Source: an uncultured Paracoccaceae bacterium
GTDB lineage: Bacteria; Pseudomonadota; Alphaproteobacteria; Rhodobacterales; Rhodobacteraceae
Assembly: GCA_947492825.1 (NCBI GenBank)
Contig: CANLNT010000002.1
Coordinates: forward strand, 442,501 to 506,500
Length of the DNA stretch: 64,000 nt
Direction: 5' to 3'
The notes under the pieces are model-generated. The model worked only from the letters and a program-made list of their open reading frames with translations. It did no database searches and was not told the DNA's origin. Numbering within the stretch: the stretch's first letter is position 1; every line of letters begins with the position of its first letter. This document shows, piece by piece, positions 1 through 64,000 of the stretch. The translations under genes were made by a program, and so were the position numbers.

Positions 1-368
1 ATCGCGTGGTGCTGGCCGGGGCTTTTGGTGCGCATATCTCGCCCAAGCACGCCATGGTGCTTGGCATGATCCCCGATGCGCCGCTGGACAAGGTGACCTC
101 TGCCGGGAACGCCGCCGGCACAGGCGCGCGCATCGCGCTTTTGAATACCAAGGCGCGGGCGGACATCGAAGAAGTCGTCCACAAAATCCATAAGATCGAA
201 ACCGCGATCGAGCCGCGCTTTCAAGAGCACTTTGTCAATGCGTCCAATATCCCCAACGCAGTTGAACCATTCCCGATCCTGAACACCATCGTCGATCTAC
301 CCGCTGTCAACCATAACCAAGGTGGAGACGATGGAAGTGGTGGGCGCAGACGCAGACGACGCAGCTGA
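1..368 (+). CDS. RACo-like ASKHA-domain protein, C-terminal fragment
   Basis: The gene enters from outside the window and ends at TGA 366-368, leaving about 121 C-terminal residues. The stretch LAGAFGAHISPKHA, then GMIPD and SAGNAAGTGAR, is the typical end of the ASKHA ATPase domain of RACo-type proteins (DUF4445), ferredoxin-fused enzymes that reductively reactivate corrinoid proteins or cobalamin-dependent methyltransferases. The protein ends in a Gly/Asp linker and a run of six arginines. Its partners must lie upstream of the window. The family call is fairly secure; the client corrinoid protein cannot be told from here. Confidence 0.75.
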   Translation, partial: RVVLAGAFGAHISPKHAMVLGMIPDAPLDKVTSAGNAAGTGARIALLNTKARADIEEVVHKIHKIETAIEPRFQEHFVNASNIPNAVEPFPILNTIVDLPAVNHNQGGDDGSGGRRRRRRS

Positions 369-369
369 C

Positions 370-1092
370 TTAGGCTGCTCGTCTAAACGCTGGCCCGGTC
401 TGAAAAGGTACGGCCAGCATTGGCGGCATTTTATATGCTCCCTTTGCGCGACGCGAGGTCCAGACAAAGGTTTCCACATATGGCGCCTGACCCGTCGCAC
501 GGCCCAAAATCATTGCACCGACGATCCCGGTGTAAAGCGTCAGAAGGTAGAGTGGATAGGCCAGCATCAGCGCGTCGAGCTTTCCAACGGCCAGCGTGGC
601 AAGTCCGGCAGCGACAAGTGACACAACCCATGTGGTCATCGTCTCGCTGCGTGGATCGCGGAAAGCTTTCCAAATTGTCAGGCCCCCCGCCAGCAGGCTG
701 ATGCCGATCGAAATCGCAAGCGCAAGTCCCGGCGTGTCGGTCATGTACCACAACCCCAGGCCAAATGCCGCCAGCAACAGGATCACCTTGTTCCGCCGAC
801 TAAGATACGCACCAAAGCCGCGCGTGATGGATTGCAAAAAGACAATCACCGTACCGCTGACCTGCACCACTGCAAACCAGATGGCAGGCCCCGGCCCGGC
901 GGCCAGTTGCGTCGCGAGCGCAATCGACCCAAGCACCGACCAAATCAACCAACCCGCCCGATCCGGCTGTGTTCGGCCTTTGGCGGTATCAATAATGTAG
1001 GGGACAAAGGCAAAAGTGCTGAGCAGTCCCGACATTAGACCAAGCAGCAACAATGGGTCCGCGAACAAGCGGGTCACAAACGCATCAATCAT
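370..1092 (-). CDS. Multi-pass membrane protein with an internal repeat, function unknown
   Basis: A 240-residue, very hydrophobic protein with about seven predicted membrane segments. It starts at ATG 1092 and its stop lies just past the stop of the convergent RACo-like gene. The N-terminal half has STFAFVPYIIDTAKGRTQPD followed by AGWLIWS; the second half has a related pattern, TIWKAFRDPRSET followed by TTWVV. A short helix, Pro/Asp, a polar loop and Trp therefore occur twice, reminiscent of PQ-loop or SWEET-like transporters built from duplicated bundles, but this is only a resemblance. No enzymatic motif is seen. The C-terminal 30 residues look cytoplasmic and basic. I do not recognise a named family. 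Confidence 0.7.
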   Translation of the reverse strand: MIDAFVTRLFADPLLLLGLMSGLLSTFAFVPYIIDTAKGRTQPDRAGWLIWSVLGSIALATQLAAGPGPAIWFAVVQVSGTVIVFLQSITRGFGAYLSRRNKVILLLAAFGLGLWYMTDTPGLALAISIGISLLAGGLTIWKAFRDPRSETMTTWVVSLVAAGLATLAVGKLDALMLAYPLYLLTLYTGIVGAMILGRATGQAPYVETFVWTSRRAKGAYKMPPMLAVPFQTGPAFRRAA

Positions 1093-1663
1093 GAAACGCG
1101 ATCCAGCAATAAGGATTTAGGGGAAGGACCCCCCATCTATTCCCTGCAACCTATCCAGCGGGCTGATACCTCGACAGTCAGGTATTCCAGACCTGTCCAA
1201 AACATGGGATGTGTCACCAGAAAGTCAGACGTCCAGATGCGTGAAGGGGCCGTGCGCCTGCTCGGGGTGACAGTGGGTTGCCCGCAGTGCCCCGTGTCGT
1301 GAAGCCGCAAGATCTGGTACGGGTCTGTCTAGGTTTCATCGCGGCAGAATTTATTGCCCGGCCGATTCAAGACCAACGGTTGGCGGAGACTGATGATGAA
1401 GGCGCGAAGACTCCTCTTGAATGCCCTCCGAATCCCTACGCGCCTGTGCGTCTTGGGCGCGATCTGACCGATAGGAATCGTGCAACTGTGCGATCTTCCG
1501 GCGGTCGAGCGATCCAAGAAAACCGCACTTTCGATGAATTCGACCTTGGAAATGCGAAAAATGTATAGTCGTTTAGGCAAATCATATTGGTTTAGATGCA
1601 GTTCAGTCGACACCATAAGACACGGTTTGAATTTAGGAACCCGAGATTTCTGGGAGGAAAATC
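1093..1663. other. 571-base gene-free region upstream of the polyol operon
   Basis: No open frame here looks like a protein I know; frames at 1278-1568 (+) and 1329-1616 (-) have atypical composition and no recognisable motif. The last ~100 bases are noticeably AT-richer than their surroundings and must contain the promoter of the polyol operon. No tRNA fold, insertion-sequence end or attachment site was recognised. The upstream 400 bases may be decayed coding sequence. Confidence 0.5.
1571..1600 (+). promoter_or_regulatory. Possible AraC-type half-site pair
   Basis: GTTTAG occurs at 1571-1576 and again at 1590-1595, each followed shortly by CA, 19 bases apart in the same orientation, and a related ATTTAGG lies at 1630-1636. 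Tandem direct half-sites about two helical turns apart are typical of AraC-family operators, and an AraC gene sits in the operon that follows. This is weak, motif-only evidence. Confidence 0.25.
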
Positions 1664-2956
1664 ATGAAATCACTGATGAACTCGGCTCTGGGCCTTTCGC
1701 TGGTTGTTGCAGGCGCAACAACAGCAACGGCTGACAGCCACGCAACTGAACTGACAATCGCAATCGTCAACAACGGCCACATGATCAACATGCAGACCGT
1801 TGCGGAAGCTTACACCGAAGAAACCGGCGTCGTCCTGAACTGGGTCTCGCTGGAAGAAGGCGTTCTGCGCGAGCAGGTGACCTCTGACACCGCAACCGGT
1901 GGTGGCCAGTACGACATCATCAACATCGGCATGCAGGAAGCACCGATCTGGGGTGCCGCAGGCTGGATTGAGCCGCTGAACTTTGGCGCTGAGTACGACG
2001 TCGACGACATGCTGCCAGCAATGCGCAACGGTCTGTCGCACGAAGGCACACTCTACGCTGCACCATTCTACGGTGAGTCTTCGATGGTCATGTACCGCAA
2101 GGACCTGATGGATGCTGCCGGCGTGTCTATCGCTGACAACGACAGCTGGGACAACATCAAGGCAGCTGCAGCTGCAATCCACGATCCCGACAATGGTGTC
2201 TACGGCGTATGTCTGCGCGGTAAGCCAGGCTGGGGCGACAACATGGCGTTCATCACAACTGTTGTGAACTCCTTCGGTGGCGCATGGTTTGATGCTGACT
2301 TCACGCCAACACTCGACTCTGACGAGTGGAACGCTGCAATCAACTTCTACGTTGATCTGCTCGGCGCATACGGCCCTCCAGGCTCTGAAGGTAACTCCTT
2401 CAACGAGATCCTCGCGCTTTACAACGAAGGCAAGTGCGGCATGTGGATCGACGCAACAATCGCTGCTTCTTTCCTTGAAGTAGACGGTGTTGCATATGCT
2501 CAGTCGCCAAACGCTGGTAACCCAGTTGGTGCGAACTGGCTGTGGGCTTGGGCGATGGCAATTCCTGCCGGTTCGCCAAACGCCGAAGCTGCTGCAGACT
2601 TCATCGAGTGGGCCACTTCCAAAGAGTACATCCAGGCCGTGGGTAACCACCCTGAGTTCGGCTGGGGCTCTGTCCCAACTGGTACACGTGCGTCCACGTA
2701 TGAAATCCCTGAGTTCCAGGCTGCTGCTGCATTCGCCGCCGCCGAGAAAGCAGCGATTGACTCTGCCGCTCCAGAAGCAACTGACATCAAGCCATACGTA
2801 GGCGTTCAGTTCGCTGCCATCCCTGAGTTCCCAGAGGTTGGTTCCGCTGTTGCTCAGGAAATGGCAGCCGCTCTGTCCGGTTCCAAGTCCGTCGAGGATG
2901 CACTGGCTGCTGCACAAGCTGCTGCTGTCGCCATCATGGACGAAGCTGGCTACTAA
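1664..2956 (+). CDS. smoE: Polyol (sorbitol/mannitol) ABC transporter substrate-binding protein
   Basis: A 430-residue family 1 extracellular solute-binding protein that captures the polyol in the periplasm and delivers it to the two permeases that follow. Residues 1-23 are a Sec signal peptide (cleavage expected near TATA|DS). The mature part has the expected fold signatures, such as GGGQYDIINIGMQEAPIWG and the hinge region around GKCGMWIDATIAASF. The start at 1664 follows a strong ribosome-binding site (GGGAGGAAAATC). Substrate assignment comes from the neighbouring polyol dehydrogenases and resemblance to the smo operon of Rhodobacter. The gene uses many GCA/ACA/GCT codons compared with its GC3-rich neighbours, as might be expected for a highly expressed protein. 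Confidence 0.85.
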   Translation: MKSLMNSALGLSLVVAGATTATADSHATELTIAIVNNGHMINMQTVAEAYTEETGVVLNWVSLEEGVLREQVTSDTATGGGQYDIINIGMQEAPIWGAAGWIEPLNFGAEYDVDDMLPAMRNGLSHEGTLYAAPFYGESSMVMYRKDLMDAAGVSIADNDSWDNIKAAAAAIHDPDNGVYGVCLRGKPGWGDNMAFITTVVNSFGGAWFDADFTPTLDSDEWNAAINFYVDLLGAYGPPGSEGNSFNEILALYNEGKCGMWIDATIAASFLEVDGVAYAQSPNAGNPVGANWLWAWAMAIPAGSPNAEAAADFIEWATSKEYIQAVGNHPEFGWGSVPTGTRASTYEIPEFQAAAAFAAAEKAAIDSAAPEATDIKPYVGVQFAAIPEFPEVGSAVAQEMAAALSGSKSVEDALAAAQAAAVAIMDEAGY

Positions 2957-2973
2957 GCCGCCTTAGAAAATGC

Positions 2974-3001
2974 GGGGTCCGGCCATCGCTGGCCGGACCC
3001 C
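2974..3001 (+). terminator. Strong hairpin between binding-protein and permease genes
   Basis: An uninterrupted 11-bp stem (GGGGTCCGGCC / GGCCGGACCCC) with loop ATCGCT lies 18 bases after the binding-protein stop. No T-run follows, so it is more likely a 3' mRNA-protecting or partial-attenuation hairpin than a full terminator. This would keep binding protein in excess over permease. Confidence 0.7.
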
Positions 3002-3123
3002 ACCCCACCGCATAATTTGATCGCCGCCCCGAACCGCGCAATATTGATGCTGCTGGCAGGGCGGTGGCGACCCGCCACTTGACCGACCACACTACTCCTC
3101 AGCTTTGCAAGGGTACTCAAGCC

Positions 3124-4062
3124 ATGTCTGACAGAACCATCCCAAGACTGCTGCAAACCCCCGCCGTGCTTCTTTTGCTGGTGTGGATGCTGGTCCCGCT
3201 GAGCATGACGCTCTTCTTCTCGTTCATCCGCTATGCACTGAACAACCTGCGGCGACCTGAATGGACAACGCCCGACATCGCCAACTGGCGTGGTTTCGGC
3301 AACTACAATTACGTGCTGAACAACAAGGACTTTTGGTTCGCCATCCAGAACTCTGTCCTGATCGTGGCCAGCATCCTGATCATCACCGTCATCCTTGGAT
3401 TGGCCATCGCAGTGTTGGTAAATCGGTCCTTTCCGGGCCGTGGGATTGTCCGGGTCTTGCTGATCTCACCCTTCTTCGTGATGCCCGCTGTGAATGCAGT
3501 TCTGTGGATCAACATGATCCTTGATCCGGTGCTTGGGCTGAACGGTGTCGCCGTCGAAGGCATCAACAACATGGTGGCTGGTCTCAAGGATGCGCCGCTT
3601 GTCGGTTGGTTCTTTGCCCTTTGGCCAGAGCTGCGGCCCATTTCGTTCCGCGGAACAGATACGTCGGCCTATGCGGTCATCATGATGGTCGCGTGGCAAT
3701 GGACGCCCTTTGCAGTGCTGATCTTCATGACCTCGCTTCAATCCGAAGACGAAAGCCAGAAAGAAGCGGCGACGCTGGACGGTGCAGGACCCTGGTCGCA
3801 ATTCATCAACCTGACCGTGCCCCATCTGGCCCGACCCATTGCCATCGTGGTAATGATTCAGTCGATCTTTCACCTCTCGCTTTATGCCGAGATTGAGATT
3901 GTCAGCCGGGGCAACGGCAACAAGAACCTGCCGTATCTGATCGGCGAATTCTCTTCCAACAACATCGGTGCCGCGAGCGCCACGGGCATTTTCGCCGTCA
4001 TTCTCGCCAACATCATCGCGATCTTCTTGCTGCGCATGGTTGGCAAGAGCTTGATGGACTAA
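3124..4062 (+). CDS. smoF: Polyol ABC transporter permease 1
   Basis: A 312-residue inner-membrane permease of the binding-protein-dependent type (MalF-like), with about six membrane helices. The cytoplasmic EAA loop is visible as KEAATLDGAGPWSQFINLTVP, the contact site for the ATPase. I chose the ATG at 3124 (MSDRTIPRL), because the upstream in-frame extension to 3064 has no membrane or family character. It forms the transmembrane channel together with the next gene, 12 bases downstream. The substrate is inferred from the operon. Confidence 0.85.
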   Translation: MSDRTIPRLLQTPAVLLLLVWMLVPLSMTLFFSFIRYALNNLRRPEWTTPDIANWRGFGNYNYVLNNKDFWFAIQNSVLIVASILIITVILGLAIAVLVNRSFPGRGIVRVLLISPFFVMPAVNAVLWINMILDPVLGLNGVAVEGINNMVAGLKDAPLVGWFFALWPELRPISFRGTDTSAYAVIMMVAWQWTPFAVLIFMTSLQSEDESQKEAATLDGAGPWSQFINLTVPHLARPIAIVVMIQSIFHLSLYAEIEIVSRGNGNKNLPYLIGEFSSNNIGAASATGIFAVILANIIAIFLLRMVGKSLMD

Positions 4063-4074
4063 GGGGGCAAGACG

Positions 4075-4911
4075 ATGGCTGCAGTTACTGAACGCTCAAG
4101 ATTTGGCGGTATCATCTGGCCCACTGTGGCCTGGATCGTCGCGCTGATCTTCTTCTTTCCGATCTTCTGGCTGGTCTTCACCAGCTTCAAAACAGACGCA
4201 GATGCGGTGAAGCCTGAACATCTGTTCTTCTTTACGCCGACGCTCGAAAACTACGCCAATATGACCCAAAACTACGATTACTGGCGCTTTGCCATCAACT
4301 CGGTCATCACATCGACATTTGCGACCCTGTTCGCATTGGCCGTTGGCGTACCCTGTGCCTATGCGATGGCGTTCAATCCCAGCCGGCATACCAAGGACAT
4401 CCTGATGTGGATGCTGTCCACCAAGATGCTGCCAGCGGCTGCGGTGCTTTACCCGATGACCTTTCTGACCAAGAATTTCCTTGGCATCTTCGACACCCAT
4501 TTTCTGGTGATCCTGGTGCTGTGCCTGATCAACTTGCCGATCGCGATCTGGATGCTTTTCACCTACTTTAAGGAGATCCCGAAAGAGATCATCGAAGCCA
4601 GCAAGATGGACGGCGTCACCACATGGGGCGAGATTAAGGATATCCTGATCCCGCTGGCGTGGGGCGGTGTCGCCTCGACCGCGCTTCTGACCTTTATCTT
4701 TTGCTGGAACGAGGCTTATTGGACAGTTCGCCTGACAACCGTTGACGCAGCCACGCTGTCAAAACTGATCGAAGGCAACCGCGCGCCCGAGGGTCTTTTC
4801 TTTGGCCGCTTGTCGGCGGTGTCGACGGCAGCCGTCGGCCCGATCATCGTGCTGGGCTGGTTCTGTCAGAAGCAGCTGGTCCAAGGCCTGACCTTTGGTG
4901 CGGTAAAGTAA
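4075..4911 (+). CDS. smoG: Polyol ABC transporter permease 2
   Basis: A 278-residue MalG-type permease with six membrane helices, starting with FPIFWLVFTSFKTDADAV, a hallmark of the family. The EAA loop is IPKEIIEASKMDGVTTWGEI. It pairs with the preceding permease to form the channel. A ribosome-binding site (AGGGGGC) precedes ATG 4075. Its stop TAA overlaps the ATG of the next gene by one base (TAATG), indicating translational coupling with the dehydrogenase. Confidence 0.86.
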   Translation: MAAVTERSRFGGIIWPTVAWIVALIFFFPIFWLVFTSFKTDADAVKPEHLFFFTPTLENYANMTQNYDYWRFAINSVITSTFATLFALAVGVPCAYAMAFNPSRHTKDILMWMLSTKMLPAAAVLYPMTFLTKNFLGIFDTHFLVILVLCLINLPIAIWMLFTYFKEIPKEIIEASKMDGVTTWGEIKDILIPLAWGGVASTALLTFIFCWNEAYWTVRLTTVDAATLSKLIEGNRAPEGLFFGRLSAVSTAAVGPIIVLGWFCQKQLVQGLTFGAVK

Positions 4912-5669
4912 TGTTGAATCCTGCCCCCACAGATATGACCGGTAAGACAGCCCTTGTGACGGGTGCGTCCGGCGGCATTGGTGCCAGTGCGGTCGCACAT
5001 TTCGCGGCGCTGGGGGCTACGGTCTATGCGACCGACATTGCCGACGAATTTGAGGGGTCAGCCGCATATGAATCTTTCGATTTGCTCGAAGATGGGGGCC
5101 TCGCGGATTGCACCGACTGGATTGCCACGATCAAGCCCGACATCCTGTTCAACAACGCCGCGATCTTTGACATGGGGTCAGTTTTGGACGCGGATCTTGC
5201 GCAATACGACCGGTTGTTCGGCGTCAACGTGCGGGCGTTCTATGCAGTGATGCAGGCCGCGGCCAAGTCAATGGTTGCCGTCGGGCAGGGCGGGTCGATC
5301 ATCAACCTCGCTTCACAGGCGGGCCACCGGGGCGAGGCGCTGGTGGCCCATTACTGCGCCACCAAGGCGGCCGTCATCAGCTATACCCAATCCGCCGCGC
5401 TGGCGCTTGCGCCGCATAAAGTGCGAGTTAACGCGATCAGCCCGGGTGTGATCGACACACCAATGTGGGGCACAGTGGATGCCCTGTTTGCAAAGTTTGA
5501 AAACAAGAAACCGGGTCAGAAAAAGCGTGAAGTCGGCGAGGCCGTGCCCCTTGGCTACATGGGATCACCAGATGATGTCGCCCGTGCTGCGGTATTCCTT
5601 GCCAGCGATCAGTCGGCCTATATGACGGCCCAGACCATCGGTGTCGATGGCGGCAACGTCTTGAGGTAG
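4911..5669 (+). CDS. smoS: SDR-family sorbitol (L-iditol 2-) dehydrogenase
   Basis: A 252-residue short-chain dehydrogenase, expected to oxidise sorbitol to fructose (or galactitol to tagatose) with NAD in the cytoplasm. The cofactor motif TGASGGIG is at residues 17-24, NNAA at 81-84, and the catalytic residues are Ser135, Tyr148 and Lys152 (YCATK). The C-terminal end GVDGGNVLR is typical of classical SDRs. The position inside the polyol operon, after the permeases, supports a SmoS/PolS-type role. The exact polyol cannot be decided from sequence alone. Confidence 0.83.
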   Translation: MLNPAPTDMTGKTALVTGASGGIGASAVAHFAALGATVYATDIADEFEGSAAYESFDLLEDGGLADCTDWIATIKPDILFNNAAIFDMGSVLDADLAQYDRLFGVNVRAFYAVMQAAAKSMVAVGQGGSIINLASQAGHRGEALVAHYCATKAAVISYTQSAALALAPHKVRVNAISPGVIDTPMWGTVDALFAKFENKKPGQKKREVGEAVPLGYMGSPDDVARAAVFLASDQSAYMTAQTIGVDGGNVLR

Positions 5670-5673
5670 CAAC

Positions 5674-6567
5674 ATGTCAATCATCGCGCCAGAAATCGAA
5701 ATGGTCGACCGGTCCAGCCGGTCCATCCGGTATCTTGAACATGGCTGGCCCAGCGATCTGTGTCGGTGGCATGCGCATGAGGAATACGAACTGCATCTGA
5801 TCGTGGCCACCCGAGGCAAGGCCTTTGTCGGCGATTACATCGGTGACTTTTCGGCGGGCGATCTGTTCATGACCGGCCCCAATCTGCCACACAACTGGAT
5901 CACCGACAAAGTCTGGTCAACGCCTGTCGCCACCCGCGATATGCTTGTGCAGTTCAGCCATGAAAGCGTTGAAAAGCTTGCCGAGGGCTTCCCCGAATTC
6001 TCGCAAGTTCTGCAACTGTTACATCTGGCCCAATCGGGCATCCGATTTGTTGGCTTCAACCCGACATTTGCGCGCGGTCACATGGAATCGATCCGCGACA
6101 ACAAGGGCGCCGAACGTATTCTGGCCTTTGTCCGCTTTTTGGTGCGCCTGAATGAACACGCCGAGAAAGAGGTCTTGTCAGCTGCCAAACTGGTGCAGCC
6201 ACAAGGTGGCAGCAAACACGCCCGGATCGGGCAGGTGATTGATCATATTACCAAGAACTTCAAGGATGAGATCGCCGTGGCACAAGCCGCCGATATGGCC
6301 GGAATGACCCAAGCCACGTTCAGCCGCAACTTTCAGGCCGTCACCGGTCACGGCTTTGTCGATTTCCTCAACCGGATTCGCATCGGTCAAGCATGCAGCA
6401 TGCTTTATGCCACCGACGAACAGATCACCAACATATGCCACGATGCGGGCTTTAACAATCTGGCTAATTTCAACCGCCACTTCCTGAAACTCAAGGGCAT
6501 GACCCCGTCGGAATATCGGGAAACGGCCCGCAAGGATCTGGCGCCTAAACTGGAATCGACCTCATGA
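5674..6567 (+). CDS. AraC-family transcriptional regulator of the polyol operon
   Basis: A 297-residue regulator. The N-terminal third is a cupin-like ligand-binding domain (RWHAHEEYELHLI, GDYIGDFSAGDLFMTGPNLP). The C-terminal 100 residues carry the double helix-turn-helix, with the first HTH around IAVAQAADMAGMTQATFSRN and the second ending FNNLANFNRHFLKLKG. It lies inside the operon, 4 bases after the SDR gene, and its TGA overlaps the ATG of the mannitol dehydrogenase gene (ATGA). It probably binds an imported polyol or a product and activates transcription from the region before 1664. In the classical Rhodobacter smo operon no regulator lies at this position as far as I recall, so the placement is worth noting. 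Confidence 0.85.
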   Translation: MSIIAPEIEMVDRSSRSIRYLEHGWPSDLCRWHAHEEYELHLIVATRGKAFVGDYIGDFSAGDLFMTGPNLPHNWITDKVWSTPVATRDMLVQFSHESVEKLAEGFPEFSQVLQLLHLAQSGIRFVGFNPTFARGHMESIRDNKGAERILAFVRFLVRLNEHAEKEVLSAAKLVQPQGGSKHARIGQVIDHITKNFKDEIAVAQAADMAGMTQATFSRNFQAVTGHGFVDFLNRIRIGQACSMLYATDEQITNICHDAGFNNLANFNRHFLKLKGMTPSEYRETARKDLAPKLESTS

Positions 6568-7985
6568 ACACTGCTACGACCTCTCATGTTCATGCGACAA
6601 GTTTTGCCCGCACCGATTGCGCGGTTGGCGTGGTCCACTTGGGTTTCGGTGCCTTTCATCGCGCCCATCAAGCAGTCTATCTGGACGACTACATGCAAGC
6701 CTCTGGCGATCTGCGGTGGGGCATCGCCGCCGTAAATCTACGCGGGTCCGAAGCCGCGCAGTTTGAGGCGGTCGTCGAGGATATTGCGCGGCACGACGGT
6801 TACTTTCTCAAGGCGACATCCCCTGACGGCGATGTAGCACTGCGCCGGGTTCGCTCGCATGTCGCCTTCGCGGATTGGAGCGTTGATACGGCCGGTTCCG
6901 AGGCATTGCTGTCCCTGCCATCGGTTCATCTGGTCACTATCACAGTCACTGAAAGCGGTTACTACACCGATCCTAGGGGTGACCTGAACACTGCCGATCC
7001 CGTCATTGCGGCAGAGGCCAAGGGCAGTGACGCGCAAAGCGTTTATGGCTACCTGCGGGGCGCACTTGCCAGCCGTATGCAGCGGACCGACGCGCCGCTG
7101 ACCATCGCCTGTTGCGACAACATTCGCCAAAATGGCAAGATGCTGCAGCGGAATTTGCTGGCCTATCTTGAGGCATGCGGCGAAAGCGAACTGCATAGCT
7201 GGGTCGCATCCAATGTGGCGTTCCCATGCTCGATGGTTGACCGTATCACGCCACGCAGTCCTGACAGCCTGGGCGCAGAGCTTGCGGCACTTGTGGGCAA
7301 AGACGTGACCTCGCCCATCATGGCTGAGGATTTTATGCAGTGGGTGTTGCAGGATAACGCCGCGGCGGACATGCCGGACCTTGCACAGGCCGGCGTCACG
7401 GTCACTGCCGACGTCGATCCCTACGAGGAAACGAAGATCCGCGTGCTGAATGGCGGCCACACTGCTTTGTGCTATCTGGCGGCTCTGGAAGGTGTTGACA
7501 CTTTCGATGCGGCGATGCGCGTGCCTGCTTTGAATGACCATTTCCACCGGTTCCAAACGGATGAGGTTCTGCCCGCGATCCGTATCGCGCTGCCGTTTTC
7601 CAAGACTGACTACCGCGACGCCATAGCGCGCCGTTTTGGCAATCAGGCCATAGGTGACACGGTTGCTCGCATCTGTGCGGATGGCATGGCCAAATTCCCG
7701 ATCTTCATCCGTCCGACCCTGCAAGGCTGTCTCGAACAAGGAATTGTGCCGGTCTATACCGCGCGCAGCATTGCCAGTTGGTACGTGTTTGCCCGTCACG
7801 TGGCCGCTGGAAAGATTCCTTTCAAATATGTGGAGCCTAGCTGGGCAGAGCTTAAGGCAATGCTTGGCACCGATGGCTTTGTCACCAGTCGAAAGCTGTG
7901 GGGAGACATCCCCGAAACCTATCCCGAATTTGCCGCCACACTGCGGCACGAAATCAAAGAATTGGAGACGAAATGGCCGGTTTGA
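6564..7985 (+). CDS. mtlK: Mannitol dehydrogenase-family polyol 2-dehydrogenase
   Basis: A 473-residue long-chain polyol-specific dehydrogenase that oxidises D-mannitol (or D-arabinitol) to the ketose with NAD. The N-terminal nucleotide-binding segment reads [20 protein letters not shown]. The conserved family segments TVTESGYY (near residue 130) and [16 protein letters not shown] (C-terminal domain; the Lys and Asn are expected catalytic residues) are present. Length matches the family. Translation is coupled to the AraC gene (ATGA overlap), and the 3' end overlaps the start of the ATPase gene by 13 bases. Confidence 0.87.
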
Positions 7986-9007
7986 CACTACGCGATGTCC
8001 GCAAAAGCTATGGCGAAACTCAAGTCATGCACGGTGTCGATCTTGATATCGAAGACGGCGAATTTGTTGTGTTCGTAGGCCCATCGGGCTGCGGTAAGTC
8101 CACCTTGCTGCGCATGATTGCGGGGCTCGAAGAAATTTCTGACGGCTCTGTGGCGATTGGTGATACCGTCGTGAACGAAGTCGCGGCCTCCAAGCGTGGC
8201 GTCGCGATGGTGTTCCAAACCTATGCTCTTTATCCGCATATGACCGTCTACAAGAACATGGCTTTTGGCCTGAAGCAGGCCAAGACCGACCCCGTAGAGA
8301 TTGACCGCCGTGTCAAAGCTGCGGCCGAGATTTTGCAGATCACCGACTATCTGGACCGCGCCCCGCGCAACTTGTCAGGCGGGCAACGCCAGCGGGTCGC
8401 CATTGGCCGCGCCATTGTGCGCGACCCAGAGGTGTTCTTGTTCGATGAACCATTGTCTAACCTTGATGCGGCCCTGCGCGTTGCGACACGCCTTGAAATT
8501 GCACGCCTGCACGAGCGCCTGAAGACAACAATGATCTATGTGACCCACGACCAGGTCGAGGCGATGACCCTGGCTGACAAGATCGTGGTGTTGCGCGATG
8601 GCCGGATCGAACAGGTCGGTTCTCCGATCACGCTCTATGACACTCCGGCAAACGCATTTGTGGCGCAGTTTATTGGCAGCCCCAAGATGAATTTCTTTGG
8701 CGCGGACGAGCTGTCCGCAAGCGCCAGCACCGTACTGGGTCGAGAGGTTGCAGCCACTGAGCAAGTCGGGTTCCGCCCTGAACATCTGACCGTTGGTAGT
8801 GAAAGCAACGCCGTCATCGAAGGTCGCATGGAACTGATTGAAAACCTGGGTGAATACGCCCTTGTTCATCTCATCTCACCCGCGGGCACGGAATTCATCG
8901 CCAAAACCGAAAAGCCCCCAGCAGGTGCAAAGGGCAGCACGATCCACTTTTCTATCAAGCCTGAGCTGGCTCACTACTTCGACCGGGAAAGCGGGTTGCG
9001 GGCCTAG
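7973..9007 (+). CDS. smoK: Polyol ABC transporter ATP-binding protein (MalK-type)
   Basis: A 344-residue ATPase that energises the SmoEFG importer. Walker A is GPSGCGKST at residues 36-44, the signature is LSGGQRQR, and Walker B is [11 protein letters not shown], followed by the H-loop VTHDQ. The C-terminal ~110 residues are the OB-like (TOBE) domain of MalK-type ATPases. I chose ATG 7973 (GGAG ribosome-binding site at 7964), inside the end of mtlK, because the family always starts within a few residues of a [11 protein letters not shown]-like segment. It is the last gene of the operon. Its TAG stop shares the palindrome CTAG with the stop of the convergent TetR gene. Confidence 0.9.
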
Positions 9008-9576
9008 ACGTCTGTTGGCTTTTTGATCAGGGCAAGGGTTGCGGATTTGATGGTCCGCAACCGCCGCTCAAGATGGGCCGCATCTGCGGCACCATATTTG
9101 GCGTTGAAGCTGCTGGAATAGAAGAATTCGACAATGTCATCCAATGGTGTTGCGGTCTTGGGCGCAGGTCCCAGCGCATCTGCAAAAGCGCTGGTCAATT
9201 CTGCTTTCCAAAGGACTTCAAGCTCGGCCATTTCCTCGGCCGCAGCGGTGTGCATGCCTTCCAGCAGCTCTGCCCAATCGGGGGCCGCATGTATCGCTTC
9301 ATACCATGTCTGTGGTCCCAATTTTTGAAAGGTGCTTAGTTTGGCGTCCAGTGTCGCATCACTGGCCCAAGCCGCTTTGATCTGGTTCAGCGACTCTTCA
9401 CCGTAAAGCCGGACAACGGCCCGCAAGATTTCTTCTTTGCTTGAAAAAGTGTTGTAAACAGTCTGACGGGCGACATTTGCCGCAGACGCAATGTCATTCA
9501 TCGTCGTCTTGCCAAAGCCATAGCGCGAAAACTGTGCGTGCGCCGCTTTGATTATGTTGATCGTCTTCTCATTCAT
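9004..9576 (-). CDS. TetR-family transcriptional regulator
   Basis: A 190-residue repressor-type regulator. The N-terminal HTH is clear ([20 protein letters not shown] then [15 protein letters not shown]). The C-terminal ligand domain does not identify an effector. It is divergent from the molybdenum hydroxylase operon, 80 bases away, and the spacer contains two inverted repeats, so it most likely represses that operon and itself. The 3' end overlaps the convergent ATPase gene through a shared CTAG. Confidence 0.85.
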
Positions 9577-9584
9577 CGCAAACG

Positions 9585-9614
9585 ATTTGACAAACTCATC
9601 TCAAGATGTCAAAT
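9585..9614. promoter_or_regulatory. Inverted repeat 1, candidate TetR operator
   Basis: ATTTGACA (9585-9592) and TGTCAAAT (9607-9614) form a perfect 8-bp inverted repeat with a 14-base centre in the TetR/iorA-like divergent spacer. The right arm ends on the first base of inverted repeat 2. Confidence 0.5.
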
Positions 9615-9638
9615 GGACAAAGGTGATACATTTGTCCA
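9614..9638. promoter_or_regulatory. Inverted repeat 2, candidate TetR operator
   Basis: TGGACAAA (9614-9621) and TTTGTCCA (9631-9638) form a perfect 8-bp inverted repeat with a 9-base centre, total 25 bases, immediately upstream of the ribosome-binding site (GGAGG, 9646-9650) of the 2Fe-2S subunit gene. Its size and place fit a TetR dimer-pair site. Confidence 0.55.
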
Positions 9639-9656
9639 AAACGTTGGAGGATCCCA

Positions 9657-10121
9657 ATGATACTGACAGTGAACGGCCAACCGCGCGAGGTTGATGTCGA
9701 AGATGACATGCCTCTGCTTTGGGTCTTGCGCGACGAATTGGGCCTTACCGGCACAAAATACGGCTGCGGCATCGCACAATGCGGGGCCTGCACAGTGCAT
9801 ATGGATGGCTTGGCCGTGCGCAGCTGTCAGGTTGCCGCCGCAACCGCCGACGGTGCGGATATCCTCACCATCGAAGGGTTGGGAACACCCGACGCACTGC
9901 ATGCGGTGCAGGAGGCTTGGGTTGAACATCAGGTCGCGCAATGCGGCTACTGCCAGTCTGGTCAGATCATGCAGGCGGCGTCACTTCTTGACCTGAATCC
10001 GAACCCCTCTGATCAGGACATTGACATCGTGATGAGCGGTAATTTGTGTCGCTGCGGGACCTATCCGCGCATTCGTGATGCGGTCAAGACCGCCGCTGTC
10101 AAATTGCAGGGGGCAGGATAA
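9657..10121 (+). CDS. (2Fe-2S) subunit of a molybdenum hydroxylase, IorA type
   Basis: A 154-residue protein carrying two [2Fe-2S] clusters that pass electrons from the molybdenum site. The plant-type N-terminal cluster motif is CGIAQCGAC with a later VRSC, and the C-terminal four-helix cluster has CGYC and LCRC. Length and layout match the small subunit of isoquinoline 1-oxidoreductase and related aldehyde oxidases. There is no FAD subunit next to it, which fits this subgroup: electrons leave through cytochrome c rather than FAD. The stop overlaps the next start by one base (TAATG). Confidence 0.88.
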
Positions 10122-12364
10122 TGGGTCGCCTTCGCACAATTGGTCGCCGTAGCTTTCTGGTCGGGTCCGCTGCCGTGTTGGGCGGGGTCGCCTTTGGCGT
10201 CTATCGCGCAAATCGCCCGTTTGAGAACCCGAATTTGGCGGAATTGTCGCAGGACGCCGTCAGCTTCAATCCGTGGGTCATCATTGATGCCGAAAAGATC
10301 ACGCTGATCGCACCTCATGCTGACAAGGGCCAAGGCGTCATGTCCGCGCAGGCCGCCTTGATCGCTGAAGAATTGGACGTCACCCTTGATCAGGTTGAAA
10401 TCAGCTTTGGTACGCCAGATCAGGCCTACTTCAATACAGCCTTCGCTGACGCGGCTGTGCCGTTCCCGCAATACGACTTCCGCGACACTGTAGAGACGAT
10501 GCGCGAGATCGCGGGCGGTGTTCTGCGCGCATTTCTTCCGATCATGGGAACGGGTGGATCCTCGGCCATGCCGGACAGCTACGACAAATTGCGTCAGGCC
10601 GGAGCGTTGGCACGCGAAACGTTGAAAGCCGCCGCCGCGCAGCAAGCCAGTGTCGATGTTAGCACTCTGAAAACCGCAAACGGCGCAGTTGAACTGCCCG
10701 ATGGCAAAACGCTGCTATATACCGAATTGGCTGCAGCCGCCGGACAAATCGCGCCGGTCAAAGATGTGCAACTGCGCGACCCGTCACAATGGCGCATTCT
10801 GGGCAAGCCGATGGAGCGGGTAGATATCAAGGCAAAGTCCACCGGCACGCAGACCTATGGAATCGATCATCAGGCTGACGACCTGTTGCACGCGACGATC
10901 AAGGTCAATCCCCGGCAAGGCGGCGCACTGGAATCCTATGATGATACTGCAGCACGCGACATGCGCGGCGTTGTTGATATCTTTGAAATCACCGGCGGGA
11001 TCGCGGTGGTTGCCGACAACACATGGCGCGCCATTCAAGCTGCCAATGCCGTGGACTGCACCTGGGGCCCTGCATCCTACCCCGCGGAACAGGATGCCCA
11101 CTGGGCGGCCTTGTCGGCTGCGTTTGTGCCCGAAAAACTGAATGCTGAGGCGCGCACAGTTGGTGATGTTGATGCTGCCTCGGGCGATGAAGTCACCGGC
11201 GAATACCGCTCACCTTACGTGGCACATGCTCCGTTGGAGCCACTGAATGCCACGATTCTTGTAACCGATGACCGGGTTGATATCTGGACCGGCCACCAGC
11301 TTCAGATGATGGTGGAATCGGACGTCGCCAACCTCACCGGGCTCGACGCCAGCAACGTGCACCTGCACAACATGTTCATCGGTGGCAGTTTTGGTCACCG
11401 GCTCGAAATGGACTTCGTGCGGCAGGCAGCTGAGATTGCAATGAAGATGCGCGGGACGCCTGTCAAAATGACCTATTCCAGGGAAGAGGATTTTGCACAT
11501 GACTTCCCCCGTCACATCACCATGGGGCGCGGCGTTGGCAAACACGCTGATGGCAAGGTCGTGTCGTTGGATGTGCAGATCGCGGGGCAATCCGTGCTGA
11601 CCTCTCAGATGTCGCGTATGGGGCTTAGCTTGCCTGGCCCGGACACCCAGCTTCACGAAGGGGCCTGGGACGTCCCAAATCTTAACCTACCCAACCTACG
11701 GGTCCGGTCGTACAAGGAAACCAGCCTTGCACCAGTATCGTCTTGGCGTTCTGTCGGCGCGGCGCCTAATACGTTCATCTATGATACGCTGCTGGATGAA
11801 ACGATCGATGCCGCTGGTGCGGACCCGCTCGCAGAACGTATCCGTTTGATGGGGCATGACGTCTCTGTGAAAGTGCTCGAAACGGTTGCCGACATGTGCA
11901 GCTGGAACGGCCATGATCTGGGCAATGGACGCGGGCGCGGTATTGCCTATGCCTTTTCCTTTGGCGTACCGGTGGCGACAGTCGTCGAGGTGACGCAGAC
12001 CGATGGCGGCATCCGCCTTGATGAGGTCTGGATCGCCGCGGACGTGGGGCAAGTGATTGACCCGGTCAACCTTGAAAACCTGGCGTTCGGCGGCACGATC
12101 TTTGGCCTCGGCCATGCGATGAACTGCGAGATCACCTATGCCGACGGCATGGCGCAGCAGTCAAACTATCACGCGCACGAAGCGATGCGCCTGTATCAGA
12201 CGCCGCGCATGCATTTCACTGCGCTCGAAAACACACCCAAGATCAAAGGCTTTGGCGAACCACCGGTGCCGCCCGCGGCACCTGCGCTGGGCAATGCAAT
12301 CTTTGCTGCAACCGGCCAACGCCTGCGCGAAATGCCATTCAACAAATTTGTCGACTTTGTCTAA
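10121..12364 (+). CDS. Molybdopterin-binding subunit of a molybdenum hydroxylase, IorB type
   Basis: A 747-residue catalytic subunit (xanthine dehydrogenase family, molybdopterin cytosine dinucleotide type). The N-terminus RRSFLVGSAAVLGGVAFGVY is a twin-arginine-like leader or anchor, placing the enzyme in or facing the periplasm. The C-terminal part contains the catalytic Glu in GFGEPPVPPAAPA, expected to act as base in hydroxylation of an aldehyde or N-heterocycle. SWRSVGAAPNTF is the cofactor-binding segment typical of IorB. It works with the preceding FeS subunit. The substrate is unknown; isoquinoline is only the namesake of the family. Confidence 0.87.
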   Translation: MGRLRTIGRRSFLVGSAAVLGGVAFGVYRANRPFENPNLAELSQDAVSFNPWVIIDAEKITLIAPHADKGQGVMSAQAALIAEELDVTLDQVEISFGTPDQAYFNTAFADAAVPFPQYDFRDTVETMREIAGGVLRAFLPIMGTGGSSAMPDSYDKLRQAGALARETLKAAAAQQASVDVSTLKTANGAVELPDGKTLLYTELAAAAGQIAPVKDVQLRDPSQWRILGKPMERVDIKAKSTGTQTYGIDHQADDLLHATIKVNPRQGGALESYDDTAARDMRGVVDIFEITGGIAVVADNTWRAIQAANAVDCTWGPASYPAEQDAHWAALSAAFVPEKLNAEARTVGDVDAASGDEVTGEYRSPYVAHAPLEPLNATILVTDDRVDIWTGHQLQMMVESDVANLTGLDASNVHLHNMFIGGSFGHRLEMDFVRQAAEIAMKMRGTPVKMTYSREEDFAHDFPRHITMGRGVGKHADGKVVSLDVQIAGQSVLTSQMSRMGLSLPGPDTQLHEGAWDVPNLNLPNLRVRSYKETSLAPVSSWRSVGAAPNTFIYDTLLDETIDAAGADPLAERIRLMGHDVSVKVLETVADMCSWNGHDLGNGRGRGIAYAFSFGVPVATVVEVTQTDGGIRLDEVWIAADVGQVIDPVNLENLAFGGTIFGLGHAMNCEITYADGMAQQSNYHAHEAMRLYQTPRMHFTALENTPKIKGFGEPPVPPAAPALGNAIFAATGQRLREMPFNKFVDFV

Positions 12365-12376
12365 GGGGCCACCGTC

Positions 12377-12991
12377 ATGAAACTTTGGTTGGCATCGGCC
12401 ATCATCGCATTGACCGCTTCGTCCGTCTTGGCCGCGGGCGAAAACGTCGAAATCACGCCGCCTGCAGATGGCACGATCAGCCGGGAACAGGCGCTTGCCG
12501 CATGGGACCGTATTTATGAGGTTGCGTCGCATCCGCGGTGTTCGAATTGTCACGTGGGCGCGAACAATCGCCCGATGTGGTCAGGCCCAAGCTACGGCAA
12601 GACCCGCCCGCACGGGATGAACATCAATGCGGGCGACAGCCGCATCGGGGTTGAGACGATCCAGTGCAGCACGTGCCACGCCTACCGCGAGGGGTTGAAC
12701 GACATACCTCATGCCGCGCCGCAGGTCGCCATGAATTGGCAACTTGCCCCGGTTGAGGCGGAATGGTTTGGCAAATCCTCAACAGATGTTTGCAACCAAC
12801 TGCGCGACCCTGACCGCAACGGTGGACGCGACTATCTGGAAATCGCCAGCCACCTTGACCACGACCTGATCCTGCATTGGGCATGGAACCCCGGTGGCGG
12901 CCGCGAACCGGCCCCTTACGATCTGCAGTCCCACGTCAATGACGTGCTGGCCTGGGGAGTCGGCGGCATGCCCTGCGCGAATGATGAATGA
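12377..12991 (+). CDS. Exported dihaem c-type cytochrome
   Basis: A 204-residue protein with an N-terminal signal peptide (about 20 residues, LTASSVLAA) and two haem-attachment motifs, CSNCH at 55-59 and CSTCH at 97-101. Met71-type axial ligands cannot be assigned by eye. It lies 12 bases after the molybdenum subunit gene and is very probably the periplasmic electron acceptor of that enzyme, passing electrons to the respiratory chain. Two more cysteines (near residues 140 and 200) could form a disulfide. I do not recognise a named family. Confidence 0.75.
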   Translation: MKLWLASAIIALTASSVLAAGENVEITPPADGTISREQALAAWDRIYEVASHPRCSNCHVGANNRPMWSGPSYGKTRPHGMNINAGDSRIGVETIQCSTCHAYREGLNDIPHAAPQVAMNWQLAPVEAEWFGKSSTDVCNQLRDPDRNGGRDYLEIASHLDHDLILHWAWNPGGGREPAPYDLQSHVNDVLAWGVGGMPCANDE

Positions 12992-13001
12992 GGCAACGAC
13001 C

Positions 13002-13346
13002 ATGACACTGATCCAAGGCCCGTTTCGCTGGGCAATTCCATTTGTGTTGATCAGCGCGCTCTTGCATATGATTGCGCCGGTGATCAGCGGCTTTGCTGTC
13101 CCGTCGCTGATGTTTTTCGTCATTGGCTTGATCTACTTGGCCTGCGCCTTTGGCCTGTCACGCGGAATGCGGTGGTTGGGCTATGTCATGTTCTTTGTGA
13201 TAGCCGTTGGCGGCATTTCGGCATTGGGCGCTATCTGGGCGGCGGGTCCAGTGCCTGGATGGCTTTTTGCCTCCTTCGCTGTGGTCAACTGCCTGGCGTT
13301 CCTGACGCTTTTTGCGACGCTCTGGCGCGCGCCGGAAACGGTCTAG
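13002..13346 (+). CDS. Small four-helix membrane protein
   Basis: A 114-residue protein with four hydrophobic helices and short loops, no charged catalytic motif. I chose ATG 13002 (AGG ribosome-binding site about 8 bases upstream); ATGs at 12981 and 12984 overlapping the cytochrome gene are possible alternatives and would add six or seven residues. It is the last gene of the molybdenum hydroxylase operon and might be an accessory of the cytochrome or an unrelated membrane protein. Its TAG stop shares CTAG with the stop of the convergent kynureninase gene. Confidence 0.6.
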   Translation: MTLIQGPFRWAIPFVLISALLHMIAPVISGFAVPSLMFFVIGLIYLACAFGLSRGMRWLGYVMFFVIAVGGISALGAIWAAGPVPGWLFASFAVVNCLAFLTLFATLWRAPETV

Positions 13347-14536
13347 GTCACACGGGCCTTGCGCAGGTAGATGGGGTCGTCCCACAGTCGCTGGTCTAGC
13401 ACCTCGGCCAGCACATCCACGGCGCGGTGCACGTCGCTGTCATCCAGATAAAGCGGCGTAAAGCCGAACCGCATGATGTTGGGCGCGCGAAAGTCGCCAA
13501 TCACATCCCGCGCGATCAAGGCTTGCATCGCCGCATAGCCATGCTCAAACGCGAACGAGACCTGCGAGCCGCGTTCGGCCGGGTTGCGCGGGCTGGCAAG
13601 GGTCAATTGCGGGCAGCGCGTCTCGACCTCTGCGATGAAAAGTTCGCTCAGCGTGATACTTGCTGCACGCAAAACGCCCATATCGACGCCGTCCCAAACC
13701 TCCATCGCGGCTTCTAGTGCTGCCATCTGCAACACCGGTGGCGTGCCCACGCGCATGCGTTCGATGTCCTTTCCGGGCCTGTAGGACGGTTCAAATGCAA
13801 AGGGCGCATCGTGGCCCAGCCAACCTGACAGCGCAGGCGCGATGGTGCCGGATAGATCGGATCTAACGTAGATGAAGGCAGGCGCACCCGGACCACCGTT
13901 GAGGTACTTGTAGGTACAGCCCACGGCAAACTCACATCCCAGCGCTGCCACATCAACAGGGACAGCCCCCGCACTATGGGCCAGATCCCAGACCATCACT
14001 GCACCAACGTCATGCGCGCGTTTGGTGATTGCCTGCATGTCGTGCATACGGCCAGAGCGATAATCAACCTGCGTGATCATGACCACTGCGACTTCTTCGG
14101 TGATGGCTGCGGTCACATCTTCGGGGGCCACCGTGCGCAATGTGTGGCCCGCATTGAGATGGGCGATCAGCCCCTCTGCCATGTAAAGGTCTGTTGGAAA
14201 ATTCCCGGTGTCGGACAAGACCACCTTGCGATCCGGCCGCATGCTGAGCGCGGCCGACAGAGCCTGATAGACCTTGATCGACAGCGTGTCGCCCAGAACA
14301 ACGGACCCGGCAGGCGCACCGATCAGCCGCCCAATGTTATCGCCCAACCGCACCGGCTGCCCCATCCAATCGTCTTGGTTCCAACCTTTGATCAGATGCT
14401 GCCCCCATTCATCCGCGACGACGCGCGCCAGATGCTCTGGCACCGCGCGCGGCAGAGGCCCCAAAGAGTTACCATCCAGATAGACCATGCCATCAGGCAG
14501 AACGAACTTGTCTTTCATCGGCAGGGAAGGGGGCAT
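13343..14536 (-). CDS. kynU: Kynureninase
   Basis: A 397-residue pyridoxal-phosphate enzyme (fold type I) that cleaves L-kynurenine to anthranilate and alanine. Family segments visible: YLDGNSLGPLP, TGNFPTDLY, VWDLAHSAGAVPVDV and the PLP-lysine region CTYKYLNGGPGAPAF (Lys of TYKYLNGG). Length matches the bacterial enzyme. Start ATG 14536 has AGGA 7 bases upstream. No kynA or kynB is adjacent, so the rest of the tryptophan pathway must be elsewhere. It is divergent, 124 bases from the adenylation-thiolation-thioesterase gene, so anthranilate as that protein's substrate is an open possibility but unproved. Confidence 0.9.
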   Translation of the reverse strand: MPPSLPMKDKFVLPDGMVYLDGNSLGPLPRAVPEHLARVVADEWGQHLIKGWNQDDWMGQPVRLGDNIGRLIGAPAGSVVLGDTLSIKVYQALSAALSMRPDRKVVLSDTGNFPTDLYMAEGLIAHLNAGHTLRTVAPEDVTAAITEEVAVVMITQVDYRSGRMHDMQAITKRAHDVGAVMVWDLAHSAGAVPVDVAALGCEFAVGCTYKYLNGGPGAPAFIYVRSDLSGTIAPALSGWLGHDAPFAFEPSYRPGKDIERMRVGTPPVLQMAALEAAMEVWDGVDMGVLRAASITLSELFIAEVETRCPQLTLASPRNPAERGSQVSFAFEHGYAAMQALIARDVIGDFRAPNIMRFGFTPLYLDDSDVHRAVDVLAEVLDQRLWDDPIYLRKARVT

Positions 14537-14660
14537 CTGTGATCCTGTGGACTTGCGAAAATCAGGTCATCTTGGGATCAGGATCGGGCCGCTGCAAGGC
14601 CAATTCGGGCGCGCCGTATCCGGGTTGGAATTCTGTCGGGCAGTGTGCATTCTCGGCGTC

Positions 14661-17417
14661 ATGTCCCACCAACCCTGGTCATCGCTCTGGCAAACAATCG
14701 AAGGATCTGGCGACCGCCCTGCACTTATTGGTGCGGACGGACATGTGCTGACCTATCGCGGATTGTGCGAGCGTCGCGCGACATGGCATCGGGCGATTCA
14801 TGTGGCAGGGCCATTGCGTGTGGCGACGCTGTTCGAGAACGGCCCTGACACGGCTGTTGCCCTCTTGTCGTTGCTCGATCAGGTGCGGCTTTGTCCGCTG
14901 AACCTTGAGGCGCAATCAGCGCGCCTGTCTGACAGCATCACCGAGGCGCAAATTGACGTGGTGCTGTATTCGTCGGCGCTCTCCGTCACGACCCTTGCCC
15001 ATCTGCAAAAGGAACATCCCGGTAAACTTGTGCCCGTGGATCTACAAAACGCCCGTCTGCTGGGCGAACTGCCAAAAGGTGGGCGTAATCAGGCGGGGCT
15101 GACCTTGTTTACCTCTGGCAGCACAGGCACACCAAAACGGGTGCCATTGACGCCCGATCAATTGGCGCTGTCCGCCACCAACATCTGCAACCACCTGCGC
15201 CTTGGACCCGCAGACCGCGCCGTACATGCGCTGCCGATGTTCCATGTTGGCGCGCTGGTTGATCTGTTGCTCGCGCCATTGTCGGCCGGCGGGACCGTCA
15301 TTATTGCCGCAAACCTCGAATCCACCTCACTGGTCAGCGCCGTCAGGACACATGCGGCGACTTGGCTGCAACTGGTGCCCACTGCGTTGCATCGGCTGAT
15401 GGCCGATCTGGACGACGCAACAGCGCAGGAAATCGGCCAAAGGCTGCGATTTCTACGTATGGTGTCCGCTGATTTGACGCTTGAATTGCGGGCGCAGGCC
15501 ACGTCTCGCCTTGGTCCCGTGCCGATCATTCAGATGTATGGCATGACTGAAACCGCGGGGCAGATCACCTCAATGTCGCTTGATGAAACTTTGCATAATC
15601 CAAGCGCTGTCGGTCGCGCTGCCGGGCCAGAGGTTGCCATCATTGACAACTTCCGAAACCGCCTACCTGCCGGACATGAGGGCGAGGTGTGTGTAAGCGG
15701 ACCCACCATCATGACTGGCTACGAAGGGACCGACATCACCCCGCGCTATGGTGACTGGTTCCGCACCGGCGACCTTGGGGTTTTGGACGAAGATGGCGTT
15801 TTGACGCTGACCGGACGCCTGAAAGAGCAGATCAATCGCGGCGGTGAAAAGATTTCACCTTTGGTGGTTGAACGCGCTGCCAAATCGGTGCCGGGGGTGT
15901 TGGATGCTGTGGCCTATGGCGTGCCACATCCAACGCTGGGAGAGCAGGTGGCTTTGGCCGTTGTTACTGACCAACCCCTTGAAGAAGCGACCTTGCTGGA
16001 AGCGTTACAAAGCCAACTTTCGGCGTTTGAAGTGCCGCGCAGAGTGCTATTCCTCGACGCTTTGCCGCAGTTGTCCAGCGGCAAAACCGACCGGCGGTCC
16101 TTGGCGTCAATGCCGGACCAGTCCGAAACTGCACACAGCCCAACCGACCCTTTGACGACCAAGGTGGCCACGATTTGGGCGACACACCTGCAATGTCGCA
16201 CTCCACATGCCCAGTCCGATTTCTTTGACGATGGCGGCGACAGTCTGGCCGCGACCGAATTCATCGCGCTGCTGGAAGATGCGCTGGGCAGATCTGTTGA
16301 CCCAAATATCCTATTTGAAGCACCGCGACTTGAAGCGCTTGTCGCTGCCCTGAGAGCTGATCAACCCAAGACGCAATCAGAACCGGCACACCTACAATAT
16401 CTGCGCAAACGCATCGCGGGTTGGCAAGGACAACGGGTTGGGCCGCATGGTCTGATTATTCTACGCAACTCGCTGGCACAGGGGACACCTGCATTCTTTT
16501 GCGCCAACGGCATGGCGATGCCGCGCCCCTTGTCGAACCACATTTTCAAGGATCACCCATTCCACATCATGCGGTCGCTGTTTGGCTTTGGCGGAAAGGA
16601 TACCGCGCTGAACGCGGAGCTGGCAAAGCTATACGCCCGCGACATCGCTAGCCTCCTGACCCCTGCCGAACCGGTAATTCTGGGTGGCTTTTGTGAAGGT
16701 GTCCGCGTGATGGAAATGGTGGGACAGGACCTGACAAAGTTAGGCCATCCCATCTCAATGTTCCTTGCAATCGACAACATGTTCGACGTATCGACGCCCT
16801 ACCCGGTCTACTATGTCTGGTCGAATAGCCCGAACTATTCGGGCGCTGTCCGCTATCGCGACCCCAGTTTGGGCTTTGCTGTGCTGCATCCGAAGGGAGC
16901 CGTCTTTCAGGCCTTTGACCGGGCCCACGTACATTTGCTGGATCGAGAGACCTTGCCGAAGTTGCGCAAGGCTGTGACGCCATACCTTGCGGGCAAGCCC
17001 CTGCCGCGTCAGACACCTTCAGATCAGATTTCTCTGCCGGAACGCAAAGCGCGGCACGACGCCCGGATTGCACTACATGCGCCACGGTTCTTGTCGCGTT
17101 CCAAGGCAAAAAGGGTGACTGTCACCGTCACAAACACCAGCAAGGTACCTTGGCCGCCAACCGCGGACAGTGGCCTGTTTTTATCCATCGATTTCGATGT
17201 GAACGGATTGGACACGACCATCCTGCGCCATGCGATCGCCGATTTTGCTACGGCCATCGCGCCGGGGGAAACGCAGCGCTTTGGGTTTGACCTGACATGG
17301 CCGAGCGCGCGGCGCCGGCCCTACCGATTGACTGCCCGAATTGTGGACGATGGAATGGCCCGGTTTGGTAGTGACACCGGTTCGGGCAACGGACGGCTCG
17401 TGTTCCGCATACCCTAG
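14661..17417 (+). CDS. Free-standing adenylation-thiolation-thioesterase (NRPS-like) protein
   Basis: A 918-residue multidomain enzyme. Residues ~5-500 are an adenylation domain: TSGSTGTPK (151-159), MYGMTETAG, WFRTGDLG, GRLKEQINRGGEKISP, SSGKTDR. The last motifs and FHVGA in the binding pocket resemble acyl-CoA ligases more than amino-acid-activating domains. Residues ~510-590 are a carrier domain with phosphopantetheine serine Ser528 (DDGGDSLAA). Residues ~620-800 are a thioesterase-like alpha/beta hydrolase whose nucleophile motif is GGFCEG, with Cys678 where Ser is usual; IDNMFD and RAHVHLL could supply Asp and His. The last ~110 residues form a predicted beta-sandwich (VTVTVTNTSKVPWPP). 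There is no condensation domain. It probably activates a carboxylic acid, holds it on the carrier and releases or condenses it at the Cys. No clear ribosome-binding site precedes ATG 14661, so the start is uncertain. Confidence 0.8.
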   Translation: MSHQPWSSLWQTIEGSGDRPALIGADGHVLTYRGLCERRATWHRAIHVAGPLRVATLFENGPDTAVALLSLLDQVRLCPLNLEAQSARLSDSITEAQIDVVLYSSALSVTTLAHLQKEHPGKLVPVDLQNARLLGELPKGGRNQAGLTLFTSGSTGTPKRVPLTPDQLALSATNICNHLRLGPADRAVHALPMFHVGALVDLLLAPLSAGGTVIIAANLESTSLVSAVRTHAATWLQLVPTALHRLMADLDDATAQEIGQRLRFLRMVSADLTLELRAQATSRLGPVPIIQMYGMTETAGQITSMSLDETLHNPSAVGRAAGPEVAIIDNFRNRLPAGHEGEVCVSGPTIMTGYEGTDITPRYGDWFRTGDLGVLDEDGVLTLTGRLKEQINRGGEKISPLVVERAAKSVPGVLDAVAYGVPHPTLGEQVALAVVTDQPLEEATLLEALQSQLSAFEVPRRVLFLDALPQLSSGKTDRRSLASMPDQSETAHSPTDPLTTKVATIWATHLQCRTPHAQSDFFDDGGDSLAATEFIALLEDALGRSVDPNILFEAPRLEALVAALRADQPKTQSEPAHLQYLRKRIAGWQGQRVGPHGLIILRNSLAQGTPAFFCANGMAMPRPLSNHIFKDHPFHIMRSLFGFGGKDTALNAELAKLYARDIASLLTPAEPVILGGFCEGVRVMEMVGQDLTKLGHPISMFLAIDNMFDVSTPYPVYYVWSNSPNYSGAVRYRDPSLGFAVLHPKGAVFQAFDRAHVHLLDRETLPKLRKAVTPYLAGKPLPRQTPSDQISLPERKARHDARIALHAPRFLSRSKAKRVTVTVTNTSKVPWPPTADSGLFLSIDFDVNGLDTTILRHAIADFATAIAPGETQRFGFDLTWPSARRRPYRLTARIVDDGMARFGSDTGSGNGRLVFRIP

Positions 17418-18637
17418 TCAGGCAAATCGATCATCACGCCCAACGGCCAGCGGTGCCCAAACCTGTGCTGATAGTGCAAATCTGCAGGTGTAAACTGCAT
17501 CGTGACACCCGCCGCCAGCAAGGCTGAAACAGCCGCTTCTATCAGCAATAGACCCAGCTGCGTGCCGATGCAGGCATGGCGACCCCGCCCAAAGATCAGC
17601 GCCGCGCGCGCATCGCGGGCAAGGTCAAAGGTAGCAGGTTCGTCATACGCATCTGGATCGCGGTTGGCACTGCCCAACGCCAGAAACAATGGCGTGCCGG
17701 GTTTGAGCGTGATTCCGTGCAACACGGTTTCCTCTTGGATAATGCGCGGGATAATCTGGGCCGGGCTTTCGAGTCGCAACGCCTCGTGAACCGCATTGGC
17801 AAGCTGTCCCGGATCGGTCTGCAAGGACCGCCAAACGTCCGGGTTCTGCTGCATCACCACAAAGAAGGTCGCGACACCCGCCGCGATATTCTCGACCCCG
17901 TCCGCAAGGATCAAAAGGGCGTTGTCGCAGACCGCCTGTGGGGAAAGATGCGGCGATAACTGCGCCAGAAAGCACTGTGGATCCAGCGCGGGTTGGGCCA
18001 TCACTTGTTCGATGAAATGGCGGGCTTCGGCCAGCCGGGTATTGGTCCTATCCAGCGCTTCGCGGCTCTGGATCGGAGCGAACAAGCTGAACAAGGCATC
18101 CGTGGCTTGACTGATTGCTGTGGGATCGTGCGGCAGACCAACAAAACGGGCCATCGCGGCAATGGCGAAAGGTCGGGCAAATTCAATATTGGCGTCAAAG
18201 CTGACCCCACGCGCCATCGCGCTGATCTGGTGGTCGGCCAGTTGTGGCAGCCACGTTTTGCACGCCGCAAAGGACTGATAGAACGCGGCCGAAACCGGGC
18301 GCCGGATTTCCACATGCCGGGGCTTGTCCAGAAACGGGGGGATATTTGCCGCGACGTCGGCACTGACATGTGTGGCGCGCTTCCCTTCTGACAGCGCAGA
18401 GAACCGTGAAGGTGCATTGCCAAGGTGCGAGTCGGATAGTGCGGCTACGATATCGACAGCGCGGGTTAGCAGATACCCACCGCCCTGCACCTGTGCCAAT
18501 GGACGTGTCTTGCGGAAAGCGTCGTAGATCGGGACCGGATCGGCAAGGAAGGCATCGCTCGTCAGATCAACCGGTTCCACCGCCTGCGCCTGGTCACCCA
18601 GCAGTCCTGCGATCTGTGACCCTAACTTTCTGAACAC
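17414..18637 (-). CDS. Cytochrome P450
   Basis: A 407-residue soluble bacterial-type P450 monooxygenase. The haem-binding loop is FGRGRHACIG at 349-358 with Cys356 as iron ligand; ExxR is EALR at 285-288. In the I helix (ADGVENIAAG, 245-254) the usual acid-Thr pair is Glu249-Asn250, so the conserved oxygen-activating Thr is replaced by Asn. GTG 18637 is the start, with an AAAGG ribosome-binding site about 8 bases upstream. No ferredoxin or reductase gene is adjacent. It is convergent with the adenylation-thiolation-thioesterase gene and shares its CTAG stop palindrome; it could tailor the product of that protein, which is inference from position. Confidence 0.88.
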   Translation of the reverse strand: MFRKLGSQIAGLLGDQAQAVEPVDLTSDAFLADPVPIYDAFRKTRPLAQVQGGGYLLTRAVDIVAALSDSHLGNAPSRFSALSEGKRATHVSADVAANIPPFLDKPRHVEIRRPVSAAFYQSFAACKTWLPQLADHQISAMARGVSFDANIEFARPFAIAAMARFVGLPHDPTAISQATDALFSLFAPIQSREALDRTNTRLAEARHFIEQVMAQPALDPQCFLAQLSPHLSPQAVCDNALLILADGVENIAAGVATFFVVMQQNPDVWRSLQTDPGQLANAVHEALRLESPAQIIPRIIQEETVLHGITLKPGTPLFLALGSANRDPDAYDEPATFDLARDARAALIFGRGRHACIGTQLGLLLIEAAVSALLAAGVTMQFTPADLHYQHRFGHRWPLGVMIDLPD

Positions 18638-19387
18638 CGCCTTCGCCTTTCGCAGGAACTGGGCAGATCATGGCGCAACGCGCTGTTACGGTCAAAGCCG
18701 AGTTTTATGCATGTCTTGGGGGAAAGTGGCGCCCATGTGAGGAGCGGACTTGTCGAAACTCGAGCGTCGCGATGCTCTTCTGTTTAGGAGATTTCCTGAT
18801 GGGTTACTTTCGAAACGCAGGTCAAGGAGCTGATCCTGTTCTCGCGGCAGTACATTGCAAAGCTGGAGAAGGCTGGCCCACTCCCGAAGCGGATACAGCA
18901 GGGCCCGAACTGCGAGGGGTGGGAAGAAGGTCTATGGCTAGAGTGGCTTGAAAAAACGGCTTGCGCAACTTGAGGGGCCAGACTCACACTCCCCTCACAG
19001 TGAGCTGGATAGCTGGGGCGGCAAACCTGGCCACCCGTCAACTCCGGCAGGAACATGCAATTACCAACGGACCAAGATTCTGCGGTCGAAGCCCGCTGAG
19101 TTGCCTTTTGCTGCGAACACACTTCCCAATGCAGACATCACATTCAGTCGCCGCTATTGCTTCCTCAAGGATTGATGGGCCACTAACCAAATGGCCTGCG
19201 GTGTTTCGCCACTGGTGTCTTCTGCTAGAATGCTCTTGATGAACAGTGATTTGAGAATCGTTAGGAAAAAGACGATCTTGGGGAGTAACATGGAGATTGG
19301 CGTCAGAGAGGCCGCGAAACAGCTGGTGCAGATGTGCGCCGCACGGGACTTGCCCATGTTGCGGGTGCCGGGATCAAAGTTGTCGGA
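18638..19387. other. 750-base region without an intact gene
   Basis: Several overlapping small frames exist here, none with typical codon use. The only recognisable content is a relic of an AlpA-type regulator at 18800-18973. The rest looks like decayed accessory DNA; no integrase, tRNA or direct-repeat attachment site was seen. The last ~100 bases must contain the promoter of the GNAT gene at 19388. Confidence 0.55.
18800..18973 (+). pseudogene. Relic of an AlpA-family phage-type transcriptional regulator
   Basis: The frame 18800-18973 is bounded upstream by an in-frame TGA (18797-18799) and has no start codon near its beginning, yet encodes 57 residues with the clear AlpA pattern: VKELILFSRQYIAKLEKAG, then PLPKRIQQGPN and GWEEGLWLEWLE. 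AlpA proteins are short MerR-like HTH regulators found beside prophage or genomic-island integrases. The N-terminus is missing and the tail is altered, so this is read as a decayed remnant of a mobile element. A frameshifted N-terminus further upstream is possible but not seen. Confidence 0.6.
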
Positions 19388-20170
19388 ATGAGATCGCTAA
19401 CGCTACGCAGTGAGCAATTGGTGATGGATGGGCAAACCCATCTGACAGACCACGGCGATTTCTGGGTACAAGAGACACCGAAAGAACCGGATTTCTGGAT
19501 GGGCAATCAGTTGATCCTAAAGTCCGCTGACGTCCCGGTCGCGGAAGCAGAGGCTGCTTTTGTGCGGGCATTTCCCAATGCCAAACACCGAGCGATGGTC
19601 TGGGATATTCCGGGGTTGGATGTGGGCACTGTCGCCCCGCCGTTTGTGGCTGAGGGCTATGAACGGGATGTGGTAGACGCGTTGTCTTTGACTGGCGCGA
19701 TTGCGGATGTTGACACGCCAGAAGGCATCAATTTACGCACGTTAGACACGGAATCTGACTGGGGGCAGGCATTGGCCTTGTCGCTTGAGATTGGTGTGGA
19801 AGAGGGTCATCCGGCGGAGAGCCACATCGGATATTTGCAACGACGCACGGGTGCGCGCAGGGCGCAGATCGCGCGGGATCGGGGGCAGTGGTTTGGCGCG
19901 TTTGAGGGCGATCTGCTGGTCGCGCAGATGGGAATTTTTCACGACGATCAGGTGGCCCGCTACCAGCACGTTGAGACGCGCAAAAGCCACCGAAGACGTG
20001 GGATTTGTGCCGCGTTGTTGCGGCATTGTTGCAAATGGGCGCAGCACCGCGCGCCGGATGCTGTGCCATTGATTGTCGCAGATGTCGAAAGTGACGCAGG
20101 ACGGCTTTACCGTCGCATGGGGTTCGCCCATGCAGAAACCATCGTAGGTGTTCTGCGCAAAGGTTACTGA
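19388..20170 (+). CDS. GNAT-family N-acetyltransferase
   Basis: A 260-residue two-part acetyltransferase. The catalytic GNAT fold is in the C-terminal half: the acetyl-CoA binding segment is [20 protein letters not shown] (the RRxGI/A loop), followed by [17 protein letters not shown], typical of motif B. The N-terminal half is a GNAT-like domain without the CoA loop. ATG 19388 was chosen because residues upstream of it (from 19334) look non-coding. The substrate is unknown. It is convergent with ubiG, overlapping by 7 bases at the stops. Confidence 0.78.
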
Positions 20171-20904
20171 GGTTTCAAGGCGGCGGTCACGTAGTTCACC
20201 GAAAGATCGCGGTCAGACATCGACCACGAAAAGTCCAGGAAGTTGAACACGTAGCCCTTGCGGTCCACCGGGGTCAGGCCCGCCTTTTCCAGCAGTGCGA
20301 ACAATTCGTCCGGGGTGATGAACTTGTCCCATTCATGGGTGCCCTTGGGCAGCCAGCGCATGACCCATTCGGCGCCCACAATCGCCATTGCAAAGCTTTT
20401 GGGGTTGCGGTTGATGGTGGAACACAGGTGCAGGCCGCCGGGTTTCAAGAGCTGGTGGCAGGCGGTCAGATAGCCCAGTGGGTCGGCCACATGTTCGATG
20501 ACCTCCATGTTCAGCACGACGTCAAACTGTTCGCCTGCCTCTGCCATCGCCTCGGCTGTGCCAACGCGGTAATCAATGTCGAGCCCGGATTGTTCGGCGT
20601 GGATTTGCGCCACGGGGATGTTTCGCGGGGCGGCGTCAACGCCCACCACCGTTGCCCCAAGGCGCGCCATCGGTTCGCACAAAAGCCCACCGCCGCAGCC
20701 GATATCGAGAATGCGCAGCCCGGAGAAAGGCTTTTCGGTCGCCAGATCGCGATCAAATTCGGCGGCGATCTGGCTTGTGCTATAGTCCAGTCGCACCGGG
20801 TTCATCATGTGCAGCGGCTTGAACTTGCCTGCTGGGTCCCACCATTCGGCGGCCATCGCCTCGAACTTGGCGATCTCGGATGGGTCGATTGTATTGGTGG
20901 TCAT
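20164..20904 (-). CDS. ubiG: Ubiquinone biosynthesis O-methyltransferase
   Basis: A 246-residue SAM-dependent methyltransferase performing both O-methylations of ubiquinone synthesis. Motif I is [10 protein letters not shown]; the family-specific N-terminus [19 protein letters not shown], followed by MNPVRLDY, is diagnostic, as is [21 protein letters not shown] chose ATG 20904 ([10 protein letters not shown]); a GTG at 20940 would add 12 residues without family support. Divergent from the iminopeptidase gene, with a short shared promoter region. Confidence 0.93.
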
Positions 20905-20958
20905 TGCGTTCGTCTGCTTGTCATGATTTGCGTCACTCACGCCCTATATAGGTCTGAT

Positions 20959-21948
20959 ATGGATAAGGTCCTGAGCCAAAAGAGCGCAACCGCGTATTTA
21001 TATCCGCCGATTGATCCGTTCGATCAGCGGATGCTGGACGTGGGCGATGGTCATCGGTTGTATGTGGAACAATGCGGCAATCCAACCGGCATCCCGGTGG
21101 TTGTGCTGCATGGCGGCCCTGGTGGCGGATGCAGCCCCGCGATGCGGCGCTATTTTGATCCTTCCGTCTATCGCGTCATCCTGTTTGATCAGCGTGGCTG
21201 TGGCCGGTCGCGGCCACATGCCAGCGTGGAAAGCAACACCACGTGGCATCTGGTGGATGATATTGAGCTGATCCGCACATCGCTTGGTATTGAACGCTGG
21301 ATTGTTTTTGGCGGCAGTTGGGGTGCGACGCTGGCGCTGATCTATGGGCAAAGTCATCCTGAACGGACAAGCGCCTTTGTCCTACGCGGAGTCTTTTTGA
21401 TGACCCAGTCAGAGCTGGACTGGTTCTATGGCGGAGGGGCTGGGCGGTTCTGGCCGGATTTGTGGGAACGGTTCGTCAAGCTGATCCCTGAAGATGAGCG
21501 TGACGACATGATTGCCGCCTATCACCGGCGGCTCTTCAGCGGCGACCGGACGCAGGAAACCCGCTATGCCCGTGCTTGGGCCACGTGGGAAAATGCGCTG
21601 GCGGCGATGGGCAGTGATGGTGTCACCGGCGAAAGCCCATCGGATTACGCGCGCGCCTTTGCGCGACTTGAGAACCACTATTTCCAGAATGGTGGCTTCT
21701 TGGGGCCGGACCGGCAGATCATGGATTGTCTGGATCGGATCGCACATTTGCCTGCAGTGATCGTGCAGGGGCGCTACGACATGATTTGCCCACCGATTTC
21801 AGCGTATCGTCTGGCAGAGGCTTGGCCAGGTGCGCGGTTGCATATGATTGGGCGTGCGGGTCACGCCCTTTCAGAGCCGGGGATTAGTGCAGAACTTGTC
21901 CGCACGATGGACCGTTTTGCCAGCAATCCCAAGGTGCTGGGCCTTTAG
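20959..21948 (+). CDS. pip: Proline iminopeptidase
   Basis: A 329-residue alpha/beta-hydrolase peptidase (family S33) that removes N-terminal proline from peptides in the cytoplasm. HGGPGGG (oxyanion region) is at 51-57, the nucleophile Ser120 in GGSWG, Asp in VQGRYDMICP and His in GRAGHALSE; DQRGCGRS is also diagnostic. ATG 20959 matches the usual N-terminus (LYPPIDPFDQRMLDVGDGH); the frame continues upstream across ubiG but that part is antisense to it. A peptide-type ABC importer follows directly, which fits a role in peptide use. Confidence 0.92.
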   Translation: MDKVLSQKSATAYLYPPIDPFDQRMLDVGDGHRLYVEQCGNPTGIPVVVLHGGPGGGCSPAMRRYFDPSVYRVILFDQRGCGRSRPHASVESNTTWHLVDDIELIRTSLGIERWIVFGGSWGATLALIYGQSHPERTSAFVLRGVFLMTQSELDWFYGGGAGRFWPDLWERFVKLIPEDERDDMIAAYHRRLFSGDRTQETRYARAWATWENALAAMGSDGVTGESPSDYARAFARLENHYFQNGGFLGPDRQIMDCLDRIAHLPAVIVQGRYDMICPPISAYRLAEAWPGARLHMIGRAGHALSEPGISAELVRTMDRFASNPKVLGL

Positions 21949-22004
21949 CCTTTACAGATGTCAATTGGCCGTTAGGGTAGTTTCCGGGCCATTGGGGACA
22001 GAAT

Positions 22005-22994
22005 TTGGGAAACGTCGCGACGATTATTGTGCAGCGCCTGTTGCTGGGACTGCTGACGCTCTTGGTTGTGTCTATCGTGATCTTTCTGGCGGTGAATGCC
22101 CTTCCGGGTGACTTTGCCGAGGCAATCCTGGGCCAAGGGGCTACACCAGAATCCGTTGCCACCATCCGCCGCGATTTGGGTTTGGATCAGCCGCTTGTGG
22201 TGCGGTATTTCAGTTGGCTGGGCAATATGCTGCGCGGCGATCTGGGGACCAGTTTCGCGCAGCTGAACTTTCGCACCAATCTAGGCGGCGCGGGGGACGT
22301 TGGTGTCGCCGAACAGATCGCGCCGCGGCTGGCGAACACGATGTTTCTGGCCACCACAACGGCGCTGATCGCGGTGCCGTTGGCGGTGACGCTTGGTGTG
22401 CTGGCTGCCCTTTACCGCAACACGGTCTTTGACCGTGCGGCCAACGTGGCGACGCTGAGCTCGATCAGCAGTCCCGAATTTTTCATGGCCTATCTTATGA
22501 CGCTGTTTCTGGCGTTTATCTTTCCGATATTCCCGTCGCTGTCCAATATCTCTGCCGATCTGAGTTTTGCTGAGCGGTTGGAAAAGACGATGCTGCCTGC
22601 GATCACGCTGACGCTGGTGGTCACGGCCCACATGATGCGAATGACACGGGCAGCGATTATCAATCTGCTGGCCAGTCCCTATATCGAGATGGCGCGTCTG
22701 AAGGGCATGTCGCCAATGCGGGTGATCGTGAAACACGCGCTGCCCAATGCGCTGGCGCCGATCATCAACGTTATCGCCCTGAACCTTGCCTATCTGATCA
22801 CAGGGGTGGTCGTGGTTGAGGTGGTCTTTGTCTACCCCGGCATCGGGAACCTGTTCGTGGATGCGGTGAAGAACCGGGATATCCCGATTGTGCAGGCCTG
22901 CTGTTTGATCTTTGCGGCAGCTTACATCCTGCTGAACCTGTTAGCGGATATTCTTTCGATCCTGTCGAACCCGCGTCTGAGGCATCCGAAATGA
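22005..22994 (+). CDS. Peptide-type ABC transporter permease (DppB-like)
   Basis: A 329-residue inner-membrane permease with six helices. The N-terminus VQRLLLGLLTLLVVSIVIFL and the segments LGLDQPLVVRYFSWLGNMLR, DLGTSF and the EAA loop ARLKGMSPMRVIVKHALPNA identify the DppB/OppB family. The start is TTG 22005 with GGGGACA as ribosome-binding site; no ATG fits the family N-terminus. The stop overlaps the next ATG (ATGA). Dipeptides or oligopeptides are the expected substrate, but this family also moves nickel, opines and sugars. Confidence 0.86.
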   Translation: MGNVATIIVQRLLLGLLTLLVVSIVIFLAVNALPGDFAEAILGQGATPESVATIRRDLGLDQPLVVRYFSWLGNMLRGDLGTSFAQLNFRTNLGGAGDVGVAEQIAPRLANTMFLATTTALIAVPLAVTLGVLAALYRNTVFDRAANVATLSSISSPEFFMAYLMTLFLAFIFPIFPSLSNISADLSFAERLEKTMLPAITLTLVVTAHMMRMTRAAIINLLASPYIEMARLKGMSPMRVIVKHALPNALAPIINVIALNLAYLITGVVVVEVVFVYPGIGNLFVDAVKNRDIPIVQACCLIFAAAYILLNLLADILSILSNPRLRHPK

Positions 22995-24193
22995 GTTTTG
23001 CGCTTTGGATTGTGGTGGCCCTTTTGGCCGTAGCGGCGGGTGGCTGGATCATGCGGTTCGCCGGGCAAGCGGCTACAAGTAACGCGCCGGTGTTTCGTGA
23101 CATGCCCTATGGCGTGGCCTTTGGCTACGTGCTGGGTGCGGCGCTGCTGGTTGGGGGCATCTACTACTACTTCCAGCCTCGAATAAATGACGCAGGCACG
23201 GCGGTGGCCGGTGTCGTGTTTTTCCGCTGGGCGGTGCAAGGGCTGATCATCAGCATGATTGCCGCTTTTGCGTTCAAGCAGTTGGGCAAGTTTGTCGGCA
23301 CTGCCGAAAGCCGCAAGCTGTTCCGGTCAATGCCGCTGACGGCTAGCTTTGGATTACTGGTGATCCTGATCTACGTGGTGCTTGCAGTTTTTGCGCCGGT
23401 GATCGCACCTTATGGGCAGGAAGAGGTTCTGGCGAACGCCAATGTGATCCCCGGCGGCAACCCTGCGCTGGGCGGTGATCCAGCCTATCCGTTGGGGACC
23501 GATCAGATTGGCCGCGACGTGCTGAGCCGGCTAATCTATGGCGCGCGAAACACGGTGGGCATCGCCTTTGCTACGACGCTGCTGGCGTTCCTGCTGGGCG
23601 CGACGTTGGGGTTTCTCGCCGCGACGCTGGGCGGTTGGCTGGACCAATTGCTAAGCCGGGCGGTGGATGTGCTGATGGCGATCCCGTCGCTGATCTTCGC
23701 GCTGTTGTTGATGACAATCGCCACGGTCTGGGCGACCGAATGGGGCATTCCGCTGACCATCTTTATGGTGGTCATCATCGCGGTGATTGACAGCACGCGG
23801 GTATTCCGACTGGCGCGCGCGGTGGGGCTGAACATCGTGGTGATGGATTATATCGAAGCGGCAAAGCTGCGCGGCGAAGGCCTAAGCTATCTGATCTTCA
23901 AGGAGATCCTGCCCAACGCCACGGCCCCCTTGCTGGCCGAGTTCGGGTTGCGGTTCTGCTTTGTGTTCCTGACCATTGCGGCGCTGTCGTTCCTGGGTGT
24001 GGGCATTCAACCGCCCTTGGCCGACTGGGGCACGATGGTAAAAGACAGCGCGTCGTTCATCAGCTTTGCCCAGTTCGCGCCAACCGCTGCGCTGCCACCG
24101 CTGCTGGCCGCAGGCGCGATTGCGTTACTGACCGTGGCGGTGAATTTCGTGGTCGACTGGATGCTGCATAAATCGTCGGGGTTGAAGGAATGA
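22991..24193 (+). CDS. Peptide-type ABC transporter permease (DppC-like) with N-terminal extension
   Basis: A 400-residue permease. Residues ~110-400 are a normal DppC-type unit (APYGQEEV, PLGTDQIGRDVLSRLIYGAR, EAA loop AKLRGEGLSYLIFKEILPNA). The first ~110 residues are additional: three hydrophobic segments (around 3-20, 36-55, 75-90) before the canonical first helix (FGLLVILIYVVLAVFAPVI). Usual DppC proteins are about 280-310 residues. It overlaps both neighbours by 4 bases (ATGA) and forms the channel with the preceding permease. Confidence 0.85.
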   Translation: MSFALWIVVALLAVAAGGWIMRFAGQAATSNAPVFRDMPYGVAFGYVLGAALLVGGIYYYFQPRINDAGTAVAGVVFFRWAVQGLIISMIAAFAFKQLGKFVGTAESRKLFRSMPLTASFGLLVILIYVVLAVFAPVIAPYGQEEVLANANVIPGGNPALGGDPAYPLGTDQIGRDVLSRLIYGARNTVGIAFATTLLAFLLGATLGFLAATLGGWLDQLLSRAVDVLMAIPSLIFALLLMTIATVWATEWGIPLTIFMVVIIAVIDSTRVFRLARAVGLNIVVMDYIEAAKLRGEGLSYLIFKEILPNATAPLLAEFGLRFCFVFLTIAALSFLGVGIQPPLADWGTMVKDSASFISFAQFAPTAALPPLLAAGAIALLTVAVNFVVDWMLHKSSGLKE

Positions 24194-25833
24194 GCACACT
24201 GCTGAAGATCCGCGACATCCGTCTTGAAGGACGCTCGGACGAGCAGTGGAACCCAATCATCAATGGCGTTGATCTGACCCTGAAAAAGGGTGAGGTGCTG
24301 GGGCTGATTGGTGAATCCGGTGCGGGTAAGTCGACGCTGGGACTGGCGGCGATGGGGTTCACGCGCGATGGCGTGCGGATCAGCAGCGGCACGGTGGAAT
24401 TTGACGGGATTGATCTGGTCAAAGCCTCGGCGGCGGTCAAGCGCGGCCTGTTGGGCAAGCGCATCGCCTATGTTGCGCAGTCGGCGGCGGCGTCATTTAA
24501 CCCAGCCCATCGGATCATTGACCAACAGGTCGAGGGCCCGGTGCAGCACGGCACAATGAAGCGCGCCGAGGCGGAAGAAACCGGCATGGAGCTTTATGCC
24601 AAGCTGCGCCTTCCGGACCCCGACAACATCGGGTTTCGCTATCCGCACCAAGTCTCTGGCGGGCAATTGCAGCGGGCGATGACAGCGATGGCGATGTCCT
24701 GTCGTCCCGATCTGATCATTTTTGACGAGCCGACAACCGCGCTGGATGTGACCACGCAGATCGAGGTTTTGGCCAGCATTCGCGAGATTGTGGACGAGTA
24801 CAACACCGCCGCGATCTACATCACCCATGACTTGGCGGTAGTGGCCCAAATGGCCGATCAGATCAAAGTGCTGCTGAAGGGTGACGAGGTCGAGACGGCG
24901 GATACCCGCACCATGTTGTCGGCCCCGCAAGAGGATTACACCAAGAGCCTGTGGGCCGTGCGCAGTTTTGAGCGTCCGACCAAGCCCGCAGTGATCGGTG
25001 GCGCGGTGCCGGTTGTGAGCGTCAGGAATGTGGACGCAGCCTATGGAACGGTGCCGGTGCTTCATGACGTCAGCTTTGACATCCACGAAGGCCGCACCGT
25101 GGCTGTGGTGGGTGAATCAGGGTCCGGAAAATCGACGACGGCGCGGTGCATCACAGGGCTTTTGCCGCCCAAAGCGGGTGAGATCGCGTTTGATGGCAAT
25201 GTGCTGCGCGCCGATTATCGCAAGCGCGACAAGGGTCAGCTGCGGCAGGCGCAGATGATTTATCAGATGGCCGATACCGCGCTGAACCCGCGCATGTCGA
25301 TCGGGCGCATCATTTCGCGCCCGGTGGAGTTTTACACTGGGTTGACGGGCAAGGATCTGCGCGCCCGTGTGGACAGCTTGCTTGACCAAATCGAGCTTGA
25401 GCCGACGCAATACTACAACCGCCTTCCGTCCGAGCTTTCGGGTGGGCAAAAGCAACGGATCGGGATTGCGCGGGCGCTGGCGGCGGAGCCAAAATTCATC
25501 ATCTGTGACGAGGTGACTAGCGCGCTAGACCAATTGGTGGCTGAAGGCATCTTGCGGTTACTGGCAAAACTGCAGGACGAGCTGAAGCTGTCTTATATGT
25601 TCATCACCCACGACCTTGCGACAGTACGCGCAATTGCCGACGAAGTTGTCGTGATGAAAGATGGGCGCGTTGTTGAGCAGGGGGAGAAGAAGGCGATGTT
25701 TACCCCACCGCACCACGCCTACACCGATCTATTGTTGTCATCAGTGCCGGAAATGGACCCTGATTGGCTGACAAATCTGCTGAATGAACGCGGAGTTGAT
25801 AACATCGGTGATGCAGCAGTTGATAAAATGTAA
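24190..25833 (+). CDS. Fused double ATPase of the peptide-type ABC transporter
   Basis: A 547-residue protein containing two nucleotide-binding domains in one chain (DppD plus DppF, as in YejF or GsiA). Domain 1 has Walker [10 protein letters not shown] at 41-49, signature VSGGQLQR and FDEPTTALD; domain 2 has Walker [10 protein letters not shown] at 308-316, signature LSGGQKQR and CDEVTSALD. In domain 2 the Walker B Glu-Pro is Glu-Val. It powers the two permeases encoded just upstream and overlaps the last one by 4 bases. Confidence 0.88.
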
Positions 25834-25842
25834 GCCGAATCA

Positions 25843-25858
25843 TGCCTGTCCAAAGGCA
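25843..25858 (+). terminator. Small hairpin before the binding-protein gene
   Basis: TGCCT / AGGCA with a six-base loop lies in the 76-base gap between ATPase and binding-protein genes, without a T-run. It may be a processing or stabilising element; evidence is weak. Confidence 0.3.
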
Positions 25859-25909
25859 GGTTGATCAAAGGGGCCAAAAGGTTCCGACGTTAAAACTAGG
25901 GAGAAAACA

Positions 25910-27460
25910 ATGACTCAATTTAGCAGACGCGGTCTACTTAAGACCGGTGTTGCTGCAGGTGTGCTTGGCCTAACTGGCCTGCCACTGCGCGCGCAAACCA
26001 GAGGCGGTAAACTGACCGCCGGTCTGGGTGGCGCCAACACATCCGATAGCTGGGATGGCCGGACACATTCAGACATCTTCATGATCGCCTCCGCACACGG
26101 CTGTGTGTTCGACTGCCTGACCGAAGTTGCCGCTGATGGTAGCCTGCAGGGCGAACTGGCCGAAAGCTGGGAAGCGTCTGCCGACGCCAAGACCTGGACA
26201 TTCAACCTGCGCCAGGGCGTGACGTTCCATGACGGCAAGGCGTTTGGCGCGGACGACGTGATTGCGTCGCTGCAAATGCACACAGGTGAGGAATCGAAGT
26301 CCGCCGCCAAGCCGATTGTTGAAGCCATCACCGAAATGAAGAAGATGGGCGAGCATCAGGTGCAGTTCACGCTTGCCTCTGGCAACGCTGACTTCCCTTA
26401 TCTGATGAGCGATTACCACATCCTGATGTTCCCAGCGGGCAACATCGAGAACGCTATCGCACAGGGCATCGGTACGGGTCTCTATAGCGTTGTGGCGTTT
26501 GATCCGGGCGTCCGCTTTGTCGGTAAGCGCGTTGATGGTCACTATAAGGGTGACAGCGCGGGCTTCTTTGACGAGGTCGAATACATCGCGATCAACGACA
26601 ACACTGCGCGGATGAACGCACTGATGACCGGTCAGGTTGATGCGATCAACCGGATCGACTTTAAGACCGAGGCGCTTCTGAAGGCGAACCCGAACCTGCG
26701 TATTCAGGAAGTGACAGGCAACCAGCACTATAGCTTCCCAATGCTGACAGACACATCACCGTTCAACGATGTGAATGTGCGACGCGCGCTGAAGTACGGC
26801 ATCAACCGTCAGGAGTTGGTCGACAAGATTCTGCTAGGCCACGGTGCCGTTGGTAACGATACGCCCATCGGGCCTGCAAACCAGTACTATCACGCCGGAA
26901 TGGAACAGCTGGAGTTCGATGCCGACAAGGCAAAGTTCTACCTTAAAGAAGCTGGTTTGGACTCGCTTGATGTTGATCTGAGCGCGTCGAATGCGGCCTT
27001 TGAAGGTGCCGTTGATGCAGCACAGCTTTATCAGGCGTCTGCGGCCGGGGCCGGTATCAACATCAACGTGGTACAGGAACCTGCTGATGGCTACTGGTCC
27101 AACGTCTGGCTGAAAAAGTCGTTCTGTGCCTGCTACTGGTCAGGTCGTGCGACCGAAGACTGGATGTTCGCGACGGCCTATGAGGCTGGCGTGCCGTGGA
27201 ATGACAGCCAGTGGGACGAGAAAGACAGCGCCCGCTTCCAAGAGCTGCTGTTGAGCGCACGTGCAGAGCTGGACAGCGACAAGCGCCGTGAGCAGTACCA
27301 TGAAATGCAGCAGATCCTGCGTGACGATGGTGGTGTTCTGGTGCCGATGTTTGCCAACTATGTGCAGGCGGTGAACAACCGCATCGTGTCGCCAGACACG
27401 GTTGGTAACCTGTGGCAGATGGATAACGCCCGCATGGCCGAGCGTTGGTCTGTGGCGTAA
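25910..27460 (+). CDS. Peptide-type ABC transporter substrate-binding protein
   Basis: A 516-residue family 5 extracellular binding protein. The N-terminus SRRGLLKTGVAAGVLGLTG is a twin-arginine signal, so the protein is probably exported folded by Tat. Family segments: GELAESWEASADAKTWTF, LRQGVTFHDGKAFGADDV, INRQELVDKILLGHGAVGND. GGGAGAAAAC precedes the ATG. It is the last gene of the importer operon, followed by a good terminator; separate, strong translation would give the usual binding-protein excess. Confidence 0.88.
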   Translation: MTQFSRRGLLKTGVAAGVLGLTGLPLRAQTRGGKLTAGLGGANTSDSWDGRTHSDIFMIASAHGCVFDCLTEVAADGSLQGELAESWEASADAKTWTFNLRQGVTFHDGKAFGADDVIASLQMHTGEESKSAAKPIVEAITEMKKMGEHQVQFTLASGNADFPYLMSDYHILMFPAGNIENAIAQGIGTGLYSVVAFDPGVRFVGKRVDGHYKGDSAGFFDEVEYIAINDNTARMNALMTGQVDAINRIDFKTEALLKANPNLRIQEVTGNQHYSFPMLTDTSPFNDVNVRRALKYGINRQELVDKILLGHGAVGNDTPIGPANQYYHAGMEQLEFDADKAKFYLKEAGLDSLDVDLSASNAAFEGAVDAAQLYQASAAGAGININVVQEPADGYWSNVWLKKSFCACYWSGRATEDWMFATAYEAGVPWNDSQWDEKDSARFQELLLSARAELDSDKRREQYHEMQQILRDDGGVLVPMFANYVQAVNNRIVSPDTVGNLWQMDNARMAERWSVA

Positions 27461-27483
27461 GCTAAACGGAAACAATCAAGGTG

Positions 27484-27515
27484 AACGCCCCGCCATTGTG
27501 CGGGGCGTTTGCATT
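27484..27515 (+). terminator. Rho-independent terminator of the peptide importer operon
   Basis: A perfect 10-bp stem AACGCCCCGC / GCGGGGCGTT with loop CATTGT, followed by TTTGCATTTTC, 23 bases after the binding-protein stop. Confidence 0.85.
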
Positions 27516-27614
27516 TTCAGGCCAAAAAACCCCCCGATTTCTTGCTGATCGTCCGAATGCCGCCGCAATTCGTTGCTAATTGATTAACTAGTTTTACGTG
27601 TTTCGGAGGCCATT

Positions 27615-28232
27615 TTGGCTCATTTTCAGCGAAATTGGGGATTTCACCTGCGTGCGGGTAAATCGTTTGTCACGGGCGCAGTTACGATTGCGTTGCTGGT
27701 CGTTGGTGGGCCTGTTGTTGCGGATAACTCGGGCAAGGCTTCTGCCCGCACTGTGCAGAGCATTTCGTCCGTCGGAGCATCGGGACAAGGGTCGCGGGAT
27801 GGCGGCGTGATGGCCAGCGCCCCTGCACCGACCGTTCAAACGTCATCGGTTTTGCAGGCCGCTGCGTCGAACCAGGCGGGTCGGGCGGCCAATTCGCGCG
27901 AGCGGAGTTCTGGGCACCGGGTCAACCATCAGGCGAAGATTCAACTGATGCACAAGATGACACGGTTGGTGCAGTCGTCGCGCATTCGTCTGGAACGGTT
28001 GCACGCGGACTATCAGACGCTGGCAAACATGTCAGAGGCCGAAAAGCTGCAAGCCTTCCCCGAAGGTGATCACTTTGGCCATCTGCAGGCTGCCGCGATT
28101 CGTTATAATACCTCGGTCGAGGTGTATTATATGGCGGTGGCACAGCAGGATGTTGCCAAGGCCGCATTGACTGGTGGTCAGGCGCTTAGCGGCGGTGTGG
28201 TTGAAGAATTGAACGCCCTATTGGGGCAATAA
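27615..28232 (+). CDS. Exported helical protein of unknown function
   Basis: A 205-residue protein starting at TTG 27615, five bases after a strong GGAGG. Residues ~18-36 ([19 protein letters not shown]) form a signal peptide. Residues 40-105 are Ser/Ala/Gly/Gln-rich and probably disordered; residues 105-205 are predicted helical, with [20 protein letters not shown] and a long helix to the C-terminus. No cysteine and no known motif. It stands alone between the importer terminator and the rimP leader. I do not recognise a family. Confidence 0.65.
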
Positions 28233-28243
28233 ACACAGGGGCC

Positions 28244-28272
28244 TTGCGGAAGGCGGACGCTTGGCCTATATC
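28244..28272 (+). promoter_or_regulatory. Candidate promoter of the rimP-nusA-infB operon
   Basis: TTGCGG (28244-28249), a 17-base spacer and TATATC (28267-28272) form a good vegetative promoter 12 bases after the preceding stop codon. Transcription would start near 28279. Confidence 0.5.
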
Positions 28273-28325
28273 CCTTGCAACAGCGGCGTGCTGGCCTCCA
28301 CCCCCAGCGCCCACCGGAAATCACA

Positions 28326-28348
28326 ACGGGCCGCGCGCCCGTTTTTTT
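28326..28348 (+). terminator. Leader terminator (possible attenuator) before rimP
   Basis: ACGGGC (28326-28331) pairs with GCCCGT (28337-28342), followed by a run of seven T including the last stem base. It lies about 50 bases after the predicted transcription start and 16 bases before the rimP start. Upstream in the leader, GGCG/CTGG (28285-28294) can pair with CCAGCGCC (28304-28311). Confidence 0.65.
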
Positions 28349-28363
28349 GTGCTTGGAGAGCGC

Positions 28364-28996
28364 ATGACCGACATGATCGCCAAAGCGGCCATTGACCGCC
28401 GGATCACAGAGATCATCACACCCGTTGTCGAGGACATGGGGTTTGAGATCGTGCGCGTGCGGTTGATGAGCGGCAAGGAAAGCACGCTGCAGGTTATGGC
28501 GCAGAAACCCGATGGGACGATTGAGGTTGATGAATGCGGCCAGATCAGCACGGCGATCTCTGCCGTTCTGGACGTTGAAGACCCGATATTGGATGCCTAT
28601 AACCTTGAAGTCAGCAGCCCCGGAATTGACCGCCCGCTGACCCGGTTGAAGGACTTTGACCAATGGCAAGGCTTTGAGGCCAAGATCGAAACCGAAGAGC
28701 TGATCGACGGCCGTCGCAGGTTCAAGGGCCCGCTTGCCGGTGTCGAAGGCGACGAGGTGCTGATCGACATTGAAGAGGGCACAATTGGTCTGAAGTTTGC
28801 ATGGCTGACCGACGCGAAGCTGGTGCTAACCGATGAGTTGATCCGCGATGTGCTCAAGGGCCGCAAAGATGCGGGCCAGATCGACGAAAGCCAGTTCGAC
28901 GAGATCGAGACGATTATCGACAGTGATGAAAATGTTGCCCCGTCCAAGACGGGCAAATCCAAGAAACGCCCAAGCGCGAACAAGGAGAAAACCTGA
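28364..28996 (+). CDS. rimP: Ribosome maturation factor RimP
   Basis: A 210-residue protein needed for 30S subunit maturation. The N-terminal alpha/beta domain ([32 protein letters not shown]) and the C-terminal SH3-like domain ([20 protein letters not shown]) are present; a charged tail ends in [15 protein letters not shown] 28364 has GGAGAG upstream; the longer in-frame reading from 28244 runs through the terminator and is rejected. TGATG couples it to nusA. Confidence 0.93.
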
Positions 28997-30618
28997 TGGC
29001 AATTACCTCTGCCAACCAGTTGGAGCTTTTGCAGACAGCCGAGGCCGTGGCCCGCGAAAAGATGATCGACCCCAATCTGGTGGTCGAAGCGATGGAAGAA
29101 TCGCTCGCCCGGGCTGCCAAGTCCCGCTATGGCGCGGAAATGGACATTCGTGTGTCGATTGATCGCAAGACAGGTCGTGCGACGTTTACCCGTGTGCGGA
29201 CTGTGGTCGAGGACGAAGAGCTTGAGAACTATCAGGCGGAATTCACCGTTGAGCAGGCCAAGCAGTACATGGAAAACCCTGAGGTCGGTCAGCAGCTGAT
29301 CGAAGAGGTGCCACCGGTCGAGCTGGGCCGGATTGCCGCGCAGAGCGCTAAGCAGGTGATCCTGCAAAAGGTGCGCGAAGCTGAGCGGGACAAGCAGTTT
29401 GAGGAATTCAAGGACCGCGCTGGTACGATCATAAACGCGATGGTCAAGCGCGAGGAATACGGCAACGTCATCGTCGATGTGGGCGCTGGCGAAGCGATCC
29501 TGCGCCGCAATGAGAAGATCGGGCGGGAGGCATATCGCCCCAACGACCGCATCCGGTGTTTCATCAAGGACGTGCGCCGCGAACAGCGCGGGCCGCAAAT
29601 CTTCCTAAGCCGCACCGCGCCAGAGTTCATGGCCGAGTTGTTCAAGATGGAAGTGCCGGAAATCTATGAAGGCATCATCGAGATCAAAGCCGTGGCCCGT
29701 GACCCCGGTTCACGCGCCAAGATTGCTGTTATTTCCTATGACGGGTCGATTGATCCTGTGGGCGCTTGTGTCGGTATGCGGGGTTCGCGCGTGCAGGCCG
29801 TTGTGAACGAGCTGCAAGGCGAGAAGATCGACATCATCCCGTGGAACGAAGACATGCCGACGTTCTTGGTGAACGCGCTTCAGCCAGCTGAGGTCAGCAA
29901 GGTGGTTCTGGATGAGGAAGCCGGCAAGATCGAAGTTGTTGTGCCGGAAGAGCAGTTGAGCCTTGCGATTGGTCGCCGGGGTCAGAATGTGCGTCTGGCA
30001 TCGCAGCTGACGGGGTTGGATATCGACATCCTGACTGAGGAAGAAGAATCCAAGCGCCGTCAGGCCGAATTCGAGGTGCGGACGAAATTGTTCGTTGATG
30101 CCCTTGATCTGGACGAGTTCTTTGCCCAACTTCTGGTGTCCGAAGGCTTTACCAACCTAGAAGAAGTGGCCTACGTCGAAGTTGAAGAACTGCTAGTCAT
30201 TGAAGGTGTTGACGAAGGCACTGCAAGTGAATTGCAGGCCCGGGCCCGCGACTATCTGGAAGCGATCAACAACAAGGCGATGGAAAACGCTCGTGCGCTG
30301 GGCGTTGAAGACAGCCTTGTGAACTTTGAGGGGCTGACGCCGCTGATGATCGAAGCGCTGGCAAATGACGGTGTGAAGACGCTGGAAGACTTTGCGACCT
30401 GCGCCGACTGGGAACTGGCCGGTGGCTGGACCACAATCGACGGTGAGCGGAGCAAAGACGATGGTGTGCTAGAGCCGTTTGACGTTAGCCTTGAAGAGGC
30501 GCAGGATATGGTCATGACAGCCCGCGTGATGCTGGGCTGGGTCGATCCGGCAGAGCTTGAAGCCGCTGCGGCGGAAGAAGGTGAAGAAGAAGCAGAAAAC
30601 GCGGAGGCGGAGGCCTGA
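28996..30618 (+). CDS. nusA: Transcription termination/antitermination factor NusA
   Basis: A 540-residue RNA polymerase-associated factor. In order: N-terminal polymerase-binding domain (1-~130), S1 domain (around NVIVDVGAGEAILRRNEKIG), KH1/KH2 (VGACVGMRGSRVQAVVNEL, SLAIGRRGQNVRLASQL), and C-terminal helical repeats (LEEVAYVEVEELLVIEGVD and later), as in proteobacterial NusA with an acidic tail rich in Glu/Ala. Translationally coupled to rimP. NusA may control the attenuator-like leader before the operon. Confidence 0.95.
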   Translation: MAITSANQLELLQTAEAVAREKMIDPNLVVEAMEESLARAAKSRYGAEMDIRVSIDRKTGRATFTRVRTVVEDEELENYQAEFTVEQAKQYMENPEVGQQLIEEVPPVELGRIAAQSAKQVILQKVREAERDKQFEEFKDRAGTIINAMVKREEYGNVIVDVGAGEAILRRNEKIGREAYRPNDRIRCFIKDVRREQRGPQIFLSRTAPEFMAELFKMEVPEIYEGIIEIKAVARDPGSRAKIAVISYDGSIDPVGACVGMRGSRVQAVVNELQGEKIDIIPWNEDMPTFLVNALQPAEVSKVVLDEEAGKIEVVVPEEQLSLAIGRRGQNVRLASQLTGLDIDILTEEEESKRRQAEFEVRTKLFVDALDLDEFFAQLLVSEGFTNLEEVAYVEVEELLVIEGVDEGTASELQARARDYLEAINNKAMENARALGVEDSLVNFEGLTPLMIEALANDGVKTLEDFATCADWELAGGWTTIDGERSKDDGVLEPFDVSLEEAQDMVMTARVMLGWVDPAELEAAAAEEGEEEAENAEAEA

Positions 30619-30638
30619 TGGGCCTCTGACCGGACGCG

Positions 30639-31265
30639 ATGACGCGGGGCGGAGCCAAAAAGAGCCGAGACGATGGGCCGGAACGCCGGTGCATTGTCAC
30701 GGGTGAAAGCCAGCCCACGTCCGGGCTGATCCGCTTTGTTGTCGGTCCCGACAACAGCGTGGTGCCGGATGTACTGGGCAAGCTGCCGGGTCGCGGCATG
30801 TACGTCAGTGCCGACCGCGCCGCGCTTGAAGTGGCCAGCAAAGGCCAGTTCAGCCGGTCTGCAAAACAGTCCGTCACGGTGCCGGAAGGTTTGGCAGAGG
30901 AAGTTGAACGACAGTTGGCGCGCCGGGTCGTTGATCTGCTCGCGCTGGCTCGCAAGGCAGGGCTTGCCGTGTGCGGGTTCGAGAAGGTTAAGGGCTGGCT
31001 TGCCGGGGGTGAGCGGGTCCGGGTTCTGTTACAGGCCAGTGACGGGTCTGAGCGGGGCAAAACAAAACTGTGGACGCCCGAAGGGACCCGATATTACGGG
31101 TGTTTGACATCCGCCGAATTGGGTTTGGCATTTGGGCGGCAAAGTGTGATACATGGCGCGCTCGCCACTGGCGGACTCAGCAACCGTGTTGTAGAGGAAG
31201 CCGCAAAGCTGAGAGGCTTGCGCGAGAATGACGGTGGTAAATCAGCCACCGGGAAGGACAAGTAG
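30639..31265 (+). CDS. RNA-binding protein, YlxR (DUF448) fused to an L7Ae-like domain
   Basis: A 208-residue protein. Residues ~15-90 are the YlxR domain (ERRCIVTGE, GKLPGRGMYVSADR), an RNA-binding fold; residues ~100-190 resemble the L7Ae/L30e fold (LLALARKAGLAVCGFEKV). The position between nusA and infB is conserved across alphaproteobacteria, implying a role in translation or ribosome biogenesis, not yet defined. Confidence 0.88.
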   Translation: MTRGGAKKSRDDGPERRCIVTGESQPTSGLIRFVVGPDNSVVPDVLGKLPGRGMYVSADRAALEVASKGQFSRSAKQSVTVPEGLAEEVERQLARRVVDLLALARKAGLAVCGFEKVKGWLAGGERVRVLLQASDGSERGKTKLWTPEGTRYYGCLTSAELGLAFGRQSVIHGALATGGLSNRVVEEAAKLRGLRENDGGKSATGKDK

Positions 31266-31269
31266 CTAG

Positions 31270-33753
31270 ATGAGCGACAACGACGGCAAAAAGACACTCG
31301 GTCTTGGTGGATCGCGGCCCAGCAATGTAAAGCAAAGCTTTAGCCACGGGCGGACCAAGAACGTCGTGGTGGAAACCAAGCGCAAGCGCGTTGTGGTGCC
31401 CAAGCCGGGCGCGGCAAAGCCTGCCGCTGGTGGTGCATCGACCCCGGTTGGCGGTGATCCGTCCAAGCGGCCTGCAGGCATTTCCGAGGCCGAGCTGGAG
31501 CGCCGGATGAAGGCGCTGGCATTGGCCAAGGCGCGCGAGGCGGAAGAGACCGCCAAGCGCGAGGCCGAGGAAAAGGAACGCGCCGCCGAGCGTGACCGTC
31601 GCCGTGCCGAGGCCGAGGCCAAGGAAGCCGAAGACCGCAAGCGCGAAGAGCGCGCCAAGGCGAAGGCCGAGGAAGAAGAGGCCAAGAAGCGCGCCGCTGC
31701 AACAGCCAAGGCTGCGGCCGCCGCTCCTGCGGCTGCTGCTGTTCCTGGCGAGGCTGCGATTGATCGCCCAACCCGCGCACCCAGCAAGAACGAGCGCGAG
31801 CGCGCCAATCAGGACCGCAACAACAAGCCCGGCAAGGGACGTTCGGATGACGATGGTCGCCGGTCTGGCAAGCTGACGCTGAATGACGCCCTGCGTGGTG
31901 GTGGGGGTCGCCAGAAATCAATGGCCGCCATGAAGCGCAAACAAGAACGCGCGCGCCAAAAGGCGATGGGCGGCAATGTAGAGCGTGAAAAGGTTGTACG
32001 CGACGTGCAATTGCCCGAGGCGATCACAGTCGGCGAATTGGCCAACCGGATGTCCGAGAAGGTGGCTGACGTCGTTAAATCGCTGATGACCAATGGAATC
32101 ATGGCGACACAAACTCAGACGATTGATGCGGATACTGCAGAACTGATCATCGAGGAATTCGGCCACAATGTTGTACGTGTGTCTGATTCTGACGTGGAAG
32201 ATGTGATTGATCAGGTTGACGACAAGGACGATGACCTCAAGCCACGTGCGCCGATCATCACGATTATGGGCCACGTTGACCACGGTAAAACCTCGCTCTT
32301 GGATGCCATTCGCAACGCGCGTGTTGTCGCGGGCGAAGCAGGCGGCATCACGCAGCATATTGGTGCTTATCAGGTGACCACCGAAAGCGGTCAGGTGCTG
32401 AGCTTCCTGGATACTCCGGGCCACGCGGCGTTTACGTCGATGCGGTCACGCGGTGCACAGGTCACCGATATCGTGGTGCTTGTGGTGGCTGCCGACGATG
32501 CGGTCATGCCGCAGACGGTGGAAGCGATCAATCATGCCAAGGCCGCTGAAGTACCGATGATCGTGGCGATCAACAAGATCGACCGCGAGGCGGCGAACCC
32601 CGACAAGGTGCGCACCGACCTGCTGCAACATGAAGTCATTGTTGAGAAGATGTCTGGTGAAGTGCAGGACGTCGAAGTCTCTGCCATTACGGGTCAGGGC
32701 CTGCCAGAACTACTGGAATCCATCGCGCTGCAAGCCGAGATTCTAGAACTGAAGGCGAACCCCGATCGTGCCGCTTCTGGCGCGGTGATCGAGGCCCAGC
32801 TGGACGTGGGTCGTGGCCCTGTTGCCACGGTTTTGGTGCAAAACGGGACCCTGCGGCAGGGCGACATTTTTGTTGTTGGTGAGCAGTGGGGTAAGGTCCG
32901 CGCGCTGATTGATGACAAAGGCGACCGCGTCAAAGAAGCTGGGCCATCGGTGCCAGTTGAAGTGTTGGGCCTGAATGGCACGCCCGAGGCTGGTGACGTT
33001 CTGAACGTAGTCTCTTCCGAAGCACAAGCGCGCGAGATTGCGGAATATCGCGAGAAGTCCGCGAAGGACAAGCGCGCCGCTGCCGGCGCGGCCACCACGC
33101 TGGAACAGCTGATGGCGAACGCCAAGGCGGACGAGAACGTCAGCGAGCTGCCGATTTTGGTGAAAGCCGACGTGCAGGGGTCTGCCGAAGCAATCGTGCA
33201 AGCGATGGAAAAGATCGGCAACGATGAGGTCCGCGTGCGCGTTCTGCATTCAGGCGTTGGCGCGATCACCGAAACGGATATCGGCCTTGCCGAAGCATCT
33301 GGCGCGCCGGTATTCGGGTTCAACGTGCGGGCCAATGCCTCTGCGCGAAATACCGCGAACCAGAAGGGCGTCGAGATCCGGTATTATTCGGTGATCTATG
33401 ACCTTGTGGACGATGTGAAAGCAGCGGCCTCTGGCCTGCTGAGCGCCGAGATCAAGGAAAAGTTCATCGGGTACGCCAACATCAAAGAGGTGTTCAAGGT
33501 CACGGGCGTCGGCAAGGTTGCTGGCTGTCTGGTCACCGAAGGTGTCGCCCGTCGCTCCGCAGGCGTGCGCCTGCTGCGCGACAACGTGGTGATCCATGAA
33601 GGCACGCTGAAGACGCTCAAGCGTTTCAAAGACGAAGTGCCAGAGGTGCAGTCCGGTCAGGAATGCGGCATGGCGTTTGAAAACTACGATGACATCCGAC
33701 CAGAGGACGTAATCGAGATCTTCGAGCGTGAAGAGGTCGAACGGACGCTGTAA
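31270..33753 (+). CDS. infB: Translation initiation factor IF-2
   Basis: An 827-residue GTPase that brings initiator tRNA to the 30S subunit. The first ~220 residues are a low-complexity region rich in Ala/Glu/Lys/Arg (repeats of [11 protein letters not shown] type), then IF2-N, then the G domain with GHVDHGKT at 334-341, DTPGH and NKID, followed by domains II-IV. ATG 31270 lies 4 bases after the upstream stop with AAGGA as ribosome-binding site. Last gene of the operon, followed by a terminator. Confidence 0.96.
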
Positions 33754-33774
33754 GCAACGGCATCAGGAAAAACG

Positions 33775-33808
33775 AAGGGCGGTCCAATTGGGCCGCCCTT
33801 TGTCTTTT
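33775..33808 (+). terminator. Rho-independent terminator of infB
   Basis: AAGGGCGG (33775-33782) pairs with CCGCCCTT (33793-33800); TTGTCTTTT follows. It lies about 20 bases after the infB stop. Confidence 0.8.
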
Positions 33809-33814
33809 GGTGGG

Positions 33815-33859
33815 CAAAACCCTTTGAAGGGTTTTGGGCAGAGTTTTCGAAAACTCTGC
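33815..33859. repeat. Two adjacent perfect 22-base palindromes
   Basis: CAAAACCCTT-TG-AAGGGTTTTG at 33815-33836 is followed after one base by a fully self-complementary 22-mer at 33838-33859 (arms GCAGAGTTTTC/GAAAACTCTGC). They sit between convergent infB and mutT, 4 bases from the mutT stop, and can serve as a terminator on the minus strand. From memory, similar palindrome pairs occur between genes in other Rhodobacteraceae genomes. Confidence 0.75.
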
Positions 33860-33863
33860 GCCC

Positions 33864-34262
33864 TCAGAGCCAATCGCGCAGGATCGGGATCAGGGGTACG
33901 TCTGCCGCGGGCATCGGGTAGTCGCGCAATTGGTTGGCGCGGACCCATTTGAGGTCTTGGCCTTCGCGAGATTGTGGGGTGCCCTCCCATTTGCGGCAGG
34001 CAAAAAGTGGCATCAGAAGGTGAAAATCGTCGTAAGTGTGACTGGCGAAGGTCAGCGGCGCGAGGCAGCTGGCCCAAGTGTTGATGCCGAGTTCTTCCTC
34101 TAACTCGCGGATCAGGGCGACCTCCGGTGTTTCGCCGGGTTCAACCTTTCCGCCCGGAAACTCCCACAGACCCGCCATTGACTTGCCTTCGGGTCGTTGG
34201 GCAAGCAGCACACGCCCGTCGACGTCGATCAGCGCAACGGCAGAGACCAGAAGTGTTTTCAA
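33864..34262 (-). CDS. mutT: MutT/NUDIX pyrophosphohydrolase
   Basis: A 132-residue NUDIX hydrolase. The NUDIX box GGKVEPGETPEVALIRELEEEL is complete (G-x5-E-x7-REUxEE pattern), and the surroundings (LLAQRPEGKSMAGLWEFPG) match MutT, the 8-oxo-dGTP cleaner. The start is TTG 34262: it overlaps the argJ stop as TTGA, and upstream codons lie within argJ. Residue count then matches MutT exactly. Translationally coupled to argJ. Confidence 0.87.
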   Translation of the reverse strand: MKTLLVSAVALIDVDGRVLLAQRPEGKSMAGLWEFPGGKVEPGETPEVALIRELEEELGINTWASCLAPLTFASHTYDDFHLLMPLFACRKWEGTPQSREGQDLKWVRANQLRDYPMPAADVPLIPILRDWL

Positions 34263-35473
34263 GACCGGTAGTCCGCGTTGATCGTGATGTAGCCATGGGT
34301 CAGATCGCAGGTCCAAACAGTGCTGGTGCCGGTGCCAATTCCAAGGTCGATGCCGATGGTAATGTTCTGACCCTTCATATGTGCGGCACCAGCCTCTTCG
34401 GTGTAGCTGGCCGCAACCCAGCCGTTTTCGGCCACAAGAACATCGCCAAAGGTGATTTGCAGGCGGTCGCGGTCAGCGTAAGCACCGGATTTTCCAACCG
34501 CCATGACGATGCGGCCCCAGTTTGGATCCTCGCCCGCGATGGCGGTTTTGACCAGTGGGGAATTGGCGGTTGCCATCGCGACCAGTCGGGCATCTGCGTC
34601 AGATGCCGCACCGGTCACGTTGATCGTCACGAACTTTGTCGCACCTTCGCCGTCTTTGACGACCTGATGGGACAAATCCAGCATCACGTCATGCAAGGCC
34701 GCCTCGAACCCCGGATCGCCCTGCACATCCGCGCCAGTTGCACCGGTGGCGGCGATGATTAACGTATCAGAGGTGGAAGTATCGCTGTCGACGGTGATGT
34801 TGTTGAAGGTCTTGTCGGTCAGGCGCGTCAGCATGGCTTGCAAGTCGGGCTGAGCGATCTGGGCATCTGTGAAGATGTAAACCAACATCGTTGCCATGTC
34901 AGGCGCGATCATGCCGGACCCCTTGGCGATACCGGCAATCTGCACGGTCTTGCCGCCAATGTTGCACTGTGCGGTTGCCCCTTTGGCAAAGGTGTCGGTA
35001 GTCATAATCGCGCGGGCGGCTTGAGCGATGCCAGACGGGGTTTGTCCGGCGATAAGGTCATCGATCTTGGCGGTGATCCGGTCGTCAGGCAGGGGTTCAC
35101 CAATGACGCCTGTTGATGCAGTGAAGACGCGGTTTTCATTAAGGCCGGCTTTGGCCGCCACGGCGGCACAGATGCGTGCAACAGAGCCATCACCGGCCTT
35201 GCCGGTGAAGGCGTTGGAGTTGCCGGAATTGACGATGATCGCCGCACCGCCGTCCGCTGCAAGCCCAGTCTTGGCCTGACAATCCAGCACATTGGCGGAC
35301 CGTGTCGCGGAACGGGTATAGACCCCGGCAACGGTGCTGCCGGGCGCCAGAAGGGCCAACATTACATCCGTGCGGCCCGCGTATTTCACGCCTGCGGACG
35401 CACTGGCAAAGGTCACGCCGTCAATGACGGGCAGGTCAGGAAACGCTGCTGGGGCAAGGGGTGAGATGGTCAT
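34259..35473 (-). CDS. argJ: Bifunctional glutamate N-acetyltransferase / ornithine acetyltransferase
   Basis: A 404-residue self-processing enzyme of arginine biosynthesis that transfers acetyl from acetylornithine to glutamate. The autocleavage motif KGSGMIAPDMATML is present, with Thr195 as the new N-terminal nucleophile after cleavage at Ala194-Thr195. GVTFASASAGVKY and the C-terminal CDLTHGYITINADYRS are family-typical. It follows the parvulin gene with a one-base overlap (35473) and is coupled to mutT. Confidence 0.95.
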   Translation of the reverse strand: MTISPLAPAAFPDLPVIDGVTFASASAGVKYAGRTDVMLALLAPGSTVAGVYTRSATRSANVLDCQAKTGLAADGGAAIIVNSGNSNAFTGKAGDGSVARICAAVAAKAGLNENRVFTASTGVIGEPLPDDRITAKIDDLIAGQTPSGIAQAARAIMTTDTFAKGATAQCNIGGKTVQIAGIAKGSGMIAPDMATMLVYIFTDAQIAQPDLQAMLTRLTDKTFNNITVDSDTSTSDTLIIAATGATGADVQGDPGFEAALHDVMLDLSHQVVKDGEGATKFVTINVTGAASDADARLVAMATANSPLVKTAIAGEDPNWGRIVMAVGKSGAYADRDRLQITFGDVLVAENGWVAASYTEEAGAAHMKGQNITIGIDLGIGTGTSTVWTCDLTHGYITINADYRS

Positions 35474-36315
35474 TACTTTGGTTCCAGCAGGTCCATCGCG
35501 TTCAGCAGCTCTGGGTCAAATGCGCCTTCTTCGGGGCGTGTGACGTCTGTTGCCGCCTCAAGTTCGGCCAGTCGTGCGAGGATTGCAGCCTCTTGCAATT
35601 GGCCTACGATTTCTTGGCGCATCTGGTCAAGTTCCGGCAGCGGTTGGTTGCGTCGGTCGTTCAGGGTGACGATGTGCCAGCCGAATTGCGTTTCGACCGG
35701 TTCAGACAACCCGCCGGGTTCTAGGTTTTGCACCGCTTCTTCGAACGCAGGCACCATCATGCCGGTTGAGAACCAGCCAAGTTCACCGCCAGAAGGACCA
35801 GACGGCCCGGTTGAGACGTCGCGGGCGACGTCGGCGAATTCTTCGCCTGCTGTGACGCGGTCACGGGCGGCTACGGCCGCTTCTTCGGTTTCGACCAGCA
35901 GGTGCGAGGCATTCCATTCAACCGTTGGGGTGCTGCCGTCGGTGATCTTCTCAAATTCGGCGATGATCGCCTCTTCTGTGACGGCGTCTTCAGCGATCTT
36001 GTTGATGGCCTCGCCAGCCATAAGGCTGCGTTCTTCGGTGCGTAGTGACAGCATGACGCGCGCAGGCACTTCGCCCGCGCTATCGGCCAGAAGCTGCTGT
36101 TGGATCAGTTGATCGAGAATGCCGTCAAACAGCGCCGAAACCGGGAAGTCGCGATAACGCGGGGGCAATTGCGCGCGAGCGATGATCATTTCACCCAGCG
36201 TGATTTCGGTATCGCCCACAGTTGCGACAACGGTGTTGGCGTCCTGCGCGGATGTGGCCCCGGCAAAAGCGGTCGAGAGGGCAAAAACACCCGCAAAAGT
36301 CACATGTTTCAGCAT
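35473..36315 (-). CDS. Exported parvulin-type peptidyl-prolyl isomerase
   Basis: A 280-residue periplasmic chaperone/isomerase. A signal peptide (cleavage after AGATSA, about residue 23) is followed by an N-terminal chaperone region and a parvulin (rotamase) domain: ASHLLVETEEAA, GPSGPSGGELGWFSTGMMVP, and QFGWHIVTLNDRR. Comparable to the PpiC/SurA group. First gene of the parvulin-argJ-mutT operon and divergent from secA, a placement consistent with care of secreted proteins. Confidence 0.88.
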   Translation of the reverse strand: MLKHVTFAGVFALSTAFAGATSAQDANTVVATVGDTEITLGEMIIARAQLPPRYRDFPVSALFDGILDQLIQQQLLADSAGEVPARVMLSLRTEERSLMAGEAINKIAEDAVTEEAIIAEFEKITDGSTPTVEWNASHLLVETEEAAVAARDRVTAGEEFADVARDVSTGPSGPSGGELGWFSTGMMVPAFEEAVQNLEPGGLSEPVETQFGWHIVTLNDRRNQPLPELDQMRQEIVGQLQEAAILARLAELEAATDVTRPEEGAFDPELLNAMDLLEPK

Positions 36316-36353
36316 TAAACGTTCCCTTGATGAGCCGTGCCGGGGGCGCGACG

Positions 36354-36382
36354 TTGACAGTGCATATCCGGCCCCTTACATC
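36354..36382 (+). promoter_or_regulatory. Candidate secA promoter
   Basis: A consensus -35 TTGACA (36354-36359), a 17-base spacer and TACATC (36377-36382) lie 120 bases before the secA start in the parvulin/secA divergent spacer. Confidence 0.55.
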
Positions 36383-36501
36383 CCGTAGAAGCCTCGAGGG
36401 GGCTGGTCTTGATCCCTGTTTAGGCCGGGCGCGTGACGCCCACAAGCGACCTCCTCTCAATTAGACGTCAGACGGGTGCAACGCACCATTTCGGAGAAGA
36501 T

Positions 36502-39216
36502 ATGCTCGGGTTTGAAACGATCAGTAAAAAAGTCTTTGGCACGCCGAGTGATCGGAAGGTGAAAAAGGCGCGGCCCTTGGTCGCCAAGATCAATGCACTT
36601 GAGGAAGAGTTCAAAGCACTGTCCGACGATGGGCTGAAGGAAAAGACGCAAGCGCTGGCCGAACGGGCGATGGGTGGCGAGAGTCTGGATGACCTGCTGC
36701 CAGAGGCCTTTGCCAACTGCCGCGAGGCCGCGCGCCGTGCGCTGGGGCTGCGGGCCTTTGACACACAGCTTTTGGGTGGGATTTTCCTGCACCAAGGCAA
36801 TATCGCCGAGATGAAGACGGGCGAGGGCAAGACGCTTGTGGCAACCTTTCCAGCCTATCTGAATGCGCTGACCGGAAAGGGCGTTCATATCGTCACGGTC
36901 AACGATTATCTGGCAAATCGTGATGCGGAGTGGATGGGCAAGGTCTATGCGGCCCTTGGTTTGACCACCGGTGTGGTGGTTCCGCAGCAGCCCGAGGACG
37001 AAAAAAAAGCGGCGTATGCCTGTGACGTGACCTATGCCACCAACAATGAGCTTGGGTTTGACTATCTGCGCGACAACATGAAGTCCGAGTTGGATCAGAT
37101 GTACCAGCGCCCCCACAACTTTGCGATCGTGGACGAGGTGGACAGCATTCTGATCGACGAGGCGCGGACGCCGCTGATCATCTCTGGCCCCGCGCAGGAC
37201 AGGTCCGAGATGTATCGCGAGATCGACAAGATCATCCCCGGTGTGGAAGAACAGCACTACACTTTGGACGAAAAGACCCGCCAGGCGACATTTACCGATG
37301 AGGGTAACGACTGGCTGGAAGAGCAGTTGTCGCGCATCGGGCTGCTGCCTGAGGGGCAGACGCTATACGACCCGGAGAGTGCTACCATTGTGCATCACGT
37401 CAGCCAGGGTCTGAAGGCGCACAAACTGTTCACAAAGGACAAGGACTACATCGTGCGCGACGGCGAGGTCGTGCTGATTGATGAATTCACCGGGCGGATG
37501 ATGATTGGTCGCCGCTTGTCGGACGGTTTGCATCAAGCGATTGAAGCCAAAGAAGGCGCTGCGATCAAGCCGGAAAACGTGACACTGGCGAGCGTGACGT
37601 TCCAAAACTACTTCCGTCTCTATAACAAGCTCGCAGGCATGACTGGCACGGCGTTGACCGAGGCGGATGAGTTTCAAGAGATCTATGGGTTGGGTGTGGT
37701 CGAGATGCCCACCAACAAGCCGATTGCCCGTGTGGACGAGAATGATCAGGTCTATCGCACCGCGAAGGAAAAGTTCGACGGTGTCGTGAAAGAGATCAAA
37801 GCCGCTCATGAAAAGGGTCAGCCGATCTTGGTGGGTACAACGTCCATCGACAAGTCGGAATTCCTGTCGAACCTCTTGAAGGCTGAAAACATCCCGCACA
37901 ATGTGCTGAACGCGCGTGAGCATGAAAAGGAAAGCCAGATCATCGCTGATGCCGGCAAGTTGGGCGCTGTGACAATTGCGACCAACATGGCTGGACGCGG
38001 CACCGACATTCAGCTGGGCGGTAACGTCGAAATGAAGGTGCTTGAGGCCTTGGCGACGGATCCCGATGCGAACCCGGATGAGGTCCGCGCCAAGATCGAA
38101 GCGGAACATGCAGGAGATAAGGAAAAGGTCTTGACCGCTGGTGGACTGTTCGTACTGGCCACGGAACGCCACGAAAGCCGCCGGATCGACAACCAGTTGC
38201 GCGGACGGTCTGGCCGTCAGGGTGATCCGGGGCGGTCGTCGTTCTTTCTGTCACTTGATGACGACCTTATGCGGATTTTCGGTTCAGAGCGCTTGGACAA
38301 GGTACTGGGCACGCTGGGCATGAAGGAAGGCGAGGCGATTGTGCACCCTTGGGTTAACAAGTCGCTGGAACGCGCGCAGGCCAAGGTCGAGGGGCGCAAT
38401 TTTGACATCCGTAAGCAGCTGTTGAAGTTTGATGATGTGATGAACGAGCAGCGCAAGGTGATCTTTAGCCAGCGTCGCGACATCATGGAAAGCCAGGACC
38501 TGTCCGAGATTACGCAGGACATGCGGTATCAGGTGATCGAAGATCTGGTGCAGGACTACATGCCGCCCAAGTCCTATGCAGACCAGTGGGATACTGAGGG
38601 TCTTTATGCGGCCACGATTGAAAAGCTGGGCATAGATGCGCCGGTGATGAAATGGGCCGAGGAAGAAGGCGTCGACGACGCGGTCATGCAAGAGCGGCTG
38701 GAAGAGGCCACAGACAAGCATATGGCCGAGAAGGAAGCGGCCTTTGGCGCAGAAACCATGCGCAATGTGGAAAAACAGCTGTTGTTGCAGACCATTGATG
38801 GCAAGTGGCGCGAGCATTTGTTGACGCTTGAACACCTGCGGTCAGTGGTTGGGTTTCGCGGCTATGCGCAGCGTGACCCGCTGAACGAATACAAGACCGA
38901 AGGATTCCAATTGTTCGAACGCTTGCTGGACAGCCTGCGTGAAGATGTGACGCAGAAACTGGGGCAGATCCGGCCCATGTCGGCCGAAGAGCAGCAGCAG
39001 CTAATTGCGCAGATGCAGGCCGCTCAACAGCAGGCCGCTGCCGCCGCTGACGACAGCGTTGCACGAGCCACGACAGATGCCACTGGGCAGGGATCGACCC
39101 CGCGCGAAGGCTTTGTCGAGGATGATCCGACCACATGGGGCAGCCCCGGCCGGAACGACCCTTGCCCATGCGGATCGGGCAAGAAGTTCAAGCACTGCCA
39201 CGGCCGGCTCGCCTGA
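36502..39216 (+). CDS. secA: Preprotein translocase ATPase SecA
   Basis: A 904-residue motor that drives protein export through SecYEG. Walker A is [11 protein letters not shown], the DEAD-like box [16 protein letters not shown], the second nucleotide-binding part has [10 protein letters not shown] and RSGRQGDPG, and the C-terminal zinc-binding tail is [17 protein letters not shown] 36502 ([13 protein letters not shown]) follows GGAGAAGA; upstream codons lack family character. Length is normal. Confidence 0.97.
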
Positions 39217-39320
39217 TCCTCGCCCCATTTACGACATGTTAATACCTTTCCGCGGTCCATCTGCGGTCACGGGAAGGTGACAGTTTCGGCCCCAATCTCT
39301 TGCTGGGGAACGGAACGGAC

Positions 39321-40397
39321 ATGGCACAGACACGAACAAGACGTCAGTTGGCGACTGCCGGTGCGACTTTTGCAATCGCGCTGAGCATCGGATTTGTGAT
39401 GCAATATGGCGACGCAGTTGCCGGGCGCTGGGGCGCGGATGCGCCTGTGGCGGGCCCCGAGACCCGATTGGACCCAGAAACTGTGGTGGTCCCTGTGGCG
39501 GCGAGTGTTGCTGTCCCCACAACGCTGGCGATGCCTAGCGCAAGCCTGCCGCGTTTTGAGAAAGTCGGATACACCGAAGGCCTGAGCGAGATTGACGCAC
39601 CGTTGATGTCTGTCCCGTCAGCCACTGATGTGGCGGCCACCGATATCATTGCGACAGATGCCGTTGAAACGCCCGAGCCGCTGATCACTCCGATCCCCGA
39701 GGTCGCAGAAGCACCAGCATGTGACACCACATTGACGGCGACCCCCACGGATTTAGCAATGGTCGAGCTGACATTGGCGGATGATTGCCGCCCGGATGCC
39801 GTGGTCTCGATCCACCATCAGGGCATGATGTTTCATGCTTTGACAGACGGAAATGGCAACTTGACCGTGACTGTCCCGGCGTTGGCAACCGAAGCTTTCT
39901 TTATCGCGGCCTATGACGACGGCGAAGGTGCCGTGGCGATCACGGGCGTGCCAAGCCTTGCGATGTACGATCGCGCCGTACTGCAGTGGCAAGGTGAAGA
40001 TGACGTTCAGTTGCATGCCTTTGAGTTTGGCGCAAGCTATGGTGAAAACGGCCACATCTGGGCGGCGTCTGCCGCTGATCCGACACGGGCCGTGGCCGGA
40101 TTGGGCGGCTTTCTGACAAGCCTTGGCGATGCGTCAGTGCCGGATGCGTTGATGGCAGAAGTCTACACCTTCCCCAGCGGAATTGCCCTACGTGACGGCG
40201 CGATTGAGATCAGCGTCGAGGCAGAAGTGACAGAGCGGAACTGCGGCCGTCTGGTCGAGGCGCAAAGCATACAATTGGTCCCCGGGGAAGCGGCAGCTGC
40301 CACTGATCTGACGATGACCATGCCGGGGTGCGACGCTGTGGGCGAATATCTTGTATTGAAAAACATGTTTCAGGACCTGACACTCGCGTCGAAATGA
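39321..40397 (+). CDS. N-terminally anchored extracytoplasmic protein, function unknown
   Basis: A 358-residue protein. One hydrophobic segment (about residues 14-32, GATFAIALSIGFVMQYGDAV) anchors it or serves as signal; residues 35-130 are Val/Ala/Thr/Pro-rich and probably extended; residues 135-330 look like beta-rich domains with cysteines at the edges (ACDTTL, DDCRPD, RNCGR, PGCDA) that could pair in the periplasm. ATG 39321 follows GGAACGGA. The stop overlaps the next start as ATGA, so it is coupled to the PstS/OmpA gene. Relatives near secA in this family are sometimes labelled translocase, but nothing in the sequence supports that. Confidence 0.65.
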   Translation: MAQTRTRRQLATAGATFAIALSIGFVMQYGDAVAGRWGADAPVAGPETRLDPETVVVPVAASVAVPTTLAMPSASLPRFEKVGYTEGLSEIDAPLMSVPSATDVAATDIIATDAVETPEPLITPIPEVAEAPACDTTLTATPTDLAMVELTLADDCRPDAVVSIHHQGMMFHALTDGNGNLTVTVPALATEAFFIAAYDDGEGAVAITGVPSLAMYDRAVLQWQGEDDVQLHAFEFGASYGENGHIWAASAADPTRAVAGLGGFLTSLGDASVPDALMAEVYTFPSGIALRDGAIEISVEAEVTERNCGRLVEAQSIQLVPGEAAAATDLTMTMPGCDAVGEYLVLKNMFQDLTLASK

Positions 40398-41950
40398 CGT
40401 GCAAACAAAGGTTCAAAGAGCTTGTGAAATGTGCGGCGGTCTTCGCCGCACTTTTGCTTTGTGGGCGAGCCGCGGCGCAGGATGTGACGATAATCAGTCG
40501 CGGTGGTGCGCTATCTGTAACTGGCCGCGTCATCGGGTTTGACGGCACTTACTTGCAAATTGAATCACCCTACGGGCCGCTGACGCTGAATTATGCTCAG
40601 GTGACCTGTTCCGGTACCGCCTGTCCAAATCCTCAGAGCCATATTCCGGTCGTTCGCATGTCGGGCGCAGCGCAGATGGCTGACGTGCTGATACCGGCGC
40701 TGATCGATGGCTATGCCCGCGCACAGGGATGGCGCAGTGCGCTGCGGCAACTGGGCCCGACACGCCTGCGGATCGAGCTATCTGATGACAATGGTGTCGT
40801 GGGGGTCTTTTCCGTGCATGGCACGACATCAGACGAGGGGTTTGCTGATCTGATCGCGTTTCAATCCGACATGGCCCTGTCCACGCGCGAAGTGTCACCA
40901 ACTGAGCTTGCCTTGGGGCACGAGGTGGGGCTGGGCGCGTTAGACAGTGCTTTGCAAAGCCGGATTGTTGGGTTGGATGCTTTGGTGCCGGTGATCTCTG
41001 CGCAGAACAATGTGGGGGACGTGTCACTGTCTGAACTGGCGGGGATCATGGCAGGTGCCATCACGGATTGGGGTGCGCTAGGCGGGAATGACGCGCCGAT
41101 CACATTGCACCTTGGCTCGCAGCGCAACGGGCAAGTGCAATTCCTGGCCACGGTCTTGGGCGCAGAGCCAACCGCGGGGGCGATCCATCACGATACCACG
41201 GCAGACATGGCTGCCGCCGTTGCACGCGACCCGGATGGGTTGGGCATTGGAAGCTTGGGTGAAACGGGTGTGGCGGCGCCGGTGGCGTTGTCTGATGCCT
41301 GCGGATTCATTTCCGCGCCACGGGTTACAGCCCTGAAGGCCCAGGATTATCCGCTGACAGCACCACTGTTCATTTACCTGCCAGAGTGGCGGTTACACCC
41401 CGTTGCGCGGGGGTTTCTTAGTTTCCTGCGCACCCCTGCAGCACAGTTGATCGTGCGGCGGGCGGGGTTTGTCGATCAGGGCGCAGTGCCGGTGCCATTG
41501 GATGCGCAGGGGCAGCGGTTTGTCAGCGCGATTGCCGCTGCCGGGCCAGAGATCCAGCTGCCGGAACTACAGCGGATGGTGCGGATCCTGACCGCCCTGA
41601 CGCGACAGTCTGTCAGCTTTCGGTTTGAGGTCGGATCAACGCGGCTGGACGCGGGATCACGTTCGAACTTGACCCTGTTGGCGCAGCGGATCAATGACGG
41701 GGCCTATGCCGGACGCACGCTGTGGTTGGTTGGGTTCAGTGACGGGCGCGGGGACGCGCTGGCGAACCGCGATCTGTCAAGCGCGCGTGCAGAGGCGGTG
41801 AAACGCGATCTGCTGGACCTGTTGGGCGCCTTGCCTGAGGGTGTGACGCTCGAGACGGAAGCCTTTGGCGAGGCGCTGCCAATGGGATGTGATGACACCG
41901 AATGGGGACGACAGATGAACCGGCGGGTCGAGCTTTGGGTGTCAGAGTAA
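40394..41950 (+). CDS. PstS-like ligand-binding domain fused to an OmpA domain
   Basis: A 518-residue exported protein. Signal peptide to about residue 27 (CGRAAAQ). Residues 30-80 form a small domain with a CSGTAC pair. Residues ~85-380 resemble the phosphate-binding PBP fold (VSLSELAGIMAGAITDWGALG, DPDGLGIGSLGETG). The C-terminal ~125 residues are an OmpA peptidoglycan-binding domain (RFEVGSTRLDAGSRSNLTLL; GFSDGRGDALANRDLSSARA, with Asp and Arg in the usual ligand places). It should tether a phosphate- or anion-binding module to the cell wall. No pst transporter gene is adjacent. Its stop overlaps convergent radC by 9 bases. Confidence 0.82.
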   Translation: MTCKQRFKELVKCAAVFAALLLCGRAAAQDVTIISRGGALSVTGRVIGFDGTYLQIESPYGPLTLNYAQVTCSGTACPNPQSHIPVVRMSGAAQMADVLIPALIDGYARAQGWRSALRQLGPTRLRIELSDDNGVVGVFSVHGTTSDEGFADLIAFQSDMALSTREVSPTELALGHEVGLGALDSALQSRIVGLDALVPVISAQNNVGDVSLSELAGIMAGAITDWGALGGNDAPITLHLGSQRNGQVQFLATVLGAEPTAGAIHHDTTADMAAAVARDPDGLGIGSLGETGVAAPVALSDACGFISAPRVTALKAQDYPLTAPLFIYLPEWRLHPVARGFLSFLRTPAAQLIVRRAGFVDQGAVPVPLDAQGQRFVSAIAAAGPEIQLPELQRMVRILTALTRQSVSFRFEVGSTRLDAGSRSNLTLLAQRINDGAYAGRTLWLVGFSDGRGDALANRDLSSARAEAVKRDLLDLLGALPEGVTLETEAFGEALPMGCDDTEWGRQMNRRVELWVSE

Positions 41951-42691
41951 CCCTTCGGCCCGAAAGCTGAGTTCGCGGTTTTTGCCGATGATCAGATGGT
42001 CATGAACCTGTACATCTACGGCATAGGCGGCATTGGTGATCTTGGCGGTCATTTCGATATCGGCGCTGCTGGGCGTCGGGTCACCAGAGGGGTGATTGTG
42101 GACGAGAATCAGCGCCGCGGCATTGAGTTCAAGCGCGCGTTTGACAACCTCGCGCGGGTACACGGGGACATGGTCGATGGTGCCTTTGGCCTGTTCTTCG
42201 TCGGCAATCAGCGTGTTTTTGGTATCAAGGTAGAGAATGCGAAACTGTTCGGTGTCGCGATGCGCCATGACTGTGTGACAATAGTCGATGATTGCTTGCC
42301 AGCTTGAGATCACGTGCCTTTGCATCACGCGGGACCGGGCGAGGCGGTGGGCGGCAGCCTCGACTATTTTGAGTTCGGTTACGACGGCATCACCAATGCC
42401 GCTGACAGCACGCAACTGGCTGATCGGCGCGGCTAGGACGCTGTTGAAATCGCTGAATTGGTCCAGCAGCGCGCGAGCCAACGGTTTGACGTCCTGCCGG
42501 GGAATGGCGCGAAACAGGACAAGTTCAAGAAGTTCATAGTCCGGCATCGCCGTCGCACCGCCAATGAGGAACCGTTCACGCAGACGCTTGCGATGATCTT
42601 TGATGTAGGACGGTAGTTTCGCGGGGACGGGCGCAGGTGTCGCCTCGTCCAGGTCGCGAAACAGGCCAGGGGTTTCGGCGAAATGGGACAT
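41942..42691 (-). CDS. radC: RadC-family JAB/MPN domain protein
   Basis: A 249-residue protein with an N-terminal helix-hairpin-helix region (LLDQFSDFNSVLAAPIS, GIGDAVVTELKIVEA) and the JAB metal-binding motif HNHPSGDPTPSSAD (HxH-x7-SxxD), expected to bind zinc. Despite the name, a DNA repair role is doubted and the function remains unclear. A long inverted repeat spans its start codon (42679-42703). Confidence 0.9.
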   Translation of the reverse strand: MSHFAETPGLFRDLDEATPAPVPAKLPSYIKDHRKRLRERFLIGGATAMPDYELLELVLFRAIPRQDVKPLARALLDQFSDFNSVLAAPISQLRAVSGIGDAVVTELKIVEAAAHRLARSRVMQRHVISSWQAIIDYCHTVMAHRDTEQFRILYLDTKNTLIADEEQAKGTIDHVPVYPREVVKRALELNAAALILVHNHPSGDPTPSSADIEMTAKITNAAYAVDVQVHDHLIIGKNRELSFRAEGLL

Positions 42692-42703
42692 ATGCCCATT
42701 TCG
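42679..42703 (-). promoter_or_regulatory. Inverted repeat enclosing the radC start codon
   Basis: CGAAATGGG and CCCATTTCG, perfect 9-base arms, are separated by a 7-base loop that contains the radC ATG (42689-42691). In the mRNA the start codon would sit in the loop of a 9-bp hairpin and no classical ribosome-binding site is exposed, suggesting translational control; it could alternatively be a protein-binding operator. Confidence 0.45.
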
Positions 42704-42740
42704 CGCGATTCAGGTGAAAGATTGGTTAACGATGGGCGGC

Positions 42741-43880
42741 TTAGCCCTTCATCGAATCCCAAAACCCTTTGACCGATTTGAAGAACTTTGACCCATGCGG
42801 GTTGTTCTCTTCACTCAACTTGTCGAATTCCTTGAGGATTTCCCGCTGGCGACTGGTCAGGTTTACCGGTGTTTCAACCGCCAGTTCGATGAACATATCA
42901 CCCGCACCGCCGCCGCGTAGGGCAGGCATGCCTTTCCCGCGCAGGCGCATTTGTCGACCCGATTGCGACCCTTCCGGAATCTTCACACGGCTGCGGCCGC
43001 CGTCGATTGTTGGCACTTCGATCTCTCCTCCCAGGGCCGCAGAGGCGATGCTGACCGGGACGCGGCAAAAGAGGTTGTTGTTCTCACGCTCAAAAAGCGC
43101 GTGCTGCGTAACCTCGATAAAGATGTAGAGGTCACCCGCAGGGCCGCCGCGCATCCCGGCCTCACCTTCGCCCGCGAGGCGGATGCGGGTTCCGGTTTCG
43201 ACGCCCGCGGGGATGTTGACCGACAGCGATTTCTCTTTCTCGACGCGGCCCGCGCCGTGGCAGGTGTGGCAAGGGTCCTTAATCGTTTGGCCCATACCGT
43301 TGCACGTCGGGCAGGTGCGTTCGACGGTGAAGAATCCCTGTTGCGCGCGAACCTTGCCCATGCCGTTGCAGGTGGGGCAGTTCTGCGGCTCTGATCCGCC
43401 TTCGGCACCCGTGCCGTTACAGGCATCACACCCGACAGCAGTGGGCACCGTGATGGTTTTCTGCATGCCCGCAAAGGCGTCTTCGAGGTTGATGCGCAGG
43501 TTATAGCGCAGGTCATTGCCGCGCTGGGCGCGGTTGCGCCCGCCGCCGCGGCCACCGCCCATCATGTCGCCGAAAAGGTCGTCAAACACATCAGAGAAGG
43601 CAGAAGCAAAATCGCCCTGACCGCCGCCGGGCCGACCGCCGCCGCCCATGCCGCCCTCGAAAGCGGCGTGGCCAAAGCGGTCATAGGCCGCTTTTTTCTC
43701 GGCGTCTTTCAGGACGTCATACGCTTCGGCCGCTTCCTTGAACTGCTCTTCCGCCTTTGGGTTGTCTGCGTTGCGGTCCGGGTGCAATTCCTTGGCCTTT
43801 TGGCGATAGGCCTTCTTGATTTCAGCAGCATCAGCGCCTTTGGCGACGCCGAGCGTTTCATAATAATCGCGTTTTGCCAT
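42741..43880 (-). CDS. dnaJ: Chaperone protein DnaJ
   Basis: A 379-residue Hsp40 co-chaperone. J domain 1-70 with HPD ([16 protein letters not shown]), a Gly/Phe-Gly/Arg linker ([16 protein letters not shown]), four zinc-finger repeats ([16 protein letters not shown] twice, CHTCHGAG) and the C-terminal peptide-binding domain. Full length. It follows dnaK with a terminator-like hairpin between, so dnaJ expression may be reduced relative to dnaK. Confidence 0.97.
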
Positions 43881-43904
43881 GTTCAGTTTTCCCCTTTGGG
43901 AATG

Positions 43905-43936
43905 GAAAAAGACCGACCCGGTTCCTCGGGCCGGTC
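43905..43936 (-). terminator. Hairpin and T-run between dnaK and dnaJ
   Basis: Reading the minus strand, GACCGGCCCG pairs with CGGGTCGGTC (one G-T pair) around loop AGGAAC, followed by TTTTTCC. It lies 21 bases after the dnaK stop and 25 bases before the dnaJ start: probably a partial terminator setting the DnaK/DnaJ ratio. Confidence 0.65.
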
Positions 43937-43956
43937 CATTTCGCTAGGCTGTCGCC

Positions 43957-45873
43957 TTAGTCACGCTTGTCGTCGCCCAAATCTTCGAAGTCGGCATCAA
44001 CGATGTCTTCTTCGTCAGCGCCTTTTGGCTCTTCGTCTGGGTCAACCTCACCGGCCTCTTCCTGGCTGGCCTTGTAGATGGCTTCGCCCAGTTTCATGGC
44101 CGATTCAGTGACATTCTGGATGCCCGACTTGATCTTGTCTGCGGTGATGTCGTCCTTTTCGAGGTCGTCCTTCAGCGCGGCAATCGCAAGTTCGATGGCT
44201 TCAACCGTGGTTGGATCAACCTTGTCGGAATGCTCCTCCAGTGACTTTTCGGTGGAGTGGATCAGGCTTTCAGCGCTGTTGCGCGCTTCGACCATTTCCT
44301 TGCGTTCCTTATCGGCCTCTGCGTTTTCTTCGGCGTCCTTGACCATCGCTTCGATGTCGTCATCGGACAGACCGCCAGAGGCCTGAATGGTGATCGACTG
44401 CTCTTTGCCGGTGCCTTTGTCCTTGGCGGCAACCGATACGATGCCGTTGGCGTCGATGTCGAATGTCACCTCGATCTGCGGCATGCCGCGTGGTGCGGGC
44501 GGGATGTCTTCAAGGTTGAACTGGCCCAACATTTTGTTGTCGGCGGCCATCTCACGCTCACCCTGGAACACGCGCAGTGTCACGGCGTTCTGGTTATCCT
44601 CGGCGGTCGAGAATGTTTGCGACTTCTTGGTTGGGATCGTGGTGTTGCGGTCGATCAGGCGGGTAAACACTCCGCCCAGCGTTTCGATGCCCAAGGACAG
44701 TGGCGTGACGTCCAGCAGAACCACGTCTTTGACGTCGCCCTGAAGAACACCGGCCTGAATGGCGGCACCCATGGCAACAACTTCATCGGGGTTCACACCC
44801 TGATGAGGCTCTTTGCCGAAGAATTTGGTCACTTCTTCTTTCACGCGGGGCATACGGGTCATACCGCCGACAAGAACGACTTCGTCGATGTCAGATGTGG
44901 ACAGGCCCGCGTCTTTGATCGCAGCCTGACAAGGCTTCATTGAGGATTTGATTAGGTCAGACACCAGCGACTCCAGCTTTGCACGGGTCAGTTTCATGAC
45001 CATGTGGAGCGGCTGGCCGTTGGATCCCATCGAGATAAACGGCTGGTTGATTTCTGTTGTCGAGGACGAAGACAGTTCGATCTTGGCTTTTTCAGCCGCT
45101 TCTTTCAGGCGCTGCAAAGCCATCTTGTCTTTGGTCAGGTCGACGGAGTGTTCCTTTTTGAACTCATCCGCGAGGTAATTGACGATGCGCATGTCAAAGT
45201 CTTCACCACCCAGGAAGGTATCACCGTTGGTGGATTTCACTTCGAACAGGCCATCGTCGATCTCGAGGATCGTCACGTCGAAGGTACCACCGCCAAGGTC
45301 ATAGACCGCGATGGTTTTGGTTTCTTTCTTGTCGAGGCCATAGGCCAGTGCAGCGGCGGTTGGTTCGTTGATGATGCGCAGCACCTCGAGGCCCGCGATT
45401 TTGCCGGCGTCTTTGGTCGCCTGACGCTGGGCGTCGTTGAAGTAAGCAGGCACGGTGATGACCGCTTGGGTCACGTCTTCGCCTAGGTAGGACTCAGCAG
45501 TTTCTTTCATCTTGCCAAGGATGAAGGCAGAGATTTGTGAAGGGGAGTATTTCTCACCCTTGCTTTCGACCCACGCGTCGCCGTTGCCGCCGTCAACGAC
45601 AGCGAACGGCATGTTCTTTTTGTCTTTGGCAAGATCCTTGTCGTCGAAACGGCGGCCGATCAGGCGCTTGACGGCAAAGATGGTGTTTTCGGGGTTGGTG
45701 ACGGCCTGACGCTTTGCAGGTTGGCCGACGAGACGCTCATCATCTGTGAAGGCGACGATCGACGGCGTGGTGCGGGCACCTTCGCTGTTTTCGATCACGC
45801 GGGGCTTGGAGCCGTCCATGATGGCGATACAAGAGTTAGTGGTTCCGAGGTCAATTCCGATGACTTTGGCCAT
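43957..45873 (-). CDS. dnaK: Chaperone protein DnaK (Hsp70)
   Basis: A 638-residue Hsp70. ATPase domain starts [17 protein letters not shown], with [17 protein letters not shown] and [12 protein letters not shown]; substrate domain from about residue 390 ([17 protein letters not shown]), ending in an acidic tail. ATG 45873 is the only sensible start. Expected heat-shock control; a vegetative-looking promoter is visible upstream. Confidence 0.98.
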
Positions 45874-45985
45874 GTTTCAAATCCCTTTAGCTTCAGGCGG
45901 TTTGAGCGGCGCGAACCCGTTTCGGCACCCGCGCCTATTTTCATGAATTGCGATCGGGCTTTTCGGCCCGTCTCGCGACTTCGCG

Positions 45986-46014
45986 TATATAGGGTTGGGT
46001 TTTGGGGGCTGCAA
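45986..46014 (-). promoter_or_regulatory. Candidate dnaK promoter
   Basis: On the minus strand TTGCAG (46014-46009), a 17-base spacer and TATATA (45991-45986) lie 113 bases upstream of the dnaK start. The spacer ends with CCC directly before TATATA, giving some resemblance to an alphaproteobacterial heat-shock (sigma-32) -10 element (CCCTATATA), so both forms of polymerase could use it. Confidence 0.5.
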
Positions 46015-46061
46015 CCGCCTGCGGGCCCTGATTTGCGCCCAAAACCGGAATCTTTGCGGTG

Positions 46062-46526
46062 TCAGCAGAGAATCTTGGTGAATGTGACCTTACCAGCGCC
46101 GCGATCATAGAAATCAGGGATGTGCGCCGCCTTTTGATAGCCGCAGCTTGTGTAGAAACGACGTTGCGGCGCAAAGTCTTCCGTATCGAGCGTGTCGACC
46201 AGCATAAGGCGCGCCTTTGCCTTGATCAGGGTGGATTCAGCATAGCCGACGAGGGCGGCACCGATGCCTTGCCCTTGGTGATCGGGTGAGACCGCCAGCG
46301 CCAACATGTTCCAGGTGCCGGATGTCATCCGTTCGGGTTCGAGGAAGGCGAAGCCAACAACGGTGTGACCGGCCAGCGAGACACACCAGCGGTCGTCGGA
46401 TTGCTGTGTCAGGTAGCCCTGCACCATGTCGTCCAGCATGTCAGCAGGAAACAGGTCAGTTGCGTTCAGGATGTCAGTGAGTTCGGATAGGTCATTTTTG
46501 CGCAAGGCGCGGCAGGAGATGGTCAT
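46062..46526 (-). CDS. GNAT-family N-acetyltransferase
   Basis: A 154-residue single-domain acetyltransferase. Acetyl-CoA loop: LALAVSPDHQGQGIGAALVG (QGxGxG/A); later FYTSCGYQKA is the usual C-terminal element. No indication of substrate. It lies upstream of dnaK, whose leader occupies the gap between them. Confidence 0.82.
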   Translation of the reverse strand: MTISCRALRKNDLSELTDILNATDLFPADMLDDMVQGYLTQQSDDRWCVSLAGHTVVGFAFLEPERMTSGTWNMLALAVSPDHQGQGIGAALVGYAESTLIKAKARLMLVDTLDTEDFAPQRRFYTSCGYQKAAHIPDFYDRGAGKVTFTKILC

Positions 46527-46539
46527 GAAGTGGCCTTTG

Positions 46540-46594
46540 GTGTTTGGGCAAAAGGAAGAGGTCCCCTAAAAGGGGTCGACGGGTGCCCAAACAC
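46540..46594. terminator. Nested inverted repeats between the export permease and the GNAT gene
   Basis: GTGTTTGGGCA (46540-46550) and TGCCCAAACAC (46584-46594) form a perfect 11-bp outer stem; inside, CCCCT (46563-46567) and AGGGG (46571-46575) form a second one. The structure follows the 3' end of the permease gene on the minus strand and may end its transcription, or act in the GNAT leader. The inner CCCCTAAAAGG reappears inverted at 47468-47478. Confidence 0.5.
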
Positions 46595-46638
46595 GAAATC
46601 AGAGGTTGGCTAGCCCCTGACAGGCCGCAGGTCAATCG

Positions 46639-47460
46639 TTAGCGCGATGCGCCCCAGCTGATTGAGGCGTTCTTGCGGGTGTAGAATTCGCCCATCAGGC
46701 CAATCGCGACCAGCACCAGCCCCACATAAAGCGGGTACATCGCAGAGCTGAAGTGCGGATTATAGTTGATAAACGTGAATCCCCGCGCCTGGTCGATGGT
46801 GTGAAAAAGCGGATTCCAGTCAAACAGCACCAGCATCGAGGCAGGCAATGAGTTGGCAAGGAACATCTTGCCCGAGGCGATCATATTGGCGCGCGAGTAG
46901 ATCGAGCTGACCACTGTCACCACGTCTGGCATCCAGGGTTTTATCGCGAGAAGGATCAGCCCGACACCTACGCCGGTGAACCAGGACAGTAGCAGCATTG
47001 CCATCGCGCCAGTGGGATCGTCTATGACAACGGGATTGAACAGCACATGGTAGAAGAACAGCACCACCAAGAGCGACAGCAATTGCAGGTAAAGCGATGA
47101 AAGTGCGGCAGCCGTGATCGAAATGGCGGTTGTCATCGGCGCATGTTGCATCATCGCTGATGCGGGTCCCTCTGACCCGATGACGGCTTGCATGGCTTTG
47201 GTATGGGTCAGGTAAAGGAAGATACCCGACATAATATACAGCAGAAAATCGCCGCGCACGGCGGCACCACGCAGACCAAGAAGCGAGTACATCAGATAGA
47301 AAGTCAGTACGAACACGATGGTTTGCATCATGTTCAGAACAAGCCCCAGAAACGCATTCCTGTGGCTTTTGCGGACGTCACGCACGACCGAGTGATAAAT
47401 CAGCTCGAGCATGGCGAAAACGCTGCGTCGGCGTTCATGTGTGACAGGGGCCTGAAACAT
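46639..47460 (-). CDS. ABC-2 polysaccharide export permease (KpsM/Wzm-like)
   Basis: A 273-residue inner-membrane protein with six helices of ABC-2 type; SVVRDVRKSHRNAFLG is the amphipathic N-terminal segment typical of polysaccharide exporters, and MLVLFDWNPLFHTIDQARG the conserved segment before the last helices. ATG 47460 (MFQAPVTHERR) has AAGGA 8 bases upstream; the longer frame to 47553 is rejected. It should export a surface or capsular glycan, but no ATPase (KpsT/Wzt) gene is adjacent in this window. The divergent neighbours are sulfate/Kdo/glycan genes. Confidence 0.85.
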   Translation of the reverse strand: MFQAPVTHERRRSVFAMLELIYHSVVRDVRKSHRNAFLGLVLNMMQTIVFVLTFYLMYSLLGLRGAAVRGDFLLYIMSGIFLYLTHTKAMQAVIGSEGPASAMMQHAPMTTAISITAAALSSLYLQLLSLLVVLFFYHVLFNPVVIDDPTGAMAMLLLSWFTGVGVGLILLAIKPWMPDVVTVVSSIYSRANMIASGKMFLANSLPASMLVLFDWNPLFHTIDQARGFTFINYNPHFSSAMYPLYVGLVLVAIGLMGEFYTRKNASISWGASR

Positions 47461-47473
47461 GCCGGTTCCTTTT

Positions 47474-47488
47474 AGGGGCGACGCCCCT
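47474..47488 (-). promoter_or_regulatory. Hairpin immediately before the ribosome-binding site of the export permease
   Basis: AGGGGC / GCCCCT with a 3-base loop lies directly 5' of the AAAAGGAA ribosome-binding site of the permease gene. It might modulate translation or be the end of the IR seen at 46563-46573. Confidence 0.35.
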
Positions 47489-47587
47489 GATGACACGAAT
47501 TTCTTGCTGTTCGCTTGACGCCCGATCATAAGGACCGCGTTCGCGCATTTCAATCATTGCGCCATCAGGAAAGAGCAGGGTGTGACC

Positions 47588-48385
47588 ATGGATTTCGAGA
47601 AACTGACAGATGTGATGCGCAAGTTGGCGCTGGAAGCAGGCGACGTCATCATGGAAATCTACGACAGCCCCGATTTCGATGTCCGATCGAAAAGCGATGA
47701 CAGCCCGGTGACAGCAGCGGACGAGGCGGCGGATGCGGTGATCGCTGCGGGGTTGCGCGCGGCGTTCCCGGACGTGACGCTGGTGACTGAGGAACAAGCG
47801 GATACCCACGGCGAAAGTGCTAACACGTTCCTGATTGTAGACCCGCTGGATGGCACCAAAGAGTTCATCAAGCGGCGCGGCGATTTCACCGTGAATATCG
47901 CTTATGTGGTCGATGGCGTGCCCAAAGCCGGGGTCGTTTATGCACCCGCCAAGGGGCGGTTGTTCTACACCGATGCGGATGGGCGGACGGTCGAGGAGAT
48001 GGCTCCGTTTGACAAAGCCAAAATCGGTAAGACCAAGCCGATTTCGGTGTCTATCCCGGACAATTCCGCGCTTTTGGTGGTGGCATCCAAGTCCCACCGG
48101 GATGAAGCAACGGACGCCTATATCGGCAAATACCAAACGGCAGACATGAAAAGTGCGGGGTCATCACTCAAGTTTTGTCTGATCGCAACAGGAGAGGCGG
48201 ACATCTATCCGCGCCTGGGACGCACGATGGAGTGGGATACCGCAGCCGGGCACGCGGTGTTGAACGGGGCGGGTGGGCACGTTGTGCGATTTGATGATCA
48301 TACGCCGCTGAGCTACGGCAAGGACACGTTTGCCAATCCGTTCTTTATCGCCTATGTGCCGGGCGTTGATCTGGTGCAGGGCTGA
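47588..48385 (+). CDS. cysQ: 3'(2'),5'-bisphosphate nucleotidase CysQ
   Basis: A 265-residue inositol-monophosphatase-fold phosphatase that hydrolyses PAP (3'-phosphoadenosine 5'-phosphate), the by-product of PAPS-dependent sulfation and sulfate assimilation. Metal-binding motifs VTEEQ and VDPLDGTKEF, and the C-terminal MEWDTAAGHAVLNGAGG, are all present. ATG 47588 is favoured (CAGGG 7 bases upstream); a GTG at 47582 is closer to that site than usual. TGATG overlap couples it to kdsB. The presence of a sulfotransferase 8 kb downstream in the same direction is functionally consistent. Confidence 0.92.
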   Translation: MDFEKLTDVMRKLALEAGDVIMEIYDSPDFDVRSKSDDSPVTAADEAADAVIAAGLRAAFPDVTLVTEEQADTHGESANTFLIVDPLDGTKEFIKRRGDFTVNIAYVVDGVPKAGVVYAPAKGRLFYTDADGRTVEEMAPFDKAKIGKTKPISVSIPDNSALLVVASKSHRDEATDAYIGKYQTADMKSAGSSLKFCLIATGEADIYPRLGRTMEWDTAAGHAVLNGAGGHVVRFDDHTPLSYGKDTFANPFFIAYVPGVDLVQG

Positions 48386-49185
48386 TGACTGTTCTGGTCG
48401 TCATACCGGCGCGCTTTGCCAGCACCCGCTATCCTGGCAAGCCGCTTGTGGCGCTGCGGGGCGCCGGTGGCGCTACGCGGAGCCTGATCCAACGTAGCTG
48501 GGACGCGGCGCAATCGGTCAAAGGCGTGGACAGGGTGGTGGTGGCCACCGATGACAGGCGGATCAAGGACGCGGCGGAGGCTTTTGGCGCAGAGGTCGTG
48601 ATGACATCCGAGGACTGTCAGAACGGCACTGAACGCTGCGCCGAGGCGCTGGATGCCTTGGGCGGAGGCTATGACATTGTGGTCAACCTGCAAGGCGACG
48701 CGCCGCTGACCCCTGCGTGGTTTATCGAAGATCTGGTGCGCGATCTGGCGGCCCATCCGGTGGCTGAAGTTGCGACACCGGTGCTACGCACCGAGGGCCG
48801 CGCACTGCGCGGGTTTCTGGAAGACCGGCTTGCTGGCCGGGTTGGCGGGACGACGGCGGTGTTTGGCGCGGATCACAACGCGCTATATTTCAGCAAAGAG
48901 GTGATCCCCTATACCGGTCAGACCTATGCGGACGATGCCGAAACGCCGGTTTTCCATCATGTTGGTGTCTATGCATACCGTCCATCAGCGCTTGCTGCGT
49001 ATCCGCGCTGGCCGACCGGTCCGTTGGAGCAGTTGGAGGGGCTGGAGCAGTTGCGGTTCCTTGAGCAGGGGCGGCATGTTCTATGCGTTGAAGTCGCGGC
49101 GCGCGGGCGGCAGTTCTGGGAGTTGAACAATCCCGAAGATGTCCCCCGGATCGAGGCGATGTTGAAAGACATGGGCTTCAAATGA
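48385..49185 (+). CDS. kdsB: 3-deoxy-manno-octulosonate cytidylyltransferase
   Basis: A 266-residue enzyme that activates Kdo as CMP-Kdo for lipopolysaccharide or capsule. N-terminal nucleotide-binding segment VIPARFASTRYPGKPL; VVNLQGDAPLTPAWFI is the second conserved segment. The usual central family segment (typically LG-x-R-x-Y near residue 180) appears as HVGVYAYRPSAL, also typical. Slightly longer than E. coli KdsB (248). Overlaps the next glycosyltransferase gene by 4 bases (ATGA). Confidence 0.92.
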   Translation: MTVLVVIPARFASTRYPGKPLVALRGAGGATRSLIQRSWDAAQSVKGVDRVVVATDDRRIKDAAEAFGAEVVMTSEDCQNGTERCAEALDALGGGYDIVVNLQGDAPLTPAWFIEDLVRDLAAHPVAEVATPVLRTEGRALRGFLEDRLAGRVGGTTAVFGADHNALYFSKEVIPYTGQTYADDAETPVFHHVGVYAYRPSALAAYPRWPTGPLEQLEGLEQLRFLEQGRHVLCVEVAARGRQFWELNNPEDVPRIEAMLKDMGFK

Positions 49186-50396
49186 CACACCCGGCTGTCA
49201 GCGTCGTTGTTGTCAGCCTTGGCCGCCCGGCAGAGCTTAACCGGTGTTTGGCCGGACTTTTTCAACTCGACTACGCCCCGTTTGAAGTTGTGGTTGTTGC
49301 AGATGCGGAAAGCCGCAAAGGGCTTGGCACATTTCAGCGTCGCATCAAGCTGGTGCATTTCGAAACGGTCAACATTTCTGCCGCGCGCAATGCCGGGATC
49401 GCGCAGGCGGGCGGTGAGATTGTGGCGTTTATTGATGATGATGCCGTGCCAGAGCCTTCGTGGTTGCTGCATCTGATTGCGCCATTTTCAGACCCCTACA
49501 CAGCGATTTCGGGAGGTTTTGTGATTGGCCGGAACGGCATCAGCCTGCAATGGGCGGCGCGCCAGGTGCAGCGTGACGGAACAGCAGAGGCAATTGAATC
49601 TTGGGGGGATACGCCGCGCCGGTTTGACCCTAAAAACAGGATCATCGCCAAAACCGAAGGCACCAATATGGCGGTGCGTAGGACGGTGCTGGAAGCCCTT
49701 GGCGGGTTTGATGAGGCGTTTGCGTTTTACCTTGATGAGACCGACTTGAATGTGCGGATTGCGGATGCTGGTCATGTCACGGCGGTTGTGCCGATGGCAC
49801 GGGTGCACCATGGCTTTGCCGCAAGCGCGCGCCGGACCGCGCACCGCGTGCCACGGGATTTGACGGAAATCGCCGCCTCTACTACCGTTTTTCAGCGCAA
49901 GCATTTGGGACGGACAGACAAAGCCCCGGCCCGCCGAGCCCAGCGTTTGCGTTTGGTGCGGCACATGGTTGCAGGTGATCTGATGCCGGGCGATGTGCTG
50001 CGGATGATGCGAGGGTTTGATCGCGGTTGGTCTGCAGGCGAGACGCGCGATGCAAACCAGCGGGCCCAACCGTCTACTCCGCCCGAATTCAAACCGGTTA
50101 CGGTACAAGTCAGGGGCCACCGAACAATGACGGCACGGTTTTGGCGGGCAAACCGCGCAACGGCCCATGCGATCAAGGCCGTAGAGGGTGGATCACGGGT
50201 GACGCTGTTTCTGTTTTCAGCAACGGCGCGCAAGCATAAGGTCTGGTTTGATCCGCGTGGGTTTTGGGTGCAACGTGGCGGGCAATTTGGACCGTCAGAG
50301 CGTGACCAGCCCAGGTTCCGGTGGTGGCGTGCAAAGACACGGACACAGCAAGAAATGGCCCGTTTGTCACAAGTTCGCCCATTTGATGCGGGATAA
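49182..50396 (+). CDS. Family 2 glycosyltransferase
   Basis: A 404-residue cytoplasmic inverting glycosyltransferase. The GT-A core lies in residues 1-250: VSVVVVSLGRPAELNRCLAG, ISAARNAGIAQAGGEIVAFI followed by DDDAVPEP (metal-binding DxD), and NMAVRRTVLEALGGFDEAF with LDETDL acting as the ED/catalytic motif. Residues 290-404 are an additional domain of unknown role, rich in Arg/Trp (VWFDPRGFWVQRGGQFGPSE). Coupled to kdsB. Acceptor and donor unknown. Confidence 0.82.
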   Translation: MTHPAVSVVVVSLGRPAELNRCLAGLFQLDYAPFEVVVVADAESRKGLGTFQRRIKLVHFETVNISAARNAGIAQAGGEIVAFIDDDAVPEPSWLLHLIAPFSDPYTAISGGFVIGRNGISLQWAARQVQRDGTAEAIESWGDTPRRFDPKNRIIAKTEGTNMAVRRTVLEALGGFDEAFAFYLDETDLNVRIADAGHVTAVVPMARVHHGFAASARRTAHRVPRDLTEIAASTTVFQRKHLGRTDKAPARRAQRLRLVRHMVAGDLMPGDVLRMMRGFDRGWSAGETRDANQRAQPSTPPEFKPVTVQVRGHRTMTARFWRANRATAHAIKAVEGGSRVTLFLFSATARKHKVWFDPRGFWVQRGGQFGPSERDQPRFRWWRAKTRTQQEMARLSQVRPFDAG

Positions 50397-50428
50397 GCAC
50401 CACTAAGCGGTCGATTCGCGCCGGACCC

Positions 50429-50457
50429 TTGGTTTCTTGGCCTGAGTCATTTAGATC
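50429..50457 (+). promoter_or_regulatory. Possible galU promoter
   Basis: TTGGTT, 17-base spacer, TAGATC, 31 bases before the galU start in the only sizeable gap (91 bases) of this cluster half. Match to consensus is moderate. Confidence 0.3.
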
Positions 50458-50487
50458 AAAATCAACAAGACTCATTACAGGTCCACT

Positions 50488-51381
50488 ATGCAAACCAAAG
50501 TCACCAAAGCCATTTTCCCCGTTGCTGGTATGGGCACCCGTTTTTTGCCCGCGACGAAATCTGTTCCAAAAGAAATCATGACCTTGGTGGATCGCCCGTT
50601 GATCCAATACGCAATCGATGAAGCGCGCGCGGCGGGGATCAAAGAATTCATTTTCGTGACCTCGCGCGGAAAGTCCGCGCTTGAGGATTATTTTGACCAT
50701 GCGCCCGACCTTGAAGCCTCGTTAAAGAGTGCGGGCAAGGATGAGCTGCTTGAGGTTCTTCGCAACACCAACATGGAAAGTGGCGCCATCGCCTATATCC
50801 GTCAGCACAAGGCGATGGGTCTTGGGCATGCCGTTTGGTGTGGGCGTCGGTTGATTGCTGACGAACCCTTTGCAGTGATGTTGCCCGATGACGTGATTGC
50901 TGGTGACACACCGTGCCTGCAGCAGATGGTCGAGGCTTACCATGAAACCGGTGGCGCGATGGTTGCGGCGATGGAAGTGTCGCCCGAGCAGACCAAAGCC
51001 TATGGTGTTCTTGACGTGAATTCCGAAAGCGGGCGCGTTGTGTCTGTGAAAGGCATGGTAGAGAAGCCCGCGGAAGGCACAGCACCTTCCAATCTGGCGG
51101 TAATCGGTCGCTATATTTTGACGCCTGATGTTCTGAACAACATCAGTTCTGTCAAAAAGGGTGCCGGCGGCGAGGTTCAGTTGACCGATGCGATCGCCGC
51201 CGAGATCACACAGGGCCGCGACGTCTATGGTTACCGGTTTGAAGGCCAACGTTATGATTGCGGTTCCAAAGCCGGATATCTTGAGGCGACGGTGGCGTTT
51301 GCATTGGCCCATCCACAGCTGAAGGATGACTTTGCACGTTACCTGAGCCAGATGATTTCCTTGAAGAATGCCGCGCAATAG
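50488..51381 (+). CDS. galU: UTP-glucose-1-phosphate uridylyltransferase
   Basis: A 297-residue nucleotidyltransferase that makes UDP-glucose for glycan synthesis. N-terminal signature AIFPVAGMGTRFLPATKSVP followed by KEI; VMLPDDVIAG binds the metal-nucleotide; GVLDVNSESGRVVSVKGMVE and EKP are family-typical. It stands inside the glycosyltransferase cluster with its own upstream gap, so it probably feeds the transferases there as well as general UDP-sugar needs. Confidence 0.95.
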   Translation: MQTKVTKAIFPVAGMGTRFLPATKSVPKEIMTLVDRPLIQYAIDEARAAGIKEFIFVTSRGKSALEDYFDHAPDLEASLKSAGKDELLEVLRNTNMESGAIAYIRQHKAMGLGHAVWCGRRLIADEPFAVMLPDDVIAGDTPCLQQMVEAYHETGGAMVAAMEVSPEQTKAYGVLDVNSESGRVVSVKGMVEKPAEGTAPSNLAVIGRYILTPDVLNNISSVKKGAGGEVQLTDAIAAEITQGRDVYGYRFEGQRYDCGSKAGYLEATVAFALAHPQLKDDFARYLSQMISLKNAAQ

Positions 51382-51411
51382 ACACTGTTTCGGTGTCCTG
51401 TGGGCGCCATC

Positions 51412-52578
51412 ATGACGGTGTGCCGCCTGCTGGACGTGTCGAGGTTGGTCAGTCGGGCAGGTCTTGTCCTGACTGGTGTTGACCGGGTCGAACTTGCCTA
51501 TCTGAAGCAGATTGCAAAGACCGAAAATGCATTTGGTCTTGCCCGGACGGCACTAGGCTATGTTCTGCTGGATCAGAGCGGATTGAAGGCATTGCTTGAC
51601 GCGATCGAAAGCGATGAATGGGGTGCGCCCGATGCCTTGTCACGGTTCAATCGCCGTCTGACACCTGCGGCGCGACGGGGGCAGTCGTTGGTGCGACGTC
51701 ATGCTGCTGCCCGGTGCCGGCGCCGCGGCCTAGCGGGCATGTTGGCCAAACAACTGGAACCTGGGTTCGCCTATTACAACGTTGGGCACAGTAACCTGAC
51801 AGCCCGAACGTTGCAGGCCGTTGGTGCGGGGGAAGGCAAAGCCTCGGTCCTGATCCACGACACTATTCCGCTGGATTGGCCCGACATGCAACGCGACGGC
51901 ACGGTGGAGTCCTTTGGACGTAAACTGGCTGCGGCAGGGGCAAATGCGCAGCGGTTGATCGCCTCCACCCAAACTGTAAAGCAGGATGTTGGTCGCCATG
52001 TTGCAAACGTCCCGGTCGTGATTGTTGCGCCATTGGGTGTAGAAATGCCGGAGGTTTCGGCCGTTTTGCCCATGTCAAAGCCTGAAACGCCGTACTTTCT
52101 AACTGTCGGCACCATTGAACCGCGCAAGAACCACGCGTTGTTGTTGAACGTCTGGGAAAATTGGCCAGATGCGCCACCCTTGCTGATCTGTGGGCGGCGT
52201 GGATGGAAGAATGAGGACGTCTTCGTACGGCTGGATGAGGGGATTGCTGGTGTGCAAGAGCATTCGGATGTGTCGGACGGTCAGATCGCCCATTTGATGG
52301 CAGGTGCGCAGGCTTTGTTGTTTCCGTCATTTGCCGAGGGCTACGGCCTTCCCCCGGTTGAGGCACTGGCACGGGGAACGCAAGTGGTTGTCGCCGATCT
52401 GCCAGCATGTCGTGAGGTTTTGGGCGACGACGCCGTTTACCTGGACCCGCATGACCGATATGCATGGGAAAATGCGTTAAAGAATATAGCCTTGGCCCCT
52501 AGAAGCGGCACAAAAAGAACCCGAGTTCCCCCTGACTGGGACACACATTTCAAGTTAGTCTTTACGGATGGATGGTAG
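51412..52578 (+). CDS. Family 4 glycosyltransferase
   Basis: A 388-residue GT-B fold retaining transferase. C-terminal donor domain: VGTIEPRKNHALLLNVWENW, then SDGQIAHLMAGAQALLFPSF and EGYGLPPVEALARGTQVVVA (the E-x7-E motif). The start is ATG 51412; a GTG at 51400 is also in frame, adding four residues. N-terminal part has LTGVDRVELAYLKQI, resembling other surface-polysaccharide GT4 enzymes. Thirty bases after galU. Confidence 0.85.
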   Translation: MTVCRLLDVSRLVSRAGLVLTGVDRVELAYLKQIAKTENAFGLARTALGYVLLDQSGLKALLDAIESDEWGAPDALSRFNRRLTPAARRGQSLVRRHAAARCRRRGLAGMLAKQLEPGFAYYNVGHSNLTARTLQAVGAGEGKASVLIHDTIPLDWPDMQRDGTVESFGRKLAAAGANAQRLIASTQTVKQDVGRHVANVPVVIVAPLGVEMPEVSAVLPMSKPETPYFLTVGTIEPRKNHALLLNVWENWPDAPPLLICGRRGWKNEDVFVRLDEGIAGVQEHSDVSDGQIAHLMAGAQALLFPSFAEGYGLPPVEALARGTQVVVADLPACREVLGDDAVYLDPHDRYAWENALKNIALAPRSGTKRTRVPPDWDTHFKLVFTDGW

Positions 52579-52613
52579 ACCTGCATTGAGCGGCTGTTGA
52601 GGCAAGGATCACT

Positions 52614-53624
52614 TTGGGCGTTTTGGAGACATATCGATTGCGGCTTCAGCGGAAACGCTGGATCGGGCGCGCGCGCCGAAAGCAGCGCGAACTGACGTCG
52701 ATTGTAGACCGCACCGATGCGATCAAGCCCAAGGATATTCTGGTTTTTTCGACCTTCCGCAATGAAGATCTGCGTTTGCCCTATTTCCTGCAGTACTACC
52801 GCGAAATGGGTGTGAGCCATTTCTTTATGGTCGACAACGAAAGCACCGATGGCGGTGGGAACTTTCTAAAGGAACAACCTGATGTGTCGCTGTGGTCGGC
52901 GCGCGGCAGCTATAAGCGTGCGCGGTTTGGTGTCGATTGGCTGAACAGGTTGCAATACAGATACGGACACGGCCACTGGTGCCTCGTGGCCGACCCTGAC
53001 GAACTGTTGGTCTATCCGTTTTGCGACACACGCCCCTTGCGTGCGTTGACTGATTGGCTGGATGCGTCGTCGATCAAATCCTTTGGTGCAATGCTGCTGG
53101 ACATGTACCCCAAGGGTCCGGTGAATAGCACACCCTATCAGCGTGGGTCCAACCCGTTGCAGGTGGCAGAATGGTTTGACAGTGGCAACTACACGATTGA
53201 ACGCAATCCAATGTTTGGCAATCTGTGGATTCAAGGCGGCCCGCGTGCCCGCACCTTTTTCGCAGAAGAACCTGCGCGGGCACCAGCGCTGAACAAAGTG
53301 CCGCTTGTCAAATGGGACCGGCGTTATGCCTACGTCAGCTCGACCCATATGCTGTTGCCGCGTGGCTTAAACCTTGTCTACGACGAATGGGGTGGGGAAA
53401 AGGCATCGGGCGTGATGCTGCACACCAAGTTTCTAAGCACCTTCGCCGACAAGGCGCGCGAAGAATTGGTGCGGCAGGAACATTATGCCAATAGCCATGA
53501 ATACCGCGCCTACGCTGCCGGATCAGAAGAAAACCCCGATTTTTGGTGCAAGTGGAGCGAGAAATACATCAATTGGCGGCAGCTTGAGATTTTGGGCCTG
53601 ATGTCCAAAGGGAACTGGGCATGA
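52614..53624 (+). CDS. Glycosyltransferase family 2 / GT92-like protein
   Basis: A 336-residue protein. KDILVFSTFRNEDLRLPYFL, the segment MGVSHFFMVDNESTDGG and LVADPDELLVYP (DxD-like DPDE) are the conserved features of the Glyco_tranf_2_4 group, which add sugars to surface glycans. Start is TTG 52614 with AAGGA five bases before; the previous gene ends 35 bases upstream. Its TGA overlaps the next ATG (ATGA). Confidence 0.8.
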   Translation: MGVLETYRLRLQRKRWIGRARRKQRELTSIVDRTDAIKPKDILVFSTFRNEDLRLPYFLQYYREMGVSHFFMVDNESTDGGGNFLKEQPDVSLWSARGSYKRARFGVDWLNRLQYRYGHGHWCLVADPDELLVYPFCDTRPLRALTDWLDASSIKSFGAMLLDMYPKGPVNSTPYQRGSNPLQVAEWFDSGNYTIERNPMFGNLWIQGGPRARTFFAEEPARAPALNKVPLVKWDRRYAYVSSTHMLLPRGLNLVYDEWGGEKASGVMLHTKFLSTFADKAREELVRQEHYANSHEYRAYAAGSEENPDFWCKWSEKYINWRQLEILGLMSKGNWA

Positions 53625-55321
53625 CCGTCGGGATCGTCATGCTGGTGCACACGGCACTTGATCGCGCAGAACAGGTGGCGCGCCATTGGGTCAAAGGCGG
53701 CTGCCCTGTTGTCATCCACGTGGACAAGAACGTGGATGATGGCACTTTTTCCAACTTCTGCGATGCCCTGGCCGATCTGAGCGACCATATCCTGTTCAGC
53801 AAACGGCATCGTTGCGAATGGGGCACCTGGGGCATTGTGGCGGGCGCGCAGTCAGCGTCCGAGATGATGTTGAAACGCTTTCCCAAGGTCAGCCATGTTT
53901 ATCTGGCCTCAGGGTCATGCATGCCATTGCGCCCGGTCAAGGAACTGCGGCGCTATTTAGAAAGCCGACCGCGCACCGACTTTATCGAGAGCGCAACCAC
54001 CGCCGATGTGCCGTGGACAGTTGGCGGGCTGGACCACGAGCGCTTTACCCTGCGGTTCCCGTTCTCGTGGAAGCGGCAGCGATATCTGTTTGATCGCTAT
54101 GTGGCAATTCAGCGACGGATCAAGTTTCGCCGCAAGATACCCGAGGGTCTTGTTCCACATATGGGGTCACAATGGTGGTGCCTGACGCGTCAAACATTGT
54201 CGGCCATTCTGCAAGACCCGGACCGCCCGATTTATGATCGCTATTTCCGTCGTGTCTGGATCCCAGACGAGAGCTATTTTCAGACCCTTGCGCGGCTCTA
54301 TTCGCAGCATATCGAAAGCCGGTCGCTGACGCTTTCCAAGTTTGATTTTCAGGGCAAGCCGCACATCTTTTATGATGATCACTTGCAGCTTTTGCGGCGA
54401 TCGGATTGCTTTGTTGCGCGCAAAATCTGGACGCATGCCAATCGCTTGTACGACACCTTCCTGAATGACGACATGGCGGTGATGAAGGGGGCGGAACCGA
54501 ACCCTGGCAAGATTGACCGGATATTCTCCAAGGCAGTTGAACGGCGGACGCGGGGGCGTCCGGGGCTATATATGCAAAGCCGGTTCCCCAACAACGACTG
54601 GGAAAACGGAATAACCTGCGAGCCGTTTACCGTGCTGCATGGTTTCACAGAGCTGTTCGAGAATTTTGAACCCTGGCTTGCCAAGATGACCGGCGCGCGG
54701 GTGCATGGGCATCTTTATCACTACAAACGCGTCGAATTTGACGGGCGTCAAGCTCATTTCCATGGGGCGCTTACGAACAACACCAAACTGCGCGACTACA
54801 ATCCGCAGATGTTCTTGACCAACTTGATCTGGAACACGCGCGGTGAACGTCAGGCGTTTCAGTTCGGACCAACGGACCACCAAGCGATGAGCTGGAACCT
54901 GTCGCGCGACAAGAACGCACAGATTGCGGTTGTCACCGGCAGTTGGGCGGTGCCGTTGTTCCAATCCAATCGAAACTTTGCCGATCTGCGGCAAGAGGCG
55001 GCTGAACTGCAGCGGATTGAGAACGAACATCTAAGTTGTTTGCGGTCGCCTTACGGAAAGGCGCGGGTGCGGATCTGGTCGATGGCAGATTTCATCGAGG
55101 CACCGATGGAAGCACTGCAAACCGTGGTTGAAGACATGACTGGCAAGACACTTGGCCGCCTGGCAGAGGCGCCGCGGATGCATGACCTGACTGGGTTTGG
55201 TCAGTTCCTGCAAAACCTCAAGAACCAAGGCATGCATCCCTATCTGATGGGGGATTTCCCGGTTGATCCGCCAGCGGACAACAATGTGCCGCAACCCCGA
55301 AAACCCTATTTGGTGCGATAA
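53621..55321 (+). CDS. Core-2/I-branching-type N-acetylglucosaminyltransferase with DUF5928-like C-terminal region
   Basis: A 566-residue protein. Residues 1-~270 belong to the GT14 (beta-1,6-N-acetylglucosaminyltransferase, branching) type: GIVMLVHTALDRAEQVARHW, VVIHVDKNVDD, VYLASGSCMPLRPVKEL, GSQWWCLTR, IPDESYFQTL. Residues ~300-566 form a separate domain (LYMQSRFPNNDWENGITCEP and FGPTDHQAMSWNLSRDKN) seen with this enzyme in Rhodobacteraceae (the DUF5928 arrangement, recalled from family knowledge). It could add a branch to a surface polysaccharide. Its overlap with the previous gene and 3-base gap to the next gene indicate one transcript. Confidence 0.78.
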   Translation: MTVGIVMLVHTALDRAEQVARHWVKGGCPVVIHVDKNVDDGTFSNFCDALADLSDHILFSKRHRCEWGTWGIVAGAQSASEMMLKRFPKVSHVYLASGSCMPLRPVKELRRYLESRPRTDFIESATTADVPWTVGGLDHERFTLRFPFSWKRQRYLFDRYVAIQRRIKFRRKIPEGLVPHMGSQWWCLTRQTLSAILQDPDRPIYDRYFRRVWIPDESYFQTLARLYSQHIESRSLTLSKFDFQGKPHIFYDDHLQLLRRSDCFVARKIWTHANRLYDTFLNDDMAVMKGAEPNPGKIDRIFSKAVERRTRGRPGLYMQSRFPNNDWENGITCEPFTVLHGFTELFENFEPWLAKMTGARVHGHLYHYKRVEFDGRQAHFHGALTNNTKLRDYNPQMFLTNLIWNTRGERQAFQFGPTDHQAMSWNLSRDKNAQIAVVTGSWAVPLFQSNRNFADLRQEAAELQRIENEHLSCLRSPYGKARVRIWSMADFIEAPMEALQTVVEDMTGKTLGRLAEAPRMHDLTGFGQFLQNLKNQGMHPYLMGDFPVDPPADNNVPQPRKPYLVR

Positions 55322-55324
55322 GAC

Positions 55325-56761
55325 GTGGCACGATTTGATTACTTTGTGGTGTTTGCGGAAATGCGCACCGGGTCGAACTTCTTGGAATCGAACATCAATG
55401 CGTTCGACGATCTGAGCTGCTTGGGTGAGGCGTTCAACCCGCATTTCATCGGCTACCCGAACAAGGATGACGTGTTGGGGATCACGCAGGCACAGCGTGA
55501 AGACGATCCTTTTGCCCTGATAGATGCAGTCAAAGGCGCGCCCGGCTTGAACGGGTTTCGGTTCTTTAACGATCACGACCCAAGGGTGCTGGACGCGATC
55601 CTGACGGACCGGCGCTGTGGCAAGATCATTTTGACGCGTAACCCGGTGGAGAGTTTTGTCAGTTGGAAGATCGCAAGCGCGACTGGCCAATGGAAACTGA
55701 CCAATGCCACACATGCGAAATCACATGCAGTGACCTTTGACGCAGATGAATTTGAAAGCCATATGGCGGGACTGCAAGCCTTTCAGGTGCAACTATTGAA
55801 CACTTTGCAACGAACCGGACAGACAGCGTTCTATGTTGCCTACGAGGATTTGCAGGACGTCGACGTCATGAATGGCCTGGCCATGTTTCTTGGGGCCGAA
55901 GGGCGGATTGCGGGGCTGGATCGAAAGCTGAAGAAACAGAATCCGGCGCCCATGTCATCCAAGGTCGCGAATTTCACGCAGATGGAAGAGGCCTTGGCGC
56001 GGATGGATCGGTTCAACCTGAATCGGACCCCAAATTTTGAACCGCGCCGAGGACCGCTCGTGCCCACATATGTGGCGGCGGCAAAAGCGCCACTGCTTTA
56101 CCTTCCGCTTAAATCCGGCCCGGTGGAGGCGGTCGAGACATGGATGGCTGCACTGGACGGGGCAGAGACTGCGGCATTGCAGCGCAAATTCAGCCAGAAA
56201 ACGCTGCGCGCGTGGTTGTCGGACAATCCGGGTAACCGCAGTTTTACAGTGCTGCGACACCCCGTGGCTTGGGCCCACGCGGCGTTCTGTGACCGAATAC
56301 TTCCGATCGGTCCGGGCAGTTTCAAGGAAATTCGCGGCACCTTACGTAAAATCCACAAGTTGGATGTGCCAAATTATACGCCCGAGCCTGAGACAGACCC
56401 GCAATATGATATGGCAGCGCACAGACGGGCATTTTTGACCTTCTTGACGTTCTTACGTGGCAATCTATCGGCGCAGACGGCAACCCGCATCGATCCGGCG
56501 TGGTCAACGCAACTATCTGTTCTGCAAAGCATGGTGGAATTTGGTCCGCCCGACATGATTTTGCGCGAAGATCGGCTACGTTCCGATCTGGCTGGACTGG
56601 CTGGTCAGTTAGGGCGCTCGAAAATGCCCGTCGTGCCTGACGTCACGGACCCGTGGCGCGCAAGATTGGACGCAATCTACGATGCTGAGGTCGAAGCGGC
56701 AGCGCGGCAAGCCTATGCGCGTGACTACCAGATGTTCGGATTTGGCGACTACGCCGCCTGA
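55325..56761 (+). CDS. Two-domain sulfotransferase
   Basis: A 478-residue protein starting at GTG 55325. Residues 1-~240 are an Stf0-type sulfotransferase: the PAPS 5'-phosphosulfate loop is FAEMRTGSNFLESNI and the 3'-phosphate region is IILTRNPVESFVSWKIA. Residues ~245-478 repeat the pattern in altered form: LLYLPLKSGPVEAVETWM and FTVLRHPVAWAHAAFCDRIL, so a second, possibly degenerate sulfotransferase domain follows. It probably sulfates the glycan made by the neighbouring glycosyltransferases, releasing PAP that CysQ (47588) would remove. Its 3' end overlaps convergent ptsN by 13 bases. Confidence 0.78.
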   Translation: MARFDYFVVFAEMRTGSNFLESNINAFDDLSCLGEAFNPHFIGYPNKDDVLGITQAQREDDPFALIDAVKGAPGLNGFRFFNDHDPRVLDAILTDRRCGKIILTRNPVESFVSWKIASATGQWKLTNATHAKSHAVTFDADEFESHMAGLQAFQVQLLNTLQRTGQTAFYVAYEDLQDVDVMNGLAMFLGAEGRIAGLDRKLKKQNPAPMSSKVANFTQMEEALARMDRFNLNRTPNFEPRRGPLVPTYVAAAKAPLLYLPLKSGPVEAVETWMAALDGAETAALQRKFSQKTLRAWLSDNPGNRSFTVLRHPVAWAHAAFCDRILPIGPGSFKEIRGTLRKIHKLDVPNYTPEPETDPQYDMAAHRRAFLTFLTFLRGNLSAQTATRIDPAWSTQLSVLQSMVEFGPPDMILREDRLRSDLAGLAGQLGRSKMPVVPDVTDPWRARLDAIYDAEVEAAARQAYARDYQMFGFGDYAA

Positions 56762-57213
56762 CTGGCGGCGGCTTCTGTCAGCAAAGCAAATAGCGTTGCG
56801 GGGTCATTGTTGGCTCGCAGCTTTGTGCAAACTTCGTCGCTGCGCATGGTGCGCGACACTAGTGCCAGCGCCTTGAGGTGTTCGACCCCGGCCCCTTCGG
56901 GCGCAAGCAGGCAGAACACCAAATCAACTGGCTGACGGTCAACAGAATCAAAATTAAGCGGCTTTTCCAAGCGCACAAACAGGCCCAAAACGCTGCCCAC
57001 GTCAGCCATTCGGGCATGGGGCAGGGCGATGCCGTGGCCAACACCAGTTGGCCCCAGCCCTTCGCGTTCGATCAACGCATCAACGACATCGGCACTGTTG
57101 AGGTCATAGCATCCTTCTGCCAACGCGCCGAGGTCATGAAACATCCGCTTTTTGCTTGTGCAGCTGTTGATCACCTTTACGGCGTCCTGCTTGAGGATGT
57201 CTGCCACCTGCAT
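56749..57213 (-). CDS. ptsN: Nitrogen-regulatory PTS enzyme IIA
   Basis: A 154-residue phosphoryl carrier of PTS-Ntr, which links carbon/nitrogen state to potassium and other regulation. The phosphorylated residue is His66 in GIALPHAR. ATG 57213 (MQVADILKQDAVKVI) with AAGGA is chosen; 19 extra in-frame residues upstream are not family-like. It follows hpf by 29 bases. Confidence 0.93.
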   Translation of the reverse strand: MQVADILKQDAVKVINSCTSKKRMFHDLGALAEGCYDLNSADVVDALIEREGLGPTGVGHGIALPHARMADVGSVLGLFVRLEKPLNFDSVDRQPVDLVFCLLAPEGAGVEHLKALALVSRTMRSDEVCTKLRANNDPATLFALLTEAAASQAA

Positions 57214-57242
57214 CGTATGTTTCCTTTGGTTTTGCGCCCGGA

Positions 57243-57818
57243 CTAGCCAGTCGCGCGCGGGTCGATCCAACCGATGTTTCCATCGTCCCGTTTATAGACT
57301 ACGTTTATTCCGTTGTGTTTTTCATTGCGGAACACGACCACACTGGAATCGGAGATTTCCATTTGCATCACTGCTTCGCCAACTGAAATGGACGGAATCT
57401 TGGTTTCCATCTCGGCCACGATCAGCGGCGTTGCTTCTGTCTTTTCAGCCTCATCCGACTCATCTGTTGAGGCGAGGATATAAGAGTCGGCATCAGAAAG
57501 TTCAACAGGCTGTGAACGCTCGCGGTGGTGGTCTTTCAATCGGCGTTTGTACCGTCTGAGTTGCTTGTCCATCTTCTCGTTGCTGCCATCAAAAGCGGCA
57601 TAGATTTCGGGCTCGTGCGCGCGGGCTTGCGCGGTCAGGCCAGTGGACAGGTGAACAACGGTTTCACAAACATATTCGTGCCCGGACCTGGAAAAGACGA
57701 CAGTCGCCTCGGTCGGGCGGCCTGCATATTTTGAAAGCATGTCGTCCAATTCGGTCTGGACATGCGTTTGTAGGGCCTCGCCAATATCAATCTGTTTGCC
57801 GCTGATCTGGTACCGCAT
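57243..57818 (-). CDS. hpf: Ribosome hibernation-promoting factor, long form
   Basis: A 191-residue protein that dimerises 70S ribosomes under starvation. N-terminal S30AE domain (1-~105, MRYQISGKQIDIGEALQ, ELDDMLSKYAG), a linker rich in Asp/Glu, and the C-terminal dimerisation domain (SISVGEAVMQMEISDSSVVV, then NEKHNGINVVYKRDDGNIGW). Long-form length is normal for alphaproteobacteria. The start MRYQISGKQI is preceded by AAAAGGAGA. Confidence 0.93.
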   Translation of the reverse strand: MRYQISGKQIDIGEALQTHVQTELDDMLSKYAGRPTEATVVFSRSGHEYVCETVVHLSTGLTAQARAHEPEIYAAFDGSNEKMDKQLRRYKRRLKDHHRERSQPVELSDADSYILASTDESDEAEKTEATPLIVAEMETKIPSISVGEAVMQMEISDSSVVVFRNEKHNGINVVYKRDDGNIGWIDPRATG

Positions 57819-58043
57819 CGTGTCTCCTTTTCGTGACGTGTCGGCGCGCGAACGGGCCTGCTGTGGCAGGTCAGTTTCGGTCCGTGGGGGAGTGACAAAA
57901 GTGAATTTTGGCTGGTTTATCATGTCCGTCAGGCAGCGAGGCCTGAAGGCGAACAAGAATCTGAGCCGGGTCTTTCATCTCGTTCATTGAGCGCCAGAAG
58001 CACCATTCATGTCAATGAAATCTTGGAAATAACCCACAGCAAA

Positions 58044-58799
58044 TCAGTTCACGCGGAAGCCTTTGCCAAGGTAGACGCGCCGGACGTTTTCATCTTGCAC
58101 GACCTCATCTGTCGTGCCGCTCATAAGGATCTTGCCATCGTGCAGAATATAGGCGCGGTCGACGATCTGTAGGGTCTCGCGCACGTTGTGATCAGTGATC
58201 AGAACACCAATGCCGCGATTCTTAAGGTCAGCCACGAGGTGGCGGATTTCGTCCACGGCGATTGGGTCAACGCCCGCAAAAGGCTCATCCAGCAGGACGT
58301 ACTTGGGCCCGGCTGCAAGACATCTGGCAATTTCTGCGCGCCGCCGCTCACCACCCGAAAGGGCAATGGCGGGTGCTCTGCGCAGGTGTTCGATCGAGAA
58401 TTCGGACAGCAATTCTTCGAGCCGTTCACGCCGCTTGTGGCGGTCGCTGATGCTGATTTCGAGAATGGCTTTGATGTTGTCTTCAACGCTCATCCCCCGG
58501 AAGATCGACATTTCCTGCGGTAGATAACCAATGCCAAGTTTGGCCCGGCGATACATTGGAAGTGTTGTGACATCACTGCCGTCCACCGTGACGCTGCCGC
58601 CTTCGGGGTTGATCAGCCCTGCCACAAGGTAAAAGCATGTCGTCTTGCCGCTGCCGTTGGGCCCCAAAAGTGCGACCGCCTCGCCCCGGCCAAGGGTCAT
58701 CGACACATCGCGGATCACTGGGCGCTTGCGATAGCTCTTGCGCAGGTTCGTGACGTGCAGTCCGGCGTCGCCATCTTGAACAGTGAGGGCAGGGGCCAT
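58044..58799 (-). CDS. lptB: LPS export ABC transporter ATP-binding protein LptB
   Basis: A 251-residue cytoplasmic ATPase that powers lipopolysaccharide extraction from the inner membrane with LptFG. Walker A GPNGSGKTT (near residue 41), LSGGERRRAEIAR signature, LLDEPFAGVDP and the H-loop TDHNVRETL. Typical length. Its ATG overlaps the stop of lptA by one base; 225 bases separate it from hpf, the place where rpoN stands in many proteobacteria. Confidence 0.96.
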   Translation of the reverse strand: MAPALTVQDGDAGLHVTNLRKSYRKRPVIRDVSMTLGRGEAVALLGPNGSGKTTCFYLVAGLINPEGGSVTVDGSDVTTLPMYRRAKLGIGYLPQEMSIFRGMSVEDNIKAILEISISDRHKRRERLEELLSEFSIEHLRRAPAIALSGGERRRAEIARCLAAGPKYVLLDEPFAGVDPIAVDEIRHLVADLKNRGIGVLITDHNVRETLQIVDRAYILHDGKILMSGTTDEVVQDENVRRVYLGKGFRVN

Positions 58800-59278
58800 C
58801 AGTTGTTCCCCTGTTGAAAGACGGTTTTGACGCGGCCCATCATCTGCGCGCTGCCTGTGGTCAGGTCGATTTGCATCTCGTCCGCGGACAGCGCGCTGGC
58901 CCCTTGGGTCAACAGAACCTGGCCACTCAGCCGCAGGGTGCCGGCGGTCAAATCATAGTCGGCGGTTTGAGCCTCAGCCGCTTCGGTAGCGGTCACAAAT
59001 GTGACGCCGCCTGCCGCTTTTAGGCGCGCAATATCGCCGGTTGTGTCTGAATAGACCACTTCAACTTTGCCCGCCGCCAAGCGCAGGTCGCCCTGGCCAA
59101 TGACCACGTTGCCGGAAAACACGGCGGTGCCAGTGTCTTGATCGACCGAAAGGCTGTCGGCAGTCACCTCAACCGGGGCGGACGGATCTGCCGACAACCC
59201 ACCAAGGTTGATGTTGGTCTGGGCCAGCAGCGGGGTTGCAAGGACACAAGCCAGACAAAGGGCGATCACGCGGGTCAT
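58799..59278 (-). CDS. lptA: LPS transport periplasmic protein LptA
   Basis: A 159-residue periplasmic bridge protein with a signal peptide (LACVLATPLLAQ) and an OstA-type beta-jellyroll: VEVTADSLSVDQDTGTAVFS, GNVVIGQGDLRLAAGKVEVV, and LTAGTLRLSGQVLLTQG. Operon order lptC-lptA-lptB is the usual one. Confidence 0.92.
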   Translation of the reverse strand: MTRVIALCLACVLATPLLAQTNINLGGLSADPSAPVEVTADSLSVDQDTGTAVFSGNVVIGQGDLRLAAGKVEVVYSDTTGDIARLKAAGGVTFVTATEAAEAQTADYDLTAGTLRLSGQVLLTQGASALSADEMQIDLTTGSAQMMGRVKTVFQQGNN

Positions 59279-59287
59279 GATGGGGTC

Positions 59288-59890
59288 CTATTCACGTTGT
59301 CCTTTGGGGTCATATAGCAGTCTTACGCCATTGGTGAAATCCATGCGCTGGCCGGTTCCGTCTGTGGATGCCAGGATTGTGACCAACCCGGCGGTGATGC
59401 TGCCATAAGGCGCCTGAATTTCAAGCGGACCGGCCGAGGTGATTTGCCCGGTTGTGAGGTCGGCGGTCAGGGCTTGGGTTTCCATCAGATATCCCGAGGA
59501 GGTTTCCAGCCGCGCCAAACCTGCCAGTTCCGCCGTTTGCGTCAAACTGTCGAGGCTGCCGGACCCGGCCTTGATTGTCAGGCGCGTGCCGTCAGGTGCA
59601 TTTAGCGATAGTTGCGGCGCAAGTATTGTCAGACCGTCGTCGGCCTCTGGCTTGGCTGATTGTGCAGTGATTGCGATCACGGATCCGTCGTCGGCCACGC
59701 CGCTAAAGCGGGGTGCTGTTATGCGCTGCTCGCGTGCAAGGCGGTCCAATTCGGCAAAGGGGATGGCGGGGGTTTCGCCGGGGTCTTGCGCAAACAGGAA
59801 AAGGGTCGACAAAAGTGCCAGCGCGGCCAGCGGCAGCAGGATCTTGAGCCAACCGATCACCCTGCTGCGCATGCCTGTGTTTTCGGTCAT
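59288..59890 (-). CDS. lptC: LPS export inner-membrane protein LptC
   Basis: A 200-residue bitopic protein: one N-terminal membrane helix (residues ~12-30, LKILLPLAALALLSTLFLFA), then a periplasmic jellyroll (RITAPRFSGVADDGSVIAIT, LTIKAGSGSLDSLTQTAELA) that hands lipopolysaccharide from LptFG to LptA. Sits 3 bases after kdsD and 9 bases before lptA. Confidence 0.9.
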   Translation of the reverse strand: MTENTGMRSRVIGWLKILLPLAALALLSTLFLFAQDPGETPAIPFAELDRLAREQRITAPRFSGVADDGSVIAITAQSAKPEADDGLTILAPQLSLNAPDGTRLTIKAGSGSLDSLTQTAELAGLARLETSSGYLMETQALTADLTTGQITSAGPLEIQAPYGSITAGLVTILASTDGTGQRMDFTNGVRLLYDPKGQRE

Positions 59891-59893
59891 GGG

Positions 59894-60853
59894 TCAGACG
59901 ACGCCGGCGCGCAGACAATCGTGAATATGCAGGACTCCGGCGACCTGGTTCTGGTCGTCAACCGCAAAAAGGCAGGTGATTTTGCCGGACATGCGCGCCA
60001 CCGCTTCTTCGGCCAAGGCAGATGGGGCGATTGTTGTGGGGTTTGGCGTCATGACCTCGCCCGCGGTTTTTGACATCAATCCGTCCATGTGGCGGCGCAG
60101 GTCACCATCGGTGATCACGCCGGCCAATGATCCATCGCGACCTGTCACGGCCACCACGCCGAACCCCTTTTGGCTGATAACCAGCAGGGTGTCGGCCATT
60201 GGCGTCGCGGTTTCCACGCTGGGGATCGCGTCGCCGGTGTGCATCAGGTCAGACACCTTCGACAACCGCGCACCCAATTTGCCACCGGGGTGAAAGGCAT
60301 GAAAGTCAGCGGGCGTGAAGGCGCGCGCTTGCATCAGGGTAATGGCAAGCGCGTCCCCAACGGCCAGCGACATGGTGGTCGAGGTCGTGGGAACCACGCC
60401 AAATCCACAGGCCTCACCCAGTTGCGGGATATTAATGCGAATGTCCGCTTGTTTCGCAAGCGTGCTTTGATCGCGGCTGGAAATCGCGATGAGCGGGATT
60501 TGAAAGCGGCGGGTGTAGGCGACAAGATTGGCAAGTTCCGGTGCTTCGCCTGAATTGGACAGGGCCAGGACGATATCATGGCTAGTAACCATGCCCAGGT
60601 CGCCGTGGCTGGCCTCTGCCGGGTGAACAAATTGCGCGGGCGTCCCGGTCGAGGCGAGGGTCGCTGCAATCTTGCGCGCGATGTGGCCGGATTTACCGAT
60701 GCCTGAAACGATGATGCGGCCCTTGGCCCGCAAGATCAGATCAACGGCCGCCTCGAACCCAGCACCCAGACCGTCAGCCAGAGCAGACAGGCCCGCAGCC
60801 TCGTCAAGGATGACGCGACGGGCGATAGTCAGGTGATCGGCCTTGTTCGCCAT
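59894..60853 (-). CDS. kdsD: Arabinose-5-phosphate isomerase
   Basis: A 319-residue isomerase that converts ribulose-5-phosphate to arabinose-5-phosphate, the Kdo precursor. SIS domain with IIVSGIGKSGHIARKIAATL and FVHPAEASHGDLGMVTSHD; two CBS domains follow (SDLMHTGDAIPSVETATPM; VMTPNPTTIAPSALAEEAVA). ATG 60853 (MANKADHLTIARRVI) lies one base after the RNase D stop. Together with kdsB (48385) two Kdo steps are in this window. Confidence 0.95.
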   Translation of the reverse strand: MANKADHLTIARRVILDEAAGLSALADGLGAGFEAAVDLILRAKGRIIVSGIGKSGHIARKIAATLASTGTPAQFVHPAEASHGDLGMVTSHDIVLALSNSGEAPELANLVAYTRRFQIPLIAISSRDQSTLAKQADIRINIPQLGEACGFGVVPTTSTTMSLAVGDALAITLMQARAFTPADFHAFHPGGKLGARLSKVSDLMHTGDAIPSVETATPMADTLLVISQKGFGVVAVTGRDGSLAGVITDGDLRRHMDGLMSKTAGEVMTPNPTTIAPSALAEEAVARMSGKITCLFAVDDQNQVAGVLHIHDCLRAGVV

Positions 60854-60854
60854 A

Positions 60855-61466
60855 TCAATGGGCAAAAATATCGGTTTCGGGCCAACCTGCCAGGTCGAGC
60901 CGCGCGCGCATTGGCAAGAAATCGAAACAGGCGGCGGCAATGTCGGTCCGACCTTCGCGGGCCAGCATCTGGTCTAGCGTGTCGCGGAGCCGATGTAGAT
61001 AGAGCACGTCGGATGCCGCGTAATCCAATTGTGCCTCGGTCAACAATTCCGCGCCCCAATCGCTTTGCTGTTGGTGCTTTGAAATGTCGATGCCGACCAG
61101 TTCCTGCAACAGGTTTTTGAGCCCGTGTCGGTCGGTGAAAGTGCGCACCAGTTTCGATGCAATTTTGGTGCAATATACCGGGGCCGTTGTCGTGCCGAAG
61201 CGGTGCATCAGGGCTGCGATATCAAATCGGCCAAAGTGAAACAGCTTCAGAACGTCAGGGTTTTCCAGCATCGCACAGAGGTTCGGCGCCTCGGTCTGAT
61301 TTTGAGAAACCTGAATCAAGTGACAATCTCCATCGCCGCCCGACATCTGGATCAGGCACAGCCGATCGCGATGGGGGTTCAGGCCCATGGTTTCGCAATC
61401 GATCGCGACCACGGGGCCAAGGTCCAGCCCATCGGGCAGGTCATTTTGATAAAGATAATTGGCCAT
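60855..61466 (-). CDS. RNase D-like 3'-5' exonuclease
   Basis: A 203-residue DEDDy exonuclease domain: ExoI VVAIDCETMGLN (Asp/Glu), ExoII LFHFGRFDIAAL, ExoIII LDYAASDVLYLHRLR (Tyr...Asp). Only the nuclease domain is present, without the HRDC repeats of E. coli RNase D (375 residues), as is common in Rhodobacteraceae. First gene of the Kdo/LPS export operon. Confidence 0.9.
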   Translation of the reverse strand: MANYLYQNDLPDGLDLGPVVAIDCETMGLNPHRDRLCLIQMSGGDGDCHLIQVSQNQTEAPNLCAMLENPDVLKLFHFGRFDIAALMHRFGTTTAPVYCTKIASKLVRTFTDRHGLKNLLQELVGIDISKHQQQSDWGAELLTEAQLDYAASDVLYLHRLRDTLDQMLAREGRTDIAAACFDFLPMRARLDLAGWPETDIFAH

Positions 61467-61519
61467 GAGGTTGTCCGATCCGGTTGTTGAACTTCAAATA
61501 CGGGCTGGCGCGCGTGTTC

Positions 61520-63568
61520 TCAAGCCCGGAGCTTTGCCGGCGACGATTTCCCGCGCAATTGACGCAGGTAATCTGCGGCCCAATTTGTAAAGTCGTTGGC
61601 CACCATCGGTCTTCCAATGCCGTAGCCCTGCCCAATGTCGCAACCGGCCGCGCGCAAGTAGGATAACTGCGCGTCCGTTTCAACACCTTCGGCGACGACA
61701 TGCATCGCCATTTCATTGGCAATGGCAAGCATCGCGCGCACGATGCTTTCGGCGTCTTTTTGCGGCAGGGGCTGGATTAGGGACCGATCCAGCTTAATGC
61801 CGGACAGGTCTAGTTGGATCAGTTTTGATAGCGAAGCGTAGCCGGTGCCAAAGTCATCCAATTCAACGGTGATGCCCGCCCCGATCAGACGGTCGATGTT
61901 AATCGCAGCGGCGTCATCAATGCTGCTGATGAGTGTTGTTTCCAGAACTTCAATTGCGACATGTTCCGGTTGCAGGCCATAGGCGTTCATATCAACGAGG
62001 AGATTTGTCACGACACGTGGATCGGCGATGGTTTCGGGGGCTGCGTTAAGCGACAGGCGCGGGATTGCTATCTCACCTGTCGCCCAGGGCTGGAACTGTT
62101 GCATTGCCTTCGACCAGACCATCTGATCCAACTCGCGCGAGAGCCCCTCTGCTGCTGCGAGTGGCAAAAACACATCCGGTGGCACAATGCCGTGTTCTGG
62201 ATGCTGCCAGCGGGCCAAAACCTCAACCCCGGCAAGGGCGCCATCTGCGAGCGTGATTTGCGGCTGGAAGAACGGCACGATTTGCCCGCTTCGCAGGGCA
62301 TTTGGCAGTTCCGCCGCCAGTCGGTCACGCTGATTGCGTGCATCTTTCAGGTCTTGTGCAAAGGCCTGCACCGCACCGCGGCCTTGTTTCTTTGCAGTCT
62401 TGAGTGCGAGCTCCGCGTGAGAAATGATGCCAAGCGGGTCGGTCACATCGGGCGAGGCGGTCGCATGTCCAATTGTCAATCCAACCTCGATCCGGCGACC
62501 GGACAGATTTGCGGGATGCGCCACATCCCTTTGAATCTTATGAATCAGATCATCCGGGTTTGCATCAGTCAGAATCATGAATTCGTCGCCGCCGGTGCGG
62601 GCAACACAATCATGTTCTCGGGCGCAGTGCTGGAGTACGTCGCGCACAAACAATAAGACTGCATCGCCTGTTTCCTCCCCGGCGATTTCATTGATCGCGC
62701 GGAACCTGTCCACGTCCAGGTGCAAGAGGCTGAAGCTTGGATTTTGATTGCGGATCTCGCGCGCAATTTGACCAACCAAAAATGTTCGGTTCGGCAGTTG
62801 GGTCAAAGCATCGTGGGTCGCGGCGCGTTCAAGTGCAGCATGAGACTGTCGCAGCTTGACCTGATTTTGCATCAACGTCTTGCCGTTCTGACGCAGTGCG
62901 CGAATCGTCGACGTTACCGTCAGATGCGCGGGTGCATAGATGAACATGGCCTGCAAAATAATCACCATTATGGCGCCGCCAAGGATGATGGTTTGTTGAA
63001 CGCGAAGTGTTTCACGCGCTTGCTGCGCTTCGACAACAAACATGGTCACCATTTGGTCGAGGTCTCGCAAAAGGTCATCGTGACCAATTGACAACAACGT
63101 GTTCAACGCAGGCCCCACTGCGACGCTCTGTTCAAGGCTGACATAAATACCGCGCGCCGCAGCAGAGAAGAGCCGGACACGGGCATCGACATGAAGTGGT
63201 GCATCGAAATAGGCAGCGCGCATGCGCGGGCTGAGCGTCGCGTCAGTACTGAGCGTGTGATGAGTTGCATCAAAGGTCGAGATGGCATGCGCCAAGTCGT
63301 CAAGACTTACGTCTGGGTTGGCGTCGTTCGCAAGTTCCACAGACAACAGCAATATCCGTTGCGTCAGCATGCGCATCTTGCCGGATGAATTGATGACCCT
63401 TGCGTCGACAAGCCCCTGTTCGATTGTGGTTTTGTTGGCTTGGTGGGCCGAAAGGATCAGTAGGACAACAAGCACCATGCCAGCGACGTAACGCTTCCAC
63501 AGACCTTCGGGCGGGATATCCCGCGCCCGTTTTTCCATCATGTGTCTGAATCTGCGAATGACTTTCAA
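61520..63568 (-). CDS. Membrane-bound GGDEF/EAL protein with PilJ-type sensor
   Basis: A 682-residue cyclic-di-GMP enzyme. Helix 1 (~27-42), a periplasmic sensor starting INSSGKMRMLTQRI, which resembles the type IV pili methyl-accepting (PilJ) N-terminal domain, helix 2 (~193-211), a diguanylate cyclase domain with GGDEF at 326-330 and an inhibitory RxxD site at Arg317-Asp320, then an EAL domain starting at Glu449 in EVLAR (ExLxR). Later phosphodiesterase residues are visible: LSLNAAPE, VLETTL, DDFGTGYASLSKL, IKLDRSLI, AEGVET and GQGYGIGRPM. Both activities are therefore plausible. Stands alone, with no partner gene. Confidence 0.9.
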   Translation of the reverse strand: MKVIRRFRHMMEKRARDIPPEGLWKRYVAGMVLVVLLILSAHQANKTTIEQGLVDARVINSSGKMRMLTQRILLLSVELANDANPDVSLDDLAHAISTFDATHHTLSTDATLSPRMRAAYFDAPLHVDARVRLFSAAARGIYVSLEQSVAVGPALNTLLSIGHDDLLRDLDQMVTMFVVEAQQARETLRVQQTIILGGAIMVIILQAMFIYAPAHLTVTSTIRALRQNGKTLMQNQVKLRQSHAALERAATHDALTQLPNRTFLVGQIAREIRNQNPSFSLLHLDVDRFRAINEIAGEETGDAVLLFVRDVLQHCAREHDCVARTGGDEFMILTDANPDDLIHKIQRDVAHPANLSGRRIEVGLTIGHATASPDVTDPLGIISHAELALKTAKKQGRGAVQAFAQDLKDARNQRDRLAAELPNALRSGQIVPFFQPQITLADGALAGVEVLARWQHPEHGIVPPDVFLPLAAAEGLSRELDQMVWSKAMQQFQPWATGEIAIPRLSLNAAPETIADPRVVTNLLVDMNAYGLQPEHVAIEVLETTLISSIDDAAAINIDRLIGAGITVELDDFGTGYASLSKLIQLDLSGIKLDRSLIQPLPQKDAESIVRAMLAIANEMAMHVVAEGVETDAQLSYLRAAGCDIGQGYGIGRPMVANDFTNWAADYLRQLRGKSSPAKLRA

Positions 63569-63656
63569 GGCCCGAATCCCAAGGAGATCCTCGGAACCCT
63601 GATCGAAAAGATTTAAATTTTAGTGTTTTGAGTTCGATCGCGATTTCAGGGTCGCA

Positions 63657-64000
63657 TCAGGTCAAAGGCGCGGTCCGAAGGCGCAAGGCATTTGTCACAA
63701 CAAAAACAGATGAGAGCGCCATCGCAGCACCCGCTAGCATAGGTGAAAGCGTCCAACCAAATGAGGGATAAAGAAGCCCGGCGGCGACGGGGATCAACGC
63801 GATGTTGTAAGCAAATGCCCAAAAGAGGTTTTGACGGATATTGCGCATTGTTGCACGACTAAGCGTCAGCGCTGTCACCGCACCGGGCAAAGCGCCCGAC
63901 ATCAACACCACATCGGCGGCCTCGATGGCGACGTCCGTGCCGTTGCCGACAGCGACACCGACATCAGCGGCGGCGAGCGCTGGTGCGTCGTTGATCCCGT
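63657..64000 (-). CDS. copA: Copper-type P-type ATPase, C-terminal fragment
   Basis: The gene continues beyond the window end. The visible 113 residues begin with [20 protein letters not shown] and [14 protein letters not shown], the hinge motif of P-type ATPases, and end with two membrane helices ([20 protein letters not shown] and [20 protein letters not shown]) carrying the MSxxxVxxNALR pattern of CopA/CopB copper exporters. Expected role: Cu(I) export. Metal specificity cannot be confirmed because the CPC segment is outside the window. Confidence 0.9.

Follow-up and report, generated by a model that had tools for sequence, protein, structure and literature searches.

The window analyzed here, a stretch of 64,000 nucleotides from the 4.0-Mb genome of an uncultured Paracoccaceae bacterium, carries a gene for a 918-amino-acid protein in which adenylation (A), carrier (T), and thioesterase (TE) domains are followed by a C-terminal Ig-like domain (Table 1). 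The window covers 442501 to 506500 of contig C2, and named relatives place its source in the Rhodobacteraceae. The reading frame is open from position 14487, and the ATG at 14661 agrees with the starts of the homologues in the alignment. In Pfam searches the protein matches AMP-binding (residues 11 to 354, 7.8e-50), AMP-binding_C (403 to 475), and PP-binding (501 to 564), and it shows no match to a condensation domain. The ORF coordinates and the presence of adenylation, carrier (Ser528), and TE domains without a condensation domain, all put forward in the original prediction, were recovered by the ORF check, by Pfam, and by a profile search (see below). The A-T-TE-Ig architecture is real and not a product of chance.

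Table 1. Features of the A-T-TE-Ig locus (positions in the window)
Feature	Position	Strand	Basis
Kynureninase gene, divergent neighbor, probably not a part	13343..14536	-	Genus comparison
A-T-TE-Ig gene, 918 aa	14661..17417	+	ORF and aligned homologue starts
Adenylation domain, residues 11-475, oxalate-CoA-ligase-like	14691..16085	+	Pfam, alignment, solved-structure matches
Carrier (T) domain, residues 501-564; pantetheine Ser528 at 16242-16244	16161..16352	+	Pfam, alignment; codon checked
Cys-type thioesterase domain, predicted lidless, about residues 576-780	16386..17000	+	Profile search and predicted model
Cys678 codon, predicted nucleophile	16692..16694	+	Invariant in 8/8; codon checked
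Asp705 codon, predicted triad acid after β6 (position I)	16773..16775	+	Invariant in 8/8; codon checked
His756 codon, predicted triad base	16926..16928	+	Invariant in 8/8; codon checked
C-terminal Ig-like β-sandwich, putatively of a CARDB/FW-domain-like fold	17043..17414	+	Predicted structure
Cytochrome P450 gene, convergent with the A-T-TE gene, conserved partner	17414..18637	-	Pfam, neighborhood comparison

The kynureninase gene was considered as a partner, which would have made anthranilate a candidate substrate. It is found in all six genomes of the window genus, versus two of the six for the A-T-TE gene (both of one species); it belongs to the regular gene content of the genus and is probably unrelated. 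With tblastn, no kynureninase was found in loci L006 to L011 or L047/L075. A class V PLP enzyme gene beside L007 was not detected at the other loci examined. A molybdenum oxidase is encoded at positions 10121 to 12364 of the window; a distant relative (30% identity) occurs near a P450-amidohydrolase gene pair in genome G229, and such enzymes are common.

Among solved structures, the adenylation domain lies closest to oxalate-CoA ligases of the AAE3/Pcs60 type (PDB 5ie0, 6qjz, and 8aff). These take the best three places in the search (1.3e-60, 7.8e-60, and 5.1e-55), with fatty-acyl/feruloyl-CoA and malonyl-CoA ligases following at no better than 1.6e-42. The oxalate-CoA ligases are stand-alone enzymes without a carrier or TE domain, whereas the window adenylation domain is fused to both. 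The top NCBIfam model is a FadD7-type ligase, with a score below the model cutoff. The domain is therefore CoA-ligase-like, as had been proposed, and its kinship supports a non-amino-acid acid as the substrate without naming the acid. Oxalate is not implied, because the pocket-region motifs of the window protein (PMFHVGA and MYGMTETAGQ) depart from those of the oxalate-CoA ligases in the alignment. Both the A10 lysine, Lys475, and the carrier Ser528 are invariant in the six full-length rows.

Thioesterase and C-terminal domains

Taken alone, neither the TE nor the C-terminal part of the window protein matches any Pfam family, even at an E value of 10. The family alignment comprises eight distinct loci (the window, L006, L007, L008, L009, L010, L011, and L047, with sister strain G333 left out). 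Pfam Thioesterase is detected in six of these eight members (best, 2.1e-9), and the eight-row profile matches solved nonribosomal peptide synthetase (NRPS) TEs (PDB 7dxo, 1.3e-11; PDB 4zxh, 2.6e-10), with its GFCEG aligned on their nucleophile motif. Cys678, Asp705 (+27), and His756 (+78) are invariant in all eight loci, even though the TE-Ig parts of the other rows are only 25 to 35% identical to that of the window. In the predicted model, Asp705 directly follows strand β6 (position I), and strand order together with the alignment would place Cys678, Asp705, and His756 as the catalytic triad. The original prediction named Cys678 as the thioesterase nucleophile; the alignment with solved TE nucleophiles and the recurrence of the architecture with Cys, Asp, and His conserved across the eight loci agree with this.

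The link between β6 and β7 is predicted to be only 11 residues long, in place of a helical lid. With respect to the features of type I NRPS TEs, the α/β-hydrolase fold behind the carrier (profile search and model) and the nucleophile-Asp-His triad (alignment and strand order, eight of eight loci) are present, and the β6-β7 helical lid, which is general but not universal in these enzymes, is missing from the model. As modeled, the domain is a thioesterase without a lid.

The original prediction likened this TE to those of ObiF1 (β-lactone) and SulM (β-lactam), which form strained rings. According to the available portions of the descriptions (PMC11298585, PMC6668435), the ObiF and SulM TEs have their catalytic Asp after β7 (position II) and a lid over the active site, ObiF has a glycine at position I, the Cys-to-His distance is 138 residues in both ObiF1 and SulM, and both TEs belong to full NRPS modules. 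In contrast, the window TE has an Asp after β6, in all eight loci, a Cys-to-His distance of 78 residues, no lid in its model, and no condensation domain in its chain. It shares with the β-lactone and β-lactam TEs the Cys but neither the position-II Asp nor, in the model, the lid, and the analogy did not hold.

Cys is also no special mark of ObiF and SulM. It is the nucleophile of the TE of AB3403 (PDB 4zxh), an NRPS of Acinetobacter baumannii, which has its Asp after β6 like the window TE; the matched stretch is 976 to 1317 in AB3403 and 19 to 214 in the model, so that the AB3403 chain is longer there. As far as the relevant part of PMC11298585 describes it, AB3403 is a four-domain NRPS that is likewise uncharacterized. 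A few other NRPS TEs with a Cys nucleophile were found in the class search, in which Ser is commoner.

Related TEs with a GGNC(Q/K)G motif occur in larger synthetases of Rhodobacteraceae, of another alphaproteobacterium, and of Methylomagnum, and also in a stand-alone TE-Ig protein (L129). We looked at 13 such loci, of which 8 were readable. All eight have Cys, which is thus a trait of this wider TE lineage. His is found at +77 to +80 in six of the eight and Tyr near that place in the other two, while position +27 is E in five, D in two, and N in one. In L081, L129, and L146 the TE is followed by a similar Ig-like stretch, as in the window protein, and one NRPS of the same class as the window organism has the same TE-Ig order. 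By Pfam, L145 and L146 are condensation-containing NRPSs, unlike the window protein. On sequence comparison, the window family is part of this wider Cys-TE lineage, with a full putative Cys-Asp-His set.

The C-terminal part is predicted to form a seven-stranded β-sandwich of about 120 residues, close to the added β-sandwich of about 110 residues that had been expected. It may be an Ig domain of the CARDB or NBR1/FW type, and it resembles β-sandwiches found in glycoside hydrolases and in a porphyran-binding module, among many others. Such folds are widespread and do not reveal a function.

Distribution of the family and its partner genes

Full-length relatives with 41 to 46% identity (best segment) were found in two Maritimibacter, in Mesobacterium, in Thalassovita, and in a Rhodobacteraceae MAG; a Planktotalea relative with 33% identity is split between frames. 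Frame splits of the A-T-TE are seen in two relatives, L011 and L047. In 394 genomes of the family Rhodobacteraceae (one per genus, plus a second genome of the window species), the TE-Ig profile detects five members at 1e-136 or better, and the next match is at 3e-39. The five genomes are the window genome, its sister strain G333, G153 (L007), G229 (L010), and G370 (L047, frame-split). At looser thresholds, 157 of the 394 family genomes (E value of 1e-6) and 39 of 385 genomes class-wide (E value of 0.001) are matched; most of the matches listed extend no further than the surroundings of the nucleophile and lie in ORFs of roughly 2,100 aa, and the two of these ORFs that were examined are of the PKS type. 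Among plasmids, the whole-protein search matched 1170 records, none of them with 80% coverage, and the TE-Ig search matched two records, both annotated as NRPSs. Narrow searches of the open-license literature found nothing on lidless cysteine-nucleophile nonribosomal thioesterases or on Maritimibacter nonribosomal peptide gene clusters, and to our knowledge no member of the A-T-TE-Ig family has been characterized. As far as these searches show, the family is conserved and unstudied.

A convergent P450 gene lies immediately downstream of the A-T-TE gene in the window and in L006, L007, L008, L009, and L047. In L011 it is also downstream, but about 2.5 kb with IS66-family transposase ORFs lies in between, so that the P450 gene stands beside the synthetase gene at seven of the eight loci (one interrupted). 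In L010 it is not adjacent and is found elsewhere in the genome (G229), adjoining an amidohydrolase gene. Since the P450 and A-T-TE genes are convergent, they do not form an operon. The P450 retains the heme Cys motif, and among solved structures a vitamin D hydroxylase, rather than BioI, matches it best. All six aligned rows read ADG(V/I)EN in a segment at whose last place the textbook P450 motif has Thr.

A gene for a cytosine-deaminase-like amidohydrolase comes next after the P450 gene in L006, L007, L008, L009, and L047 (five of the eight loci). The nearest solved structures are cytosine deaminases (1.6e-17), and His34, His36, His205, His241, and Asp309, which we take to be the metal ligands, are invariant in the seven aligned rows. 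No amidohydrolase match at an E value of 1e-70 was found in the window genome or in sister strain G333, and none lies in the 14.6-kb stretch of L011.

In the family-wide search, with scoring limited to the few best candidates of each genome, the P450 is matched at 1e-60 or better in 6 of the 394 genomes and the amidohydrolase at 1e-70 or better in 5. These strong matches are confined to seven genomes, namely the five with an A-T-TE gene and two (G266 and G327) with a sister fusion, in which a similar A-T has a different C-terminal part (Pfam recognizes the A and T domains of each, plus a weakly scoring esterase in one of them). Some partner sets are incomplete: the window genome (G000) and G333 lack the amidohydrolase, and the sister-fusion genome G327 lacks the P450. 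Hypergeometric p values for co-occurrence are 1e-12 (P450) and 3e-10 (amidohydrolase), or 8e-11 for both if the two conspecific strains are treated as one. All of them overstate the association, since adjacency was the basis on which the queries were picked. Cleaner and more independent evidence of a partnership comes from the unlinked P450-amidohydrolase pair in G229, from the rarity of both genes elsewhere, and from a Gemmobacter aquarius plasmid in which the amidohydrolase gene comes directly before a related A-T-TE gene with GGNCKG. The partnership of a P450 and an amidohydrolase with an A-T-TE-Ig enzyme is new here. The combination of a rare enzyme with a P450, and often with a third enzyme, points to an unstudied small-molecule pathway, in keeping with the original prediction.

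Proposed route and its alternatives

At somewhat less than even confidence, we tentatively favor a condensation-free, carrier-based tailoring route, in which the P450 would oxidize a carrier-bound acid and the open Cys-TE would pass the acyl group to an external acceptor. The adenylation domain would activate a small carboxylic acid, probably not an α-amino acid, and load it onto Ser528. The neighboring P450 would then oxidize the acyl group, presumably on the carrier, or else the released product. Cys678 would take the acyl group from the carrier, and the open, lidless site may hand it to an external small molecule, carrier, or glycan that offers an amine, alcohol, or thiol, without closure of a strained ring. 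Where present, the amidohydrolase may work on a C-N bond of the substrate, the acceptor, or the product. The computed parts of this scheme are the domains, the invariant triad positions, the conservation of the partners, the absence of a condensation match, and, in the predicted model, the missing lid. A Cys acyl-enzyme is a thioester and hence suits transfer, and we infer that a lidless one is better fitted to acylate an outside acceptor than to carry out a guarded ring closure. Sequence alone does not separate acyl transfer from hydrolysis.

By analogy, the window enzyme resembles stand-alone A-T modules, with loader, carrier, and putative transferase in one chain and the P450 as the candidate oxygenase. 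Shuttles of the SyrC/CysB/CmaE type have an α/β-hydrolase fold and a Cys nucleophile. As outlined in the available portions of PMC7966384, PMC8748450, and PMC8949500, stand-alone A-T modules of the novobiocin, nikkomycin, and vancomycin systems hold an amino acid for tailoring, after which a TE releases it, and in SyrB1/SyrC, CysH/CysB, and CmaA/CmaE the activated unit stays on the A-T until a transferase carries it onward. SyrC and CysB move the unit after tailoring, which can take place on the A-T of SyrB1 and CysH, whereas CmaE moves it before. The layout at the window is alike, but these three systems, as described there, have amino-acid substrates and deliver to other carriers or NRPS lines. 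In the window protein, unlike in the shuttle systems, the transferase would be fused in the chain, and none of the five A-T-TE genomes has a condensation match.

P450s act in the novobiocin, nikkomycin, and vancomycin building-block systems, and the main rival reading follows this pattern: the carrier would hold the acid during hydroxylation by the P450, and the TE would free the modified acid by hydrolysis. The parts list (A-T, P450, and TE) is similar, the triad is complete, and the site, open in the model, would let water in. However, Cys and not Ser is invariant in all eight loci, a thioester suits transfer, and the adenylation domain is nearest to acyl-CoA ligases and not to amino-acid domains. 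We consider hydrolytic release rather unlikely.

In another reading, which we regard as improbable, the Ig-like domain would bind a glycan, either a polysaccharide or a glycolipid, for acylation by the lidless Cys-TE. One NRPS with a GGNCQG Cys-TE adjoins a glycosyltransferase gene, near a gene for a polysaccharide pyruvyl transferase, and the sister fusion in L074 sits by NeuB, cytidylyltransferase, and glycosyltransferase genes; the likeness of the C-terminal domain to carbohydrate-related β-sandwiches fits as well, although the fold is a common one. Against it, no glycan gene occurs among the Pfam-scanned neighbors, which are only part of all neighbors (six in the window, four in L006, and two each in L007, L008, and L009; two in L010, where a carbohydrate kinase comes nearest; two in L011 besides the transposase; none scanned in L047).

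Formation of a strained ring, an extension of the original prediction in which the P450 would hydroxylate the carrier-bound acyl group at the β position for the Cys-TE to close to a β-lactone as ObiF does, is disfavored and in our view quite improbable. The Cys nucleophile is present and the partner P450 could supply the hydroxyl, but the position-I Asp of all eight loci and the lid missing from the model set this TE apart from ObiF and SulM. We give hardly any credence to a reaction that joins two aryl-pyruvate units into a furanone or quinone, for which the original prediction had cited A-T-TE enzymes of fungi and Ralstonia. Those enzymes share with the window protein the A-T-TE order without a condensation domain, and the analogy found no support apart from this order: they have a Ser nucleophile in place of Cys, the window protein has an extra Ig-like domain, and its adenylation domain is nearest to oxalate-CoA ligases, which does not settle the substrate. 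A plain acyl-CoA ligase whose extra domains have decayed would agree with the CoA-ligase-like adenylation domain and with the frame splits in L011 and L047, but it is scarcely credible given that Ser528 is invariant in the six full-length rows and that the triad is kept in all eight loci despite the low identity of the TE-Ig part.

Assembly lines and carrier activation

Delivery of the acyl group into an NRPS line was considered and is thought unlikely, because none of the five A-T-TE genomes has a match to the condensation family (PF00668); of the sister-fusion genomes, only G327 has one. In four of the five A-T-TE genomes no other assembly line was found, and as the window genome is one of these four, our estimate is unchanged. 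The exception, G153, encodes a hybrid NRPS-PKS in which Pfam finds no condensation domain; its PKS (KS-AT-KR-DH-carrier-TE) is encoded beside a single protein with formyltransferase, two-stretch AMP-binding, luciferase-like, and carrier parts, and a second ACPS-family match lies close to it. This hybrid is an assembly line that could receive an acyl group.

Transfer to an external acceptor, if correct, might extend beyond this family. More speculatively, and with clearly less than even confidence, we suggest that the lidless Cys-TE lineage of Rhodobacteraceae synthetases consists of carrier-to-external-acceptor acyltransferases. In this subfamily the TE would be fused to an oxalate-CoA-ligase-like loader and act with a dedicated P450 and a cytosine-deaminase-like amidohydrolase, the whole constituting a condensation-free pathway of a new class; in the window genome at least, AcpS would be the sole recognized enzyme for carrier activation. 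The present case separates two ideas that are easily conflated, a Cys nucleophile in a carrier-linked TE and strained-ring formation, and a lidless TE with Cys and a position-I Asp would offer a natural way to probe the roles of the lid and of the Asp position. The synthetase, the P450, and the amidohydrolase make up a small, expressible system, whose product could emerge from a comparison of a few strains; culturable relatives with all three genes include Mesobacterium pallidum T40-1 and Thalassovita litoralis. Pathways of this type are likely overlooked by searches keyed to condensation domains.

The sole ACPS-family match of the window genome reads, by eye, as AcpS, and a divergent Sfp-type enzyme could be missed. 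G333, G229, and G370 have one ACPS-family match each, G153 and G327 have two good matches, and G266 has one good and one weak match.

Interrupted A-T-TE genes and neighbors of the partner genes

In Planktotalea arctica, the adenylation-carrier-thioesterase (A-T-TE) protein is shared between two frames, and the P450 gene is broken by about 2.5 kb carrying IS66-family transposase open reading frames; this locus appears to be under decay. The A-T-TE gene of genome G370, on a 6.3-kb contig, is likewise divided over two frames. In Maritimibacter G229, the P450-amidohydrolase pair is flanked by an MFS transporter gene and, as judged by eye, phenylacetate-catabolism-like genes, and at the A-T-TE locus L006, too, a thiolase gene lies past the amidohydrolase gene. 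Within the window, a row of genes encodes a 2Fe-2S subunit, a molybdenum hydroxylase that weakly matches a Tat signal, and a small protein bearing a pair of CxxCH motifs; together they look like a periplasmic hydroxylase and its electron acceptor.

Coordinates of the loci (nt)
Locus	Source	Positions
L011	Planktotalea arctica	5821-8567; 8557-12304
L047/L075	G370	137-2858
L121	Maritimibacter G229	7908-19501
Molybdenum hydroxylase genes	window	9657-12988
L074		1649-10844
L073	G266	1036-4929
L161	Mesobacterium G153	3289-15402
L145	Rhodobacter sp. CZR27	2806-12669
L146	Methylomagnum	2758-8814

Sister A-T fusions

At L074, the sister A-T fusion and an amidohydrolase flank genes for NeuB, a cytidylyltransferase, a HAD phosphatase, and an oxidoreductase, a set resembling nonulosonate pathways. 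One neighbor of the fusion at L073 is the putative substrate-binding protein of a urea-type ABC transporter (TIGR03427); another resembles agmatinase and scores slightly below the cutoff of its model.

Other assembly lines

Mesobacterium G153 also encodes a polyketide synthase (KS-AT-KR-DH-carrier-TE), whose neighbor contains formyltransferase, two-stretch AMP-binding, luciferase-like monooxygenase, and carrier domains. In the wider Cys-type thioesterase lineage, a plasmid of Rhodobacter sp. CZR27 encodes a C-A-T-TE nonribosomal peptide synthetase (NRPS; thioesterase motif GGNCQG). A glycosyltransferase gene adjoins it and a gene for a polysaccharide pyruvyl transferase is close by, so that the surroundings resemble a cluster for a surface glycan. 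The NRPS on a Methylomagnum plasmid, a single chain of 2018 amino acids, combines condensation, adenylation, carrier, Cys-type thioesterase, Ig-like, and sulfotransferase parts with TPR repeats, and its thioesterase has a Tyr close to the His place.
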